A DNA stretch of 64,000 nucleotides from assembly GCF_027359595.1 (NCBI RefSeq), contig NZ_CP114783.1:1240001-1304000 (forward strand), given 5' to 3'. The notes beneath the pieces were generated by a model. It worked only from the letters and a program-made list of their open reading frames with translations, searched no databases and was not told the origin of the DNA. Position 1 is the first letter of the stretch. Each line of letters begins with the position of its first letter. A program made the translations under genes and the position numbers. The DNA is from Prochlorococcus marinus str. MIT 0912. Lineage in GTDB: Bacteria; Cyanobacteriota; Cyanobacteriia; PCC-6307; Cyanobiaceae. Of the stretch, positions 1 through 64,000 are shown in pieces.

Positions 1-594
1 AGGTCCTTTGAGAGAAATCTTTCCATTATTTCCGTATACATAAGGGAAAACAGTCTTTGAAACTTTAATTTTTTGATAAACCGACTCGATAGATGCGGGA
101 ATCTCAATATCGCCGGACACCCAAACCTCCCAATCCAGTGGATGAGCAATAGTTGATTCAATACCTTTTTCTTTTAAATCATTTGCTACTTTTTCAGCAG
201 ACTCGAAACTTGCAAAAGGGCCAATTGTTTTTCGAATAAATACTTTGGGATTTAATAAGTCTCTCGCTCGCCAACCAATATTAATTTCTTTAGCCTTTAG
301 AATTATTCCATTAGCATCTTTCAGAATCAATTTTCTGCCATTACTGACAAGCCTCAAAGATGGTGAATTCTGATCATTAATGATTTCTTTTCCTAAGTAT
401 GGTTTGATCCCAACAAGCAGCACATTTTTTTCTGAACTAATTAAAGGTGTTTGAGGAGGTGCCTGATGAGTTGCAAAAACGTTCACTTTGCGAGGATTCG
501 CAATACAAACTTGATTTGAATAATGCGTAACAATCAAGAGAAACAATCCAAGACCAAAAAAACACTTTTGATTCTTTAAATAGTTTTTAATCAC
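1..594 (-). CDS. SpoIID/LytB-like secreted protein, N-terminal part (runs off the window)
   Basis: An open frame of 198 codons runs on the minus strand from a GTG at 594 to the window edge with no stop, so the gene is partial. The GTG is preceded by an AGGAG ribosome-binding site about ten bases upstream. The product starts with a basic stretch and a hydrophobic segment (residues about 12-25), typical of a signal peptide, and continues with hydrophilic sequence rich in beta-prone segments. I associate this gene, divergent from rpmI, with the SpoIID/LytB amidase-enhancer family of picocyanobacteria, but the catalytic-domain end is outside the window. The reading frame is certain; the family name is tentative. 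Confidence 0.6.
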   Translation of the reverse strand, partial: MIKNYLKNQKCFFGLGLFLLIVTHYSNQVCIANPRKVNVFATHQAPPQTPLISSEKNVLLVGIKPYLGKEIINDQNSPSLRLVSNGRKLILKDANGIILKAKEINIGWRARDLLNPKVFIRKTIGPFASFESAEKVANDLKEKGIESTIAHPLDWEVWVSGDIEIPASIESVYQKIKVSKTVFPYVYGNNGKISLKGP

Positions 595-686
595 AACAAA
601 AATCTCCTTCCAGCAAAAAATTAATAATTTGGGTTGGCTTAAGTGAGCTTAAGGACGTATTCTTATAGTCTAACTATGCTTTATCA

Positions 687-884
687 ATGCCAAAGCTCAA
701 GACCCGCAAAGCTGCTGCAAAGCGGTTCAAAGCAACAGGCACTGGCAAGTTCATGAGACGTCGTGCATTTCACAATCACTTACTTGACCATAAGAGCCCT
801 AAATTAAAAAGGCACCTTAAAACAAAAGCAGTGGTAGACGAACGTGATGCAGAGAACGTAAGCCTTATGCTTCCTTATGCTTAA
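687..884 (+). CDS. rpmI: 50S ribosomal protein L35
   Basis: This 65-residue, very basic protein begins [14 protein letters not shown] and carries the [14 protein letters not shown] segment of bacterial L35. Its length is the family norm. It is a late-assembling protein of the large ribosomal subunit. The next gene, 52 bases downstream, is rplT, the usual rpmI-rplT pair. infC is not adjacent here; a divergent SpoIID-like gene lies upstream. Confidence 0.97.
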
Positions 885-936
885 GACTTCTTACTACCGG
901 TTATTAGTTCAATTTCTTGATTTCTGATTATTAATT

Positions 937-1284
937 ATGGCACGTGTTAAAAGAGGTAATGTTGCAAGAAAACGTAGAAACAAAATTCTTCGTCTAGCAA
1001 AAGGCTTTAGAGGGGGGAATGGAACTCTTTTCAGAACTGCAAATCAAAGAGTAATGAAAGCTCTTTGTAACGCCTATAGAGACAGAAGAAGAAGAAAGCG
1101 TGATTTCCGAAGACTTTGGATTGCAAGAATCAATGCAGCCGCAAGACTAAACGGATTAAGCTATAGCAAGTTTATGGGTAGCTTAAAAAAAGCAGATATA
1201 AAAATCAACAGAAAAATGTTGGCTCAATTAGCTGTTACAGATCCTAAAACATTTACAAATATCGCAGTTAATTCAAAAGGCTAA
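937..1284 (+). CDS. rplT: 50S ribosomal protein L20
   Basis: The 115-residue basic protein starts [18 protein letters not shown] and contains the [21 protein letters not shown] region that is diagnostic of L20. Full length for the family. L20 binds 23S rRNA and is needed early in large-subunit assembly; in many bacteria it also represses its own operon at the rpmI leader. It forms a two-gene unit with rpmI and is followed by a small hairpin and a T-run. Confidence 0.98.
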
Positions 1285-1287
1285 ATG

Positions 1288-1312
1288 CACTATAGTAGTG
1301 TTTTCTTTTTTA
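1288..1312 (+). terminator. weak rho-independent-type terminator after rplT
   Basis: Four bases after the rplT stop a 5-bp stem CACTA/TAGTG with a 3-base loop is followed by a T-rich run (TTTTCTTTTTT). The stem is short, so termination may be partial. Confidence 0.4.
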
Positions 1313-1431
1313 AAGTTATGTATAAATATTTAATTAAACCAAAAGAATACAGAAGAAAATCCAAAAATTAAGATTATGCTAATAATAAATAATTACTATA
1401 CGCTCAACAAGTTAGTAATTAGTTTTAGACA

Positions 1432-1989
1432 ATGATAGCTAATCTTCCTCAAACTTATTTAATAGGACTATGTTTGCTATTAGTAATTATAGCTATTTTA
1501 GTAGGAAGACAATTATATAAAGTAAGAAAAGATGAAATGAAGCTTATAAAACTAGAGAAAGAGGATTCAAATACAAAAGAAGATTCTGCTAAAATGTATG
1601 AATTAGCATCTGTTCAATTAAAGAAAAGATTATATCCTCAAGCCACATCAACTTTAAAACAAGCATTAAAGAAACTAGATGGAGAACCACAAGAAGCTAA
1701 AGCACTTATAGAAAATGCCTTAGGTTTTGCACTTGCTGCCCAAAATGACTTTAAATCCGCAGTAATTCATTATAAAAAAGCATTAACTGCTAAATCTGAA
1801 TATCCAGTTGCATTAAACAATCTCGGTTTTGCTCATCAGCGTTTGCTTAAAGAAGATGAAGCTTATAAAAATTATCAAGAGGTTTTAAAGCTAGATCCTA
1901 ATAACAAAACTGCAATCTCCCAAATAAAAAGACTTGAACGAATAATTGGAAAAAGTAAAGATCAATTATTGAATAAAAAAGGTTTCTAA
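1432..1989 (+). CDS. TPR-repeat membrane-anchored protein, Ycf37-like photosystem I assembly factor
   Basis: The 185-residue product has one N-terminal transmembrane helix (about residues 9-25) followed by a charged linker and about three tetratricopeptide repeats (residues 50-155), with the typical ALNNLGFAH and YQEVLKLDPNN signatures. This architecture and length match cyanobacterial Ycf37, a thylakoid-associated protein that helps photosystem I assembly or stability. The assignment rests on architecture, since TPR proteins are hard to separate by motif alone. It lies between rplT and thiG, with a short spacer to thiG (29 bases). Confidence 0.7.
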   Translation: MIANLPQTYLIGLCLLLVIIAILVGRQLYKVRKDEMKLIKLEKEDSNTKEDSAKMYELASVQLKKRLYPQATSTLKQALKKLDGEPQEAKALIENALGFALAAQNDFKSAVIHYKKALTAKSEYPVALNNLGFAHQRLLKEDEAYKNYQEVLKLDPNNKTAISQIKRLERIIGKSKDQLLNKKGF

Positions 1990-2018
1990 ATAAATTTTAA
2001 ATTATCATATTTTTACTG

Positions 2019-2825
2019 ATGCAAACAACAAATCAATTGCTCAAAATAGGAAATAAAGAATTCAAAAGTCGGCTTCTTGTTGGAACTGGGAAATACTCAT
2101 CCTTAGAGGTTATGCAAAAAAGCCTCTTAAATACAAACTCTGAAATAGTTACTGTTGCAGTTAGAAGAATTCAAGGACTTGAAACTGGACATAAAGGATT
2201 AATGGAATCAATTGACTGGAAAAGTATATGGATGCTCCCAAACACTGCAGGATGCACAAATGCTGAAGAAGCTATTCGCGTAGCGAGACTGGGGCGAGAA
2301 TTAGCAAAATTAGCAGGTCAAGAAAATAACAATTTTGTCAAATTAGAGGTTATTCCTGACAAAAAATATTTATTACCTGACCCAATTGGAACTTTAAAAG
2401 CAGCAGAACAATTAGTTAAAGAAGGATTTACTGTTCTTCCATATATAAATTCAGATCCATTAATTGCAAAACGACTTGAAGAAATTGGATGTGCAACTGT
2501 TATGCCACTTGGTTCCCCCATTGGATCTGCTCAAGGAATAAGAAATGCAGCAAATATTGCGATGATCATTGAAGAATCTCGAATACCAATAATTATTGAT
2601 GCAGGTATTGGAGTCCCAAGTGAAGCAGCTGAAGCGTTGGAAATGGGTGCCGATGGAGTTCTAATCAATAGTGCTATCGCGTTAGCTAAAAACCCTATTC
2701 TCATGGCTCAAGCCTTCTCAAAGGCAACTGAGGCTGGCAGAGACGCTTATCTATCAGGAAGGCTACAAGAGAACCTAGTTGCTAATCCGAGCTCTCCATT
2801 GGATGGAGTTATTTCAAATAATTAG
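2019..2825 (+). CDS. thiG: thiazole synthase ThiG
   Basis: ThiG makes the thiazole phosphate moiety of thiamine from deoxyxylulose phosphate, dehydroglycine or its equivalent, and ThiS thiocarboxylate. The 268-residue protein shows the family order: [14 protein letters not shown] at the N-terminus, AVRR, LPNTAGC, the EVIPD segment, a VLPYI(N)[11 protein letters not shown] stretch, the [12 protein letters not shown] phosphate-binding loop and [22 protein letters not shown]. All are intact. The preceding TPR gene reads in the same direction 29 bases away, but they share no obvious function. Confidence 0.97.
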
Positions 2826-2874
2826 AGTAATTCGTTAAAAATTAGTAACGTTATAGTCTAATAAACAAAAAAAC

Positions 2875-3042
2875 ATGGCAGTCACTAGAGAAAGTCAAGG
2901 AAGGCTTAACGTTTTTGCAGATGAACCAAGAATTGAAATACTTACAAAAGAAAGCAGTGACAACAAAGGTTCTTGGCTTTTTACCCTTGCTGGAGTTATC
3001 CTTGTAATTGGACTTATCGCATATTCTTTAACAATCAAGTGA
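2875..3042 (+). CDS. small single-helix membrane protein, Psb34/Ssl1498-like
   Basis: A 55-residue reading frame (ATG at 2875, TGA at 3040-3042) encodes a soluble N-terminus with GRLNVFADEP followed by one transmembrane helix (residues about 33-52). The GRLNxFAxEP motif before a single helix is what I know from Ssl1498/Psb34, a small protein found on photosystem II assembly intermediates in cyanobacteria and related to the Hlip neighbourhood. It lacks the chlorophyll-binding ExxNGR motif of true Hlips. The function is inferred from this short motif and topology. Confidence 0.72.
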   Translation: MAVTRESQGRLNVFADEPRIEILTKESSDNKGSWLFTLAGVILVIGLIAYSLTIK

Positions 3043-3103
3043 AACCCTTGTAGTAGCTTGAATAATATGAGCATTTCATTTGCTCTTTCTTTTGGAGTTT
3101 AGA

Positions 3104-4297
3104 GTGAAAGTTTTCGTTCTTGGTGGTGACGGCTTCTGCGGATGGCCTTGTGCAGTAAATCTTGCTGACAAAGGTCATGATGTATTCATCGTGGATAATC
3201 TCAGTCGTCGAAAAATCGATATAGACCTTGAAGTCGAATCCTTGACTCCAATTACAAGTATTGGAGAAAGGATTAAAGCTTGGTCTGAAATAGGTGGAAG
3301 ACCTATTCAATTTATTCATTTAGACCTTGCCTCTGAATATCAAAAACTTTTAGATCTGTTGATCGAAGAAAAGCCTGATTCCATCATTCATTTTGCTGAA
3401 CAGCGTGCTGCTCCATATTCCATGAAAAGCAGCGCAACCAAAAGATATACGGTAGATAACAATGTCAATGGAACTCATAATCTCTTGGCCGCAATCGTTG
3501 AATCTCAATTAGATATTCACATTGTTCATCTTGGGACTATGGGGGTTTATGGATATGGATCTCATAGAGGTGCGACCATCCCTGAAGGTTACCTAAAGGT
3601 GGAAGTACCTCAACCAGATGGAAGTCGTTTTGAAGAAGAAATACTGCATCCAGCAAGTCCTGGAAGCGTATATCACATGACAAAAACGCTTGATCAATTG
3701 CTCTTTCTCTACTACAACAAAAATGACCAGATCAGAATCACTGATCTTCATCAAGGAATTGTATGGGGAACAAATACTGATGTCACAAGCCGTGATCCAA
3801 GACTGACAAATCGATTTGACTATGACGGTGATTATGGAACAGTGTTAAATAGATTTTTAATGCAAGCTGCCATAGGATATCCGCTAACAGTTCATGGTAC
3901 TGGTGGACAAACAAGAGCTTTTATTCATATTCAAGATTCAGTAAAATGTGTTCAACTGGCACTGGAGAACCCTCCAGAAAAAGGTGAAAGAGTGAAAATT
4001 TTCAATCAAATGACTGAAAGTCACCAAGTAGGAGAATTAGCTAAAAAAGTAGCCTCTCTAACTGGAGCGAAAATCAATTATCTTCCCAACCCAAGAAATG
4101 AAGCAGTCGAAAATGATTTAATAGTAGATAATCGATGTTTTATTGAACTTGGATTAGATCCCACAACTCTAGATAATGGACTTTTAGAAGAAGTTGTTAA
4201 TGTCGCAAAAAAATTCGCGAATAGATGTGATTTAAAACGAATACCTTGTGTATCTGCATGGACATCAACCCAAGCGAAAGCAATCAATAAATCCTAA
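3104..4297 (+). CDS. sqdB: UDP-sulfoquinovose synthase
   Basis: SqdB converts UDP-glucose and sulfite to UDP-sulfoquinovose, the head-group donor of the thylakoid sulfolipid SQDG. The protein is an extended short-chain dehydrogenase with an N-terminal NAD-binding loop (VKVFVLGGDGFCGWPCA), the YHMTK catalytic Tyr-Lys motif near residue 192, and the long RITDLHQGIVWGTNT region of SqdB. I place the start at GTG 3104, giving 397 residues, because it opens directly on the beta strand of the Rossmann fold and has a GGAG-like sequence nearby. The upstream ATG at 3080 would add eight unconserved residues. sqdX follows 36 bases later, as in other picocyanobacteria. Confidence 0.97.
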   Translation: MKVFVLGGDGFCGWPCAVNLADKGHDVFIVDNLSRRKIDIDLEVESLTPITSIGERIKAWSEIGGRPIQFIHLDLASEYQKLLDLLIEEKPDSIIHFAEQRAAPYSMKSSATKRYTVDNNVNGTHNLLAAIVESQLDIHIVHLGTMGVYGYGSHRGATIPEGYLKVEVPQPDGSRFEEEILHPASPGSVYHMTKTLDQLLFLYYNKNDQIRITDLHQGIVWGTNTDVTSRDPRLTNRFDYDGDYGTVLNRFLMQAAIGYPLTVHGTGGQTRAFIHIQDSVKCVQLALENPPEKGERVKIFNQMTESHQVGELAKKVASLTGAKINYLPNPRNEAVENDLIVDNRCFIELGLDPTTLDNGLLEEVVNVAKKFANRCDLKRIPCVSAWTSTQAKAINKS

Positions 4298-4333
4298 ACC
4301 TAATTTGTACAAAATCTTGAAAAAACTCGTTCA

Positions 4334-5479
4334 GTGAAAATAGCTTTCTTTACAGAAACTTTCCTACCTAAAGTTGATGGGATAGTCACTCGTCTAACTA
4401 AAACAATTCAAAATTTAGTTGAATCAGGTGATGAAGTGACTGTTTTTTGTCCAGAAGGTTGTCCATCAAGCTATATGGGTGCAAAAGTTATAGGTGTCCC
4501 AGCGATGCCATTACCTTTATATCCGGAACTCAAATTAGGACTTCCTGGTCCAGGTGTTTCAGACGAATTAGAAAACTTTAAGCCTGATCTAATACATGTA
4601 GTCAACCCTGCTGTACTTGGATTGGGTGGTATTTGGTTAGCGAAAACAAACAATATCCCCCTTGTAGCTAGTTACCACACTCATTTACCGAAGTATTTGG
4701 AACACTATGGAATGGGAATGTTAGAGCCTCTTTTATGGGAGTTATTAAAAGCGGCTCATAATCAAGCGACTCTTAATCTATGTACTTCCACTGCAATGGT
4801 GCAAGAACTCTCAGAAAAAGGAATTCAAAATACTGCTTTATGGCAAAGAGGAGTTGATACAGATATTTTTAAACCAGAACTAAGAGACGAAAAAATGAGA
4901 AAGCGTCTTTTGGGAAACTTTAGCGATGAAGGATCTTTATTGATATATGTCGGAAGACTCTCAGCAGAAAAACAAATTGAAAGAATTAAACCTGTACTTG
5001 AAGCACTACCAAGCACTCGACTAGCTCTTGTTGGAGATGGTCCATATCGACAACAACTAGAAAAAATTTTCCAAGGAACCTCAACTACCTTTGTGGGATA
5101 TTTAAGTGGTAATGAATTAGCAAGTGCTTATGCCTCTGGTGATGCTTTCCTATTTCCCTCAAGTACAGAAACTTTGGGATTAGTTCTTTTAGAAGCAATG
5201 GCTGCTGGATGTCCAGTTGTAGGCGCAAATAAAGGTGGCATCCCAGATATCATTTCAGATGGAGAAAATGGATGTTTATACAATCCTGATGGAGAAAATG
5301 ATGGAGCTTTGAGTTTAATAGAAGCTACAAAAAAATTATTGGGCAACGAAATAGAACGGACAGAGATGAGACAGGCTGCTCGTTCAGAAGCTGAGAGATG
5401 GGGATGGGAAGGCGCTACAAAACAATTAAAAAGTTATTACGAAGAAGTACTAAACAAAAAACAAAATGTTGCTGCTTAG
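4334..5479 (+). CDS. sqdX: sulfolipid glycosyltransferase SqdX
   Basis: SqdX transfers sulfoquinovose from UDP-sulfoquinovose to diacylglycerol, the last step of SQDG synthesis. The 381-residue GT-B, family GT4 protein opens KIAFFTETFLPKVDGIVTRL, has SYHTHLPKYLEHYG in the N-terminal domain and the C-terminal nucleotide-sugar site with PSSTETLGLVLLEAMAAG. The start is GTG at 4334. It follows sqdB by 36 bases and is almost certainly co-transcribed; the pair lets phosphorus-poor ocean cells use sulfolipid in place of phospholipid. Confidence 0.96.
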   Translation: MKIAFFTETFLPKVDGIVTRLTKTIQNLVESGDEVTVFCPEGCPSSYMGAKVIGVPAMPLPLYPELKLGLPGPGVSDELENFKPDLIHVVNPAVLGLGGIWLAKTNNIPLVASYHTHLPKYLEHYGMGMLEPLLWELLKAAHNQATLNLCTSTAMVQELSEKGIQNTALWQRGVDTDIFKPELRDEKMRKRLLGNFSDEGSLLIYVGRLSAEKQIERIKPVLEALPSTRLALVGDGPYRQQLEKIFQGTSTTFVGYLSGNELASAYASGDAFLFPSSTETLGLVLLEAMAAGCPVVGANKGGIPDIISDGENGCLYNPDGENDGALSLIEATKKLLGNEIERTEMRQAARSEAERWGWEGATKQLKSYYEEVLNKKQNVAA

Positions 5480-5481
5480 TT

Positions 5482-5742
5482 TTATGCAGCATGAGGAGGT
5501 GGGGTTGGGGAATCAAATGATTGCAAAGGCAACACCAAAGTTGCCCAGGAAGAAAGCTTTGCTGGCCTTTGTTTCTTAGGCTGTCGAACCCCAAATGGGA
5601 CTCTAACTACATTAGTTCCAGCAACTTGTAAAAGTTCGCCTTTATTTAAAACTGATTCAAAGCAATTAGAAAAAGAAGGCAAGGATAAATCATCCTTTTT
5701 TTTCACTTGATCTGGAAGATCAAAAGATGTCTTTTTGTTCAT
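5482..5742 (-). CDS. small conserved-type hypothetical protein
   Basis: An 86-residue product of unknown function, convergent with sqdX and only two bases from its stop. It has no membrane segment or clear motif. The N-terminus is lysine- and aspartate-rich, the middle contains VAGTNVVRVPFGVRQPKKQRPAKLSSWATLV, split here only for description, and the C-terminus ends in a proline run before HAA. The ORF occupies the only gap between sqdX and gcvP and has normal codon use, which favours a real gene. No function can be given. Confidence 0.6.
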   Translation of the reverse strand: MNKKTSFDLPDQVKKKDDLSLPSFSNCFESVLNKGELLQVAGTNVVRVPFGVRQPKKQRPAKLSSWATLVLPLQSFDSPTPPPHAA

Positions 5743-5864
5743 TTGGTCCCCATAAAATTTAAAGCTGCGGCAAAGATTAATAGAAAAATTTTCAACAGCC
5801 GAAAATAACCAATAATTTGGTTTGCGATTGAAACTTAACTAATAAAACAAGTTTTAACCAGTCT

Positions 5865-8771
5865 TCAAATAGAATTAATATCTTCTAAATCTTCAACTGA
5901 AGGACAACTACATATCAAATTCCTGTCACCGTAAGCATTATTAATACGTGAAACTGATGGCCAAAATTTATATTTTTCTTGCTCAGGCAATGGATAAGCT
6001 GCTTCTTTACGAGAATAAGGTCTATCCCAATCATCAGAAGTCACTGTTTTTAAAGTGTGTGGAGATTGTTTTAAGGGATTATTAATAGGATCAATCTTTC
6101 CTAATTTAATTTGTTCAATTTCTTCTCGTATTCCAATCATCGCATCACAAAAACGATCTAGTTCAGACAAACTTTCACTTTCTGTTGGTTCAACCATCAA
6201 TGTTCCAGCGACAGGCCAACTGATTGTTGGAGCATGAAATCCATAATCCATCAATCTCTTCGCCACATCCTCAACTTCTATACCCAACTGACTCTTTAAG
6301 GGTCGTAAATCTAATATGCATTCATGAGCTACCAAGCCATTAGGATCTTTGAATAAAACAGGGTAATAAGGATCAAGTCGTTTTGCTAAATAATTAGCTG
6401 AGAGGATTGCGATTGAACTTGCTTTGCGTAACCCATCTTTACCCATCATTCGAATGTACATCCAACTGATCGGTAATATTCCAGCGCTGCCAAATGGAGC
6501 AGCAGAGACTGCCGAAATTGCCTTTTCACCTCCACAATTAACTATTGAATGTCCAGGAAGATAAGGGACCAAATGGCCTGCAACAGCAATGGGACCTACG
6601 CCTGGTCCTCCTCCTCCATGAGGAATGGCAAAAGTTTTATGCAGATTTAAATGGCAAACATCTATGCCATAAGATCCAGGCCTGCAAATACCAACTTGAG
6701 CATTTAGATTTGCACCATCCAAATAAACCTGACCACCCTCTTGATGAATTACTTGGCAAATCTCACGAATATTTGGCTCAAATACTCCATGAGTTGAAGG
6801 GTAAGTAACCATTAATGCAGCCAAATTCTTGGAATGAATCTTTGCTTTATTTCTTAAGTCTTCCAAATCAACATTGCCGTATTTATCGCATTGAACAGAG
6901 ACAACTTTAAAACCAGACATGACAGCGCTAGCTGGATTCGTCCCATGGGCACTCGTTGGAATCAAGCAAATATTTCTATGCCCCTCCCCAATAGACTTAT
7001 GCCATGAACGTATGACAAGCAAACCAGCAAATTCTCCTTGGGAACCTGCATTTGGCTGAAGAGAAACCCCCTGAAAGCCAGTCAAAGCAGAAAGCCAACT
7101 TTCAAGGTCATGAATTATTTCATGGAATCCATCTAATTGACCATGAGGAGCAAAAGGATGAATAGACGAAAACTCACTCCATTCGATGGGTAAAAGTTCC
7201 GCAGCTGCATTCAATTTCATGGTGCAACTCCCCAAAGGAATCATTCCTTGCACTAGAGAAACATCTTTCGACACTAAAAAATGTATGTATCTCATCAGAT
7301 CAGTCTCACTTTGATATTGATTAAATACCCGTTGTTCAAGCCAAGGTTTTGTACGAAGTGGGATATCTTTTAGTGGATCATTTTCATTTATAAACGTAGA
7401 ACTACTGTTGACGTTCCTTCCTTTGACTTGTGCGAGAATTTGATGCAATTTATAAATTTCTTGATCGCAAGTCAACTCATCAAAAGTAACACCAAAACCC
7501 TTAGCACTTTTAATATCTGATCCAATAGGAAGCACTCTAAGGTTATAACCTTCTTTAGAAGCTAATTGAATAACTTTTGATGCTTCTGGACAATAAATAT
7601 CTATACTATCAAACCCAGAATATCTATCTAAAGGATATTCCAGATTACTTATAATACATTCAAAATCTGATCTAAATTTAAGGATCTTGTTTGCAATTTT
7701 CTTAAGACCATGAGGACCATGGTGAACAGCATAAAAAGAAGAGAGAACAGCTAATAAGACTTGAGCTGTACAAATGTTACTTGTTGCTTTATCTCTTCGA
7801 ATATGTTGCTCTCTTGTTTGGAGGGCAAGCCTCAGAGCTTGATTACCCTCTACGTCAACTGATTGGCCTACTATCCTTCCTGGTATCTGTCTTTTATATA
7901 TTTCTTTAGTTGCAAAAAAAGCTGCATGTGGTCCACCACATGCAATAGGTACTCCAAATCTTTGCGCACTTCCAACAACAATATCCGCACCAAGTTCTCC
8001 CATTGGTTTGATCAAAACTTGTGCCAATGGATCAATTGAAATGGTTACAATTGCATCGTATTTGTGTGCCTGATTAATTATTGAGGTTGGGTCCCAAATA
8101 CATCCATTTTTCCCAGGTAACTGAATAAGTATTCCAAAGACATTATTATCAATAAAAAAATTCTTATTATCAAAAAACTCAAGTACAATTCCAAGTGGTT
8201 CACATCGAGTTTTTAGTACGTCAAATGTTTGAGGCAAAATGTCTTGATCAACTAAAAATTTATTAGCATTTTTATTTTTTCTAACAGCTAGACTCAAACT
8301 TATTGCCTCAGCTGCCGCAGTTGCTTCATCAAGTAAAGAAGCATTTGATATGGGCAAACCTGTTAATTCACTTATTAAGGTCTGAAAATTAAATAAGGCT
8401 TCTAATCTACCTTGGGATATTTCTGCTTGATAAGGAGTATAAGCTGTATACCAATTGGGATTTTCTAGAACATTTCTTTGTATTACTGGAGGTAAAACTG
8501 TGGAATAATAACCAAGGCCAATCAAAGATCGATTTTCGATATTTTTCTTTGAAATTAATTTTATTTCTTTTAACGCTTCATTTTGATCGCATCCACATGA
8601 AATAGAAACACCATTATTTTCTGAATCAAAGATTTCATCAGGAATTACAGAAGATATAAAATCTTCCGAATTTTCAAAACCAAGTTGATGAAGCATAAAA
8701 GCTTCATCTTCGTTGTTAGGTCCTAGATGGCGAGACTTAAAAGTGAAATCCTTTAATTCTGCTTTTGACAT
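5865..8771 (-). CDS. gcvP: glycine dehydrogenase (decarboxylating), P-protein of the glycine cleavage system
   Basis: GcvP decarboxylates glycine on pyridoxal phosphate and passes the aminomethyl group to the lipoyl arm of GcvH. In cyanobacteria this consumes photorespiratory glycine. The product is about 968 residues, the standard single-chain length. The C-terminal half contains the PLP-lysine region [16 protein letters not shown] and a [10 protein letters not shown] segment. I choose ATG at 8771 (MSKAELKDF) because the upstream extension begins with TTG and adds eight poor residues. gcvH lies just upstream on the same strand; gcvT is separate at 28.7 kb. Confidence 0.97.
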
Positions 8772-8872
8772 GAGCTTGTTCTCAAGCACAAGCAAGTTAA
8801 GTTATTGGAGGGAAGGCCACTGTAGAGAAAAATTTCCTGATTTGTTGTAAGAAAAAATTATTGAGTAAAATT

Positions 8873-9259
8873 TTATGCAGCAATTTTCTTTGAGTATGTC
8901 TCAGAATCCATAAGCTCTTTTAATTGGTCAGGGTTATCAGGACGAATGATTAACAACCATCCTTCACCATGAGGATCGTTCTGAAGTTCCTCTGGGCTTG
9001 CCAAAACAGAATTGTTTCTATGGACAATTTCTCCGCTAACTGGGGCATACATATCTTCTACAGCCTTTACTGATTCCACGGAGCCAAAGCTCTCACCTTT
9101 AGCTATTGAAGTACCTTCATCTGGTAGATCAACAAAAACGATATCTCCTAATTGATCGACCGCAAATTCACTGATACCAATTCGAACTAATGCATCATCA
9201 ACATAAGCATATTCATGACTGTCAGCAAAACGAAAATGATCTGGGAAGGAAAAAGCCAT
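8873..9259 (-). CDS. gcvH: glycine cleavage system H protein
   Basis: GcvH is the small lipoyl carrier that shuttles the aminomethyl intermediate between GcvP, GcvT and lipoamide dehydrogenase. The 128-residue protein has the lipoylation site ESVKAVEDMYAPVSG with the lysine at about residue 65, and the GDIVFVDLP segment. It is 101 bases upstream of gcvP on the same strand and 20 bases downstream of the Alr-type gene, so the three are probably one transcript. Confidence 0.97.
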   Translation of the reverse strand: MAFSFPDHFRFADSHEYAYVDDALVRIGISEFAVDQLGDIVFVDLPDEGTSIAKGESFGSVESVKAVEDMYAPVSGEIVHRNNSVLASPEELQNDPHGEGWLLIIRPDNPDQLKELMDSETYSKKIAA

Positions 9260-9279
9260 TGCGTCAAAACGAAAAACGC

Positions 9280-10545
9280 TTAATCATTCTGAGGCAATTT
9301 GATCAATCCTGCCTGAAATAACTTAGTTAATGCATGAATCAAAGCAATTTTGACATGAGAGCGATGGGATCCTCCTTGAATAAATAGATCAAATGGAGGT
9401 TTCATTGGAGCATCAGCAGAAAATTCACTCGTACTGCCATCTACAAAAGTTCCACCAGCCATGACTAAGTTATTTTCATAACCTGGCATTGGAGCAGGTA
9501 CTGGATCAAGAAAAGATCCAATAGGTGATTTCTCTTGAAAAGACCTACAAATGATCTGTAAAATTTCTGGATCGCCTATTCTGACTACTTGGATCAAATC
9601 AGTTCGCATAGAACCTGGGGTTGGCAAAACTTGAAAGCCCAATTCACTAAAAGTTTTGGAAATAATCTCAGCACCGATTAGTGCCTCTGCAACCATTTGA
9701 GGCGCAAGAAAAAGTCCTTGTAAAATAGTTCGATTTAAGTCAAAAGTAATGCCACCTTCTGATCCAATACCTGGAGCAGTCAAGCGGCAACATGCTTTAT
9801 CAACTAAATCAGCTTTCCCAGCAATATATCCACCAGTAGGAACAATAGTTCCCCCCAAATTTTTTATTAAAGAACCTGCTATCAAATCTGCCCCTACTGA
9901 GGTTGGCTCCTTAGTTTCAACAAATTCTCCATAACAATTATCAACAAAACAAATACAGTTAGGTTGAATTTTATGACATAAATAACAAATTTTTTTAATA
10001 ACCTCAATACCCAAAGATGGACGCCATGTATAACCACAGCTACGTTGTATGAAAATTAATTTTCTAGGTATATCTAAAGCTTTTTCTAAAGCTACAAAAT
10101 CTATATTTCCATCATTCTTTAAAGATATATCATCATAATTAATACCAAACTCAATCAAAGATCCTTGACCATTACCCCTCAATCCAATCACTTCTTCAAG
10201 TGATTCGTAGGGCCTTCCAGTAACAGATAACAGATCATCTCCTGGTCTTAGGACGCCAAATAAAGATGATGTTATAGCATGAGTACCACTTACAAACTGG
10301 AGTCTTACCGCTGCTTTTTCTGCCTCTAAAACATTTGCAAAAATTTTATCAATTACATCTCTCCCTAAATCTCCATGTCCATATCCAGTCAATGATGCAA
10401 AATGTTGCACATTCAGATGAGATTCAGAAAAAGCTTTTAGGACTTTTTCTAATTTGAACGTTATGCTATCAGTCTTATCTTGAATTGATAAGTATAATTT
10501 TTTTTCTATATTATCAACAAAATTTTTAGCAGATTTTTGTATCAT
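9280..10545 (-). CDS. PLP enzyme of the methionine gamma-lyase / aluminium-resistance (Alr) family
   Basis: The 421-residue protein belongs to the fold-type I PLP enzymes related to cystathionine beta-lyase that are annotated as aluminium-resistance proteins. Visible landmarks are HFASLTGYGHGDLGRD, the VSGTHAI segment that contacts the cofactor, DNCYGEFVE, and the SLIKNLGG region carrying the probable Schiff-base lysine. Full length. The true substrate in cyanobacteria is not known. It sits immediately upstream of gcvH with a 20-base gap, an association that may reflect shared amino-acid or one-carbon metabolism. Confidence 0.85.
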   Translation of the reverse strand: MIQKSAKNFVDNIEKKLYLSIQDKTDSITFKLEKVLKAFSESHLNVQHFASLTGYGHGDLGRDVIDKIFANVLEAEKAAVRLQFVSGTHAITSSLFGVLRPGDDLLSVTGRPYESLEEVIGLRGNGQGSLIEFGINYDDISLKNDGNIDFVALEKALDIPRKLIFIQRSCGYTWRPSLGIEVIKKICYLCHKIQPNCICFVDNCYGEFVETKEPTSVGADLIAGSLIKNLGGTIVPTGGYIAGKADLVDKACCRLTAPGIGSEGGITFDLNRTILQGLFLAPQMVAEALIGAEIISKTFSELGFQVLPTPGSMRTDLIQVVRIGDPEILQIICRSFQEKSPIGSFLDPVPAPMPGYENNLVMAGGTFVDGSTSEFSADAPMKPPFDLFIQGGSHRSHVKIALIHALTKLFQAGLIKLPQND

Positions 10546-10581
10546 ATGATTTTTAATTAAGCATAAAGAAATTTTATAAAA

Positions 10582-11316
10582 TTAATCTGAAAAAATAATT
10601 TCTAATTTTTCTTGATCTTTCAGCAATAAGCCTCTTTGGCGAAGATTCTCCAAAAAGTCATCTGCACCTTGCAAATTATTTGTATTTAACAATTTATTTG
10701 TTGCATGTAAATCTAGCAATTCTCCATCAAGTTCTTCTGCTGTGTAATCTTTTAAACCCGCCATAACTGCTTCAAATCTGTCTCTTCGTTGCTTTTTACT
10801 TACTGGATATGCTGACATCACTTGTTCTCTACACATTCTCCAAGACCTTCCTTTACATAAATAATCAGCCAAAGCAGCACTGAGAACAGGGGCCTCAGCT
10901 TCCTCAATAAACCAATCAAATGAGGCAGGTAAGGAGGCTAAACCAACAAAAATCTCAAAAAAGTCACCTGCAGAAAGGGGATTATTATCATTTCCTTCAA
11001 CAGCGATTGCTGATTCTTGAAGCGATCTATGCAACTCAGGATGAACGCTCAATATTTGACTTTCTATATTTTCTAACCCGCGAGAAAGTACTTGATTTAC
11101 CCTCCCCAAAGCAAAAAATACTTCAGGGCTTGGAGATACCAGTTTTCCATTTCGTAAATTTGAGATTTGAGAACTATGAACTCTCCCTAGATCCAAGCAT
11201 TCAGCCAAAGCAGGAAGAACTTTATGAGACCAGCCATTGCGCTCATGCCATACATGCACTAGATGAGCCATGGCCCTTCTACCGGCAGTCAATTGGTCCC
11301 GAAAACTAGAGGTCAC
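10582..11316 (-). CDS. conserved cyanobacterial hypothetical protein with N-terminal HTH-like region
   Basis: The 244-residue product has an N-terminal segment (residues about 30-75) that reads like an XRE-type helix-turn-helix: SHKVLPALAECLDLG followed by SSQISNLRNGK. The remainder is helical and acidic with no family I can name. It reads divergently from the desaturase gene, with about 80 bases between the two starts, and lies 36 bases upstream of the Alr-type gene. A role as a DNA-binding regulator is possible but not shown. Confidence 0.75.
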   Translation of the reverse strand: MTSSFRDQLTAGRRAMAHLVHVWHERNGWSHKVLPALAECLDLGRVHSSQISNLRNGKLVSPSPEVFFALGRVNQVLSRGLENIESQILSVHPELHRSLQESAIAVEGNDNNPLSAGDFFEIFVGLASLPASFDWFIEEAEAPVLSAALADYLCKGRSWRMCREQVMSAYPVSKKQRRDRFEAVMAGLKDYTAEELDGELLDLHATNKLLNTNNLQGADDFLENLRQRGLLLKDQEKLEIIFSD

Positions 11317-11395
11317 AAATCACGTTCAAGATTGATAGATAGGCCTGATTAGGATCCTTATCATATATTATATACACCAAGTAGACGGATCACTA

Positions 11396-12325
11396 ATGGT
11401 TTCTAGTTTAATCGAGGCTTCGGCTCCATTAAAAAAACCAGTTGCTGCCGATAAAGCTATGGCTGCATCAAAGAAGCTCCAAGGGCATGTACCAAGACGG
11501 ATTCATAACCAAAGGGCCAGAAAAAGATGGGGAACAGTCATATTTATGCTGACGATACATGCTCTAACAATATTTACCTTGCAAGCTCAATTCTGGAGTT
11601 GGCTAGCGTTTTCTGGATTTATTTTCTTGTATTGGGTAACTGCTTGCCTGGGAGTAACAACCGGATATCATCGCCTTCTTTCACATCGTTCTTTTCAAGT
11701 TCCAAAATGGCTTGAAAGGTTTTTTGCAACTTGTGGAGCATTAAGTTGCCAACATGGACCGATTGATTGGGTCGGTCTTCATAGGCATCATCATACTTTT
11801 TCCGATACTGAAGCTGATCATCATGACAGTAACAAAGGATTCTGGTGGAGTCACATGGGATGGATGTTTGAAGATGTACCGGCCATGAAAGCGGTTCCAA
11901 GACTTTCTGGAGATTTAATCAAAGATCCTTACTATCGCTTCTTAAATAAAAATTTTTTACTTTTGCAAATACCTTTAGGTGCGACTCTTTATTTAATTGG
12001 CGAATCAGCTGGTGTTGGAGGATGGGCAATGGTCCTATGGGGAATTCCTCTAAGACTTGTTTTTGTTTATCACATAACTTGGCTAGTTAATTCAGCAACT
12101 CATTGTTGGGGTTCTATTGCATATGAGAGTGGGGATAATTCCAAAAATAATAAATGGGTGGCAGCACTTACATTTGGAGAAGGATGGCACAATAATCATC
12201 ATGCTTTTCCTAATTCAGCGAAGCATGGTCTTCAACGAAATCAAATAGATTTAACTTGGCAACACATACGCTTTTTGAAAGCAATTGGCTTAGCCAAAAA
12301 AATTAGACTCCCTATCGCGTCGTAA
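11396..12325 (+). CDS. desC: acyl-lipid delta-9 fatty acid desaturase
   Basis: This 309-residue membrane di-iron enzyme introduces the first double bond in membrane-lipid acyl chains. The three histidine boxes are intact: HRLLSH at residues 92-97, HRHHH at 129-133 and HNNHH at 265-269. Hydrophobic helices surround residues 47-90 and 185-235. The first 45 residues are basic and Ala/Lys-rich. The gene stands alone between a divergent HTH-like gene and rplI. The DesC-type call follows from box spacing and length; the exact positional specificity is inferred. Confidence 0.93.
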   Translation: MVSSLIEASAPLKKPVAADKAMAASKKLQGHVPRRIHNQRARKRWGTVIFMLTIHALTIFTLQAQFWSWLAFSGFIFLYWVTACLGVTTGYHRLLSHRSFQVPKWLERFFATCGALSCQHGPIDWVGLHRHHHTFSDTEADHHDSNKGFWWSHMGWMFEDVPAMKAVPRLSGDLIKDPYYRFLNKNFLLLQIPLGATLYLIGESAGVGGWAMVLWGIPLRLVFVYHITWLVNSATHCWGSIAYESGDNSKNNKWVAALTFGEGWHNNHHAFPNSAKHGLQRNQIDLTWQHIRFLKAIGLAKKIRLPIAS

Positions 12326-12367
12326 TATTACTAACAACAACTAAATAGAATTAATTTATTTCGATCC

Positions 12368-12826
12368 ATGGCTAAGCGAGTTCAAGTAGTTCTAAATGAA
12401 GACATAAAAAGTCTTGGCAAAGATGGTGACCTTGTTGAGGTTGCTCCTGGTTTTGCAAGAAACTTTTTATTACCCAACAAAAAAGCATTACCAGTTACTC
12501 CAACTGTTTTAAAACAAGTTGAGCACAGAAGAGCAAAACAAGCAGAAAAAGAAGCAGCAAAAAAACAAGAAGCTATTGATTTCCAAACAGCTCTGACAAC
12601 AATTGGAAGATTTACTGTCAAAAAACAAGTAGGAGAGGATGGTGTCTTATTTGGAACAGTGACGAATGGAGATGTAGCAGAAGTTGTAAAAGAAGCTACT
12701 AAAAAAGATATAGATCGTAGAGACATATCTGTCCCTGAGATACATGGTGTTGGGAAATATAAAGTGCAAATCAAGCTTCATAACGAGGTCAATGCTGAGA
12801 TAAACCTTGAAGTTACAAGTTACTAA
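12368..12826 (+). CDS. rplI: 50S ribosomal protein L9
   Basis: The 152-residue protein has the N-terminal L9 signature with [20 protein letters not shown], the long connecting helix rich in Lys/Ala/Glu (residues about 45-75) and the C-terminal RNA-binding domain. Full length. L9 helps maintain the reading frame on the ribosome. It is 57 bases upstream of dnaB, a common cyanobacterial arrangement. Confidence 0.98.
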
Positions 12827-12883
12827 TAGTTGCATCTTTGCCTGAACAAGCCAAAGTAGGTGTCCTTGTCCATCAAGCAATAA

Positions 12884-14302
12884 ATGATAAGCACCCCCTC
12901 ATCAAACAATGGGGATTTTTCAAAACAAGCTAGAGATTTTGGAGCTTTTAACAATTCCAAGATTGAGAATCCTCGTTTTGAAGCTCAACCTGACCAAATA
13001 CCACCACAAAATTTAGAAGCAGAAGAATCTGTTCTTGGTGGAATTTTATTGGATCCTGATGCGATAGGACGAATAGCTGATTTGCTACAAGTTGAAGCTT
13101 TTTACATATCTGCTCATCGAGAAATATATAGAACTGCATTAATGCTTCATAGCCAAGGCAAGCCTACAGATTTAACAGCAATGAGTGCTTGGCTTGCCGA
13201 TACAAATTCTTTAGAAAAAGTGGGAGGCAACAACCGATTAGTTGAACTAGTTGAAAGAGTTACATCTACAGCTTCAATCGAACAAGTTGCCAAATTAATA
13301 AGCGATAAATTTCTGCGCAGACAATTAATTAAATCTGGGAATGATGTGATCAAATTAGGCTTTGACCAAAGTCTTCCCATGGAAGAAGCCATTGATCAAG
13401 CTGAACAGAAGATTTTTGCTATTAGCCAAGAGCAACCATCCAAAGGTTTAACACCCACTGCAGAAATTCTGACAACTACGTTCAATGAAATAGAAAGTAG
13501 ATCACTTGGTACATCAGTCGCAGGCATACCGGTTAATTTTTACGATTTGGATGCAATGACACAAGGACTTCAGAGGAGCGATCTAATAATTGTGGCAGGA
13601 AGACCAGCGATGGGAAAAACTTCAATTGTCCTTAATTTGGCTAAAAACGTAGCGCAACTGCATGACCTACCTGTTTGTGTATTCAGTCTAGAGATGAGTA
13701 AAGAGCAACTAACTTACAGGCTGCTATCAAGCGAGGTAGGTATTGAAAGCAGTCGATTAAGAACAGGACGGTTGCAACAAGATGAATGGCCATTACTTGG
13801 TCAAGGTATTAATACACTTGGTCAATTACCAATCTTTATTGACGACAAACCAAATTCAAGTGTTCTTGAGATGAGGTCCTTATGTCGTCGTCTCATTGCT
13901 GAACAAGGTAAAGAGCTTGGACTAATTGTTATTGATTATCTACAACTAATGGAAGGTACTTCACCCGATAATCGAGTTCAAGAAATCTCAAGAATCACTC
14001 GAGGTCTTAAAGGTATGGCAAGAGAACTTAAAGTCCCTGTCATCGCTTTATCTCAATTAAGTAGAGGGGTGGAATCAAGAACCAATAAAAGACCAATGCT
14101 AAGCGATCTACGAGAATCTGGGTCAATAGAACAAGATGCGGACTTGGTTCTAATGATTTATAGGGATGAGTATTACAATCCAGAAACTACTGATAGAGGC
14201 ATTACAGAAGTTATCGTGACAAAACACCGAAATGGGCCAGTTGGAACAGTTAAATTACTTTTTGAACCCCAATTCACTAGATTTAGAAATCTTGCTGCTT
14301 AA
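12884..14302 (+). CDS. dnaB: replicative DNA helicase DnaB
   Basis: DnaB is the hexameric helicase that unwinds DNA at the replication fork. The 472-residue product has the N-terminal DnaG-binding domain beginning PPQNLEAEESVLGGILLD, and the RecA-like domain with Walker A GRPAMGKT, the VFSLEMSKEQL segment, Walker B LIVIDYLQLM and the arginine-finger region SDLRESGSIEQDAD. There is no intein. It follows rplI and precedes mnmG by 33 bases. Confidence 0.98.
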   Translation: MISTPSSNNGDFSKQARDFGAFNNSKIENPRFEAQPDQIPPQNLEAEESVLGGILLDPDAIGRIADLLQVEAFYISAHREIYRTALMLHSQGKPTDLTAMSAWLADTNSLEKVGGNNRLVELVERVTSTASIEQVAKLISDKFLRRQLIKSGNDVIKLGFDQSLPMEEAIDQAEQKIFAISQEQPSKGLTPTAEILTTTFNEIESRSLGTSVAGIPVNFYDLDAMTQGLQRSDLIIVAGRPAMGKTSIVLNLAKNVAQLHDLPVCVFSLEMSKEQLTYRLLSSEVGIESSRLRTGRLQQDEWPLLGQGINTLGQLPIFIDDKPNSSVLEMRSLCRRLIAEQGKELGLIVIDYLQLMEGTSPDNRVQEISRITRGLKGMARELKVPVIALSQLSRGVESRTNKRPMLSDLRESGSIEQDADLVLMIYRDEYYNPETTDRGITEVIVTKHRNGPVGTVKLLFEPQFTRFRNLAA

Positions 14303-14335
14303 TTGTTCGAGAATTAAAGTCCTAATGCTTAATAG

Positions 14336-16306
14336 ATGATTACTAAACAATCTTCAAATGAAAGTTTTGACGTAATCGTTGTCGGAGGTGGTCATGCAGG
14401 CTGCGAGGCTGCGCTGACTTCAGCAAGATTAGGTTTGAATACTGCTTTATTTACACTTAATTTAGATCGAATTGCATGGCAACCTTGTAACCCAGCTGTC
14501 GGGGGTCCAGCTAAAAGTCAATTAGTTCATGAAGTTGATGCCTTAGGCGGAATAATTGGAAAATTAGCAGATTTAACTGCTCTTCAAAAAAGGGTCCTTA
14601 ACGCAAGCAGAGGTCCTGCAGTGAGAGCATTGAGAGCACAAACAGATAAGCGATTATATGCACATGAAATGCTAAAAATCCTTCAAAACACCCCTAATTT
14701 AAAGATTAGAGAGGCAATGGTTACTGGACTAGAAATCGAACATTATCCCAATCAGATTGAAAACAATACACGAGACATGAAAGAGAGAATTGGATTTATA
14801 AAGGGAGTTAAAACCTATTTTGGAAGCGTTTTTCAAGCCAAAGCAGTTGTACTTACAACAGGAACCTTTTTAGGAGGAAGAATTTGGATTGGGAATCAAT
14901 CTATGAGTGCAGGTCGAGCAGGTGAGCAAGCCTCTGAGGGCTTAACTGAAGAATTGCAAAAGTTAGGCTTTACTACTGATCGTTTAAAAACAGGAACCCC
15001 TGCACGCGTCGATAGACGAACTATTGATCTTGACTGCCTAGATGAGCAATTGAGCGATGCTTCAGATAAATTCTTTTCTTTTGATCCTCTGTCGTGGAAA
15101 AGTGGAGAACAAATGAGTTGCCATATCACTCGAACAACACAAGAAACTCACCAACTTATTAAAAACAATCTTCATTTAACACCTATTTATGGAGGTTTTA
15201 TTGATAGTAAAGGTCCCAGATATTGTCCATCTATTGAAGATAAAATTGTACGTTTTGCTGATAAAGATTCACACCAAATCTTCTTGGAACCCGAAGGTAG
15301 AGATACTCCAGAAATGTATGTACAAGGTTTTTCAACTGGACTTCCCGAAAACTTACAATTAGAACTTTTAAGGACTCTACCAGGCTTAGCAAAATGCGTA
15401 ATGCTTAGACCTGCTTATGCAGTTGAATATGACTACATTCCAGCAACACAATTAGAAGCGACATTAGAGACAAAAAGAATAAGTGGCTTATATAGTGCAG
15501 GTCAACTAAATGGAACAACAGGATATGAAGAAGCTGCTGCTCAAGGTTTAGTAGCAGGTTTAAATGCTGCAAGATTGGTCAACAAAAAAGAAGGAATTAT
15601 TTTTGAAAGAGAAAGTAGTTATATAGGAACTATGATTGACGATTTAGTTACAAAAGATCTAAAAGAACCATATAGAGTATTAACTAGTAGAAGTGAGTAT
15701 AGATTAATCCTAAGGGGTGATAATGCTGATAGGAGGTTGACTCCACTAGGTTATAAATTAGGTTTAATTGATGAAAGAAGATGGAAAATATTTAATGCTA
15801 AGCAACAATTAATCACTCAAGAGAAAGAAAGACTAGAGAAAGAGCGAATTAAAGAAAGTGATCAGTGTGCAAAGAAGATATATTCTACAACTGGAACGCC
15901 GATAAAAGGATCATTAACCCTAGCAAATTTTCTTAGAAGAACAAATATTCACTATAAAGACTTAATTAAGTATAATTTAACAACTCAAAGTATTCCTTTA
16001 GATGTTGAAGAAGGAGTTGAGATAGATATTAAATATAGTGGTTATTTAGAAAGACAAAAATCTCAAATAAATCAAATAAAACAGCAAAGTAAAAAGTTAT
16101 TACCAAAAAATTTAAACTACAATAATATAGAAACACTATCTAAAGAAGCGAGGGAAAAATTAACCATTTCTCAGCCCAAAAGCCTTGGACATGCTGCTCA
16201 ACTTCCAGGCGTGAGCAAAGCTGATCTAACTGCACTTCTCGTTTGGTTGAAAATCGAGCAAATGAAAAAAGATGAAAGAAAAGACTCACTTCAAATAACA
16301 AATTAA
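14336..16306 (+). CDS. mnmG: tRNA uridine-5-carboxymethylaminomethyl modification enzyme MnmG (GidA)
   Basis: MnmG, with MnmE, modifies the wobble uridine of several tRNAs using FAD and methylene-tetrahydrofolate. The 656-residue protein carries the FAD-binding [10 protein letters not shown] near residue 17, the [17 protein letters not shown] region, TGTFLGG, and the C-terminal [26 protein letters not shown] helical domain (described in part). Full length. It is followed at five bases by a chorismate-lyase-like gene, so both are likely read together with dnaB. Confidence 0.97.
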
Positions 16307-16311
16307 TAATA

Positions 16312-16899
16312 GTGAATTCACGTCAATCTCAATTACCCTCGCCTGAAGTGATTTGGAAAGCATCGAAAGAAAGTGTTCTTTCAGGAAGAGGGAATTATAA
16401 GCTTTCTGGAGCTTGGCAGTTAATGCTATTGGGTGACGGCAGCCCAACAAGACATCTCAAGCTCTTAACAGGTCATGAAGTTGCCATAAAAGTTATTTCT
16501 ATGGCAATGGAAAATAATAATGAAATTGGTGTACCAGAAGAAGTCAATGAGTTAGAACCACCCTTAATACGAAGACAAGTTTGGCTGACATGCGGAGACT
16601 TAACCCTGGCATGGGCTGAAAGCTGGTGGAATTATCAAGAAGCAGAAACACATCTGCGCAACAAGGATCAACCTATCTGGAAAAGCCTCACACAAGGTCG
16701 CTCAGAACTTTTCAGAGAGGTAGATGGATTGAGTTTAGTCAATGCCAATTGGCTGAAATTAGAATTCAATGAAGAAGGTCCTTTTTGGAGCAGGCATTAC
16801 CGATTTTTTCGTCAACAAAAAGAATTAACAGTAATCAGAGAAGTTTTTAGCCCAAAGTTAGAAAAATGGCTAGGACCAATACCAAGGAAGGCTTTTTGA
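16312..16899 (+). CDS. chorismate lyase-like protein (DUF98 family)
   Basis: The 195-residue protein starts at GTG 16312, five bases after mnmG. It shows the pattern of the cyanobacterial chorismate pyruvate-lyase family: SGAWQLMLLGDGSPTRHL, then LIRRQVWLTCGDLTLAWAESWW, then SLTQGRSELFREVDGL and a C-terminal FWSRHYRFF. Family members remove pyruvate from chorismate to give 4-hydroxybenzoate, the first step of plastoquinone head-group synthesis in cyanobacteria. The activity is inferred from family membership. Confidence 0.8.
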   Translation: MNSRQSQLPSPEVIWKASKESVLSGRGNYKLSGAWQLMLLGDGSPTRHLKLLTGHEVAIKVISMAMENNNEIGVPEEVNELEPPLIRRQVWLTCGDLTLAWAESWWNYQEAETHLRNKDQPIWKSLTQGRSELFREVDGLSLVNANWLKLEFNEEGPFWSRHYRFFRQQKELTVIREVFSPKLEKWLGPIPRKAF

Positions 16900-16904
16900 G
16901 AAAA

Positions 16905-17438
16905 TCAGTACTTTCTTCGACTAGATCTTGGTATGTTTTTTCTTTTTTGAGGAGTTCGTTCATCTAGAAAAGAATCGTTGAAATCCGGTGCATTTTGCTT
17001 AATTAAATTATCTTTTCTTTCCCACTTATTTAATTTAAAAGATTGATCATCTGGCCATTCATCCAGTTCATCTGAATTATTTCTCCTTTCTTCAATCTGA
17101 GGTGGTAAAGCTTTAGGGGCTCTTAAGGAAATCGCACTTAAGGGTCTTTTTATATTGTTTATGCTTTCCTGAAACGGTTCATCATCTAAATCTGCATTAT
17201 CCAACCAATCGTCATCATCCTCAAAAAACCAATCAATTTTCTCTTCCATCCAACGACCAACTTTTTCGAAATTTGGCGAAGTATCTTGATCTTGCCACCC
17301 TCGCCTTCTTTGACCAGGGCGATTACCTGCAACACCATCTACAACCTGTTTTCCAGTTTGTATCCACTTATCCATTCTGCGATCAAGGGGTGCTCGAGAT
17401 CGCTGACGAATTTGATTACGATTTTTATATGAGCTCAT
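16905..17438 (-). CDS. hypothetical protein, charged and probably disordered
   Basis: The 177-residue product has a basic N-terminus (YKNRNQIRQRSRAPLDRRMDK), a middle with a predicted amphipathic helix WMEEKIDWFFEDDDDW, and a C-terminus that is again rich in Arg/Lys and ends RRKY. Composition suggests mostly disorder, with no catalytic motif. It is convergent with the chorismate-lyase-like gene with only five bases between stops. Function unknown. Confidence 0.65.
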   Translation of the reverse strand: MSSYKNRNQIRQRSRAPLDRRMDKWIQTGKQVVDGVAGNRPGQRRRGWQDQDTSPNFEKVGRWMEEKIDWFFEDDDDWLDNADLDDEPFQESINNIKRPLSAISLRAPKALPPQIEERRNNSDELDEWPDDQSFKLNKWERKDNLIKQNAPDFNDSFLDERTPQKRKNIPRSSRRKY

Positions 17439-17527
17439 CTTTTAAATTTAACGCTTTCAAAGCAACAAGTGAATCTCCGTAAAGATGAAATTATTCAAGA
17501 ATTCAAATAAAAGCTCATTAAAAAAGA

Positions 17528-18079
17528 TTATTTATTACTTATTGAAAAAAGTTGAAATTCAAGTACGCATTTTTGATCCCATCGCCCTCCAAAATAATTA
17601 TTACAACAACTGCGACAGGCAGCGCCTTTAACAATTCGTTGATAACTAAAACTTTTTTTACAAGAAGGGCAAGTTGCCACCCATTTGGGAATTCGTTTTG
17701 AGATTGGGAACGAGTGTCGAATTGTTACTTGAAAATCAGTTTGAACAGAATTGATCTCTGCCATACGTTTATGAAAATGAGGCCCGTGAGCCTCTTCAAC
17801 TTTCAGGACAAGATCTATCCAGGCATGAATCATTTCGTGGCACAAGGTACTCTTCAATGCCTTTTGGGGAAGATTCTCCAATACCGGTCTAGACAGTATT
17901 ATTTCACTAGCTTTAACTCCTAAGAAATTCGTTTTACTTCTATAGATCCCAGCCGTAGTGCGCATGCGGCCATCACTCCAACGAACAGAGACTCTTGGAA
18001 CTCCATTCTCGAACAAAGAGTTCTGAAAATATTGCCTGTTTAATTCAATAAATAATGGTAAAACAGGTATTAAAGACAT
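17528..18079 (-). CDS. SprT-like zinc metalloprotease-family protein
   Basis: The product has the gluzincin motif in CHEMIHAWID (HExxH) and a C-terminal zinc ribbon with CPSCKKSF and CRSCC pairs, the two hallmarks of the SprT/Spartan family. Bacterial members are poorly characterised; eukaryotic relatives cleave DNA-protein crosslinks. I choose ATG at 18079 (MSLIPVLPLF), giving 183 residues, because the upstream frame starts with TTG at 18145 and adds 22 low-complexity residues. The next gene upstream is divergent. Confidence 0.82.
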   Translation of the reverse strand: MSLIPVLPLFIELNRQYFQNSLFENGVPRVSVRWSDGRMRTTAGIYRSKTNFLGVKASEIILSRPVLENLPQKALKSTLCHEMIHAWIDLVLKVEEAHGPHFHKRMAEINSVQTDFQVTIRHSFPISKRIPKWVATCPSCKKSFSYQRIVKGAACRSCCNNYFGGRWDQKCVLEFQLFSISNK

Positions 18080-18197
18080 TGATGTCGAGAGCTCATTAGC
18101 ATTATTATTCCGATAACATTCTGTCTGACTATCAATAACAAACAAGCTAATCTAATGGCTAATAAGTCAGAATCTTTAACTAAACGGAATTAAAAAA

Positions 18198-18620
18198 ATG
18201 GATAGTGCTCTTATCAAAGCAATTGGATTAAAAGCTCTCTTGGTTGGAGTTGGCGCACTTCTCCTTTTTTGGACATTTAACGCAATTAAGCTCGTTATAA
18301 GTGCTAGAGGCATAAATCCTCTTGTGAAAAAGTTTTTTGATCAGATTGCAGCTGGACGAATAGATGGAGCCTATAGACTTACCACAAAAGCTTATAAAAC
18401 ACATGTCAATAGACAAGACTTCATCAAATTTTTGGGTAGCTTGCAATTAAATCGATATAGAAACTTGAAGTCAGGGCGTCCAAGGATAGAAGACAATCAA
18501 ATAATGCTCACACTAAGTTTGAAATCAGAAGATAAGAAAAATGAAATGCCGCTGGACTTCACTTTTATAAAAATCAACGAAAATTGGCAAATAGATCGTA
18601 TTGCGAAAGCAAATACATAA
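18198..18620 (+). CDS. membrane-anchored NTF2-like small protein
   Basis: The 140-residue protein has one N-terminal transmembrane helix (residues about 10-32) and then a short alpha/beta domain: VKKFFDQIAAGRIDGAYRL, VNRQDFIKFL and FTFIKINENWQIDRI. This order resembles the DUF4878/NTF2-like lipoprotein domains that follow a signal or anchor. It precedes ligA by 18 bases. No function is known; the fold call is a guess from pattern. Confidence 0.72.
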   Translation: MDSALIKAIGLKALLVGVGALLLFWTFNAIKLVISARGINPLVKKFFDQIAAGRIDGAYRLTTKAYKTHVNRQDFIKFLGSLQLNRYRNLKSGRPRIEDNQIMLTLSLKSEDKKNEMPLDFTFIKINENWQIDRIAKANT

Positions 18621-18635
18621 TGAAGCTAAATGTAA

Positions 18636-20711
<2,076 letters not shown>

Positions 20712-20730
20712 AAATGATTAGAATTTAAAA

Positions 20731-20889
20731 ATGGATAAGAATCTAATCTTTTCTTTAATCAAAACAGAATGTGGACGCGCAAAATATGAAATCCTTGCTT
20801 CTAAAAAAGGTATCTTTAATCGCATAAGACTTTATTGGTTTATCGTATTTGCAGCGATTGAAGATTGGAAGTTAAAAGCTGATGATTAA
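20731..20889 (+). CDS. small hypothetical protein
   Basis: A 52-residue reading frame (ATG 20731, TAA 20887-20889) lies 19 bases after ligA. It encodes a basic, tryptophan-containing peptide with KTECGRAKYEILASKKG and a short hydrophobic stretch YWFIVFAAIEDW. It overlaps the convergent DedA-like gene's stop by four bases, which fits two real genes meeting tail to tail. Function unknown. Confidence 0.55.
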   Translation: MDKNLIFSLIKTECGRAKYEILASKKGIFNRIRLYWFIVFAAIEDWKLKADD

Positions 20890-21509
20890 TCTAATGATTG
20901 AGAATCCTGATTGAGTTTTCTTGTTGAACGTAAAACTAAAATAACAACTAAAATAGTCGCTAAAATACTAATTAAGCTCCAAATAAATGAACTAGTATCA
21001 GATCTTCCTGAGAGTACTGCACCAAAATTTGAAACTTTGAGTGCTAAGGAACCTAAGCTGCAATATAAAATTGTGCCAGGTAATATACCAATCATTCCAA
21101 GACTAAAATCACGAACTTTTACCTCACTCAAGCCATATGTAAAATTAAGTAAGCCAAATGGAAAAAGAGGAGAAAGTCTTGTGAGAAGAATGACTTTGAG
21201 ACCCTCACGTTTAACAGCTTTCTCCATTATTTGAACTTTTGGAAAATTAGAGACCTTTTTTCGAGCCCATTCTTTTAAAAAAGTTCTCCCTAAATAAAAA
21301 GTTAGATGAGCTCCAATAAAAGCTCCCACAAAAACCACCGAACTTCCAAGCCAGGTGCCATAAAGGAAGCCAGACAACATGGAAAGCCATGAGCCTGGCA
21401 ACAAACAAGACACCCAAAAAACATACACCAAAGCAAAAACCAAAATTCCAAAAGGGCTACTTAAAAAAGGAATTAAATTATTAACCAGAGTTTCTAAGTT
21501 GTTAGACAT
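20886..21509 (-). CDS. TVP38/TMEM64 (DedA-like) membrane protein
   Basis: The 207-residue integral membrane protein has about five hydrophobic segments and the SNARE-associated/VTT-domain signatures: GSWLSMLSGFLYGTWLG, VFVGAFIGAHLTFYLGR and LTRLSPLFPFGLLNFTYGL. Proteins of this family are linked to lipid translocation across membranes, but the cyanobacterial member's role is not established. It sits 12 bases downstream of valS on the same strand. Confidence 0.87.
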   Translation of the reverse strand: MSNNLETLVNNLIPFLSSPFGILVFALVYVFWVSCLLPGSWLSMLSGFLYGTWLGSSVVFVGAFIGAHLTFYLGRTFLKEWARKKVSNFPKVQIMEKAVKREGLKVILLTRLSPLFPFGLLNFTYGLSEVKVRDFSLGMIGILPGTILYCSLGSLALKVSNFGAVLSGRSDTSSFIWSLISILATILVVILVLRSTRKLNQDSQSLD

Positions 21510-21521
21510 AGTTAAGAGAGT

Positions 21522-24323
21522 TCAATCCAATCCCATTAGACGCTCTTTGACTAGACGGACTTGCGCTTCTGACTCCGTTAAGTTTGCTCTGCATTCCTCA
21601 ACAACCTCTTTAGGCGCTTTATCAACAAAATTTTTATTTGCTAGACGTCCAGAGAGACTTTCTATTTCCTTTTGTGCTTTATTTAAATCTTTTTCAAGCC
21701 TTGATCGTAAAGAAGCTATATCTATCAATCCTTCAATAGGAAGAACCACTTCTAGCTCTCCACTTACACCGGCTAAAGCTTTCATAGAAGGTAATGATTT
21801 TGCTTCCTCAGGAGATAATATTTGGACTTCCTTAGCCTTAGTCAAAACAGCAATATCATTGATTGATGTTTTTAGAGTATTTTGCAAAACCTCCTTACCA
21901 GAGACCAACATGACAGGAACTTTTTGAGAGGGTTTCAACCCAGCAACCGCTCTTAGATTGCGAATCAATCTGATAGATGCAAATAAATCAGAGAAAGAAC
22001 TCTCTAAATCAATATTCAAGTCTTGTTCATTTAATTTTGGCCAAGGCTGCAAAGCTAGAAATTGATCCTCAGCTAAACCAGTTAATCCATGCCAAAGCTC
22101 CTCTGTTAAATGAGGCATTAGAGGATGAAGCATAATCAAAAGATCACTTAACACTTTGTATAAGATACTTTTCGCTATTTTTTGATCTAATAATTCATCA
22201 GGAGAAAAATTTTCTGAAGTATTCAATCGACGTTTGATTAGTTCTAAATACCAGTCACAAAAATCATTCCAAGCAAATTCATATAATCCCTTAGCTGCCT
22301 CTCCTAAAGCATAATTTTCATATCGATTAATAGTCTCACGATTGACTCGAGCAAGTCTTGATAAAATCCACTTGTCTGCTAATTGCAACTTCGATAAATC
22401 ATATTTCTCCAAATTTTCAAAATCTTGACCCTCAAGATTGATAAGAGCAAATCTAGTTGCATTCCAAAGCTTATTAGCAAAATTTCTAGAGGCCTCAACC
22501 GTTGCTGAAGTTTGATTTTTACGATCAAAGTCAAGACGTATATCTTGTCCAGCACCGGCAACTTCACGAACAAGAGCAAACCTCAAAGCATCTGTTCCAT
22601 ATCTTTCTATTAGTAATAAAGGATCAATACCATTTCCTGCACTCTTACTCATCTTTCGATTCTGCTCATCTCTAACAAGTCCATGTATATAAACGTCAGA
22701 AAATGGCATCCTCTCCGTAAAGACTCCAGCCATCATTGTCATTCTTGCTACCCAAAAGAAAATAATGTCAAAGCCAGTAACTAGGGTATTGGTGGGATAC
22801 CAACATTGAAAATCAGGATGAGTTTCATCAGGCCAACCTAATGTGGAGAAAGGCCATAATCCGCTAGAGAACCATGTATCTAGAACATCTTCATCTTGCT
22901 CAATTTTGACTGAATCTCCATATTTTTCACGTGCTAATTTCTTAGCTTCATCTTCTGTTCTAGCGACAATATATGGTGTTTCATTAACAACTTTATTATC
23001 TGTTTGACTAATCACAAACCAAGCCGGAATGCGATGTCCCCACCATAATTGTCTACTAATACACCAATCTCTGATATCAGTTAACCAATCTCGATAAACT
23101 TTTGACCATCTATTAGGAATAAATTTTGGTTGTCCTTTCTCAAAAAATTCAGAACAACTATTTGCTAAAGGATCCATTTTGACAAACCACTGAGTTGACA
23201 ACAATGGCTCTACTGGTACTTTCCCTCTGTCAGAAAAAGGGACACTATGTTTATAAGCTTCTATTTTCGTTAAAAGACCAATCTCCTTTAAAGAATCAAT
23301 AACAGCTTCACGAGCCTCAAAACGATCCAAGCCTTCAAATTGACCTGCATTGTGATTCATTGTTCCTTTTTTAGTCATGACTGTTATTTGAGGTAAGTCA
23401 TGTCTCTGACCTATCTCAAAATCATTAGGATCATGAGCTGGAGTAACTTTGACACATCCAGTTCCAAAATCTTTATCTACATGAGGGTCTCCAATAATGG
23501 GAATAGTTCTGCCAACGAGAGGCAAAGTAATTTGCTCCCCTATAAGATCTTTATACCTTTCATCTGATGGATTCACAGCAACTGCGACATCACCAAGCAT
23601 CGTCTCAGGACGTGTAGTCGCTACTTCTAAGTAACGAATTTGTTTCGCACTTGATACAGATGATGTGACTAACGGATATCGAAAATGCCATAGATGTCCA
23701 TCTACTTCTTTCATTTCAACTTCTAAATCACTAACAGCCGAACCAGAGGCAGGGCACCAATTCACTAAATATTCTCCTCGATATATCAATCCTTTTTCAT
23801 ATAAACGAACAAATGCCTCGGAAACAGCTTTACTCAGGCCCTCATCCAAAGTAAATCTCTCTCTGCTCCAGTCTACGGAATATCCTAAACGCTTTAATTG
23901 ATCAACAATTCTTCCACCACTTTTTTCTTTCCACTCCCAAGCTTTTTCCAAAAAGACAGCTCTACCAAGATCACGACGATTTTTGCCTTCTTCCTTTAGT
24001 TGTCTCTCGAGAATAGTTTGAACCGCAATTGAGGCATGGTCTGTTCCTGGAAGACAAAGAACATTTTTTCCTTTTAATCTCTTATACCTGACAACTGTAT
24101 CGATTAAGGCAGTATTAAAAGCATGCCCCATATGAAGACTACCTGTGACATTTGGGGGAGGAATAACTACGGAGAACGGGTCTCCAGGAGCTGATGGATC
24201 AGGTTCAAAGGCTCCTTTTTCTTCCCAAGCTTTCTGCCAGCGATTTTCAGTACCAACTGGATCATATGTTTTAGGAAGCCCTGAGTCTTCAGATAATTTT
24301 GTAGTTTTTGCCCGCTCGATCAC
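21522..24323 (-). CDS. valS: valyl-tRNA synthetase
   Basis: ValS charges tRNA-Val. The 933-residue class I synthetase has [16 protein letters not shown] (HIGH motif as HMGH), the large editing domain, [17 protein letters not shown] (KMSKS loop), and a C-terminal coiled-coil arm (residues about 870-930). Full length. A tRNA-Val gene lies about 1.2 kb away on the same strand, probably by chance. Confidence 0.98.
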
Positions 24324-24396
24324 AGAAAAAAAATGTGTTTAATTTAATTTACTCATTCCCGACAAAAGTTTTACATCATTCTTGCTTTTCCTAAAT

Positions 24397-24870
24397 TCAA
24401 ATGTCACTTTTCACGTTCCAAGGGATCGAAACTATTGAGTCATGCCTTTCCCATGAAGCCGAAGATAAAGAAACCTTTTCACTTAAACCTATCGTTTGTA
24501 AGGCTTGAACTATATCGTTATCATCAATCTCCTTCTTCATAGTTATGGGCATTATCAAAACCTGCGCTTCTGCAGGGTCAGCCATCACATGTAATGACAA
24601 ATCTTCCAAAGCTCTTTCAAAAAATATTTTTCTCATTCGACTTGTTAAGGGAGAGCCCATAGCTTGCGCAAACAATTCCAAGCTTTCTTTGTCTCCAGAA
24701 AGCCCACAATTTAAACTTAACCAGATTAAAAATTTAACCCAGCTATCGACGCTCCACAGTGGCTGAAAGCTATCTCGCTTACTATAAATTAATTCCAACA
24801 ATGCAAATTCAAATGCTTTTGCTTGAATAGAAGTGCGAAATATTTGTTCCATAGAAGACATTTTCTCCAA
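24397..24870 (-). CDS. conserved-type cyanobacterial hypothetical protein
   Basis: The 157-residue product is mostly helical, with SMEQIFRTSIQAKAFEFALL near the start, a tryptophan-rich WSVDSWVKFLIWLS patch and PLTSRMRKIFFERALEDL. No catalytic residues or membrane helix stand out. It lies 73 bases upstream of valS and is divergent from the next small gene. It is probably the type of short protein conserved only in picocyanobacteria; function unknown. Confidence 0.7.
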   Translation of the reverse strand: MEKMSSMEQIFRTSIQAKAFEFALLELIYSKRDSFQPLWSVDSWVKFLIWLSLNCGLSGDKESLELFAQAMGSPLTSRMRKIFFERALEDLSLHVMADPAEAQVLIMPITMKKEIDDNDIVQALQTIGLSEKVSLSSASWERHDSIVSIPWNVKSDI

Positions 24871-24915
24871 CTACAGCCAAACTAGTGTTTATTGTTCATT
24901 ATCTGTTTATTTGTC

Positions 24916-25167
24916 ATGGATCTGAACGACCCTGAACTTGAGTTCTCCGATCTTGTCTACGCATATCAAAGCTGGGTAATTGCTGTAATCAACGATGAAA
25001 AATTAAACAGTAAGGAAAAGTTGCTTACAGAAGAAATATCGGATGATGCTTTAAATGCTATGAGATTCTTACCGGGCGAAGTAACTAGTGCCATTGAAAC
25101 AAGTTTAGCTCGCGTCTATGAAGTTGATTCTGAGGAACTCTCTTCAATCTTGTTTCCAGAAGACTAG
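24916..25167 (+). CDS. small acidic hypothetical protein
   Basis: The 83-residue protein (ATG 24916; a TTG at 24892 would add eight hydrophobic residues and is unlikely) is acidic: it begins MDLNDPELEFSDLVYAYQSW and ends in SSILFPED. It has an amphipathic helical appearance and no known motif. The gene reads divergently from the 157-aa hypothetical gene. Function unknown. Confidence 0.68.
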   Translation: MDLNDPELEFSDLVYAYQSWVIAVINDEKLNSKEKLLTEEISDDALNAMRFLPGEVTSAIETSLARVYEVDSEELSSILFPED

Positions 25168-25194
25168 AGTATTTCTCTAAATTGTTTTCAGAAA

Positions 25195-25545
25195 TTATTG
25201 AGCTTTTGAAAGTTTTCTAAAGCCTGATCCACATGGAGAAGCTTCTGCTCCTTTCGGCGTGCTAATTAGAAATCCACCTCCACTTAAATCACCAAAATAA
25301 TTCAGCTTTAGACCTTGAAAAAATAGGACTTGATCTTGGCGAGCATACAAAGTAATCCCATCAGCTCTAGCGAGAGGAACACCATCATTTTTCCCTGGCC
25401 TAATTCTTATAAATTTCCATCCCTCTCCACACTTATCATCCAGTAGATCAATATGCATAACTCCTGGTGTTCCAGTAAAAGCAGCTTGCCTATTTAACTC
25501 TGCTACTGCTGTTGTTGAAATTTTTAGTCCAGGACCATTTTGCAT
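25195..25545 (-). CDS. HesB/IscA-like (A-type) iron-sulfur protein with an incomplete cysteine set
   Basis: The 116-residue protein has the A-type scaffold fold pattern: LKISTTAVAELNRQAAF at the N-terminus, LDDKCGEGW in the middle and a C-terminal SPCGSGFRK. In canonical IscA/SufA/ErpA proteins the C-terminus reads CGCG and the two cysteines join the central one to bind iron or a cluster. Here the central Cys and the first C-terminal Cys are present and the second is Ser. It is therefore a diverged member whose metal binding may differ. It is adjacent to tRNA-Val. Confidence 0.82.
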   Translation of the reverse strand: MQNGPGLKISTTAVAELNRQAAFTGTPGVMHIDLLDDKCGEGWKFIRIRPGKNDGVPLARADGITLYARQDQVLFFQGLKLNYFGDLSGGGFLISTPKGAEASPCGSGFRKLSKAQ

Positions 25546-25567
25546 AAATTAAAGAATAGTCTCTAGA

Positions 25568-25639
<72 letters not shown>

Positions 25640-25780
25640 ATACAACTTTTAGTCATTAGACTAATTCATGTACTTTATACCTCAAGCTGCTCTGTTGCTG
25701 AGAATTAATCATAATTAAATCAACGATTCAAAAAAAATCGTTTTATGAGCTTCGTTACAGCTCTCTCAGGACAACTAAAA

Positions 25781-26593
25781 ATGACAAACACAAAACAAAT
25801 AAATTTAGACAAAAAAATCAATAAACTCCTTGAAGTAGTTTCAGACCTACGAGATCCAATCAATGGTTGTCCTTGGGATCTCAAGCAAACTCATCTTTCG
25901 TTGATCCCATATGTTTTAGAGGAAGCATATGAAGTTGCTCACGCAATACGAGAAGAAAATCCTAACGAATTAAAAGAAGAGCTTGGAGATCTCTTATTAC
26001 AAATAATTTTACATGCTCAAATAGGAAAAGAAAAAAACTTATTTGATATGGGAGATATCATTGACATAATCACAGAAAAGCTAATTCGCAGGCATCCACA
26101 TGTATTTCAAAAAAAAGGAAAAGTAAGTATAAAAGAAGTGGAGTACTCATGGGAAAAAATCAAAAATAAAGAAAGACCATTAAATAACTCAAAAACTCCA
26201 ATTAGTGACCGATTAAGAGTAAAGATAAGACCTCACCCTGCAACACAAGCAGCACTCATTATTTCTAAAAAAGCTTCAAAAAACGGATTCGAATGGGAAA
26301 AAAGTGATCAAATTTGGGATAAATTGTATGAAGAATTAGAAGAGTTAAAAGATGCACTAAAAAAAGACAAAACCTCTTATGCTGAAGCTGAGATAGGAGA
26401 CGTATTGTTTACATTAATAAATATTGCAAGATGGCATAAAATATCTATTGAGGAAGGATTAGCAAAAACTAATAAAAGATTCTTAGAGCGGTTAAAGTAC
26501 ATTGAAGAAAATATAGAGGGCGAATTACATTCCCAATCAAAAAAGAAGTTAGAAAAATACTGGAAATTAGCAAAGATTAATCTCAATCATTAA
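25781..26593 (+). CDS. mazG: nucleoside triphosphate pyrophosphohydrolase MazG
   Basis: MazG hydrolyses NTPs and dNTPs to monophosphates and pyrophosphate and is thought to clean the nucleotide pool or lower ppGpp. The protein has two MazG domains. The first shows CPWDLKQTHLSLIPYVLEEAYE and EELGDLLLQ (ExxE-type metal sites), the second EELEELKDAL and AEIGDVLFTLINIARW. I choose ATG 25781 because AGGAC precedes it at proper spacing; an ATG at 25745 would add 12 residues. It leads the mazG-speE-speB group. Confidence 0.94.
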   Translation: MTNTKQINLDKKINKLLEVVSDLRDPINGCPWDLKQTHLSLIPYVLEEAYEVAHAIREENPNELKEELGDLLLQIILHAQIGKEKNLFDMGDIIDIITEKLIRRHPHVFQKKGKVSIKEVEYSWEKIKNKERPLNNSKTPISDRLRVKIRPHPATQAALIISKKASKNGFEWEKSDQIWDKLYEELEELKDALKKDKTSYAEAEIGDVLFTLINIARWHKISIEEGLAKTNKRFLERLKYIEENIEGELHSQSKKKLEKYWKLAKINLNH

Positions 26594-26603
26594 TATCATA
26601 ATT

Positions 26604-27470
26604 ATGAATAATCAACTAAACACAACCTTAGAATGGCTTGACGAATATCATCAAGGAGTAAGGTATGGATTACTGGGAAAATTAATACTAGAGGAGTCTA
26701 GTACTTTCCAAAAAATTACCATCTTTGAAAGCAAAAGATATGGCAAGGCACTATTACTTGATGATTGTTGGATGACAGCAGAAAAGTCTGAAAAGTATTA
26801 TCACGAATGTCTTATTCATCCTGCATTATGTTCTTCCAATCAAATAGATAATATTCTAATTATTGGAGGAGGAGATGGGGGTAGTGCAAAAGAATGCTTA
26901 AAATATAAAGAGGTTAAGTCTATCGATTTAGTTGAAATCGATATAAAAGTTATTGAATTAAGTAAAAAGTATTTACCTACTATTGGAGGAAATGCATGGT
27001 CTGACTCAAGATTGCATTTACAAATCAAGAATGGAATTGATTGGGTAAAACATATAAAAGAGAATTCATATGATGTGATTATTATTGATGGCGCAGATCC
27101 TGTTGGACCGGCCAAAGGGTTATTCAGCAATTCTTTTCTCAAAGATTGCCAACGAATACTTAAACCAGGAGGGGTTTTAGCAACACAAAGTGAATCGCCA
27201 GAATCTTTTCAGGAAATTCATATAAATATTGTCAAAGTTCTTCGTGAAATTTTTGACTACGCAGATCCAATGTATGGATCTGTATCCATATACCCAAGCG
27301 GTTTGTGGAGCTGGACATTCGCATCTATGGAAAAGCCAAAATATATGTATCCAAAAAAAAGTCGCGTAGAAGAGATCTCCAAAAATTGTCAGATTTGGAG
27401 CCAACGATGGCAACAAGGTGCATTTAACACTATTCCTGCATTCATAGAAAGGGAGTTCGCAAAAACATGA
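26604..27470 (+). CDS. speE: spermidine synthase
   Basis: SpeE transfers an aminopropyl group from decarboxylated SAM to putrescine. The 288-residue protein has the N-terminal beta domain (YGKALLLDDCWMTAEKSE), the SAM-type Rossmann loop ILIIGGGDGGSAKE and the catalytic YDVIIIDGADPVGPA segment with its aspartates. It starts ten bases after mazG and overlaps the next gene, agmatinase, by four bases, making a compact polyamine operon. Confidence 0.96.
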   Translation: MNNQLNTTLEWLDEYHQGVRYGLLGKLILEESSTFQKITIFESKRYGKALLLDDCWMTAEKSEKYYHECLIHPALCSSNQIDNILIIGGGDGGSAKECLKYKEVKSIDLVEIDIKVIELSKKYLPTIGGNAWSDSRLHLQIKNGIDWVKHIKENSYDVIIIDGADPVGPAKGLFSNSFLKDCQRILKPGGVLATQSESPESFQEIHINIVKVLREIFDYADPMYGSVSIYPSGLWSWTFASMEKPKYMYPKKSRVEEISKNCQIWSQRWQQGAFNTIPAFIEREFAKT

Positions 27471-28366
27471 CCAAATCCAACCTAAAAGATCTATCACTAT
27501 TTAATAACGATGGTGCAATATTTATGGCTGCGCAAAGAGGGATCGATCAATGCAGAGTGTCGCTATTAGGAGTTCCTTATGATGGAACTTGTTGCTTTAG
27601 ACCTGGTGCAAGATTTGGTCCTTCTGCTGTTAGGGAAGATAGTTATGGAATTGAAACATATTGTCCGCAATTAAATTTAGATTTAGAAGATATAAAATTT
27701 GCTGATGTTGGTTCATTAGATGTTCCCATTGGAGATGCAAAGTTAACACTTGATTATATAAGAGATGCTATAGATATTTTACTTAAAAAGAATTTAAAAC
27801 CTCTTATTATTGGTGGAGAGCATTCAATAACAAGTGGGGTTATTAAATCAATAGTTACTCATTATCCTGAATTAATTATGCTTCAATTAGATGCTCATGC
27901 AGACCTTAGAGATGAATGGTTAGGTAGTCAATTTAGTCATGCATGTACTATGAAAAGATGTTTAGAAATACTACCGAGCAATAAGATCTTTCAAATAGGA
28001 ATAAGAAGTGGAACAAAATCAGAATTTCTTGAAATGCATAATACTAAAAGATTGATTCAACATACTTTGGGAGCGAATGCAAAATCTTTAGAAGAAGCTC
28101 TAAAAAGTTTTAAAGGAACACCAATCTATTTAACGTTTGATTTAGATTGGTTTGATCCATCAATAATGCCTGGAACAGGCACTCCCGAGCCAGGAGGCTA
28201 TTTCTGGGGAGATTTTGCAGCAATAATAGATGTCATTAAATCTCATAACTTAATTGGTGCTGATGTAGTCGAATTATCTCCCAAATTAGATAACACTGGT
28301 ATTAGTAGCATCCTTGCTGCAAAAGTTATACGTTCATTAATTATGTTATTGGACAAATCACCCTAA
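27467..28366 (+). CDS. speB: agmatinase
   Basis: SpeB hydrolyses agmatine to putrescine and urea, supplying SpeE. The 299-residue ureohydrolase has all metal-binding motifs: GGEHSITSG, LDAHADLRD and FDLDWFDPS, plus GTGTPEPGG in the substrate loop. Its ATG overlaps the speE stop (ATGA). The urea formed could feed urease elsewhere in the genome. Confidence 0.95.
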   Translation: MTKSNLKDLSLFNNDGAIFMAAQRGIDQCRVSLLGVPYDGTCCFRPGARFGPSAVREDSYGIETYCPQLNLDLEDIKFADVGSLDVPIGDAKLTLDYIRDAIDILLKKNLKPLIIGGEHSITSGVIKSIVTHYPELIMLQLDAHADLRDEWLGSQFSHACTMKRCLEILPSNKIFQIGIRSGTKSEFLEMHNTKRLIQHTLGANAKSLEEALKSFKGTPIYLTFDLDWFDPSIMPGTGTPEPGGYFWGDFAAIIDVIKSHNLIGADVVELSPKLDNTGISSILAAKVIRSLIMLLDKSP

Positions 28367-28378
28367 AAAAATTTGACT

Positions 28379-28606
28379 TTAATTCTTATCTGTAACTAAT
28401 ACCTTTCCAAAATCAAGTTGTTGATCAAAAGATCTTTCAGAAATCTTAGAGAGATAAGGTTCTTTTTTGATCCAATGGCCACAAGAAACAAATGAAGAAA
28501 TCTCAGAATGTATTTTTATCTTTCTAAGTTTGCACCAAGAGCATGAATCAAAATGACTTGAAACACACTGATTACAGCTCATGCAAGATCTTTTTAGAGT
28601 CATCAA
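28379..28606 (-). CDS. small cysteine-rich protein, possible zinc ribbon
   Basis: The 75-residue product has CMSCNQC near the N-terminus, then CSWC and one further Cys, which suggests one zinc-binding module. It is basic in the middle and has no membrane helix. It is convergent with speB, 12 bases from its stop. It could be a nucleic-acid- or protein-binding zinc ribbon. The ORF is short, so gene status is likely rather than certain. Confidence 0.55.
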   Translation of the reverse strand: MMTLKRSCMSCNQCVSSHFDSCSWCKLRKIKIHSEISSFVSCGHWIKKEPYLSKISERSFDQQLDFGKVLVTDKN

Positions 28607-28733
28607 GTCTTAACCCAAGACTCATAGAGTAGTAAAACTTTCCGGATCGAGCCACAAAGCATTAAATTTAGTTCTAGAAATTCTTATGGGTTCACGTTTT
28701 TAAAAGTGAATTTCTTTTAACGTTCCGCAAAAA

Positions 28734-29852
28734 ATGAAATTACTGCAAACTCCTCTTTACGAAGAATGTAAAAAATTAGGGGGTAAAATGGTCCCTTTTG
28801 CAAATTGGGAAATGCCTGTTAGTTTTTCTGGGTTAATAGAAGAACACAATGCAGTAAGAAAAAATGTTGGAATGTTCGACATATCTCATATGGGTGTTGT
28901 TCAAGTAAAAGGTAAAAATATCAAGAGCGCATTACAAAATTTAGTTCCTTCAGACGTGTTTCGAATAGGAGCTGGTGAAGCGTGTTATACAGTTTTTTTA
29001 AAAGAAAATGGAGGAATTCAAGACGATCTAATCATTTATGATCAAGGAATTTTAGAAACAAATGAAGAAAGCATACTTCTGGTTATTAATGCGGCAAGAA
29101 AAGAATCAGACATTGAATGGTTAAATTTAAATCTTTCAAAAAAAGAAATCACAATTTCCGAATTCATGCCTGAAGGTGCATTAATTGCCATCCAAGGTCC
29201 AGAATCAATTCATACATTTGAGAAAATTCTCCAAGAGCCTTTATCCGATTTGCCACGTTTTGGTCACAGAACTATTACCTCTAATCCCAATCTAATCAAC
29301 TCAGAAGAATCAATTTTTATTGCGCGAACTGGGTATACAGGAGAAGAAGGTTTCGAATTTTTATCATCTCCAGAAACAGCTAAGTCCATCTGGAAGAATC
29401 TAATTGCATCGGGCGTTACTCCATGCGGGCTAGGAGCAAGAGATACTCTCCGATTAGAGGCTTCTATGCATTTATATGGCAACGATATCAACTTAGACAC
29501 CACTCCCTTTGAAGCTGGCTTAGGTTGGTTAGTTCATTTAGAAATGCCTAATGATTTTATAGGTAGGAGAGCTCTAGAAAAGCAGGCCCAAGAAGGAACG
29601 CGGAAAAAACTTGTTGGTATTAAAGTCCAAGATAAAGGAATCGCAAGAAAAGGATATCCAGTTTTATACAACAGCGAAAATGTAGGGCAAGTAACTAGCG
29701 GAACTTGGTCTCCAACATTGAAAGAACCTTTAGCTCTTGCATATGTGCCTAGCGAAATTGCAAAAATAAATACTCAATTAGAAGTAGAAATTAGAGGGAA
29801 AAAACATCCTGCAATCATCGTAAAGAGGCCTTTCTACAGAAAAGGTTTTTGA
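28734..29852 (+). CDS. gcvT: aminomethyltransferase, T-protein of the glycine cleavage system
   Basis: GcvT releases ammonia from the aminomethyl-lipoyl GcvH and makes methylene-tetrahydrofolate. The 372-residue protein starts LLQTPLYEECKKLGGKMVPF and contains NVGMFDISHMG, a folate-site region with GYTGEEGFEF, the GLGARDTLRLEASMHLYG segment and a C-terminal barrel. It is not next to gcvP/gcvH, a common dispersal in cyanobacteria. I see no glycine riboswitch in the 127-base upstream gap. Confidence 0.96.
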   Translation: MKLLQTPLYEECKKLGGKMVPFANWEMPVSFSGLIEEHNAVRKNVGMFDISHMGVVQVKGKNIKSALQNLVPSDVFRIGAGEACYTVFLKENGGIQDDLIIYDQGILETNEESILLVINAARKESDIEWLNLNLSKKEITISEFMPEGALIAIQGPESIHTFEKILQEPLSDLPRFGHRTITSNPNLINSEESIFIARTGYTGEEGFEFLSSPETAKSIWKNLIASGVTPCGLGARDTLRLEASMHLYGNDINLDTTPFEAGLGWLVHLEMPNDFIGRRALEKQAQEGTRKKLVGIKVQDKGIARKGYPVLYNSENVGQVTSGTWSPTLKEPLALAYVPSEIAKINTQLEVEIRGKKHPAIIVKRPFYRKGF

Positions 29853-29926
29853 GCAAGTAGAAACTGTGTCGTGCATAAAAGCCGGTCTTTGTGGGAAACT
29901 CATTATTCATGATGATTGAGAATTTC

Positions 29927-31747
29927 ATGCGCAATAAGACTTGTGGAGAATTACGAGCTTCCGCAATTGGCGCAAATGTTCAACTATGTGGTTGGGTTGA
30001 TCGAAGGAGAGATCATGGCGGAGTAATTTTTATTGATCTAAGAGACCGCTCTGGAACAATTCAAATAACAGTTGATCCAGATCAAGGTCAAGATCTTTTT
30101 AACATCGCTGAAAGTCTTAGAAATGAGACTGTACTTCACATCAATGGATTAGTAAGAGCAAGACCTGAAGAAGCTATTAATACAAAAATCCCAACCGGTG
30201 AAGTAGAAGTTTTAGCTGAAAATATAAAAATTCTGAATGCAGTTACTAGTACACTCCCATTCTCAGTTTCAATTCACGATGAAGAGAGTGTTAAAGAAGA
30301 AACAAGGCTGAGGCATAGATATTTGGATCTAAGAAGAGAGAGAATGAATAAAAATCTTCGATTGAGACATAACACAGTTAAAGCGGCTAGAAGTTTTCTT
30401 GAAAACGAAGGATTTATAGAAGTTGAAACACCTATTTTGACTCGATCAACTCCTGAAGGAGCAAGAGATTACTTAGTCCCCTCACGTGTATGCGGTGGCG
30501 AATTTTTTGCATTACCGCAATCACCACAATTATTCAAACAATTATTGATGGTTGGTGGCATTGAGCGTTACTACCAAGTTGCACGATGTTTTCGTGATGA
30601 GGATTTACGGGCAGACAGACAACCAGAATTTACTCAATTAGATATTGAAATGAGTTTTATGGAGGAAAAAGAAATAATTGCGTTAAATGAGAAATTGATT
30701 GTAAATATCTGGAAAAAAATTAAAGGGATTGATCTCCCTACTCCATTTCCAAGGATGACTTGGCAAGAGGCTATGGATCGGTTTGGAACTGACAGACCTG
30801 ATACTCGATATGGAATGGAACTTGTCAACACAAGTGATTTATTTTCTAAAAGTGGATTTAAAGTGTTTTCAAATGCTATTTCTTCTGGTGGATGCGTCAA
30901 ATGCATCACCATTGAGAATGGAAATAATTTGATTAGTAATGTAAGAATAAAACCAGGTGGAGATATTTTTAGCGAAGCCCAAAAGGCTGGCGCTGGCGGT
31001 CTTGCATTTATTAGAGTTAGAGAAAATGAAGAAGTCGATACTATTGGAGCCATAAAAGATAATTTAACTCCCTCTCAAATAAAAGATCTCCTATCGAAAA
31101 CCGAAGCACAAGCTGGTGATCTAATCCTTTTTGGTGCAGGACCCACAAATATTGTAAATGCAACCTTAGATAGAGTTCGCCAATTTATAGCTCAAGATCT
31201 AAAAATCATTTCCGACAACGATTTAAAAACATATTGGAATTTTCTTTGGGTCACAGATTTTCCTATGTTTGAATTCAATTCTGATGAAAATCGTCTGGAA
31301 GCGATTCATCATCCTTTCTGTGCTCCGAAGCCTGAAGATATTGGTGAATCAGAAAAATTATGGAAAGATAGATTACCCAAGTCAAATGCTCAAGCGTATG
31401 ATCTAGTGCTTAATGGATTAGAAATTGGTGGAGGATCTCTACGAATTCACAACTCAGAACTTCAAAAAACCGTACTAGAAGTAATTGGTATATCTAAAAA
31501 TGAGGCAGAAGACCAATTCGGTTTTTTAATTGATGCACTTGCAATGGGTGCTCCTCCGCATGGTGGGATTGCATTTGGACTGGACAGAATAGTAATGCTC
31601 TTAGCCAATGAAGATTCAATTAGAGACACTATTGCTTTTCCAAAAACACAACAAGCTCGTTGTTCTATGGCTAAAGCCCCTGCAAACGTGGAAAACAAAC
31701 AATTAGAAGACCTCCATATAGCTTCTACATGGATAGAACCTGATTGA
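29927..31747 (+). CDS. aspS: aspartyl-tRNA synthetase
   Basis: The protein has the N-terminal OB anticodon-binding domain ([24 protein letters not shown]), class II motif 2 ([19 protein letters not shown]), the GAD insert (residues about 290-410) and motif 3 ([14 protein letters not shown]). I start it at ATG 29927 ([11 protein letters not shown]), giving 606 residues; the frame is open 12 residues further upstream to a GTG at 29891. It is a bacterial-length enzyme. In organisms with GatCAB it may also charge tRNA-Asn; this cannot be told from sequence alone. Confidence 0.97.
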
Positions 31748-31850
31748 ATTGATAGAAATTAGCGTTAAAAACATTATCCTAAAGAGAAAATATGTAAATT
31801 TCTTGGCGTTTAGCCGGATCAAGGTAGGTTAAAGAATGATTGAAAAGTAA

Positions 31851-33518
<1,668 letters not shown>

Positions 33519-34160
33519 ATGGAAGCCTCTCTACCAGTAGTGGAATGTTTTCATTCTCTACAAGGAGAAGGAGAACATGCTGGTAGAAGCGCTTACTTCA
33601 TTAGATTAGCTAGTTGTAAAGTTGGATGTCCTTGGTGTGATACGAAAAATTCATGGAATTCCGAACATCATCCACAAAAAAGTTTAATAGATTTATCAAT
33701 TAGCACAGCTAAAGCCCAAAAAGAAGGTGCAGCTTTTGTTGTAATCACTGGGGGTGAGCCATTACATCATAATTTAGATCATCTATGCAGTGAAATTAGA
33801 AAGTCTACACTCATCCTAGAGAAAAAATCTATTCCAATTCATCTCGAAACCAGTGGCGTAGATAGATTGAGTGGCAACCCAGATTGGATAACATTATCTC
33901 CTAAACGGCATTCTCCTCCACGCCTTGATAACCTCTTGTCATGCCAAGAATTAAAAGTTGTTATACAGAACGCTGAAGATATACTTTTTGCTAAAAAAAT
34001 GAATGATTTAATAAAAAACAATGGAAACATTAAACCTCAATTATTTTTGCAAGCAGGATGGGAAAATGAAGAGGGGCAAACACTCGCAATCAAGTTTGTA
34101 AAAAACAATCCTGATTGGAGATTAAGTATGCAAACTCACAAATGGCTAGGTGTACTCTAA
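33519..34160 (+). CDS. queE: 7-carboxy-7-deazaguanine synthase
   Basis: QueE is a radical SAM enzyme that makes CDG from carboxy-tetrahydropterin for queuosine. The 213-residue protein has CKVGCPWCDTKNSW (the CX3CX2C cluster motif), HSLQGEGEHAGR before it, and ITGGEPLHH. It lies between pyrG and queC, and with queC forms the preQ0 branch. Confidence 0.96.
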   Translation: MEASLPVVECFHSLQGEGEHAGRSAYFIRLASCKVGCPWCDTKNSWNSEHHPQKSLIDLSISTAKAQKEGAAFVVITGGEPLHHNLDHLCSEIRKSTLILEKKSIPIHLETSGVDRLSGNPDWITLSPKRHSPPRLDNLLSCQELKVVIQNAEDILFAKKMNDLIKNNGNIKPQLFLQAGWENEEGQTLAIKFVKNNPDWRLSMQTHKWLGVL

Positions 34161-34206
34161 CCATCTAGATAACTGAGATTTTGATTCATTAGATTTAAAC
34201 AAAATA

Positions 34207-34887
34207 ATGATTGAACAGACAACAATTGCATTACTTTCTGGAGGAATTGATTCGGCTACAGCTGCTTGTATCGCTATGGAAGCTGGACAAAAAGTAATTG
34301 GTTTATCCTTTGATTATGGCCAACGACATCTTAAAGAGTTACAAGCAGCAGCAGATTTAGCAAAAGATTTAAATCTTGAGGATCATATAACAATCAAGAT
34401 TGATTTATCTTCTTGGGGTGGGTCCTCCTTGACTGATACGTCTAAAATAATACCCACTAAAGGCATACAAAAAAATACTATTCCTAACACTTACGTTCCA
34501 GGTAGAAACACAATCTTTGTTGCTATTGGGTTGAGTCTTGCAGAGGCTCGTGGTGCAAATCGAATAGCATTAGGCATCAATGCAATGGATTATTCTGGAT
34601 ATCCAGACTGTAGACCGGATTATTTAAAGGCATATCAAGAATTAGCTAACTTATCCAGCAGAGTAGGACGCGAAGGGAAAGGTATAAAACTCTGGGCTCC
34701 ACTACTAAATTGGGAAAAAACAAAAATCTTTAAAGAAGCATTGCGCTTACAAATTCCTATAGAAAAAACATGGAGTTGCTATCAGGGTAAGAGTAAACCG
34801 TGTGGTAAATGTGATAGTTGTCGTATTAGAGATAAAGCATTAAAAGAGATAGGTCGAGAAGATTTATGTAGTCAAGATATCTCATGA
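34207..34887 (+). CDS. queC: 7-cyano-7-deazaguanine (preQ0) synthase
   Basis: QueC converts CDG to preQ0 with ATP and ammonia. The 226-residue protein shows the PP-loop [10 protein letters not shown], the VPGRNTIF segment and a C-terminal zinc site with [15 protein letters not shown]. Its last four bases overlap the pabB start, so queE, queC, pabB and pabC probably form one transcript. Confidence 0.97.
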
Positions 34888-36224
34888 ATAACATTAAACG
34901 ACAACTATGTCAGTGGGAAGTACCTGAACTAGTAGCTCACAAATTGATTCAAGAATGGGGAGAGGCTGGATTTACGTGGCTTGATGGCGATGGGAGTGAT
35001 TTAGGTCGATGGGTTACCTTAGGAATTAACCCTTTAGAGCAGTTTTGTTCAAGAGAATTAGGAAATTCAAAAACGAATTCAAATCCTTTTCAGATTTTAC
35101 GCGAATTACCGCCAGGCCATTGGACTGGTTGGCTTAGTTATGAAGCTGCATCTTGGACAGAGCCACAAAATCCATGGCAAACAAGTTCTATGGCAACTTT
35201 ATGGATAGCCTCTCATGACCCTATATTAAAATTTGATCTTCAAAATAAGGAGCTATGGCTAGAAGGCAAAGATGAAAAGCGCATCTCAATTATGGAAAAT
35301 TTTCTAAACAGTACTTTTCATCAAAAGCTTTCCAAAGCCAACACTAACGGGACAAAACAAATAGAACGCAAGAATAGTATCCCCCTAGAATCTTGGGACT
35401 GGAAATTAACAAGTCAAGAATATTCTGAAAGAGTTGATGAGATCAAAGAATGGATTGCGAAAGGTGATATTTTTCAGGCTAATCTAACCACCTCATGCAA
35501 AGCCCCATTACCAGAATCCATGCGTCCAATAGACGTATATTCAAAACTTAAAAAATGTTCCCCTGCTCCATTTGCTGGAGTAATTATCGGCGATCAAATG
35601 GCAAAAGGAGAAGCTATTATATCAACTTCACCAGAAAGATTTTTAAAAGCTTTCCCCACTGGAGAAGTCGAAACAAGACCAATCAAGGGAACTAGACCCA
35701 GAGATAGAGATCCAGAAAAAGATGCTGATTGGGCAGCAGAGCTTATTTGTAGTTCAAAAGATCATGCTGAGAATGTAATGATTGTAGATCTACTAAGAAA
35801 TGATCTTGGAAGAGTATGCCAGCCTGGTTCAATCAAAGTCCCTCATCTACTAGTTTTAGAAAGCTATTCACAAGTTCATCATCTCACTTCAGTAGTTAAA
35901 GGTAGACTCAAAACCAATAAAACTTGGGTTGACTTGCTTGAAGCATGCTGGCCAGGAGGTTCAGTAACAGGAGCACCGAAGCTTAGAGCATGTAAAAGAT
36001 TGTATGAACTTGAACCAACAGCGAGAGGTCCATATTGTGGATCAATATTAAATATAAATTGGGATGGGGTCCTTGATAGCAATATTTTAATCCGATCTTT
36101 AATGATTAAAGAATCCTCTATCAGTGCTCATGCTGGATGTGGAATTGTTGCAGATTCAGATAGTCAAAAGGAAGCTGAGGAAATGAATTGGAAATTGATG
36201 CCACTTTTAAACGCGTTAACATGA
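34884..36224 (+). CDS. pabB: aminodeoxychorismate synthase component I-like (anthranilate synthase component I family)
   Basis: The 446-residue protein has the chorismate-binding domain: [49 protein letters not shown] and [12 protein letters not shown]. In the folate pathway PabB with a PabA glutaminase makes aminodeoxychorismate. I prefer PabB to TrpE because a class IV aminotransferase (PabC-like) follows with a four-base overlap. No PabA gene is in the window. Confidence 0.92.
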
Positions 36225-37048
36225 CTGAAAATAAGAACGAAAAATTAGGCTGGATTAATGGTCACTGGGGAGTCTTAAAAGATTTAAAAGTGCCAATTAA
36301 TGATCGAGGTCTCAACTTTGCAGATGGAATCTTTGAAACGATTTTCATTTTGAATGGAGTTCCGCAGCTTCTTAATGAGCATATAAATAGATGGGAAGAA
36401 AGTGCAAATATTTTAGAAATGAATCCCCCTCCATCAAAAGATTGGTTGATTTCACTCATTGAAGATGGCATTAACCGATCGCAATTAAATAATGTCAATG
36501 GAGTAATTCGTATTAATTGGACTAGAGGAGCATCAAAACAACGTGGAATTGATATCAGCAAGACAAGCCATCATAGTTTTTGGTTGGAGATAGATTCTTA
36601 TCAACCAAATTTTGAATCTATATCTACAATAATTAGTCAAACTGAAAGAAGAAATTCTTTTAGCCGATTGAGTTATTGTAAAACATTTTCCTATAACCAA
36701 GGGATTCAAGCGCGCATAGAAGCAAAGAAAGCAGGCTTTAATGATGCGATATTATTAAATAGTCAAGGTGAAATATGTTGCGCCACTACAGCAAATATAT
36801 TAGTAAAAAGAGAAAATAATTGGTTGACTCCACCATCTAATAGTGGTTGTCTACCTGGCATAATGCGTCAACGAGGAATTGAAATGAATATAATAAAAGA
36901 AGCTCTCATTGAAGCGACACCAAAAGATAATGATGAATGGTTTTTAATCAATAGTTTAAGTTGTCGTCCAATTCAAAAAATAAACAAAAAAGAATTAAAA
37001 ATATCAACTAACCCCAAAGAATTTTGGCTGAGATTGTTAAAAATCTAA
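36221..37048 (+). CDS. pabC: class IV PLP aminotransferase, probable aminodeoxychorismate lyase
   Basis: The protein contains INDRGLNFADGIFETIF, an SYCKTFSYNQGIQAR stretch with the probable PLP lysine, and DAILLNSQGEICCATTANIL, the class IV aminotransferase/ADC lyase layout. ATG 36221 overlaps the pabB stop as ATGA and gives 275 residues; an upstream start inside pabB at 36188 is unlikely. It would complete PabB's product to p-aminobenzoate. Branched-chain aminotransferases share the fold, so the lyase role comes mainly from the neighbour. Confidence 0.85.
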   Translation: MTENKNEKLGWINGHWGVLKDLKVPINDRGLNFADGIFETIFILNGVPQLLNEHINRWEESANILEMNPPPSKDWLISLIEDGINRSQLNNVNGVIRINWTRGASKQRGIDISKTSHHSFWLEIDSYQPNFESISTIISQTERRNSFSRLSYCKTFSYNQGIQARIEAKKAGFNDAILLNSQGEICCATTANILVKRENNWLTPPSNSGCLPGIMRQRGIEMNIIKEALIEATPKDNDEWFLINSLSCRPIQKINKKELKISTNPKEFWLRLLKI

Positions 37049-37070
37049 AAAATAATATCGGACAAACTTT

Positions 37071-37856
37071 CTATATAGGAATTGGAAATGTCACTTCAGC
37101 TGGCTTTGGAGAGCAAGCTTCTACTTGAAAGTCCACAACTGAACCTATTACAACAATCGCAGGAGACCTTAAATTTTCTTCTTGAACTCGGTCAAAAAGC
37201 TTTACCAAAGGGCTCTTAATATGACGTTGACCAATTACAGTCCCCTGCTCAATAACTGCCGCAGAAGTCTCAGGATTCATACCACCAGCAATCAACTCTG
37301 CTGAGATAAATTTTAAATTATGAACACCCATATATATAACGATTCCATCACTGGATTTAGCTAAAGACCGCCAATTTACAGCTGGGCGTTTTTTATCAAT
37401 CCCCTCATGTCCAGTCACAAAAGTAACTGAAGATCCAGCAAGTCTATGAGTAATAGGTATCCCAACATAAGCAGGAGCAGCTATACCTGATGTAACCCCA
37501 GGTACTACTTGTACTGGAACCCCTTTTTTATGAAGATAAGAAGCTTCTTCCGCACCTCTACCAAACAAAAATGGATCACCACCTTTTAATCTAACAATAC
37601 AAGAATAACTCTTTGCTAAATCAAACAAAATATCATTCGTTGTCCTCTGAGGAACCGAATGATGACCACGCCTCTTACCTACTGAATGAAGTTGACAATT
37701 TGAAGAAACTAATTCAAGTAGCTCTATAGGAACTAAAGAGTCGTATACAAGCGCATCACATTTACTAATTAGTTTTTGCGCTTTAACTGTTAATAAATCG
37801 GGATCACCAGGACCTGCTCCGACAAGATGCACAGTGCCAAACTGATTTGTATTCAT
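37071..37856 (-). CDS. cobA: uroporphyrinogen-III C-methyltransferase
   Basis: CobA (SUMT) methylates uroporphyrinogen III twice to give precorrin-2, the siroheme precursor. The 261-residue protein begins GTVHLVGAGPGDPDLLTVKA and has RLKGGDPFLFGRGAEE, VVPGVTSGIAAPAYVGIPITHR and a SAM-binding TGHEG region. It overlaps the SirB-like gene upstream by four bases (ATGA). Located beside nirA, it supplies siroheme for nitrite reductase. Confidence 0.96.
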   Translation of the reverse strand: MNTNQFGTVHLVGAGPGDPDLLTVKAQKLISKCDALVYDSLVPIELLELVSSNCQLHSVGKRRGHHSVPQRTTNDILFDLAKSYSCIVRLKGGDPFLFGRGAEEASYLHKKGVPVQVVPGVTSGIAAPAYVGIPITHRLAGSSVTFVTGHEGIDKKRPAVNWRSLAKSSDGIVIYMGVHNLKFISAELIAGGMNPETSAAVIEQGTVIGQRHIKSPLVKLFDRVQEENLRSPAIVVIGSVVDFQVEACSPKPAEVTFPIPI

Positions 37857-38746
37857 GGCAAGTTACCCAAAATATTAACAAGACCACGATGAATAATATC
37901 AATCTCAAGCAAAGATTTAAGCTGCTCTCCTTTACTATCAATTTCTACATTTTTGTTGGGAGTCAAAAGATAGGGAATAGGAAGATAATTCTTCTCCTTT
38001 TTAAAAGTATCTTGATTCCATCTAGACCATGAATAAAGAGGAATATTTAGGAATTTTTCTAAGGACTTAAGAAAAACACTTGAAGTATCTGAAGAGACAG
38101 GGTGATGAATCAATGCAGGTTTAACAAAAGGACTCTGACTAGTTATCAGATCATCTATTAATGATAGCCATGGCATAAAAGAACCTAGGAAAGGAAACAA
38201 TTTTATATTTTGTCCATCTTCTTGCAAACGTTTAAATATTTTTGGTACATCAATACAAACATGACTTCCAGGTAACAAAAAAAGAGGAACTAAAAACACT
38301 GACCTATTACCGATGTCAATTTGTTCTGGATTGTCATCAGTTAAAGCCTCTATTGAAACAGAGCGATTTTTAAGCGTTTTTAATTGATCAACCAAAGACA
38401 AAAGAGATGGATGTATCTCACCAGCTCGAGAACCATGAACTAGTAAATGTAAATGGTGAGGAGGCTCACAATTAATTCTATTTGGTAACAAAGACAACTT
38501 TTGATGGACATCTGAAGATGTATTAGTACTTTCAACTAATTTATTAAAATTGAGATGATGAGAAATTCTAGATACTCGAGAACAAATAATTTCAGGCGAG
38601 GAGAGGGGGTTGATCGAAGGAACACTCAATACAGAGGAAGAAAAAGATTCAAAAGTACTTTTCATCGAGACCTCTTTGCTATGAAAGAGGTTTGGGAAAT
38701 GCTCAAAAGTGGAGCGATTAGAAGCCTCGGAGAAATTGGACGCCAA
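37853..38746 (-). CDS. SirB/CbiX-like chelatase domain protein (probable siroheme ferrochelatase)
   Basis: The 297-residue protein has a central CbiX/SirB-type domain with HLLVHGSRAG (the metal-site His), VFLVPLFLLPGSHVCIDVP, and LFPFLGSFMPWL. The N-terminal 95 residues (Ser-rich) are not conserved looking; the start used is TTG at 38746 and an ATG 27 residues later is an alternative. With cobA, with which it overlaps, it would insert iron into sirohydrochlorin after precorrin-2 oxidation. It diverges from nirA around the NtcA-type box at 38800-38813. A separate precorrin-2 dehydrogenase is not in the window. Confidence 0.8.
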   Translation of the reverse strand: MASNFSEASNRSTFEHFPNLFHSKEVSMKSTFESFSSSVLSVPSINPLSSPEIICSRVSRISHHLNFNKLVESTNTSSDVHQKLSLLPNRINCEPPHHLHLLVHGSRAGEIHPSLLSLVDQLKTLKNRSVSIEALTDDNPEQIDIGNRSVFLVPLFLLPGSHVCIDVPKIFKRLQEDGQNIKLFPFLGSFMPWLSLIDDLITSQSPFVKPALIHHPVSSDTSSVFLKSLEKFLNIPLYSWSRWNQDTFKKEKNYLPIPYLLTPNKNVEIDSKGEQLKSLLEIDIIHRGLVNILGNLP

Positions 38747-38799
38747 TACTAAATGAGAAATTTTGAAACCAATTAATCAATTAAATGGATAGATATGAT

Positions 38800-38813
38800 G
38801 TATTGAATGATAC
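38800..38813. promoter_or_regulatory. NtcA-type box between the siroheme genes and nirA
   Basis: The sequence GTATTGAATGATAC fits GTA-N8-TAC, the NtcA global nitrogen activator palindrome, and lies between the divergent SirB/cobA and nirA genes. On the minus strand the motif is followed 22 bases later by ATTAAT, a plausible -10 hexamer at the distance typical for NtcA-activated promoters. In the plus direction the -10 is less clear (TGATAC about 28 bases on). One site could serve both sides. Confidence 0.7.
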
Positions 38814-38899
38814 CAAAATGAATAAAAAATTTGGTAAAAACTGATACACCTTAAGTTTAGATTTTGAAGGTTAATTATAAATGTCAACTATCAATACTA

Positions 38900-40561
38900 A
38901 TGGTTCAATACTATCTCGAAGGCAAAAAACTAAATAAAATTGAAAAAAATAAAGCTGCTAAAGATGGACTCGAAATCGGGAAGGATATAGACAAATTTGC
39001 TGAAATGGGATGGGAGCAAATGGATAAAACTGATTTAGAATTAAGATTGAAATGGTATGGGATGTTTTGGAGACCCAAAACCCCTGGAAAGTTTATGTTA
39101 AGGCTAAGAATACCTAATGGAATAATCAATGCAGAACAATTAAAAGTAATTGCATCAATTGTTGCTAGATATGGAGAAAATGGAAGTTGTGATATAACAA
39201 CTAGGCAAAATATACAACTTAGAGGTGTTTTGATTAGTGATTTGCCTGAGATATTAAATAGATTAAAAAAAGTAAACATATCAACAACTCAATCTGGATT
39301 TGATAATCCAAGAAATGTTACTGGAAATCCCATCGCTGGAGTTGATCCAGAAGAGATTATAGACACAAGGATATATACATCAAAAATGCAAGATCATTTA
39401 ACTAATGAAGGTAAAGGAAACTCAGAATTTTCAAATCTTCCAAGGAAATGGAATACAGCTATAGCAGGCTCTAAAGATAATTTTCTTTTACATAATGATT
39501 TAATTTTTCATCCAGTTAAAATTAATGGAGTTTTAGGTTTTAGTGTTTGGATTGGAGGTGTACTTTCATCAGTAATGAATGAATATGCAGTTCCGTTGAA
39601 TGCCTGGGTTGAAGAAGAAAAAATTTATGAATTAACATCAATTATTTTATCCCTCTGGAGAGATAATGGGGAACGTAATATAAGACCTAAAGGTAGGTTT
39701 AGATTTTATTTAGATAAAATTGGTATTGAACAATTTAGAGATCTTATCGAAAAGCAATATGGAGCATTAAAAGAAGATCCAGGTTCAATATTTTCAGATA
39801 AACCAAGGTCATTTTTTGGAATTCATTCTCAAAAACAAGAAGGTAAATATTTTGCAGGAATTCATGTGCCAGTAGGTCGTCTTTTGGCTGAAGATTTACA
39901 AGATCTAGCAAATATATGCGAGAATTTTGGTGATAAAGAAATAAGACTTACCGAAGACCAAAATATTATTATTACTGGTATAAATACAAATCTAATTAAA
40001 GAATTTAAGGAGCAATCTATCTTACAAAAGTTTCCATTAGAACCAGAAAATATTGCCGCAGGTACTGTTTCTTGTACTGGAAATACCTATTGTGGTTTCG
40101 CTTTGACAAATACAAAAGATCAAGCTTTAAAAATCTCGCATGAATTAGACAAAGAATTAGATTTGAAAGACGAATTAAAGATTCATTGGACCGGGTGTCC
40201 TAATAGTTGTGGTCAAGCCTACATGGGAGGAATTGGTTTAACGGGTAAAAAAGCTAAAGACAAAGAAGGAAAAACTGTTGAAGCTTATGATATAAGCATT
40301 GGTGGATCACAAGGGCCTAATTATAAATTAGGAGAATTAATAAAAAAATCTGTCCCTCAAGATGAATTAAAAGATGTACTAAAAGATTTACTTATTTCAA
40401 ATTTTGACGCAAAAGAAAAAATATTTTTAAGTAAAAAATCTGGTTCATTATCTCGATTTATGAATTGGTTTAGTCCTCTTGGCAAAGATAAACCGCTGAT
40501 TAATCGAGCTAATGGCAGCCCCGACATCTTTTCCAAATTTATGAATCGAATTAGTAATTAA
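38900..40561 (+). CDS. nirA: ferredoxin-nitrite reductase
   Basis: NirA reduces nitrite to ammonium with six electrons from ferredoxin, using siroheme and a [4Fe-4S] cluster. The cluster/siroheme cysteines are present as CTGNTYC (CX5C) and CPNSC (CX3C), with RQNIQLRG and RLTEDQN in the two half-domains. The start is uncertain. The ATG at 38881 has a GAAGG ribosome-binding site but its frame ends at a stop after 18 codons; the main frame continues from ATG 38900 (553 residues) or TTG 38864. A one-base change in an A6 run at 38924-38929 would join the ATG 38881 peptide to the conserved body. The last 28 residues are repeated downstream. Confidence 0.93.
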   Translation: MVQYYLEGKKLNKIEKNKAAKDGLEIGKDIDKFAEMGWEQMDKTDLELRLKWYGMFWRPKTPGKFMLRLRIPNGIINAEQLKVIASIVARYGENGSCDITTRQNIQLRGVLISDLPEILNRLKKVNISTTQSGFDNPRNVTGNPIAGVDPEEIIDTRIYTSKMQDHLTNEGKGNSEFSNLPRKWNTAIAGSKDNFLLHNDLIFHPVKINGVLGFSVWIGGVLSSVMNEYAVPLNAWVEEEKIYELTSIILSLWRDNGERNIRPKGRFRFYLDKIGIEQFRDLIEKQYGALKEDPGSIFSDKPRSFFGIHSQKQEGKYFAGIHVPVGRLLAEDLQDLANICENFGDKEIRLTEDQNIIITGINTNLIKEFKEQSILQKFPLEPENIAAGTVSCTGNTYCGFALTNTKDQALKISHELDKELDLKDELKIHWTGCPNSCGQAYMGGIGLTGKKAKDKEGKTVEAYDISIGGSQGPNYKLGELIKKSVPQDELKDVLKDLLISNFDAKEKIFLSKKSGSLSRFMNWFSPLGKDKPLINRANGSPDIFSKFMNRISN

Positions 40562-40608
40562 TTCGATTTTATAAAAAATTATTTTTCTTACTTTTTAAAT
40601 TTATGACT
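40478..40608 (+). repeat. copy 1 of a 131-bp perfect core within a 203-bp tandem duplication
   Basis: This copy covers the last 28 codons of nirA, the 41-base spacer and the first six bases of a focA-like start. It is identical to 40681-40811, 203 bases downstream. Similarity weakens but continues on both sides: SRFMNWFSPLG versus SRFINWFNNLG upstream, and MTQSTSQMSYVLP versus MTASASQMDYVLP downstream. Confidence 0.95.
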
Positions 40609-40764
40609 CAAAGTACTTCTCAAATGAGCTACGTCTTACCTAAAGATTCTATTTCTCGTTTCATCAATTGGTTTAACAACCTTGGCAAAGATAAACCGCT
40701 GATTAATCGAGCTAATGGCAGCCCCGACATCTTTTCCAAATTTATGAATCGAATTAGTAATTAA
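40603..40764 (+). CDS. chimeric mini-ORF: focA-like N-terminus fused to nirA-like C-terminus
   Basis: A 53-residue reading frame (ATG 40603, TAA 40762-40764) starts MTQSTSQMSYVLPKDS, which matches the FocA start (MTASASQMDYVLPNEL), and continues ISRFINWFNNLGKDKPLINR to the end of NirA (FMNRISN). It is a product of the 203-bp tandem duplication. The frame has stayed open although its two ends have diverged from the parents, so it may be translated, but it may equally be a by-product. It has no full domain of either parent. Translation is unproven. Confidence 0.6.
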   Translation: MTQSTSQMSYVLPKDSISRFINWFNNLGKDKPLINRANGSPDIFSKFMNRISN

Positions 40765-40811
40765 TTCGATTTTATAAAAAATTATTTTTCTTACTTTTTA
40801 AATTTATGACT
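40681..40811 (+). repeat. copy 2 of the 131-bp perfect core of the tandem duplication
   Basis: Identical to 40478-40608. It contains the nirA-like 3' end of the chimeric ORF, the 41-base spacer and the first six bases of focA itself. Because the spacer is repeated, both the chimeric ORF and focA have the same upstream sequence (TTTTTCTTACTTTTTAAATT) in place of a distinct promoter or ribosome-binding site. Confidence 0.95.
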
Positions 40812-41717
40812 GCAAGTGCCTCTCAAATGGATTACGTCTTACCAAATGAATTGGTAGATGGAATGATTGCTGCAGGTGGAAAGAAATCATCTGTAAGCGT
40901 AAAAAACTTATTAATAAGAGGCTTCTATTCAGGAGCAATTTTAGGTTTAGCTACATGTCTTGCCATTACGATAGGTATTCAATCTGGGATGCCTTGGTTA
41001 GGTTCTTTCATATTTCCTTTTGGTTTTGCAAGTATTGTTCTTTTTGGAATGGAGCTTGTTACTGGTAATTTTGCTTTACTGCCTATGGCTGTATGGGCAG
41101 GTAAAAGTTCTTGGACTGCAACTGTAAGAAATTGGCTATGGGTTTGGATCGGTAATTTTCTAGGTACAGCATTTGTTGCCGTACTACTTTCAATTAGTTT
41201 ATCTAGTGCTGGAAATGTAGATCCTTTAGCTGCTGCTGAAGGTGGAAAAGGATGGGCAGTTGTAGCAGCAAAAATAATAGCTATACATAAAGCAAACACA
41301 GTTGTGAAATATGAAGCACTTGGAAGTACTGGTTTTTTCCTTGCATTTTTACGTGGGGTAATTGCAAACTGGCTTGTTTGTTTAGGTGTAACAATGGCAC
41401 TTGTAAGTAAAAGTGTTCCAGGAAAGATACTTGCTTGCTGGCTACCTATAACTGCATTCCAAACAATGGGAATGGAGCACATAGTAGTTAATATGTTTTT
41501 GCATACAACTGGCCCTCTACTTGGTTCAGGTATTCCTTTTACAAAAGTAATTTTTTGGAATTTCTTACCAGTGACTATTGGCAATATTGTTGGAGGAATG
41601 GTATTTATTGGAATGCTTTTCTATAGCACCCACAAAACTCCTATCTCTAATGTTTTACCAGACGTAAAAGATGAAAAATTAGAACGAGAGCTCGAAGCAC
41701 AACTTGGTGCAAGGTAA
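40806..41717 (+). CDS. focA: formate/nitrite transporter family protein (nitrite uptake)
   Basis: The 303-residue membrane protein has the FNT fold with about six transmembrane helices and the family signatures FGMELVTGNFALLPMA, WIGNFLGTAF and MGMEHIVVNMF. In Prochlorococcus this gene beside nirA is the nitrite transporter. The short spacer to the chimeric ORF/nirA suggests co-transcription. A long perfect hairpin follows. Confidence 0.94.
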   Translation: MTASASQMDYVLPNELVDGMIAAGGKKSSVSVKNLLIRGFYSGAILGLATCLAITIGIQSGMPWLGSFIFPFGFASIVLFGMELVTGNFALLPMAVWAGKSSWTATVRNWLWVWIGNFLGTAFVAVLLSISLSSAGNVDPLAAAEGGKGWAVVAAKIIAIHKANTVVKYEALGSTGFFLAFLRGVIANWLVCLGVTMALVSKSVPGKILACWLPITAFQTMGMEHIVVNMFLHTTGPLLGSGIPFTKVIFWNFLPVTIGNIVGGMVFIGMLFYSTHKTPISNVLPDVKDEKLERELEAQLGAR

Positions 41718-41744
41718 AATTAAAAGATTAACTCTCAAACAAAA

Positions 41745-41783
41745 TTAAGAAAGCCTAGAAAAATGTATTCTAGGCTTTCTTAA
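41745..41783 (+). terminator. strong hairpin terminator after focA
   Basis: A perfect 16-bp stem (41745-41760 with 41768-41783, core AAAGCCTAGAA/TTCTAGGCTTT) and a 7-base loop lie 28 bases after the focA stop. The downstream tract is AT-rich without a long T-run. It marks the end of the nirA-focA unit and may work in both directions. Confidence 0.8.
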
Positions 41784-41935
41784 TATATCTACTATTTAAT
41801 AGCTATAAATAGAATTTGAAAAGACTTTCAATTAATCTCTAGACAAATCATATACTTGACTTGATTAATAGACAAAGAGTAACTTATAAAACTACTTTGA
41901 TTAATTATTTTCAAATCCCATTCAATTTAAATTTT

Positions 41936-42646
41936 ATGATTATTGAAGAAAGCAATATATGGGATACCATTAATAACGCAAAAAAAACCAGGCCTAGCGC
42001 TGAGTGGCTTAAAAATGCATACAATCCAAATATTAACTTTGAACTCAGGCAAGAAATCGCAATTCGCTTAGGACAATTATCAAAAGTAGGATGGATCGAA
42101 ATCAAAGATCTAATTCATACATATGGCAATCAAGATGAACTAATCCTAGCTGCAGGACTTACTTATCAAGATGAAGCCAAAGCATGGCTGTTAAAACATC
42201 TTTATAGTGGTGACACTATGAATATCAAAGTCGTAGAAGCTTTGGCTTGTTGGGGAGGAACATTACCGATTGAGCTTATCAAAAAAATATTAGAAGAGAA
42301 AAGTGAAAAAATGAAAATAGCTGGTCTAGAATTACTAAAGTTTAAAGCTCATTTACTTTCTGATTTTGATTTACTTGACATAGCAAAATCACCTTTAAAT
42401 GATTTCAGAGAAGAGATAGTAATCAAAACACTGACAATCATTCAAAGACGTGAAAGCTTAGAAATCTGTATGGCTATAAGCGATGTAATACAAAAAGGCT
42501 CGGATAAATCTGCATACTATGGACTAATGGCTCTTGGTTCAATCGGAACTGACATTAGTAAAAATATCCTATTAGATTTAGTTAAAAATTTGAAGAATTC
42601 TCAGCGCAAAGAACTTGCAAAAAAACAACTGAACTTGAAAATATAA
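41936..42646 (+). CDS. HEAT-like repeat protein linked to nitrite assimilation
   Basis: The 236-residue product (ATG 41936; a TTG at 41861 would add 25 residues) is built of helical repeats with ELRQEIAIRLGQLSK, KVVEALACWGGTLPIELIKKIL and YGLMALGSIGTDISKNILLDLV, which resemble HEAT/PBS-lyase repeats. No enzyme motif is present. Its place right after nirA-focA suggests a role in nitrite reduction or its control; helical-repeat scaffolds occur with other cyanobacterial metabolic and pigment proteins. Function unknown. Confidence 0.75.
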   Translation: MIIEESNIWDTINNAKKTRPSAEWLKNAYNPNINFELRQEIAIRLGQLSKVGWIEIKDLIHTYGNQDELILAAGLTYQDEAKAWLLKHLYSGDTMNIKVVEALACWGGTLPIELIKKILEEKSEKMKIAGLELLKFKAHLLSDFDLLDIAKSPLNDFREEIVIKTLTIIQRRESLEICMAISDVIQKGSDKSAYYGLMALGSIGTDISKNILLDLVKNLKNSQRKELAKKQLNLKI

Positions 42647-42652
42647 ACTCCA

Positions 42653-42724
42653 ATGTAAAATAAATATGAAGAATTTAATACCTATTTAAAGAAATTAGGT
42701 ATTGGTAAATTTACCGGAAAAAGT
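42653..42724 (+). pseudogene. remnant of the 5' end of a TrpD2-like gene
   Basis: Aligned without gaps from ATG 42653, 59 of 72 bases match the start of the intact gene at 54406. The second codon is now TAA in place of TCG, and after it the frame reads KYEEFNTYLKKLGIGKFTGK versus KYEEFKPYLKKIGSGEFTGK. Similarity ends after AAAAGT at 42724 and the frame stops at 42734. Only 24 codons remain. It lies six bases after the HEAT-like gene. Confidence 0.9.
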
Positions 42725-42822
42725 CATAAACACTAAAAAAATAATATTTTTTATGAATTAATAGTATATATTTAAATATAAGTAAATTATCAAAATAAAG
42801 ATTTACTGATATTAACTAAATT

Positions 42823-43578
42823 TTAAGCAAAAGCTAATTTAAAGCTTGCTAAAAATAAGATAAAAGAAATAATTTTTTTAATAAAATTATCATCAAATTG
42901 TCTACTACCAAGAGAACTGCCACAAAAAGCAAAAAACAATACAACAATTAAATGAAGAAAAATATTAGATGTGAAATTAATTTTTGAAAAATTATTTATT
43001 GTTTGCCATGTAATTATTCCAACTAAAGAATTAAAAAAAATAAAAACGGATGAAGCTGCAGCTGTAGTTTTAAGTGGCATCCACTTAAGTAAAATAGATA
43101 GAGGAGTTAAAAATATACCACCTCCTGTCCCAGTAATTCCAGATAGTAAGCCAAGTATTGAACCAGTAAAAAAAATAACAATTTTTGAGGGCAGCTTATA
43201 ATCAGTTATAGTATTATTTTTTATTATTGACGATGTAATTAAAAATCTAATTCCGGAAAGAAACAGTATAAGAGATAAAAAATATCTAAGTAAGGTATCA
43301 GTAATATTCAAGTTACCTCCAACAATTGTAGAGGGAATTGAAACTAATAGAATTGGTATTAAAAAATTAACTAATGTATATTTTTTTAAATGGCCATCAC
43401 CACAAAATCTTATTGAATTTAATGTTGATGCTGCCAGATTCAAAATTAAAGCTGTTGGCTTGATAAGTGAAACTGGCTTATCAAATATGACCATACACGC
43501 TATATAACCTGATGCACCAGCATGTCCAACAATCGAATAAAGAAAAGCAATTAATGCTATCCCAATGAAATAAAGCAC
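42823..43578 (-). CDS. TSUP-family (TauE/SafE) membrane permease
   Basis: The 251-residue protein has about seven to eight hydrophobic helices and the family pattern: GHAGASGYIACMVIF at the start, a repeated GGGIFLTPLSILLKWMPLKTTAA in the second half with GLLSGITGTGGG before it. TSUP proteins move sulfur-containing anions or related organic acids. The gene lies 26 bases downstream of moaB on the same strand, within the molybdenum-cofactor group. Sulfite, sulfate or molybdate are possible substrates; this is inference. Start is GTG at 43578. Confidence 0.8.
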   Translation of the reverse strand: MLYFIGIALIAFLYSIVGHAGASGYIACMVIFDKPVSLIKPTALILNLAASTLNSIRFCGDGHLKKYTLVNFLIPILLVSIPSTIVGGNLNITDTLLRYFLSLILFLSGIRFLITSSIIKNNTITDYKLPSKIVIFFTGSILGLLSGITGTGGGIFLTPLSILLKWMPLKTTAAASSVFIFFNSLVGIITWQTINNFSKINFTSNIFLHLIVVLFFAFCGSSLGSRQFDDNFIKKIISFILFLASFKLAFA

Positions 43579-43604
43579 TCTTTTAATCCATATCTTTATT
43601 CCAT

Positions 43605-44099
43605 CTATTTTTTTAATCTATTAATTAAATTTATCAAATTACATGGTTTAGTATCACTGTTTAGTTGATATTTTATTATTTGATTCCATGCAGTATTTAC
43701 TGCATCTAAAGATCCTGGCAAACTAAAGATAAAAGTTCCATTCGCAACACCTGCAATACATCTACTTTGCAAGGTGCTCGTACCAATTTTCTTAAATGAT
43801 GTATATCTAAAGATTTCCGCAAAACCTTCTATTTCTTTATCTAATAAGGGTTTTATTGCCTCAGGCGTAACATCAGTAAAAGTAAGCCCTGTACCTCCAG
43901 TAGTGATAATAACATCAATCTCATCATCAGCTATCCAATCACTTATATACTTTCTAATAATATAAACATTATCCTTGCATATTATTCTATTACTTATATT
44001 ATGTTTATCTATTTTTACTGAATCAACTAAAAATTGACCACTATCATCATTTTTTATGTCTCGAGTATCAGATACAGTTAACAATGCAATAGAAACCAC
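43605..44099 (-). CDS. moaB: molybdenum cofactor biosynthesis protein MoaB
   Basis: MoaB/MogA-type proteins adenylate molybdopterin before molybdenum insertion. The 164-residue protein has LTVSDTRDIKNDDSGQFL, the IITTGGTGLTFTDVTPEA motif and the FSLPGS motif of the MPT-binding fold. It starts at GTG 44099, 38 bases from the divergent moaD, and is followed by the TSUP permease gene. Confidence 0.94.
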   Translation of the reverse strand: MVSIALLTVSDTRDIKNDDSGQFLVDSVKIDKHNISNRIICKDNVYIIRKYISDWIADDEIDVIITTGGTGLTFTDVTPEAIKPLLDKEIEGFAEIFRYTSFKKIGTSTLQSRCIAGVANGTFIFSLPGSLDAVNTAWNQIIKYQLNSDTKPCNLINLINRLKK

Positions 44100-44137
44100 T
44101 TAGTATAAAACAATTAAAATATATGAATTAACTATAC

Positions 44138-44389
44138 ATGAAAAATAATGCTAGCCAAATCAAAGTATTATTGTTTGCTGAATTAAGTGAAAAATATGGA
44201 TGGGATGAAAAATATCTTTCTTTAGACCTAATAGAAGATAAAAAAGCAAAATCTATACTAAAACATATTAATATCAATGTAGCTCACCAATCAATAATTG
44301 TGGCTATTAATAAAGAAATTTCTAGTCTAGAAGAAACTGTTAAAGATAATGATGAGGTAGCATTCATGCCGATTTTTACAGGTGGATAA
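44138..44389 (+). CDS. moaD: molybdopterin synthase small subunit MoaD
   Basis: MoaD is the ubiquitin-like sulfur carrier of molybdopterin synthase. The 83-residue protein has LLFAELSEKYGWDE near the start, DEVAFMPIFTGG at the end, and the required C-terminal Gly-Gly for thiocarboxylation. Its stop overlaps the GTG start of moaE, so the two subunits are translationally coupled. Confidence 0.95.
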   Translation: MKNNASQIKVLLFAELSEKYGWDEKYLSLDLIEDKKAKSILKHININVAHQSIIVAINKEISSLEETVKDNDEVAFMPIFTGG

Positions 44390-44828
44390 AATTAAGTACA
44401 AATTCAAAATAGCAACTGATCCTTTTGATCCATATCGAGAAATTGAAAAATGGGAAATTAATAATCAAATGGCTGCAATGTCAATTTTTATTGGACGAGT
44501 TAGAGAGATAGATCAATTTGGAAGTCAATTAAAACAATTAGAAATCCATCACTACAGTGGTTTAACTGAAAAGTTAATCGAAAAGCACTTATCAGAAATT
44601 ACTAAAAAAATCGAATCTTTTTCTGCGTTAGTTATCCATCGAGTAGGCTTCATTGATCCACTAGAGCCAATAGTGCTCATAGCAGTTGGTGCTGATAAAA
44701 GAGGAATAGCTAATCAATACTGCTCTGAAATTTTAGAGGTGACAAAATTCAAAGTACCTTTCTGGAAAAAGGAGTGGACTGACGCAGGTTCTTCCTGGGT
44801 CAAAAATAATACTGTACTTTCAACGTGA
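44382..44828 (+). CDS. moaE: molybdopterin synthase catalytic subunit MoaE
   Basis: MoaE converts precursor Z to molybdopterin with sulfur from MoaD. The 148-residue protein shows AAMSIFIGRVREIDQFG, the LEIHHYSGLTE segment, HRVGFIDPLEPIVLI and the catalytic region KVPFWKKEWTDAGSSWV with conserved lysines. Start is GTG 44382 overlapping moaD. It is convergent with moeA, with one base between stops. Confidence 0.95.
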   Translation: MDKIKYKFKIATDPFDPYREIEKWEINNQMAAMSIFIGRVREIDQFGSQLKQLEIHHYSGLTEKLIEKHLSEITKKIESFSALVIHRVGFIDPLEPIVLIAVGADKRGIANQYCSEILEVTKFKVPFWKKEWTDAGSSWVKNNTVLST

Positions 44829-44829
44829 A

Positions 44830-46107
44830 CTATAAAATTGTTTTTCTGAAAAGCTGTGCCCAAAGATATGTTCCTTTCTTAAGTAAATCTTTTTCAGGTG
44901 GTATCTCTATTAACAGATCAGAATCAATTAGAGAAGAAATTTGTGAGGATGATTGTGCAGGTGGAATATCCGCGTATAACTCACCTTGCTGATCTACTTT
45001 AAGTTTAGATCTAATCAATTCAGGTCTACCTTTTCTTCTTTTAAGATCAGAATTAATTCTGATCTTAAATCTAAGGGGTGTTTCTATGTTCTTCACTCCA
45101 CTAAAAACTTGAAATACGGGCCACAAAATTTGCAAACAAATTACTACTGCAGACACAGGATTACCAGGTAAACCAAAAAATGGAATATCTTGACCAATAA
45201 AACCAAAGGCAAAGGGTCTACCAGGCTTTAAAAAAAGCTTCCAGAACTTTATTTCTCCAATTTCATTAATAATATTTTTAATATAGTCTTTTTTCCCAAC
45301 GGAAATTCCACCTATGGAAATTACAATTTGATTATTTTTTGCAAGTTCAATAAGAGAATTCTTTAATTTGAATTTATCGTCTGCTTGAATTGATATTTCA
45401 TTGATATCATATCCAAGATTTTTTATAATACTTTTAATTAAAAAACTATTACTTTCCCAGATTAATCCAGTTGATTTATCTATACCAGGTTTGATTAATT
45501 CATCGCCTGAAATAAGTAATCCTATTTTGAAAGATTTAAACACACTAATATAACTTATTCCACAACTAGCAAGTAATCCAATAATACTAGGAGTAATTTT
45601 TTGACCCTTCGCTAATACGATATCTCCTTCCGATAATTGATCATTAACAGATCTAATCCAAGTACTATTCGTTAAGTCGTCTATGAGATGTATTTTCTCA
45701 AAAGAGCTATCTTTTATCATTTCTGTCTTTATCTGTTCTAAAGGAATAACCCAAGAGCATTCATCAGGAACTAATGAACCAGTGCTTATAGCAATGGCTT
45801 CACCTTCAGAAAGATTTTTAGTGTAAGGTTTACCAGCGGATGAATCTCCAACAACTTTCCAATATTGTCCTTTCTGAGGTTTGGCAGAATGACTAACCGC
45901 GTAACCATCCATTATGGAGGCTCTAAAGCCGGGAATATTCTGTTTTACAAAAATATCTGTTGAAGAAATTTTTTCTAAGGAATCTTCTAAAGGAATACTT
46001 ACGAAAGGAATAGTAAAATCATCTAAAACGTTCTTGATTTCCTTTAAAATTTCTTTTCTAGCTTCTTCTACTTTTAATCCCTCCCTTAAAAAAGGCTCTT
46101 GAGTCAT
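44830..46107 (-). CDS. moeA: molybdopterin molybdenumtransferase MoeA
   Basis: MoeA inserts molybdenum into adenylated molybdopterin. The protein (about 425 residues from ATG 46107) has the MoeA order: IPGFRASIMDGYAV, GEAIAISTGSLVPDECSWVIPLEQ, LLISGDELI, GGISVGKKDYIKNII, KLFLKPGRPFAFG and FFGLPGNPVSAVVICLQ. Complete. moaC lies just upstream on the same strand, so moaC-moeA are likely one unit. Confidence 0.96.
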   Translation of the reverse strand: MTQEPFLREGLKVEEARKEILKEIKNVLDDFTIPFVSIPLEDSLEKISSTDIFVKQNIPGFRASIMDGYAVSHSAKPQKGQYWKVVGDSSAGKPYTKNLSEGEAIAISTGSLVPDECSWVIPLEQIKTEMIKDSSFEKIHLIDDLTNSTWIRSVNDQLSEGDIVLAKGQKITPSIIGLLASCGISYISVFKSFKIGLLISGDELIKPGIDKSTGLIWESNSFLIKSIIKNLGYDINEISIQADDKFKLKNSLIELAKNNQIVISIGGISVGKKDYIKNIINEIGEIKFWKLFLKPGRPFAFGFIGQDIPFFGLPGNPVSAVVICLQILWPVFQVFSGVKNIETPLRFKIRINSDLKRRKGRPELIRSKLKVDQQGELYADIPPAQSSSQISSLIDSDLLIEIPPEKDLLKKGTYLWAQLFRKTIL

Positions 46108-46114
46108 CAAAAAA

Positions 46115-46600
46115 TTAATTAGTTTCTCTCCTCAGGATACCTTTTTTGCCTCCTTTTTTTTCTAAAAGTCGAATTGAATTTATTGTTAAAAAAGGATCGA
46201 TAGCTTTAAGCATATCGTAAATAGTTAGTAATCCTATAGACACCGCCGTAAGTGCTTCCATCTCTACACCAGTTTGAGCATTAGTTTTACATAATGCAGT
46301 TATTTTTATCGCTCTTTTTTTATTACATAGATCTATATCAATCCTGATATTACTTAAACTTAATAAGTGACAAAGTGGGATTAATTCCGAAGTTTTTTTA
46401 GATGCATTAATTGCAGCAAATCTTGCAGCAGCAAATAAATCTCCTTTTTTTATATTGCCGTCTTTAACGTTATCAAATACTTCCACACTTAAATCAATAT
46501 ATCCTTCAGCGAGAGCTTCTCTAGGAGTGCTTATTTTCTCAGAAATATCAACTATAAACATATCGCCCTTCTCATTTAAATGAGTTAGGTTTGAATCCAT
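46115..46600 (-). CDS. moaC: cyclic pyranopterin monophosphate synthase MoaC
   Basis: MoaC works after MoaA to form cPMP from GTP. The 161-residue protein has MFIVDISEKISTPREALAEG, AARFAAINASKKTSELIPLCHLL, and TGVEMEALTAVSIGLLTIYDM followed by the LLEKKGGKKG end. All are typical. It starts at ATG 46600 and ends seven bases before moeA. Confidence 0.96.
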   Translation of the reverse strand: MDSNLTHLNEKGDMFIVDISEKISTPREALAEGYIDLSVEVFDNVKDGNIKKGDLFAAARFAAINASKKTSELIPLCHLLSLSNIRIDIDLCNKKRAIKITALCKTNAQTGVEMEALTAVSIGLLTIYDMLKAIDPFLTINSIRLLEKKGGKKGILRRETN

Positions 46601-46720
46601 TTTCTTATTTATGATTAGTTATAATGATAAATAAAAAATAATGATTAATTATTATATGTTAGAGAATAGTAAAATTCACAAATAAGTTATTATGGTTAAA
46701 TTAAATCCGTAGGTTTTGAC

Positions 46721-47188
46721 TTGGAACAATCAAGCCACTGTTTTGAATTTGAAGATGAATTTATTAGTGATCTAAGATGTATACCTTTATGCGTTCGTAG
46801 GAAACTTGATCTTATCGGTTTAAAACTAAAACTTCAACATTGGCAAGAGTTAAATCACGATGATAAAAGAAAAATAGTTTATTGGTCAGATTCGATTGAC
46901 GACTTAGATGGATTAAAATCCTATTTGATTAGTAAAACTAGTCGTAGTCGTATAGGTCAAGCAAAAGAAATTTTAATTTCAAAAGATGAGCCCTGGTTGT
47001 TATCGGGTACAGTCCCAGACTTTATTGATGTTGAAGCAAGCAAATATACATTTCAGATCTCTCAGAAAATATGGTCTAATTTGAGCGAACTTGAAAGGTT
47101 CGCTCTATGTAAACTTGCAAGACCTGGACATGAACACCGAAATCTTATTAAAGCTTTTAAAGAAATATTAATCAATAATGATTCTTAG
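46721..47188 (+). CDS. narM: nitrate reductase-associated protein NarM
   Basis: NarM is a small cyanobacterial protein required for active nitrate reductase NarB. The 155-residue product fits the family: CFEFEDEFISDLRCIPLCVRRKLD at the start, KLKLQHWQEL, and a C-terminal ELERFALCKLARPGHEHRNL. No cofactor site is evident. The only usable start is TTG at 46721; an in-frame stop lies just upstream (46697). It sits between the divergent moaC and mobA. Confidence 0.9.
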   Translation: MEQSSHCFEFEDEFISDLRCIPLCVRRKLDLIGLKLKLQHWQELNHDDKRKIVYWSDSIDDLDGLKSYLISKTSRSRIGQAKEILISKDEPWLLSGTVPDFIDVEASKYTFQISQKIWSNLSELERFALCKLARPGHEHRNLIKAFKEILINNDS

Positions 47189-47312
47189 CAATTATAGAGA
47201 TTTCGAATAATGAAGATTAGATCAATTAAATTAATTTATAGTTTATGTTTTCATGATAACAAAATAAATATTTATTCATGTTTTATGCTAGTTTTTAAAT
47301 TAGAGAAAATTA

Positions 47313-47927
47313 ATTATCATTTTAGATAGTTCTACTAAGAAAGAACTCAAAGCTTGTATTCTCTCTGGGGGGCAAAGTACAAGAATGGGTAAAGATAAGG
47401 CACTATTAAAACATCATGAAGGCGATAGCTGGTTATCACATAAATTAAATATTCTGAAAAAACTGGACTTAGAAACTATCCTCTTAACTAATCATCAATC
47501 TCATATAAATGAAATTAGTGAATTTCATAAAGTAAATATATTATTTGATAAAAAACCTTTCCATGGACCACTAAATTGTATGGAGTTTTTATATTCAAAA
47601 TTTTTAGGAAAATATGACTATATACTCTTAATGCCAGTAGATATGCCTTTCATTAATAGCAAGCATATTGAAAATTTTATAAAGTATTGGCAAAAAAATA
47701 GAGATATAGCTCTTATCGCACATAGTAATAAAATGGCTCAACCTCTACTTGGTATTTATCCTCTAAATCAAGCTAACTTAAATAAATTAAATGAAAGACT
47801 TCAATTAGGTAAAATAAACTTTCAGGGATGGACAAAATCAATTCCTTTTCATTATTATTTTGCCAAAGACAAAGAATTCATAAATGTCAACTCATTAAAA
47901 GAACTAAAATCACTAAATTATTATTAA
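47313..47927 (+). CDS. mobA: molybdenum cofactor guanylyltransferase MobA, without a canonical start codon
   Basis: MobA attaches GMP to molybdopterin to give the bis-MGD cofactor needed by NarB. The conserved N-terminal motif ILSGGQSTRMGKDKALL is fully in frame, followed by the DMPFI metal-site region (VDMPFI). The frame opens after a TAG at 47301 and contains no ATG, GTG or TTG before the motif; the first ATG (47385) cuts the motif in half. I mark ATT 47313 as a possible rare start. The 3' end is three bases from the moaA start. Confidence 0.85.
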   Translation: MIILDSSTKKELKACILSGGQSTRMGKDKALLKHHEGDSWLSHKLNILKKLDLETILLTNHQSHINEISEFHKVNILFDKKPFHGPLNCMEFLYSKFLGKYDYILLMPVDMPFINSKHIENFIKYWQKNRDIALIAHSNKMAQPLLGIYPLNQANLNKLNERLQLGKINFQGWTKSIPFHYYFAKDKEFINVNSLKELKSLNYY

Positions 47928-47930
47928 AGT

Positions 47931-48977
47931 ATGATGAAAGATATTCATGATAGAGAGTTAAAAGTTTTAAGGCTTTCATTAACTAATAAATGTAATTTTT
48001 CATGTCCATATTGTTTGCCAGAAAATAATAGCTGTTTGACTACATTAACTAATAAGCAATTCCTATCAATAATTAAGGTTGCTTGCAAATTAGGAGTAAA
48101 CTCACTCAGATTAACTGGGGGAGAGCCATTAATAAGCAGTCAGTTGAATAAGCTGATGGAAGCAATTAATAAATTAAAGAAAACAAGAAATCATCCTATT
48201 AATAATTTAAAAGACATTGCTATAACTACAAATGGATCATTATTAACAAAAGATAGATGTCAAGATTTATTTGCTTATGGACTCAACAGGATCACAGTTA
48301 GTCTAGATGCCTTAGATCCAAAAATATTTTCAATAATGACAGGAGATAATAATATGATTTCAGCTAAGAATAAGCTGAATCATGTTCTCCAAGGCATTGA
48401 TAATGCCATCAAAGCAGGCTTTGATCCATTAGAGGGTCAGCTGAAAATAAACTGTGTCATCAAAAAGAACATAAATGATAATCAGATCATAAATCTTGTT
48501 CGCTTTGCTAAAGCTAAATCTATTGAAATTAGATTCATAGAATATATGGATGTAGGAAATAAGAATAATTGGCAAGCTAATGAAGTTCTACAATCTCACG
48601 AATTGATAAGTATAATAAAACAACATTTTAAAATTAATGAGGCTGGAAGATTAAAAGGTAATACAGCCCATAAATGGTATATGAAAGATAGCAATAGCTT
48701 CATAAGTACTATATCTTCGATATCTAATCCTTTTTGTTCTGACTGCAATAGATTAAGGATTACTAGTGATGGTTTCGCACATACTTGCCTTTTTTCAAAC
48801 AATGGTTCTGATTTAAAAAAATGGCTCAATCCATCAATTAATGAAAAAGGCTTAGAAGAATTTCTGGAGACAATATGGCTAATAAGAGATGATAAATATA
48901 GTGAAAATAGATTTGATAAATCTGATAACTCGAAACCACAAAAACCTCATCCTTCAATGTCGTATTTAGGAGGTTAA
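47931..48977 (+). CDS. moaA: GTP 3',8-cyclase MoaA
   Basis: MoaA is the radical SAM enzyme starting molybdopterin synthesis from GTP. The 348-residue protein has the N-terminal cluster motif CNFSCPYC, the RLTGGEPL segment, the C-terminal cluster motif CSDCNRLRITSDGFAHTC and the terminal Gly-Gly that enters the active site. It follows mobA by three bases. Confidence 0.97.
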   Translation: MMKDIHDRELKVLRLSLTNKCNFSCPYCLPENNSCLTTLTNKQFLSIIKVACKLGVNSLRLTGGEPLISSQLNKLMEAINKLKKTRNHPINNLKDIAITTNGSLLTKDRCQDLFAYGLNRITVSLDALDPKIFSIMTGDNNMISAKNKLNHVLQGIDNAIKAGFDPLEGQLKINCVIKKNINDNQIINLVRFAKAKSIEIRFIEYMDVGNKNNWQANEVLQSHELISIIKQHFKINEAGRLKGNTAHKWYMKDSNSFISTISSISNPFCSDCNRLRITSDGFAHTCLFSNNGSDLKKWLNPSINEKGLEEFLETIWLIRDDKYSENRFDKSDNSKPQKPHPSMSYLGG

Positions 48978-49000
48978 AATCCATATGCACAAAGAAAATA

Positions 49001-49014
49001 GTATTAACTAGTAC
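49001..49014. promoter_or_regulatory. GTA-N8-TAC palindrome (candidate NtcA box) before the 57-aa ORF
   Basis: GTATTAACTAGTAC fits the NtcA core GTA-N8-TAC. It is 24 bases after the moaA stop and 99 bases before the GTG of a small ORF. A good -10 at the usual 22-24 bases is not obvious (TAATTT occurs 28 bases on). Confidence 0.5.
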
Positions 49015-49113
49015 ATAAATTAAAAAATAATCTTTTGAAAATTAATTTTCGTATAAATAAAGACAACTGAAGTACTAAAAATCTAGGAAATTCGCATTAG
49101 TCGTTTCAAAAAA

Positions 49114-49287
49114 GTGCGCTTTGCTATTAGTTTAGGAATGTTAATGGGTATGACTCATGGTTGGTATGTAAGTAAAGGTTATGCATCTACAAACCAATAT
49201 AATGATACTTATTTTCAGTCTGAGATTAACCAACTTCCCACCTACTCTTTTTTGAAATCTAAAAATACAGGATTGAGTTTTAATTAA
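49114..49287 (+). CDS. small ORF, single hydrophobic N-terminal segment
   Basis: A 57-codon frame from GTG 49114 to TAA 49285 encodes RFAISLGMLMGMTHGWYVSK, a short membrane or signal-like segment, followed by a polar tail ending LSFN. It has no known motif. It is the first of three small ORFs between moaA and nrtP and lies downstream of a candidate NtcA box. Gene status depends on expression evidence. Confidence 0.5.
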   Translation: MRFAISLGMLMGMTHGWYVSKGYASTNQYNDTYFQSEINQLPTYSFLKSKNTGLSFN

Positions 49288-49306
49288 TTTAATTTAATTT
49301 AATTTA
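49283..49306 (+). repeat. short AATTT tandem repeat
   Basis: About four head-to-tail AATTT units occur at and just after the stop of the small ORF. It is a simple low-complexity tract with no clear role. Confidence 0.6.
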
Positions 49307-49421
49307 GAATTATAATAAGTAAAATTTATAAAAGTAACTACAGTCAATACAATTTAGTTTTCTGTTCATTGATTTTTTTGTATCAACCTGAACCACTTTT
49401 AAGAGCTTAAAGCATTATATT

Positions 49422-49435
49422 GTATTAACTAATAC
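49422..49435. promoter_or_regulatory. GTA-N8-TAC palindrome (candidate NtcA box) before the DUF4278-like ORF
   Basis: GTATTAACTAATAC matches GTA-N8-TAC and differs from the box at 49001 by one base. It lies 68 bases before the ATG of the DUF4278-like gene. No convincing -10 hexamer is at the expected distance. Confidence 0.5.
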
Positions 49436-49503
49436 AAAATTCTTCTTTTTAGATCAGCTCGGGTCTTCTTTAGAACTTTTGCATAGTTCATCACTCTATT
49501 CTC

Positions 49504-49677
49504 ATGGATCTCCTTACATACAGAGGTCAAAAATATCTACCAGAAGACATTAAAAATCTTCACTACTCAAACACGAGTTATCTAGATAGGCAAATCAAAG
49601 CCAAAATGACCATCAATGAGACTCTATTTTCTTATAGAGGCATAAATTATAAAAAATCAAAGCATACAGAAAGGTAA
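49504..49677 (+). CDS. small DUF4278-like protein with two YRG motifs
   Basis: The 57-residue product begins MDLLTYRGQKYLPEDIKN and later has LFSYRGINYKKSK. Two YRGxxY motifs, one near each end, are the mark of the DUF4278 family of short cyanobacterial proteins of unknown function. The gene lies 68 bases downstream of a candidate NtcA box in the nitrate cluster. It may be a nitrogen-responsive small protein, which is inference. Confidence 0.68.
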   Translation: MDLLTYRGQKYLPEDIKNLHYSNTSYLDRQIKAKMTINETLFSYRGINYKKSKHTER

Positions 49678-49770
49678 AAGATGTAGCAGTCAAATATTTT
49701 GGAAGAATTTTTAAATACTTTTGTATTACGCTGAACAACACTGCTCTTAAAAGATAATCATAATAAATTT

Positions 49771-49784
49771 GTAGTCATTACTAC
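49771..49784. promoter_or_regulatory. GTA-N8-TAC palindrome within an 8-bp inverted repeat
   Basis: GTAGTCATTACTAC matches the NtcA core with flanking T and A, inside the perfect inverted repeat TTTGTAGT-CATT-ACTACAAA (49768-49787). It is directly before the predicted RNA element. If NtcA activated from this site, transcription would begin inside that element, so the palindrome may instead be a repressor site, a box for another promoter or an RNA hairpin. Confidence 0.4.
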
Positions 49785-49788
49785 AAAA

Positions 49789-49848
49789 CGTTCAACTCGC
49801 TTCAGCGAGCCGCAAACCGCCTTAAGCCAAGGAACGGGGGACTTAAGC
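49789..49848 (+). ncRNA. candidate glutamine-II (Downstream-peptide) riboswitch
   Basis: The element folds as follows: P1 CGTTC (49789-49793) with GAACG (49832-49836); P2 CTCGC (49796-49800) with GCGAG (49805-49809) closed by TTCA; then a single-stranded CCGCAAACC; and a pseudoknot of CTTAAG (49821-49826) with CTTAAG (49842-49847) just after P1. This order, with CGTTCA at the 5' side, AAGGAACG at the 3' side and an H-type pseudoknot, matches what I know of the Downstream-peptide/glutamine-II riboswitch, which occurs in picocyanobacteria before short ORFs. The 104-aa gene starts 20 bases later. Confidence 0.65.
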
Positions 49849-49868
49849 TAAAACGATCCAAATTAAAC

Positions 49869-50183
49869 ATGCCTACAAGTTCCATACAAAGCACTGAAAA
49901 AAGTGCCATTACTGTTTCAGCAGGATTTTTAGGAGCATTCATTATTAGTTCTTTAGCTGTTCAGCTTTTTAGAAGCTATTCCCCTGCTGTTCAAAATAAA
50001 TTAACTACTGTTGACCCAGTAATTGCTAGTCCTGCCACTCTTTGGTCTGAACTGGGGACACGAGATAACATTATTATTAAACAATCAAATACAAAATTAA
50101 ATACAAATAGTTCAAGTTCTATCAATATTGAACCTGTAATAACCTCTGAGGCAACTTTATGGTCTCCTCTTTTTGTTGATTGA
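49869..50183 (+). CDS. 104-aa membrane-anchored protein with an internal repeat
   Basis: The product has one hydrophobic helix (residues about 14-34), then a periplasm- or cytoplasm-facing tail with two copies of a 14-residue unit: DPVIASPATLWSEL (49-62) and EPVITSEATLWSPL (88-101). They are linked by an Asn/Ser-rich stretch. The repeat is likely a short binding motif. No family is recognised. Its leader carries the candidate glutamine riboswitch and it lies between moaA and nrtP, so a link to nitrogen status is likely by context only. Confidence 0.72.
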   Translation: MPTSSIQSTEKSAITVSAGFLGAFIISSLAVQLFRSYSPAVQNKLTTVDPVIASPATLWSELGTRDNIIIKQSNTKLNTNSSSSINIEPVITSEATLWSPLFVD

Positions 50184-50525
50184 TTTTACTCATCTTCAAT
50201 TGATTAATTGATGCAAGTATGATGAATGATAATTTAGATTATCAGAAAAATTTTAAACTGAATTAAAGAAAATCAATACATTCGATATCTAATATTTTGT
50301 ATTTTTTGCCACATAGTATTCAAGATCTTGAAATCCTCAGACAAATAATTCGTTTTAGTAGCAATAACTACTTAATTAAACAAATAGGTATAAAACTATC
50401 ATTTTTTGTATCGACTACTACTTAGTCGGAGTATGCCGGCTGATTTAATTTTTCAAAACGGTTAGATTTTTTACCGTTTTTAATAGGCAAACTTTTTAAG
50501 CCTTCTTTCTTACTTTTTAATATCA
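50184..50525 (+). promoter_or_regulatory. 342-bp intergenic region with the nrtP promoter
   Basis: No gene is visible here. The region is AT-rich at the start. The last 120 bases hold the NtcA-type box at 50408-50421, a -10-like hexamer at 50444-50451 and a hairpin AAAACGGT/ACCGTTTT (50455-50462 with 50473-50480) just after the expected transcription start. Confidence 0.75.
50408..50421 (+). promoter_or_regulatory. NtcA box of the nrtP promoter
   Basis: GTATCGACTACTAC fits GTA-N8-TAC. TTTAAT begins 22 bases later and TAATTT (TAN3T form) 24 bases later, the spacing of NtcA-activated class II promoters. The nrtP start codon is 105 bases downstream. This is the best-formed NtcA promoter in the window. 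Confidence 0.85.
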
Positions 50526-52067
50526 ATGCTTGGCAATCTTTGGACATTTCAAGGGAGATATCGAACACTTCATCTCACTTGGTTCGCGTTCTTTCTAACT
50601 TTTGTTGTTTGGTTCAATTTAGCTCCCCTTGCTACGACTGTTAAAGCAGACTTGGGGCTCACTTTGGGTCAAATTCGAACTGTAGCTATCTGCAATGTTG
50701 CATTAACAATTCCAGCGAGAGTCCTCATCGGAATGCTCCTAGATAAATTTGGACCACGTAAAACATACTCAAGTCTTCTCATCTTTTCGGTAATTCCATG
50801 CTTACTTTTCGCCTCAGCAGAAACTTTTAATCAATTAGTTATCGCTCGCTTATTACTTTCAATTGTAGGTGCAGGATTTGTAATTGGTATTCGGATGGTG
50901 GCTGAATGGTTCCCACCTAAAGAAATCGGTCTAGCAGAAGGAATATATGGAGGTTGGGGTAATTTTGGCTCGGCTTTCTCGGCTCTGACAATGGTTGCCA
51001 TTGCTGGGTTACTTTCTTTTTCAGGTGGATTTGAATTACCAACAGGTGCCGTTCTTAACTGGCGAGGTGCTATCGCTGGCAGTGGTTTGATTTCAGCATT
51101 GTATGGCATCTTTTATTTCTTTAATGTCAGGGATACTCCTCCCGGAAAAATTTATCAGCGCCCAACTAAAACAGCTGGGCTAGAAGTCACTTCTATGCGA
51201 GATTTTTGGGGGCTTTTGGGTATGAATGTGCCTTTTGCAGCCATACTTTCTGTTTTATGTTGGAGGTTAAAGAAAGTTGGTTTCCTTGATGAGGGAACAT
51301 ATCCATTAGCTCTTTTCGCTGTTTTAATTTGGTTCGCTTTTCAGACCTGGGGGATTATTCGTACAAACTCAGAATTAATTGCAGGAACTAAAATTTATCC
51401 AAAAGAAGACCGTTATGAATTTAAACAAGTAGCCATTCTTGAACTAACATATATTGTTAATTTTGGTTCTGAGCTGGCAGTTGTTTCAATGTTACCTACT
51501 TTTTTTGAGACAACATTTGATTTACCAAAAGCAACTGCCGGCATTCTAGCCTCCTCCTTTGCTTTCGTTAACCTTATTGCACGTCCAGCTGGAGGTCTAA
51601 TTTCTGACAAGCTTGGAAGTAGAAAAAATACTATGAGTTTTCTAACCGGAGGCCTTGGAATTGGATACCTTGTCATGAGTTGGATCAAACCTGGTACTTT
51701 TTCAGGTGTAAGTGGAATTATCGTCGCATTGTTCATAACAATGCTTGCTTCCTTCTTTGTTCAGGCAGGGGAAGGCGCTACTTTTGCTCTAGTGCCACTT
51801 GTGAAAAGAAGAGTTACTGGACAGGTTGCTGGTCTTGTTGGTGCCTATGGCAACGTAGGAGCAGTTACTTATCTAACTATTTTTAGTCTTCTGCCTATGT
51901 GGATGAGTGGAGGTGGAGAAGCAACAGCAGAGATAATTGCTAATTCCAATAGTGCCTTTTTCCAAATCTTAGGAATAGCAGGGCTGATTGTTGCATTCAT
52001 GTGCTTTTTCTTTCTTAAAGAACCAAAAGGATCCTTCGATGAATTACATGAAGGGGAAATTGCTTAA
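50526..52067 (+). CDS. nrtP: nitrate/nitrite permease NrtP (NapA), MFS type
   Basis: The 513-residue major facilitator protein has 12 hydrophobic helices and the nitrate-porter signatures RMVAEWFPPKEIGLAEGIYGGWGNFGSA (in parts) in helix 5 and GAYGNVGAVTYL in helix 11, plus the MFS loop LLDKFGPRKTY. It has the NNP family traits rather than those of drug exporters. Marine cyanobacteria use it in place of the ABC NrtABCD transporter. The gene has a clear NtcA promoter and a terminator-like hairpin between it and narB. Confidence 0.96.
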   Translation: MLGNLWTFQGRYRTLHLTWFAFFLTFVVWFNLAPLATTVKADLGLTLGQIRTVAICNVALTIPARVLIGMLLDKFGPRKTYSSLLIFSVIPCLLFASAETFNQLVIARLLLSIVGAGFVIGIRMVAEWFPPKEIGLAEGIYGGWGNFGSAFSALTMVAIAGLLSFSGGFELPTGAVLNWRGAIAGSGLISALYGIFYFFNVRDTPPGKIYQRPTKTAGLEVTSMRDFWGLLGMNVPFAAILSVLCWRLKKVGFLDEGTYPLALFAVLIWFAFQTWGIIRTNSELIAGTKIYPKEDRYEFKQVAILELTYIVNFGSELAVVSMLPTFFETTFDLPKATAGILASSFAFVNLIARPAGGLISDKLGSRKNTMSFLTGGLGIGYLVMSWIKPGTFSGVSGIIVALFITMLASFFVQAGEGATFALVPLVKRRVTGQVAGLVGAYGNVGAVTYLTIFSLLPMWMSGGGEATAEIIANSNSAFFQILGIAGLIVAFMCFFFLKEPKGSFDELHEGEIA

Positions 52068-52088
52068 AATATCAATCAATTTTCAATC

Positions 52089-52116
52089 AAAACCTTGGGT
52101 AGTTACCCAAGGTTTT
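52089..52116 (+). terminator. hairpin between nrtP and narB
   Basis: The stem AAAACCTTGGGT/ACCCAAGGTTTT (12 bp, loop AGTT) starts 22 bases after the nrtP stop and is followed by ATTTTCTT. It should attenuate or end nrtP transcripts, giving less narB than nrtP mRNA. narB starts 24 bases after it. Confidence 0.8.
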
Positions 52117-52140
52117 ATTTTCTTATCTCATTGAAGTGAG

Positions 52141-54366
52141 ATGACAGAGAAAATTGAAAATTTAACTACTCAATGTCCATATTGCGGAGTTGGATGTGGT
52201 CTAGAAATGCAACCACCAGCTGAACTCGGAAAAGCAGTTCGTAGAGATTCAGATGGTTATCCGATGTGGAGGTCTAGAGGAGATCGCAATCATCCATCCA
52301 ACCTTGGACAAATATGTATTAAAGGTGCAACCGTAGGAGAAAGCTTATCTCCAGGGAGATTAAATCAACCTCTATATCGAGATAATTTCAATGATAAATA
52401 TCAACCGATTAGCTGGAATGAAGCTACAGATAAAATAGTTTCACAGATCAATCAAAGTTTGATCAAAAAAGGTCCAAACTCTATAGCGATGTATGGTTCT
52501 GGACAATTTCATACTGAAGACTACTATATTGCTCAAAAATTACTCAAAGGAGCGTTAGGTACAAATAATTTTGATGCAAATTCAAGACTATGTATGAGCT
52601 CAGCTGTCGCTGGATATAATTTAAGTCTTGGATCAGATGGTCCTCCATGTTGTTATGAAGACCTTGATCACTACACCGTTGCATTCCTTATTGGCACTAA
52701 CACTGCGGAATGCCATCCAGTACTTTTTCAACGTCTACTCAAAAGGAAAAAACTACATCATGATAAAGTAAAAATTATTGTTATAGATCCAAGATTAACC
52801 GACACTGCAAAAGCTGCTGACATTTATCTGCCTATTGCTCCAGGTAGTGACTTAGCTCTGTTATATGGTATTGCCCATTTGGTTCTGAAAAAAAATGGGC
52901 ACAATACAGAATTTATTGAAAATCATACAGATAAATATTCAGAATTCTTAGAGATTATAAAAAATTGGACGCCACGAAACGTTGCTCGCTTTTGTGGTAT
53001 CCCAGAAAAAAAATTAGAAGAAGTAGCTAATATGTTTAATCACCATGAAAGAGTGCTCAGTCTTTGGTCAATGGGGGTAAATCAACGAAGAGAAGGTACT
53101 GCAGTTGTTGGAGGACTTATCAATCTACATCTTCTTACAGGGCAAATTGGGAAAGAGGGAGCAGGACCTTTTTCACTTACTGGCCAACCAAATGCTATGG
53201 GAGGACGTGAAGCAGGAGGCCTATCCCATCTACTTCCTGGTTATCGAAATGTTTCTAATAAGGAACATAGACAAACAGTCGAAAATCATTGGGATTTTCC
53301 TGCTGGAAATATCTCTGAAGAACCAGGTTTAAATGCCTGGCAACAAATTGAAGCAATGGAAAAAGGAGAAATAGATCTTTGGTGGGTGGCTGCAACTAAC
53401 CCACTTGTAAGCATGCCTGATCTAAATCGAGTGAAAGCCGCAATAAAAAACTGTTCACTAGTTGTATTATCTGAAGCATATGTAAATACAGAAACCTCTC
53501 ATTACGCCCACCTATTATTACCCGCTGCACAGTGGAGCGAGAAAGCCGGTGTAATGACTAACTCAGAAAGACGAATTACTTATTGTCCAGCTTTTCGTCC
53601 TTGCTTTGGTCAAAGTCGTCCAGATTGGGAGATCTTTGCTGAAGTAGGCCAAAAACTTGGATTTGTTGATCAGTTTACTTACGATTCTTCTTCCGAGGTA
53701 TATTCAGAATTCACAGCTCTGACAAGCGGTCGTCTTTGTGATAGTTCGGGACTTAATCATGAATTACTAAAAAGTATTGGTCCCCAACAATGGCCATTTC
53801 CAAGAGAGAGTAATCCTACGAAAAAAGCCAAGCGACTTTATGAAGATAAAAAGTTTGCGACACCTAATGGTCGAGCCCAGTTTTACACTAAGCAACCTCT
53901 GGGAATTGCTGAGCCTCCATGCGATATGTATCCGTTAGTCTTAACTGTTGGGCGTTACCTGGGACAATGGCATACCATGACTCGTACTGGAAAAGTAAAT
54001 CGACTCAATAAAATGCACCCTGAACCATTACTTGAAATTCATCCTATGGATGCAAAAGATATGAATATCAAAGATGGTGAGTTATCTGCTCTTAATTCTC
54101 GTAGAGGATATATTACGGTACGTGTAAAAGAAACTGATCGTATTCGTCGAGGCACAGTTTTTCTTCCAATGCACTGGGGCTTCACGCAAACAAATCACTG
54201 TGAAGCAAATAACTTGATGCATGAACAATCATGTCCCGTATCTAAACAACCTGAACTAAAAGCAAGTGCTGTAATTGTGGCTCCAGTGAATGCTATCAAT
54301 CAACCAATTGAAAACGATGAAATAGGATTTGTTAAATACGTAAAAGAAATCGTCAATAGGCAATAA
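52141..54366 (+). CDS. narB: ferredoxin-nitrate reductase NarB
   Basis: NarB reduces nitrate to nitrite with ferredoxin electrons, using bis-MGD molybdenum and one [4Fe-4S] cluster. The 741-residue protein has cluster cysteines at residues 12, 15, 19 and 59 (CPYCGVGC and QICIKG), the probable molybdenum ligand Cys151 in SRLCMSS, the INLHLLTGQIGKEGAGP segment and a C-terminal MGD-binding domain (LTVGRYLGQWHTMTRTGK, HWGF). Full length. No separate strong promoter is visible between the nrtP hairpin and its ATG. Confidence 0.97.
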   Translation: MTEKIENLTTQCPYCGVGCGLEMQPPAELGKAVRRDSDGYPMWRSRGDRNHPSNLGQICIKGATVGESLSPGRLNQPLYRDNFNDKYQPISWNEATDKIVSQINQSLIKKGPNSIAMYGSGQFHTEDYYIAQKLLKGALGTNNFDANSRLCMSSAVAGYNLSLGSDGPPCCYEDLDHYTVAFLIGTNTAECHPVLFQRLLKRKKLHHDKVKIIVIDPRLTDTAKAADIYLPIAPGSDLALLYGIAHLVLKKNGHNTEFIENHTDKYSEFLEIIKNWTPRNVARFCGIPEKKLEEVANMFNHHERVLSLWSMGVNQRREGTAVVGGLINLHLLTGQIGKEGAGPFSLTGQPNAMGGREAGGLSHLLPGYRNVSNKEHRQTVENHWDFPAGNISEEPGLNAWQQIEAMEKGEIDLWWVAATNPLVSMPDLNRVKAAIKNCSLVVLSEAYVNTETSHYAHLLLPAAQWSEKAGVMTNSERRITYCPAFRPCFGQSRPDWEIFAEVGQKLGFVDQFTYDSSSEVYSEFTALTSGRLCDSSGLNHELLKSIGPQQWPFPRESNPTKKAKRLYEDKKFATPNGRAQFYTKQPLGIAEPPCDMYPLVLTVGRYLGQWHTMTRTGKVNRLNKMHPEPLLEIHPMDAKDMNIKDGELSALNSRRGYITVRVKETDRIRRGTVFLPMHWGFTQTNHCEANNLMHEQSCPVSKQPELKASAVIVAPVNAINQPIENDEIGFVKYVKEIVNRQ

Positions 54367-54405
54367 AAAATTGGTGACAATACTTACTTTTGAAAAATAA
54401 TTCCT

Positions 54406-55464
54406 ATGTCGAATAAGTACGAAGAATTTAAACCCTATTTAAAAAAAATAGGTAGCGGAGAATTTACAGGAAAAAGTCTCACTCGTGAAGAAAGCAAAGC
54501 AGCTCTCAAGCTGATACTTAAAGAAGAAGCAAGTGCAGCACAAATTGGTGGCTTCATGATTGCTCATAGAATTAGACGTCCAATCCCTGAAGAATTAGCG
54601 GGGATGATTGATGCCTATATTGACCTAGGACCAAAGATTCATTCAACCATTAATCAACGTCAACCTATATTTTTTGGGATGCCTTTTGATGGTCGAAAAA
54701 AAACAGCTCCAATTTATCCATTAACAACTTTACTATTACTAACTCAGAAACAACCTGTTATTTTGCATGGTGGTTCTCGTATGCCAGTGAAATATGGTGT
54801 TAGCCATAATGAACTCTTTCAAGCTTTAGGAATAAATTTAACCGGTCTATCCATAGAACAACTACAAAGTTTTTTCAACCATAACGGCCTAGCCTTAATG
54901 CATCAGCCAGATCATTTTCCGCTAGCTGAAAATTTGATTCCTTACAGAGATCAAATAGGTAAGAGACCACCACTTGCAAGTATGGAATTAATCTGGACAT
55001 GTCATCAGGGAAGTCATCTACATATAAGTGGTTATGTTCATTCTCCTACTGAAGAAAGACATTGGAAGACCTTAGAGCTTATCGGAGAACAAAATGTGAT
55101 TACTATCAAAGGACTAGAAGGAGGGATAGATCTTTCAATATGTCGTTCATCAACAATTGGACAATACAAAAATCAACACGGAACTAGAACAGTTTTTCAT
55201 CCCAAAGACTATGAATGTTCAGGACAAGATATTGAGTGGAATGACATCGAAGAATGGCAGAGATTTGCTTTGCAAGCTCTCAATGGCGAGGGTCCTCTAA
55301 CTAAATCACTAGAGTGGAATGCTGGTATTTACTTTTTTTATGCAGGTTTAAGCTCTGATATTAAAGAGGGAATTAATAAAGCAAAAGAAGTCATCAATTC
55401 AAGATTAGCTTTAAAGCACTTAGAAAAATTAATTAATTGGAGAGAAAAAAATATTGATTCGTAA
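54406..55464 (+). CDS. anthranilate phosphoribosyltransferase-like protein (TrpD2 type)
   Basis: The 352-residue protein has the nucleoside phosphorylase-type helical N-terminus (LKKIGSGEFTGKSLTREESKAAL, described in part; KEEASAAQIGGFMIAHRIR) and the PRPP/phosphate-site region VILHGGSRMPVKYG. It lacks the canonical GTGGD motif of true TrpD, so it is a TrpD-like family member of unknown substrate. It follows narB by 39 bases. Its first 72 bases have a degraded copy at 42653. It is probably not a tryptophan enzyme. Confidence 0.85.
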   Translation: MSNKYEEFKPYLKKIGSGEFTGKSLTREESKAALKLILKEEASAAQIGGFMIAHRIRRPIPEELAGMIDAYIDLGPKIHSTINQRQPIFFGMPFDGRKKTAPIYPLTTLLLLTQKQPVILHGGSRMPVKYGVSHNELFQALGINLTGLSIEQLQSFFNHNGLALMHQPDHFPLAENLIPYRDQIGKRPPLASMELIWTCHQGSHLHISGYVHSPTEERHWKTLELIGEQNVITIKGLEGGIDLSICRSSTIGQYKNQHGTRTVFHPKDYECSGQDIEWNDIEEWQRFALQALNGEGPLTKSLEWNAGIYFFYAGLSSDIKEGINKAKEVINSRLALKHLEKLINWREKNIDS

Positions 55465-55482
55465 GAACTGTTTAAGAAACAT

Positions 55483-55977
55483 TTAATACAAAGTTTTTTC
55501 CATTAAATAACGAGAAAAATGAACGCCACCTATATAAATTTCCTCAGGGGAAATAATTGTCCATCCATGACGTAATAGCAGTTGATAACTACATAAACTT
55601 GCCTCCGTTTTTAAAGTTATTGGTCTATCTTTAAGAGTATCTTTCTCAATTTGATTTAATAAAGCCGTAGCATGCCCCTGCCGCGACGAACGACCTCGGC
55701 AATAAAGCAATGCCAAGCGATTATGAGGATATTTCAAAGCAAATGCTTCAATCGTTTGATTAACACAACTCACCCAGCCCACGCCTTGCTTCAGAGGTTT
55801 ATCTAAAATCCCAGGAAGATACGCTAACGCTGACCACGCTTCAATCTGTTCTTGACTGTACAAGGATTTATCGCAAGTTCGAATAGCATCTTCATAAACT
55901 TCTCTTAGAGCCATTTCATCTGAACTCTCACAAGGTCGCAAATATCGATTTAGACTATTTCTATTAAATGAAACCAA
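55483..55977 (-). CDS. GNAT-family N-acetyltransferase
   Basis: The 164-residue protein has the GNAT layout: YLRPCESSDEMALREVYEDAIR, YSQEQIEAWSA, the acetyl-CoA loop RGRSSRQGHATALLNQIEKD and a C-terminal LLRHGWTIISPEEIYIGG. It resembles the YafP-type subfamily. Substrate unknown. It is convergent with the TrpD2-like gene and divergent from the MFS exporter. Confidence 0.85.
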   Translation of the reverse strand: MVSFNRNSLNRYLRPCESSDEMALREVYEDAIRTCDKSLYSQEQIEAWSALAYLPGILDKPLKQGVGWVSCVNQTIEAFALKYPHNRLALLYCRGRSSRQGHATALLNQIEKDTLKDRPITLKTEASLCSYQLLLRHGWTIISPEEIYIGGVHFSRYLMEKTLY

Positions 55978-56023
55978 GTTCTCTGACAGTATGAGAGGGT
56001 GAATAAATTATGAGCTATTTGCT

Positions 56024-57268
56024 TTGAGAAGGCTAAAAATTCCCACACTTTTAGGAGCTTTCATAACACTTCTAGATGATCGATTAGGTGAAACTATTGT
56101 TTTGCCTTTGTTACCTTTTTTATTAGAGCAATTCACCACAAGCGCGACGACTCTTGGTTTTCTAACCGGAACTTATGCAATATCCCAGTTTGCTGCAGCC
56201 CCATTAATCGGAGCCATGAGTGATCGTTTCGGTCGTAAGCCGATCATGATCATATGTGTATCAGGTTCAGTAATAGGAATATGTCTATTTGCATTAACAG
56301 TAAGCCTGAATTGGGATAATTATTTACCTTTATGGGCCTCAACAGTACCTTTATCTTTACTATTTTTAGCCAGAATAATTGATGGTATCAGTGGTGGTAC
56401 AGCAGCTACTGCCACTACAATACTTGCAGATATATCAACTCCAGAAAACCGCGCAAAAACCTTTGGTTTAATTGGAGTAGCGTTTGGTTTAGGTTTTATT
56501 CTTGGTCCAGGATTAGGAACAGCCCTAGCTAAATTTAGTGTTACTTTACCGGTATGGGTCGCAAGCGGATTTGCAATATTTAATCTTATTTTTGTCATTT
56601 GGTTTTTACCCGAAACACTGCCCAAAAACAAAAGGAATTTACTACCAAGAAAAAGAGATTTAAATCCAATTAGTCAATTATTGATTGTATTCAAAAACCC
56701 CTTAGCCAGAAGACTTTGCTTATCATTTTTTATTTTCTTTATGGCATTTAATGGCTTTACAGCTGTTTTAGTCCTTTATTTGAAAGAAAAATTTGAATGG
56801 AGTCCTGAATTATGTAGTGCTGCTTTTATTGTTGTTGGGGTTATCGCGATGATTGTCCAAGGAGGACTAATTGGACCTCTGGTGAAAAGATTTGGGGAAT
56901 CAAGATTAACTTTTACTGGTATTGGTTTTGTAATGACAGGATGTATTCTTTTGACTCTCGCAAATATAGACACTTCAATTCCTCTTGTATTTAGCGGTGT
57001 CGCAATTCTTGCAATGGGTACTGGACTAGTAACTCCTAGTTTAAGAGCACTAATCTCTAGAAGACTTAGTTCTATAGGTCAAGGAGCAGTGTTAGGAAAT
57101 CTCCAGGGTTTACAAAGTCTGGGAACTTTTCTTGGAGCAATAGCCGCAGGCCGCTCATATGATCTTTTTGGTCCTAGAAGTCCATTCTTCGGAACTATAT
57201 TGCTTCTACTGTTTGTTATGTTTTTAATTTCAGGCAAAAATCTTACCAAGCAAAAGGTAATCTCCTAG
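56024..57268 (+). CDS. MFS transporter, TetA-like efflux subfamily
   Basis: The 414-residue protein has 12 transmembrane helices and the drug:H+ antiporter loops: LIGAMSDRFGRKPIM (motif A) after helix 2 and the GIDGISGGTAATATTILAD-like segment (RIIDGISGGTAATA) in helix 4, with FGLGFILGPGLG (motif C) in helix 5. The start is TTG at 56024 because no ATG lies in frame upstream. Substrate unknown; motif C points to export. Confidence 0.88.
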   Translation: MRRLKIPTLLGAFITLLDDRLGETIVLPLLPFLLEQFTTSATTLGFLTGTYAISQFAAAPLIGAMSDRFGRKPIMIICVSGSVIGICLFALTVSLNWDNYLPLWASTVPLSLLFLARIIDGISGGTAATATTILADISTPENRAKTFGLIGVAFGLGFILGPGLGTALAKFSVTLPVWVASGFAIFNLIFVIWFLPETLPKNKRNLLPRKRDLNPISQLLIVFKNPLARRLCLSFFIFFMAFNGFTAVLVLYLKEKFEWSPELCSAAFIVVGVIAMIVQGGLIGPLVKRFGESRLTFTGIGFVMTGCILLTLANIDTSIPLVFSGVAILAMGTGLVTPSLRALISRRLSSIGQGAVLGNLQGLQSLGTFLGAIAAGRSYDLFGPRSPFFGTILLLLFVMFLISGKNLTKQKVIS

Positions 57269-57328
57269 ACTAATAGATGATCAAGATATTAAAATAATAA
57301 TTAGAAATTGAATAAATTGGTTATAGAT

Positions 57329-59470
57329 ATGAATGGCCCAAAAATCAATAATGATACTTACATTAATCGTGAACTGAGTTGGATAGATTTTAATAAACGT
57401 GTTTTAGAACTTGCGATAGAAGAGGAAACGCCATTACTAGAAAAAATTAAATTCAGTTCAATATTTAGCAATAATTTAGACGAGTTTTTTATGGTTAGAG
57501 TTGCTTCATTAAAATCACAAGTAGAAGGTGGAATCTCAAAAAGAAGCCAAGATGGAAAATCTCCAGAAGAGCAACTTATTGAAATTCGAAGTTATTTAGA
57601 TCCCATTTTAAAAACCCAGCAACATAAAACAAAAAAATTTATAGAAGAAGATTTTAAAAAAGATAATATATTTATACTTGAATATGAAGAATTAAATCAA
57701 AGACAAAAGGTTTGGATAGATAATTATTTTACAACTGCAATTTTTCCCATACTAACCCCCTTAGCAGTTGACCCTTCTCATCCATTCCCTTTTATAAGTA
57801 ATCTAAGTTTAAATTTAGCTGGAATTATCGTCGATAGTGAATTAAATAAAGAACAATTTACCCGAATAAAAATTCCTGGAGAAAGTATTTCTAGATTTAT
57901 AAGTATTCCAGTTGAATTACATGACAATGCATCAACAGAATATACAGGAATTGCAATTGAGCAAATCATTGCAAATAATCTATCCATGCTTTTCCCTGGA
58001 ATGGATGTGAAAGAATATTCCTTCTTTCGCGTTACGAGAGATGCTGATCTAGAGCTTCGAGATATTGAAGCTGATGATTTAATGAGCGCACTAGAAGAAG
58101 GTTTACGAAAGCGTCGCAAAGGAGGAGAAGTAGTGAGGCTAGAAGTCTCTAAAAATACGCCAAAGGTAATTCTTGATCTTTTGCAAGAGGGGATGAATAT
58201 TGAAAAAGAAAATTTATATCAAATTGAGGGCTTACTAGCATTAGATGAATTAATTGAATTAACAACTTTAAATCTTCCGAAACTAAAATTTAAAAAGCAT
58301 CAAGGCATTACTCATAATTCACTTAAAAATAGTCAGTTACGAGAACAAGAAGAATTAGATACTAGAAATAAAAGCAATTATCAAAGTATATTCTCCATTA
58401 TTCGACGTAACGATTTACTAGTCCATCACCCTTACAATCTTTTCTCGACATCAGTAGAGGAGTTTATTTATCAAGCTGCGGAAGATAAGCAAGTCATGGG
58501 AATCAAAATGACCTTGTATAGAATTTCAAAAGATTCTTTAATTATTGATGCACTAATAAGAGCTGCTGAGAAAGGAAAGCAAGTAATGGCTCTCGTTGAA
58601 TTAAAAGCAAGATTTGATGAAGATAATAATATCCAATGGGCAAAACAATTAGAGCAAGCTGGAGTTCATGTTGTATATGGAGTGATTGGACTGAAAACTC
58701 ATACAAAAATTGCTTTGATCATAAGAAAAGAAAAAAACAGATTAAGAACATATTTTCATATTGGGACAGGTAATTATAATTCAAAAACGTCTAAAACATA
58801 TACGGATTTTGGCTTATTATCTTGTCAACCTGAGCTAGGTCAAGATCTTATTGAACTATTTAATTATCTGACTGGATTTGCAAAACAACAATCCTACAGA
58901 AAATTATTGGTTGCACCAGTAACTCTTAGAAGTGGAATAGAAAAGCTAATAAAAAGAGAAATCAATTATGCAAAAAATGGCTTGCCAGCAAAGATAATTG
59001 CCAAAATGAATTCTCTAGTAGATCCAGAAATTATAAAACTACTTTATATTGCATCACAGGCAGGAGTAAAAATTGAACTTATAATTAGAGGAATGTGCTG
59101 CCTATATCCTCAGAAAAAAGACTTAAGCGAAAATATAAAAGTAACCAGCATTATTGGTAGGTTTTTAGAACATTCAAGAATCTTTTGGTTTAATAACGAT
59201 GGAGATGCAGAAGTATTTATTGGTAGTGCAGATTGGATGAGGCGTAATTTAGATAGAAGAGTTGAAGCAGTTACACCTATTGAAGACAATCAAATTAAAA
59301 AAGAAATTAAATATCTATTAGATTCTTATTTAGAAGCAAATACAGACTGTTGGAAAATGCAAAGTGATGGTAGCTACATCAAAAATCAAATTTTGAATGA
59401 TAAGAAAAAATATATTCAAGAAAAAATTATTAAACTATACACAAAAGATGAAAATTTAAAAAACATTTAA
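57329..59470 (+). CDS. ppk: polyphosphate kinase
   Basis: Ppk makes polyphosphate from ATP. The protein has the N-terminal YINRELSWIDFNKRVLELA, NNLDEFFMVRVASL, the phospholipase D-like HIGTGNYNSKTSKTYTDFGLL with the phosphorylated His, and IGSADWMRRNLDRRVEAV near the end. I use ATG 57329 (713 residues); a TTG at 57308 adds seven residues. In marine cyanobacteria the pyrG-ppk interval is the usual site of the nitrate cluster, as here. Confidence 0.96.
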   Translation: MNGPKINNDTYINRELSWIDFNKRVLELAIEEETPLLEKIKFSSIFSNNLDEFFMVRVASLKSQVEGGISKRSQDGKSPEEQLIEIRSYLDPILKTQQHKTKKFIEEDFKKDNIFILEYEELNQRQKVWIDNYFTTAIFPILTPLAVDPSHPFPFISNLSLNLAGIIVDSELNKEQFTRIKIPGESISRFISIPVELHDNASTEYTGIAIEQIIANNLSMLFPGMDVKEYSFFRVTRDADLELRDIEADDLMSALEEGLRKRRKGGEVVRLEVSKNTPKVILDLLQEGMNIEKENLYQIEGLLALDELIELTTLNLPKLKFKKHQGITHNSLKNSQLREQEELDTRNKSNYQSIFSIIRRNDLLVHHPYNLFSTSVEEFIYQAAEDKQVMGIKMTLYRISKDSLIIDALIRAAEKGKQVMALVELKARFDEDNNIQWAKQLEQAGVHVVYGVIGLKTHTKIALIIRKEKNRLRTYFHIGTGNYNSKTSKTYTDFGLLSCQPELGQDLIELFNYLTGFAKQQSYRKLLVAPVTLRSGIEKLIKREINYAKNGLPAKIIAKMNSLVDPEIIKLLYIASQAGVKIELIIRGMCCLYPQKKDLSENIKVTSIIGRFLEHSRIFWFNNDGDAEVFIGSADWMRRNLDRRVEAVTPIEDNQIKKEIKYLLDSYLEANTDCWKMQSDGSYIKNQILNDKKKYIQEKIIKLYTKDENLKNI

Positions 59471-59594
59471 TATATTTTTTGGATGCGCTTTATACCTAAT
59501 TAGGCAAAAAGTCATAAATTTTTCGTTTCAATTAGTCAACTTCTCCTTATAAGTGCTAACTTCTTAATAAATCTAATTTCAAGAGGCCAGGGTG

Positions 59595-60617
59595 ATGGGG
59601 ATCCCGCTGGAATCTGCCAAGGAAATTTCTGATGTTTCATCAGGGAAGTCTAATACGGCAAGCACAAGTCAAAAACTATCTGCATCAACTGTAAGTAGTC
59701 AAAAATCTCGAAGTTCTCGAAGACAAAGTAATCGTCTAGCTACTGATGCGATAGGTTTCTATCTCACAAGTATTGGAAGAGTCCCACTTCTGACACCTGC
59801 GGAAGAAATTGAGCTTGCTCATCATGTGCAACAAATGAAAGATTTATTGCGCCTTCCTTTAGAACAACGCTCTACCCGTCAGAAACACAAAATAAAAATG
59901 GGTAAGCGGGCAAGAGATCGCATGATGGCTGCGAATCTGCGACTTGTTGTAAGTGTTGCAAAAAAATATCAAAACCAAGGCCTCGAATTACTCGATTTAG
60001 TACAAGAAGGTGCAATTGGATTAGAAAGAGCTGTTGATAAATTTGATCCTGCAATGGGTTATAAATTTTCAACCTATGCCTATTGGTGGATAAGACAAGG
60101 GATGACTCGTGCCATTGATAACAGTGCTAGAACTATTCGACTACCAATACATATCAGCGAAAAACTTTCAAAAATGCGCCGCATATCGCGTGAATTATCT
60201 CATCGATTTGGTAGACAACCAAATCGACTAGAGTTGGCAAACGCTATGGGAATTGAACCTCAAGATCTAGAAGATCTAGTCTCGCAAAGCGCGCCATGTG
60301 CGTCTCTTGATGCTCATGCAAGAGGCGAAGAAGATCGGAGCACTCTTGGAGAACTAATTCCAGACCCAAATTCTGATGAGCCCATGGAAGGAATGGATAG
60401 AAGCATTCAAAAAGAACACCTTGGAGGATGGTTATCTCAATTAAATGAGAGAGAGCAAAAAATCATGAGACTTCGCTTTGGCCTCGACGGAGAAGAACCA
60501 CTCACTCTGGCTGAAATTGGAAGACAAATAAATGTTTCGAGAGAGCGTGTCAGACAACTTGAGGCAAAAGCAATTTTAAAATTGAGAGTAATGACTACTC
60601 ATCAAAACGCTGCTTAA
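59595..60617 (+). CDS. group 2 RNA polymerase sigma factor (RpoD/SigA family)
   Basis: The 340-residue protein has sigma-70 regions 1.2 to 4.2: DAIGFYLTSIGRVPLLTPAEE, NLRLVVSVAKKYQNQGLELLDLVQEG, YKFSTYAYWWIRQGMTRAI and, at the end, EIGRQINVSRERVRQLEAKA. It lacks the long region 1.1 and the large non-conserved insert of the primary sigma factor, so it is one of the non-essential group 2 factors used for stress and circadian responses. AGAGG precedes ATG 59595. Confidence 0.95.
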   Translation: MGIPLESAKEISDVSSGKSNTASTSQKLSASTVSSQKSRSSRRQSNRLATDAIGFYLTSIGRVPLLTPAEEIELAHHVQQMKDLLRLPLEQRSTRQKHKIKMGKRARDRMMAANLRLVVSVAKKYQNQGLELLDLVQEGAIGLERAVDKFDPAMGYKFSTYAYWWIRQGMTRAIDNSARTIRLPIHISEKLSKMRRISRELSHRFGRQPNRLELANAMGIEPQDLEDLVSQSAPCASLDAHARGEEDRSTLGELIPDPNSDEPMEGMDRSIQKEHLGGWLSQLNEREQKIMRLRFGLDGEEPLTLAEIGRQINVSRERVRQLEAKAILKLRVMTTHQNAA

Positions 60618-60620
60618 ACA

Positions 60621-61274
60621 TTGCCTATTCAAATAGCTATTTTTATTATTGCGTTATGGATAATAATAATTTTATTAATTGCATTTTTATGTAAAAGATA
60701 TTTTCCTAAAAAAGAAGAGTTAAGTAGAAAAATTATTCATATTGGAACAGGGCCAGTAATTTTATTAGCCTGGTTATTTGATATTCCAAAAAATTTAGCT
60801 TTCTTAACTGCATTATTAATCACCTTAGGCTTAGGTGTTAATTATCAATATCGTTTATTACCTGCCATTGAAGATATCGAAAGGAAGAGTTTTGGAACAA
60901 TTGCATATGGTAGCAGTATCACACTTTTACTTTTACTTTTCTGGCCTCGCTATGCATCATCCATTTCGATAGGTGTACTATCAATGGCTTTTGGGGATGG
61001 ATTAGCAGGTTTAATCGGAAGGTCTATTAACTCTCCAAAATGGGCAATACTTGGTCAAACGAAATCGATTGCTGGTACATTAACAATGGGTTCAGTCGTA
61101 GCTCTAACGACTTCAATAATCTCTTCAACTAATGATTTAGGTATACAACCTCTAGAAATTATAGTCATCTCTCTAATAGCAACTTTTTTAGAACAAATAA
61201 GTCCATGGGGAATTGACAATTTAACTGTTCCTATTGGAGTTACTTGTATAGGAATATGGTTAGTAGGGATATAA
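60621..61274 (+). CDS. phytol kinase-like (VTE5/dolichol kinase family) membrane protein
   Basis: The 217-residue protein has six or so transmembrane helices with the family marks ELSRKIIHIGTGPVILLAWL near the start and SMAFGDGLAGLIGR and GQTKSIAGTLTMG in the middle (CTP-binding-type region). Plant and cyanobacterial relatives phosphorylate phytol released from chlorophyll. The start is TTG at 60621, three bases after the sigma-factor stop, so the two may be co-transcribed. Substrate is inferred from family. Confidence 0.83.
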   Translation: MPIQIAIFIIALWIIIILLIAFLCKRYFPKKEELSRKIIHIGTGPVILLAWLFDIPKNLAFLTALLITLGLGVNYQYRLLPAIEDIERKSFGTIAYGSSITLLLLLFWPRYASSISIGVLSMAFGDGLAGLIGRSINSPKWAILGQTKSIAGTLTMGSVVALTTSIISSTNDLGIQPLEIIVISLIATFLEQISPWGIDNLTVPIGVTCIGIWLVGI

Positions 61275-61292
61275 AAAAACCAACTCAATTTA

Positions 61293-62360
61293 TTAAACTG
61301 ATTCAGCTAGCTCCTCTAGTAAAACTTCAGTAGTAGAAAAGTTTATGCATGCATCCGTAACACTTTGACCATATGTAAGTTTTGACAAATCTGAATTTAA
61401 TTTCTGATTACCCTCAACAAGATGACTTTCAATCATTACACCCATTACATTTTTTGATCCACCTTTTAACTGTGATGCAACATCCCGTAAAACTTCTGAT
61501 TGTCTACGAAAATCTTTATTAGAGTTTCCATGACTACAATCAACCATAACTTTTCCAGGCATCTTAAATTGTGCCAATTCATCTGCAATTAAATTAATTG
61601 CAGATGAATGATAATTAGTTCCGTTTTTACCACCTCGTAAAACAAGATGACCATCTGGATTCCCTGTGGTACTCACTATCGAAGCGTGACCATCGTTATT
61701 AATTCCTAAAAAATGATGAGGTTTTGATGCTGCTTGCATTGCATTAATTGCTATCGTCGCTGTCCCATCAGTACCATTTTTATAACCAACTGGCATTGAT
61801 AATCCAGACGCCATTTCACGATGAGTCTGACTCTCTGTCGTTCTTGCTCCAATAGCAGTCCAACTAATTAAATCAGCAATATACTGAGGAACAACTGGAT
61901 CAAGTAATTCAGTTGCTGCCGGCATTCCTTTTTTGGCTAAATCAAGCAAAAGACCTCTTGCCTTCCTTAAGCCAGTATTAATATCGTAAGAATTATCAAG
62001 ATGAGGGTCGTTAATAAGTCCTTTCCAACCAACAGTTGTACGTGGTTTTTCAAAATAAACACGCATGACAATCTCTAGCTTTTGACTATATTTCTCCCTC
62101 AATGGGGCTAATCGATTCGCATATTCAATAGCAGCATCAACATCATGAACCGAACATGGTCCAACAATCACCAAAATTCTTGGATCTTGACCATGAAGAA
62201 TTGATTTAATCTTGTTTCGAGTAATAGAGACAACTCCAGAGGCTGCCTTATCTAAAGGCAAATCTCTATGAATTAATGCAGGGGACATTAGTGGACGAGT
62301 CTCGACCACATGAAGGTCAGAGGTGCTATCCACCATTGAAAAATATGATGAGGTGGACAT
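61293..62360 (-). CDS. aroG: 3-deoxy-7-phosphoheptulonate (DAHP) synthase, class I
   Basis: The 355-residue enzyme begins the shikimate pathway from phosphoenolpyruvate and erythrose-4-phosphate. It has ILVIVGPCSVHDVDAAIEYA, VYFEKPRTTVGWKGLINDP, GARTTESQTHREMASGLSMPVGYKNGTDG (in parts) and VMVDCSHGNSNKDF, all class I AroFGH signatures. The allosteric class (Phe, Tyr or Trp) cannot be told from sequence by eye; aroG is used as the family name. Confidence 0.92.
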   Translation of the reverse strand: MSTSSYFSMVDSTSDLHVVETRPLMSPALIHRDLPLDKAASGVVSITRNKIKSILHGQDPRILVIVGPCSVHDVDAAIEYANRLAPLREKYSQKLEIVMRVYFEKPRTTVGWKGLINDPHLDNSYDINTGLRKARGLLLDLAKKGMPAATELLDPVVPQYIADLISWTAIGARTTESQTHREMASGLSMPVGYKNGTDGTATIAINAMQAASKPHHFLGINNDGHASIVSTTGNPDGHLVLRGGKNGTNYHSSAINLIADELAQFKMPGKVMVDCSHGNSNKDFRRQSEVLRDVASQLKGGSKNVMGVMIESHLVEGNQKLNSDLSKLTYGQSVTDACINFSTTEVLLEELAESV

Positions 62361-62513
62361 TTAAAGCGTGATCATAGATATAAGATTAGAGAAGTATCAG
62401 TCATAGGGGGGTAATAAGTTGCATTATCTGAATGTTTGTTCAAGAAACATGCGATTGTCAAAAATGCAAACAACAGGCCCTCACTCAAATACATTCTCTG
62501 TTGAGATTTAAAA

Positions 62514-64000
62514 ATGCTTAAAAATTACTTATCACATGTTGCCGAAAGAGAAGCGTTAGGTATCCCTCCGCTTCCGTTAGATGCAAAACAAACTAAAGAT
62601 TTAACAGAGTTATTAGAAAAACCAGATAAAGAATCCGATAACAACCTCTTACTTGATCTTCTTGTTAATCGAATTCCTCCTGGAGTAGATCAGGCCTCTT
62701 ATGTCAAAGCAACTTGGCTAAGCTCAATTGCTCAAGAAGAATCAAAAAGTCCTTTAGTAAGTCCTTTAAAAGCAACAGAGCTTTTAGGTACAATGATTGG
62801 CGGATATAATGTAGCAGCATTAATTGAAATACTAAAATCTAATAATAAAGATTTGGCCGCTGCAGCATGCGAAGCATTAAGTAATACTCTTTTAGTTTAT
62901 GATGCCTTGAACGACATTTTAGAATTAGCAAAAAATAATATTTATGCAGAAAAAGTTATAAAAAGCTGGTCTAATGGAGAATGGTTCACTAATAAAGAAC
63001 CCCTAGCCCAAGAAATAACATTAACAGTATTTAAAGTTGAAGGAGAAACAAATACAGACGACCTCTCTCCGGCAACTCATGCCACAACAAGACCAGATAT
63101 TCCTTTACATGCTCTAGCGATGCTAGAGACTCGAGATCCAAATGGTTTAAGCACTATTGAAGAATTAAAAAAGAGAGGATATCCAATCGCTTATGTTGGC
63201 GATGTCGTTGGAACAGGAAGCTCTAGAAAGTCAGCAATAAACTCTGTTCTTTGGCATACAGGACAAGACATACCTTTCGTGCCAAATAAAAGAGGGAGTG
63301 GGGTTGTAATAGGAGGCAAAATTGCGCCTATTTTCTTTAATACTGCTGAAGATTCAGGTGCACTTCCAATTGAATGCGATGTAAGCAATCTCAAAACAGG
63401 AGATGTAATTACTATTTTCCCTTACAAAGGAGAAGTTAGAAGAAGTGAAAGTGAGACAAACAATGGAGAGCTTTTATCAAAATTTGACTTAAAACCACAA
63501 ACTATTACTGATGAAGTAAGAGCAGGTGGGCGAATTCCTTTAATGATTGGAAGAGCTTTGACAGACAAAGTTAGAACAAAATTAAAACTTTCTCCCTCTA
63601 CTCTTTTTATTCGTCCTGGTCAGCCACCTGCATCAAAGCATGGGTTTACACAAGCTCAAAAAATGGTTGGAAAAGCTTGCGGTTTAGAAGGAGTGCTCCC
63701 TGGTTCAAGTTGTGAACCAATAATGACAACAGTTGGTAGTCAAGATACTACTGGTCCGATGACTAGAGATGAAATGAAAGAATTAGCTTGTTTAGGATTT
63801 TCTGCCGATTTAGTTATGCAGAGTTTCTGTCATACGGCAGCATATCCAAAGCCCGTTGATATCAAAACTCAAAAAGAACTCCCTGATTTCTTTGCTGAAA
63901 GAGGAGGAATAGCATTAAAACCCGGTGATGGAATTATTCATAGTTGGCTAAATAGGATGCTTTTACCGGACACAGTCGGGACAGGTGGCGATAGTCATAC
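62514..64000 (+). CDS. acnB: aconitate hydratase B, N-terminal part (runs off the window)
   Basis: An uninterrupted frame starts at ATG 62514 and continues to the window edge. The product starts MLKNYLSHVAEREALGIPPL, has the HEAT-like N-terminal domain (residues about 1-160), the swivel domain with TNTDDLSPATHATTRPDIP, and begins the catalytic domain (VGKACGLEGVLPGSSCEPIMTTVGSQDTTGPMTRDEMKEL, in parts). The domain order swivel-before-catalytic is specific to AcnB. The gene is divergent from the DAHP synthase gene, with 153 bases between them. Confidence 0.96.
   Translation, partial: MLKNYLSHVAEREALGIPPLPLDAKQTKDLTELLEKPDKESDNNLLLDLLVNRIPPGVDQASYVKATWLSSIAQEESKSPLVSPLKATELLGTMIGGYNVAALIEILKSNNKDLAAAACEALSNTLLVYDALNDILELAKNNIYAEKVIKSWSNGEWFTNKEPLAQEITLTVFKVEGETNTDDLSPATHATTRPDIPLHALAMLETRDPNGLSTIEELKKRGYPIAYVGDVVGTGSSRKSAINSVLWHTGQDIPFVPNKRGSGVVIGGKIAPIFFNTAEDSGALPIECDVSNLKTGDVITIFPYKGEVRRSESETNNGELLSKFDLKPQTITDEVRAGGRIPLMIGRALTDKVRTKLKLSPSTLFIRPGQPPASKHGFTQAQKMVGKACGLEGVLPGSSCEPIMTTVGSQDTTGPMTRDEMKELACLGFSADLVMQSFCHTAAYPKPVDIKTQKELPDFFAERGGIALKPGDGIIHSWLNRMLLPDTVGTGGDSH

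Follow-up and report, generated by a model that had tools for sequence, protein, structure and literature searches.

How did nitrate use come to be scattered within Prochlorococcus clades? This patchiness is an open question, and the usual answer to it is mainly loss. According to the accessible text of Berube et al. 2019 (eLife, PMC6370341), the LLI nitrate cluster, with type I or type II nirA, is gained and lost via homologous recombination in its flanks and shows low diversity, and sweeps have been proposed. The same text reports little evidence of non-homologous gain and equates the place of the cluster with that in Synechococcus. Three LLI functional types, MIT1214, MIT0915 and MIT0917, have since been described together with their physiology (Berube et al. 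2023, mBio, PMC10470740, as far as its accessible text goes).

We analysed a stretch of 64,000 nucleotides from Prochlorococcus marinus str. MIT 0912 (NZ_CP114783.1, positions 1,240,001 to 1,304,000; hereafter the window), in which the nitrate genes lie between an intact trpD2-like gene and a second, dead copy of that gene's start. A physical scar of this kind is direct evidence of gain; it gives polarity at one locus and says which functional type is derived. From sequence comparison we consider it probable, at roughly 0.8, that the window carries a derived chimeric allele in which a nitrate module was gained onto a nitrite-only locus.

The nitrate module and its flanks

The left arm of the locus carries, all on the forward strand, nirA for a type I ferredoxin-nitrite reductase (38864..40561; NCBIfam NF007125, E 9.5e-265), focA of the formate/nitrite transporter family (40806..41717; TIGR00790, E 8e-44, below cut-off) and a HEAT-like gene (41861..42646), which matches no Pfam family at E 0.01. 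A 53-aa ORF between nirA and focA (40603-40764) repeats NirA's last ~38 residues behind a focA-like start. It recurs in 15 of 16 nitrite-only genomes (twice in G005) and in two of the five genomes of the window's type in which the place is visible, and the 515-aa type II NirA is without the tail that it repeats. A link of this duplicated tail to NirP1 was rejected, as the accessible text of PMC10907346 reports no homologue in Prochlorococcus.

Just beyond the HEAT-like gene, the sequence-only reading had noticed a degraded 72-base copy of the trpD2 start, and this copy was borne out. Its bases at 42653 are identical to those at 54406 at 59 of 72 positions, the second codon is TAA, and the next best placement of the 72-mer, slid across the window on both strands, reaches 37/72. 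The copy proved longer than first described. By blastn it matches the trpD2 start at E 3.9e-17 over 91 columns, extending into the HEAT tail. Compared with a consensus built from the 16 nitrite-only trpD2 genes, it agrees at 13/20 of bases 73-92 (shuffles equally good, 0.001) and at only 5/20 of bases 93-112. Because the match stops after base 92, we place the stub at 42653..42744 (forward strand, ~92 bases). By its own letters the stub is a dead trpD2 copy; all six genomes of this type, that of the window included, read TAA at codon 2, and in one of the others (G019) the start codon is also altered, to ATA. It is preceded by a HEAT stop codon and a six-base spacer, both as found ahead of the intact trpD2 of nitrite-only genomes. 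Downstream, an A+T-rich spacer (42745..42822) occurs at that place only in genomes of the window's type; the G+C content of 42647-42822 is 0.165, and a source for these 78 bases was not found in 41 genomes, where matches elsewhere were weak (best E 1.8e-6).

The module, as identified with Pfam and NCBIfam models, begins with a TauE/SafE-type permease (42823..43578, reverse strand; PF01925, E 5.6e-25). It continues with moaB (43605..44099, reverse; TIGR02667, above cut-off), moaD and moaE (44138..44828, forward; NCBIfam, below curated cut-offs), moeA (44830..46110, reverse; NF007960, E 8e-100, below cut-off), moaC (46115..46600, reverse; TIGR00581, above cut-off), narM (46721..47188, forward; TIGR02664, above cut-off), mobA and moaA (47385..48977, forward; NCBIfam, moaA above and mobA below cut-off), small ORFs, and nrtP for a NarK-family nitrate/nitrite transporter (50526..52067, forward; TIGR00886, above cut-off). 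At its right end is a molybdopterin oxidoreductase gene (52141..54366, forward), which scores best with formate dehydrogenase and NasC models, under their cut-offs, and is probably narB, a name given from context. A spacer (54367..54405) then leads to the intact trpD2-like gene (54406..55464, forward; NF005635, above cut-off). The G+C content of nrtP and narB (50526-54366) is 0.39-0.41, compared with 0.26-0.32 for narM and the Mo-cofactor genes (moa, moe, mob) of the module.

Three haplotypes and their polarity

We searched 41 genomes of the genus (a single genome for each species, that of the window among them) with the HEAT-junction DNA, NarB and TrpD2, and mapped 20 genes on the resulting loci by tblastn; cbiX, GNAT, MFS and ppk are labels that we presume for some of these genes. 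The locus is polymorphic at one syntenic place, with narB in 14/41 genomes versus an empty junction in 16/41. In these 16 nitrite-only genomes (type A), cobA-cbiX-nirA-focA-HEAT is followed directly by an intact trpD2, and none of them has a narB match at 1e-100. Six genomes, including that of the window (type C: G000, G013, G019, G026, G028 and G030), have the type A left arm, then the stub, then the module from permease and moaB to narB, then trpD2. In G026 the contig stops inside the stub and the module is on a separate contig, and the contigs of G019 split inside narB. In G030 (AG-402-B05), trpD2 (L112, 901-1957) is in two frames with an internal stop, either an assembly error or real decay. 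Five genomes (type B) have a type II nirA ~70% identical to type I and a divergent HEAT gene, 38-39% identical and matching HEAT_2 at 1e-5, below cut-off, followed by the same module. Three of them (G003, G016, G027) are contiguous, with neither stub nor focA; the single-contig coordinates of G017 leave no space for a stub, and in G024 the contig stops at HEAT, so that its link to the module is presumed.

In the three other narB-bearing genomes (G021, G029, G040) the left arm is out of view. HEAT and trpD2 are adjacent in G039, where no nirA was found, the order is cobA-trpD2 in G010 and G034-G037, and five genomes of 54-69% completeness (G008, G009, G011, G025, G032), in which no trpD2 was matched at 1e-20, were left untyped. 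By gene set alone, types A, C and B correspond to the nitrate and nitrite gene sets given for MIT1214, MIT0915 and MIT0917, respectively, in the accessible text of PMC10470740.

The sequence-only reading had favoured nirA-focA-HEAT-trpD2 as the ancestral order, with the nitrate module entering at the last junction. The comparison that it proposed supports this order: HEAT is followed directly by an intact trpD2 in 16/16 nitrite-only relatives, and none of the 16 shows a remnant or unrelated sequence before trpD2. More distant genomes agree. Among 78 trpD2 loci from named genomes, HEAT lies upstream of trpD2 in 17 loci outside the 41 genomes (TrpD2 51-60% identical), and in none of these 17 is there a nitrate gene between the two. 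Some have another ORF there, such as the 165-aa ORF in L165, which we take to be cyanase-like; in MIT 0701 (L154) the interval holds spacer and short ORFs only. In five loci from Synechococcus and an uncultured cyanobacterium (L150, L165, L170, L171 and L187), an inverted group of moaB, moaD and moaE lies beyond cobA, accompanied within the limits of the locus by moeA, moaC or narM, and in L173, L175, L180 and L184 narM-narB-nrtP is on the far side of trpD2. Because these outgroups keep their nitrate genes outside the HEAT-trpD2 interval, the position of the module in LLI is a derived one.

The phylogeny of the HEAT gene gives the same polarity. The HEAT genes of all six type C genomes form one clade (100/99) within type A diversity, sister to nitrite-only G038 (100/98). 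Forcing type A to be monophyletic was rejected (13 log units, p-AU 0.011), in a test that was framed after seeing the tree. Since HEAT and trpD2 have no nitrate gene between them in 16/16 and 17/17 loci and the type C clade is nested, the nitrite-only order is older and the window haplotype is a derived chimera, its HEAT gene being of recipient ancestry.

These data bear directly on the opposite history, in which the nitrate-plus state with a stub is ancestral and nitrite-only chromosomes arose by deletion, for example between the two trpD2 starts. Published emphasis lies on this side: in the accessible text of PMC6370341, exchange can bring both loss and acquisition and loss is expected to dominate, and in that of PMC10470740, the upstream half is said to have been lost from MIT1214, and focA to have been kept by MIT0915. 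Yet the stub's TAA codon occurs in 0/16 nitrite-only trpD2 alleles and, since type C is also nested within type A, nitrite-only chromosomes did not arise from type C by deletion; the distant loci, too, have HEAT and trpD2 with no nitrate genes between them. We therefore regard a deletion origin as improbable. The second option of the sequence-only reading, a direct repeat that permits loss, fares no better: besides the missing TAA and the nested clade, the stub is itself decayed, most of it being deleted in three of the five genomes in which it can be read whole (G026 is the sixth). The 71-base stub deletion is common to G013, G019 and G028, whose HEAT genes also form a clade (99/96). Loss by recombination between the trpD2 copies was thus rejected, and, unlike in the retention and loss described in PMC10470740, type C appears here as a derived graft.

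The left and right joins

What, then, joined the module to its neighbours? Up to about base 92 of the first trpD2, the left arm is that of a nitrite-only chromosome. DNA foreign to the type A order starts inside that gene, and a complete trpD2 stands after the module. At four diagnostic sites in the trpD2 start, the stub is nitrite-only-like at three, two of which (sites 6 and 12) have the same states in outgroups; at base 4 it has T, as in nitrate-plus and outgroup alleles. The intact right-hand start is of the nitrate-linked class and differs in class from the stub at 3/4 sites. For this reason, although two copies in direct orientation are indeed present, as the sequence-only reading had it, they are probably no simple duplication, and the stub is probably better read as recipient DNA left next to donor DNA.

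The right join was examined over the 36 bases before the intact trpD2, which resemble the tail and spacer of a type A HEAT gene. We scored this likeness against shuffles, window 36-mers, 313 background upstream regions and 25 outgroup trpD2 upstreams. The window has a mean anchored score of 6.7, equalled by 1/313 background regions. Eight other genomes score 8.9-11.4 (0/313), six of them with one identical spacer; G017 is middling (5.1; 4/313), and G003, G024, G028 and G040 are weak (1.3-3.6; 10-36 of 313). Thus, 9/14 genomes are matched by at most 1/313 background regions, and the nine distinct spacers divide into four strong, one middling and four weak. The outgroup upstreams score from -12.2 to 2.9. 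Because of this resemblance, the right border may well have been cut inside a HEAT tail, for which the evidence is moderate.

With HEAT-tail and trpD2-start sequence adjoining both ends of the module, as stub on the left and as HEAT-tail-like spacer on the right, the module could instead have entered the HEAT-trpD2 junction first, for example as a circle, duplicating about 100 bases and so creating type C, with type B formed later by a foreign left arm carrying type II nirA and the divergent HEAT. The type B genome G003, in which the divergent HEAT stop is 3 bases from the permease, would fit such a history, which likewise places a gain of nitrate genes at a nitrite-only junction. But the right trpD2 start differs in class from the stub, more illegitimate joins are required than for a graft, and module divergence is slightly higher between type B genomes than between type C genomes (about 1.7% among three versus about 1.2% among four). 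Insertion with duplication as the sole explanation was demoted on account of that class difference, and we hold this order of events to be a rather unlikely, though serious, alternative.

The two partial repeats around a discrete module might also suggest a mobile element. Tycheposon-like elements are tRNA-linked and integrative, with a tRNA at the border and a tyrosine recombinase. The nitrate module has neither: there are no tRNAs between 33 and 64 kb in the window, and no tyrosine recombinase among the 14 module proteins tested. These 14 proteins, all from between the two copies, include no transposase or integrase. In a transposon's target-site duplication both flanking copies would derive from one target sequence; here they fall in different trpD2 start classes at 3/4 sites, which can be read either way. 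NarB peptide patterns, which cover close relatives only, were unmatched in viral contigs, and a phage vector was rejected. Delivery by a mobile element or tRNA-linked island is thus very improbable.

The graft of the module onto a nitrite-only locus, which we prefer, would have proceeded as follows. A nitrite-only cell would have taken up a donor fragment that carried the module together with the donor's trpD2. On the right this fragment would have recombined homologously, in trpD2 or beyond; on the left it would have been fused by illegitimate recombination to the interior of the resident trpD2, whose start would survive as the dead stub. Homology-facilitated illegitimate recombination is known from transformation experiments, and a product with homology at one end only would have the structure of type C, here read from a natural scar. 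Most economically, a stub-free nitrate haplotype (type B or a relative) came first and may have supplied the module to type C; the slightly higher type B divergence fits a B-like source but is no proof. The order of events is less certain than the derived, joined state, and the weaker points of the case include the small number of type C genomes, six, and the faint likeness to a HEAT tail in 4/9 distinct right-join spacers.

Exchange of the haplotype

To follow the haplotype after its formation, we compared the four type C genomes with contiguous modules and three type B genomes (G019 and G026, and G017 and G024, have stretches too short for this comparison). Between type C genomes, divergence is 0.4-1.8% at 42.8-51.8 kb, 2.7-4.7% over the end of nrtP and narB, mainly owing to G000, and 6-9% from trpD2 onward. 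Leftward it is 0.2-2.1% at 38.8-42.6 kb, with nirA at 0.3-1.7% (4/6 type C genomes), so that nirA belongs to the low-diversity haplotype; farther left it is uneven, at 2.7-4.6% (38.0-38.8 kb, with 4.6% at 38.0-38.4 kb), 1.5-1.9% (37.2-38.0 kb) and about 6% (36.6-37.2 kb). Cluster diversity is thus low against the flanks, as judged from 4/6 type C and 3/5 type B genomes. In a right-flank tree of 31 genomes, from which G003 and G026 were excluded, one clade for five type C genomes was rejected (p-AU 1.7e-7). Because the region from nirA to nrtP is 0.2-2.1% divergent on chromosomes that have 6-9% divergent flanks and do not form one clade, homologous recombination with crossovers inside trpD2 would later have carried the haplotype from one chromosome to another.

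The intact trpD2 gene, as the right arm for such exchange, carries a sharp boundary. Between nitrate-plus (14) and nitrate-minus (16) genomes, an Fst-like measure reaches 0.66 in bases 1-25 (0/500 shuffles as high) and is at most 0.05 in the nine following windows, with one weak further site at base 712. Base 4 is a fixed difference, being A in 16/16 nitrate-minus and 0/14 nitrate-plus genomes. That differentiation is confined to the first 25 bases of trpD2 means that homologous recombination within the gene has exchanged alleles, and since differentiation is gone from base 26, the right exchange border lies within the first bases of the gene.

The cluster described in PMC6370341 is the same as the one analysed here. 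Unlike a gain with both borders homologous, type C was joined without homology on its left side, within trpD2, although the later spread of this haplotype may still have used homology. The main text of that paper never uses the words remnant, pseudogene, junction or trpD, and no description of the scar was found in the openly accessible literature searched. What appears to be new, beyond the exchange and sweeps already in print, is the scar together with the polarity and the abrupt trpD2 boundary.

Taking these results together, we lean towards a broader proposal: nitrate use would have been regained, and not just retained, in LLI Prochlorococcus when one illegitimate join grafted the module onto a nitrite-only locus and so brought nitrate reduction together with focA and type I nirA, the configuration published as non-leaking for nitrite in MIT0915. 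Exchange since then would have been so frequent that linkage to trpD2 is lost about 25 bases into that gene. The scar connects the published types that leak nitrite and those that do not, of which one can feed nitrite to nitrite-only cells, with events at the genome level, and the stub with its TAA, together with trpD2 bases 4-15, offers a marker by which gains could be followed in metagenomes and single cells.

Two further features of the locus vary among the haplotypes. The module's largest difference between types B and C lies at 47619-50604 (3.5-7.7%, versus at most 2.2% within each type), a region that covers mobA, moaA and small ORFs and has one weak DUF4278 match below cut-off. Beside the locus, cobA (37071-37856) occurs in several allele classes that are mixed among haplotypes, and a tie of type B cobA to the cobA-trpD2 outgroups was not seen; in two of the three type B genomes, cobA is 90-93% identical in DNA to that of nitrite-only G038 and G007, versus 82% to that of the window.
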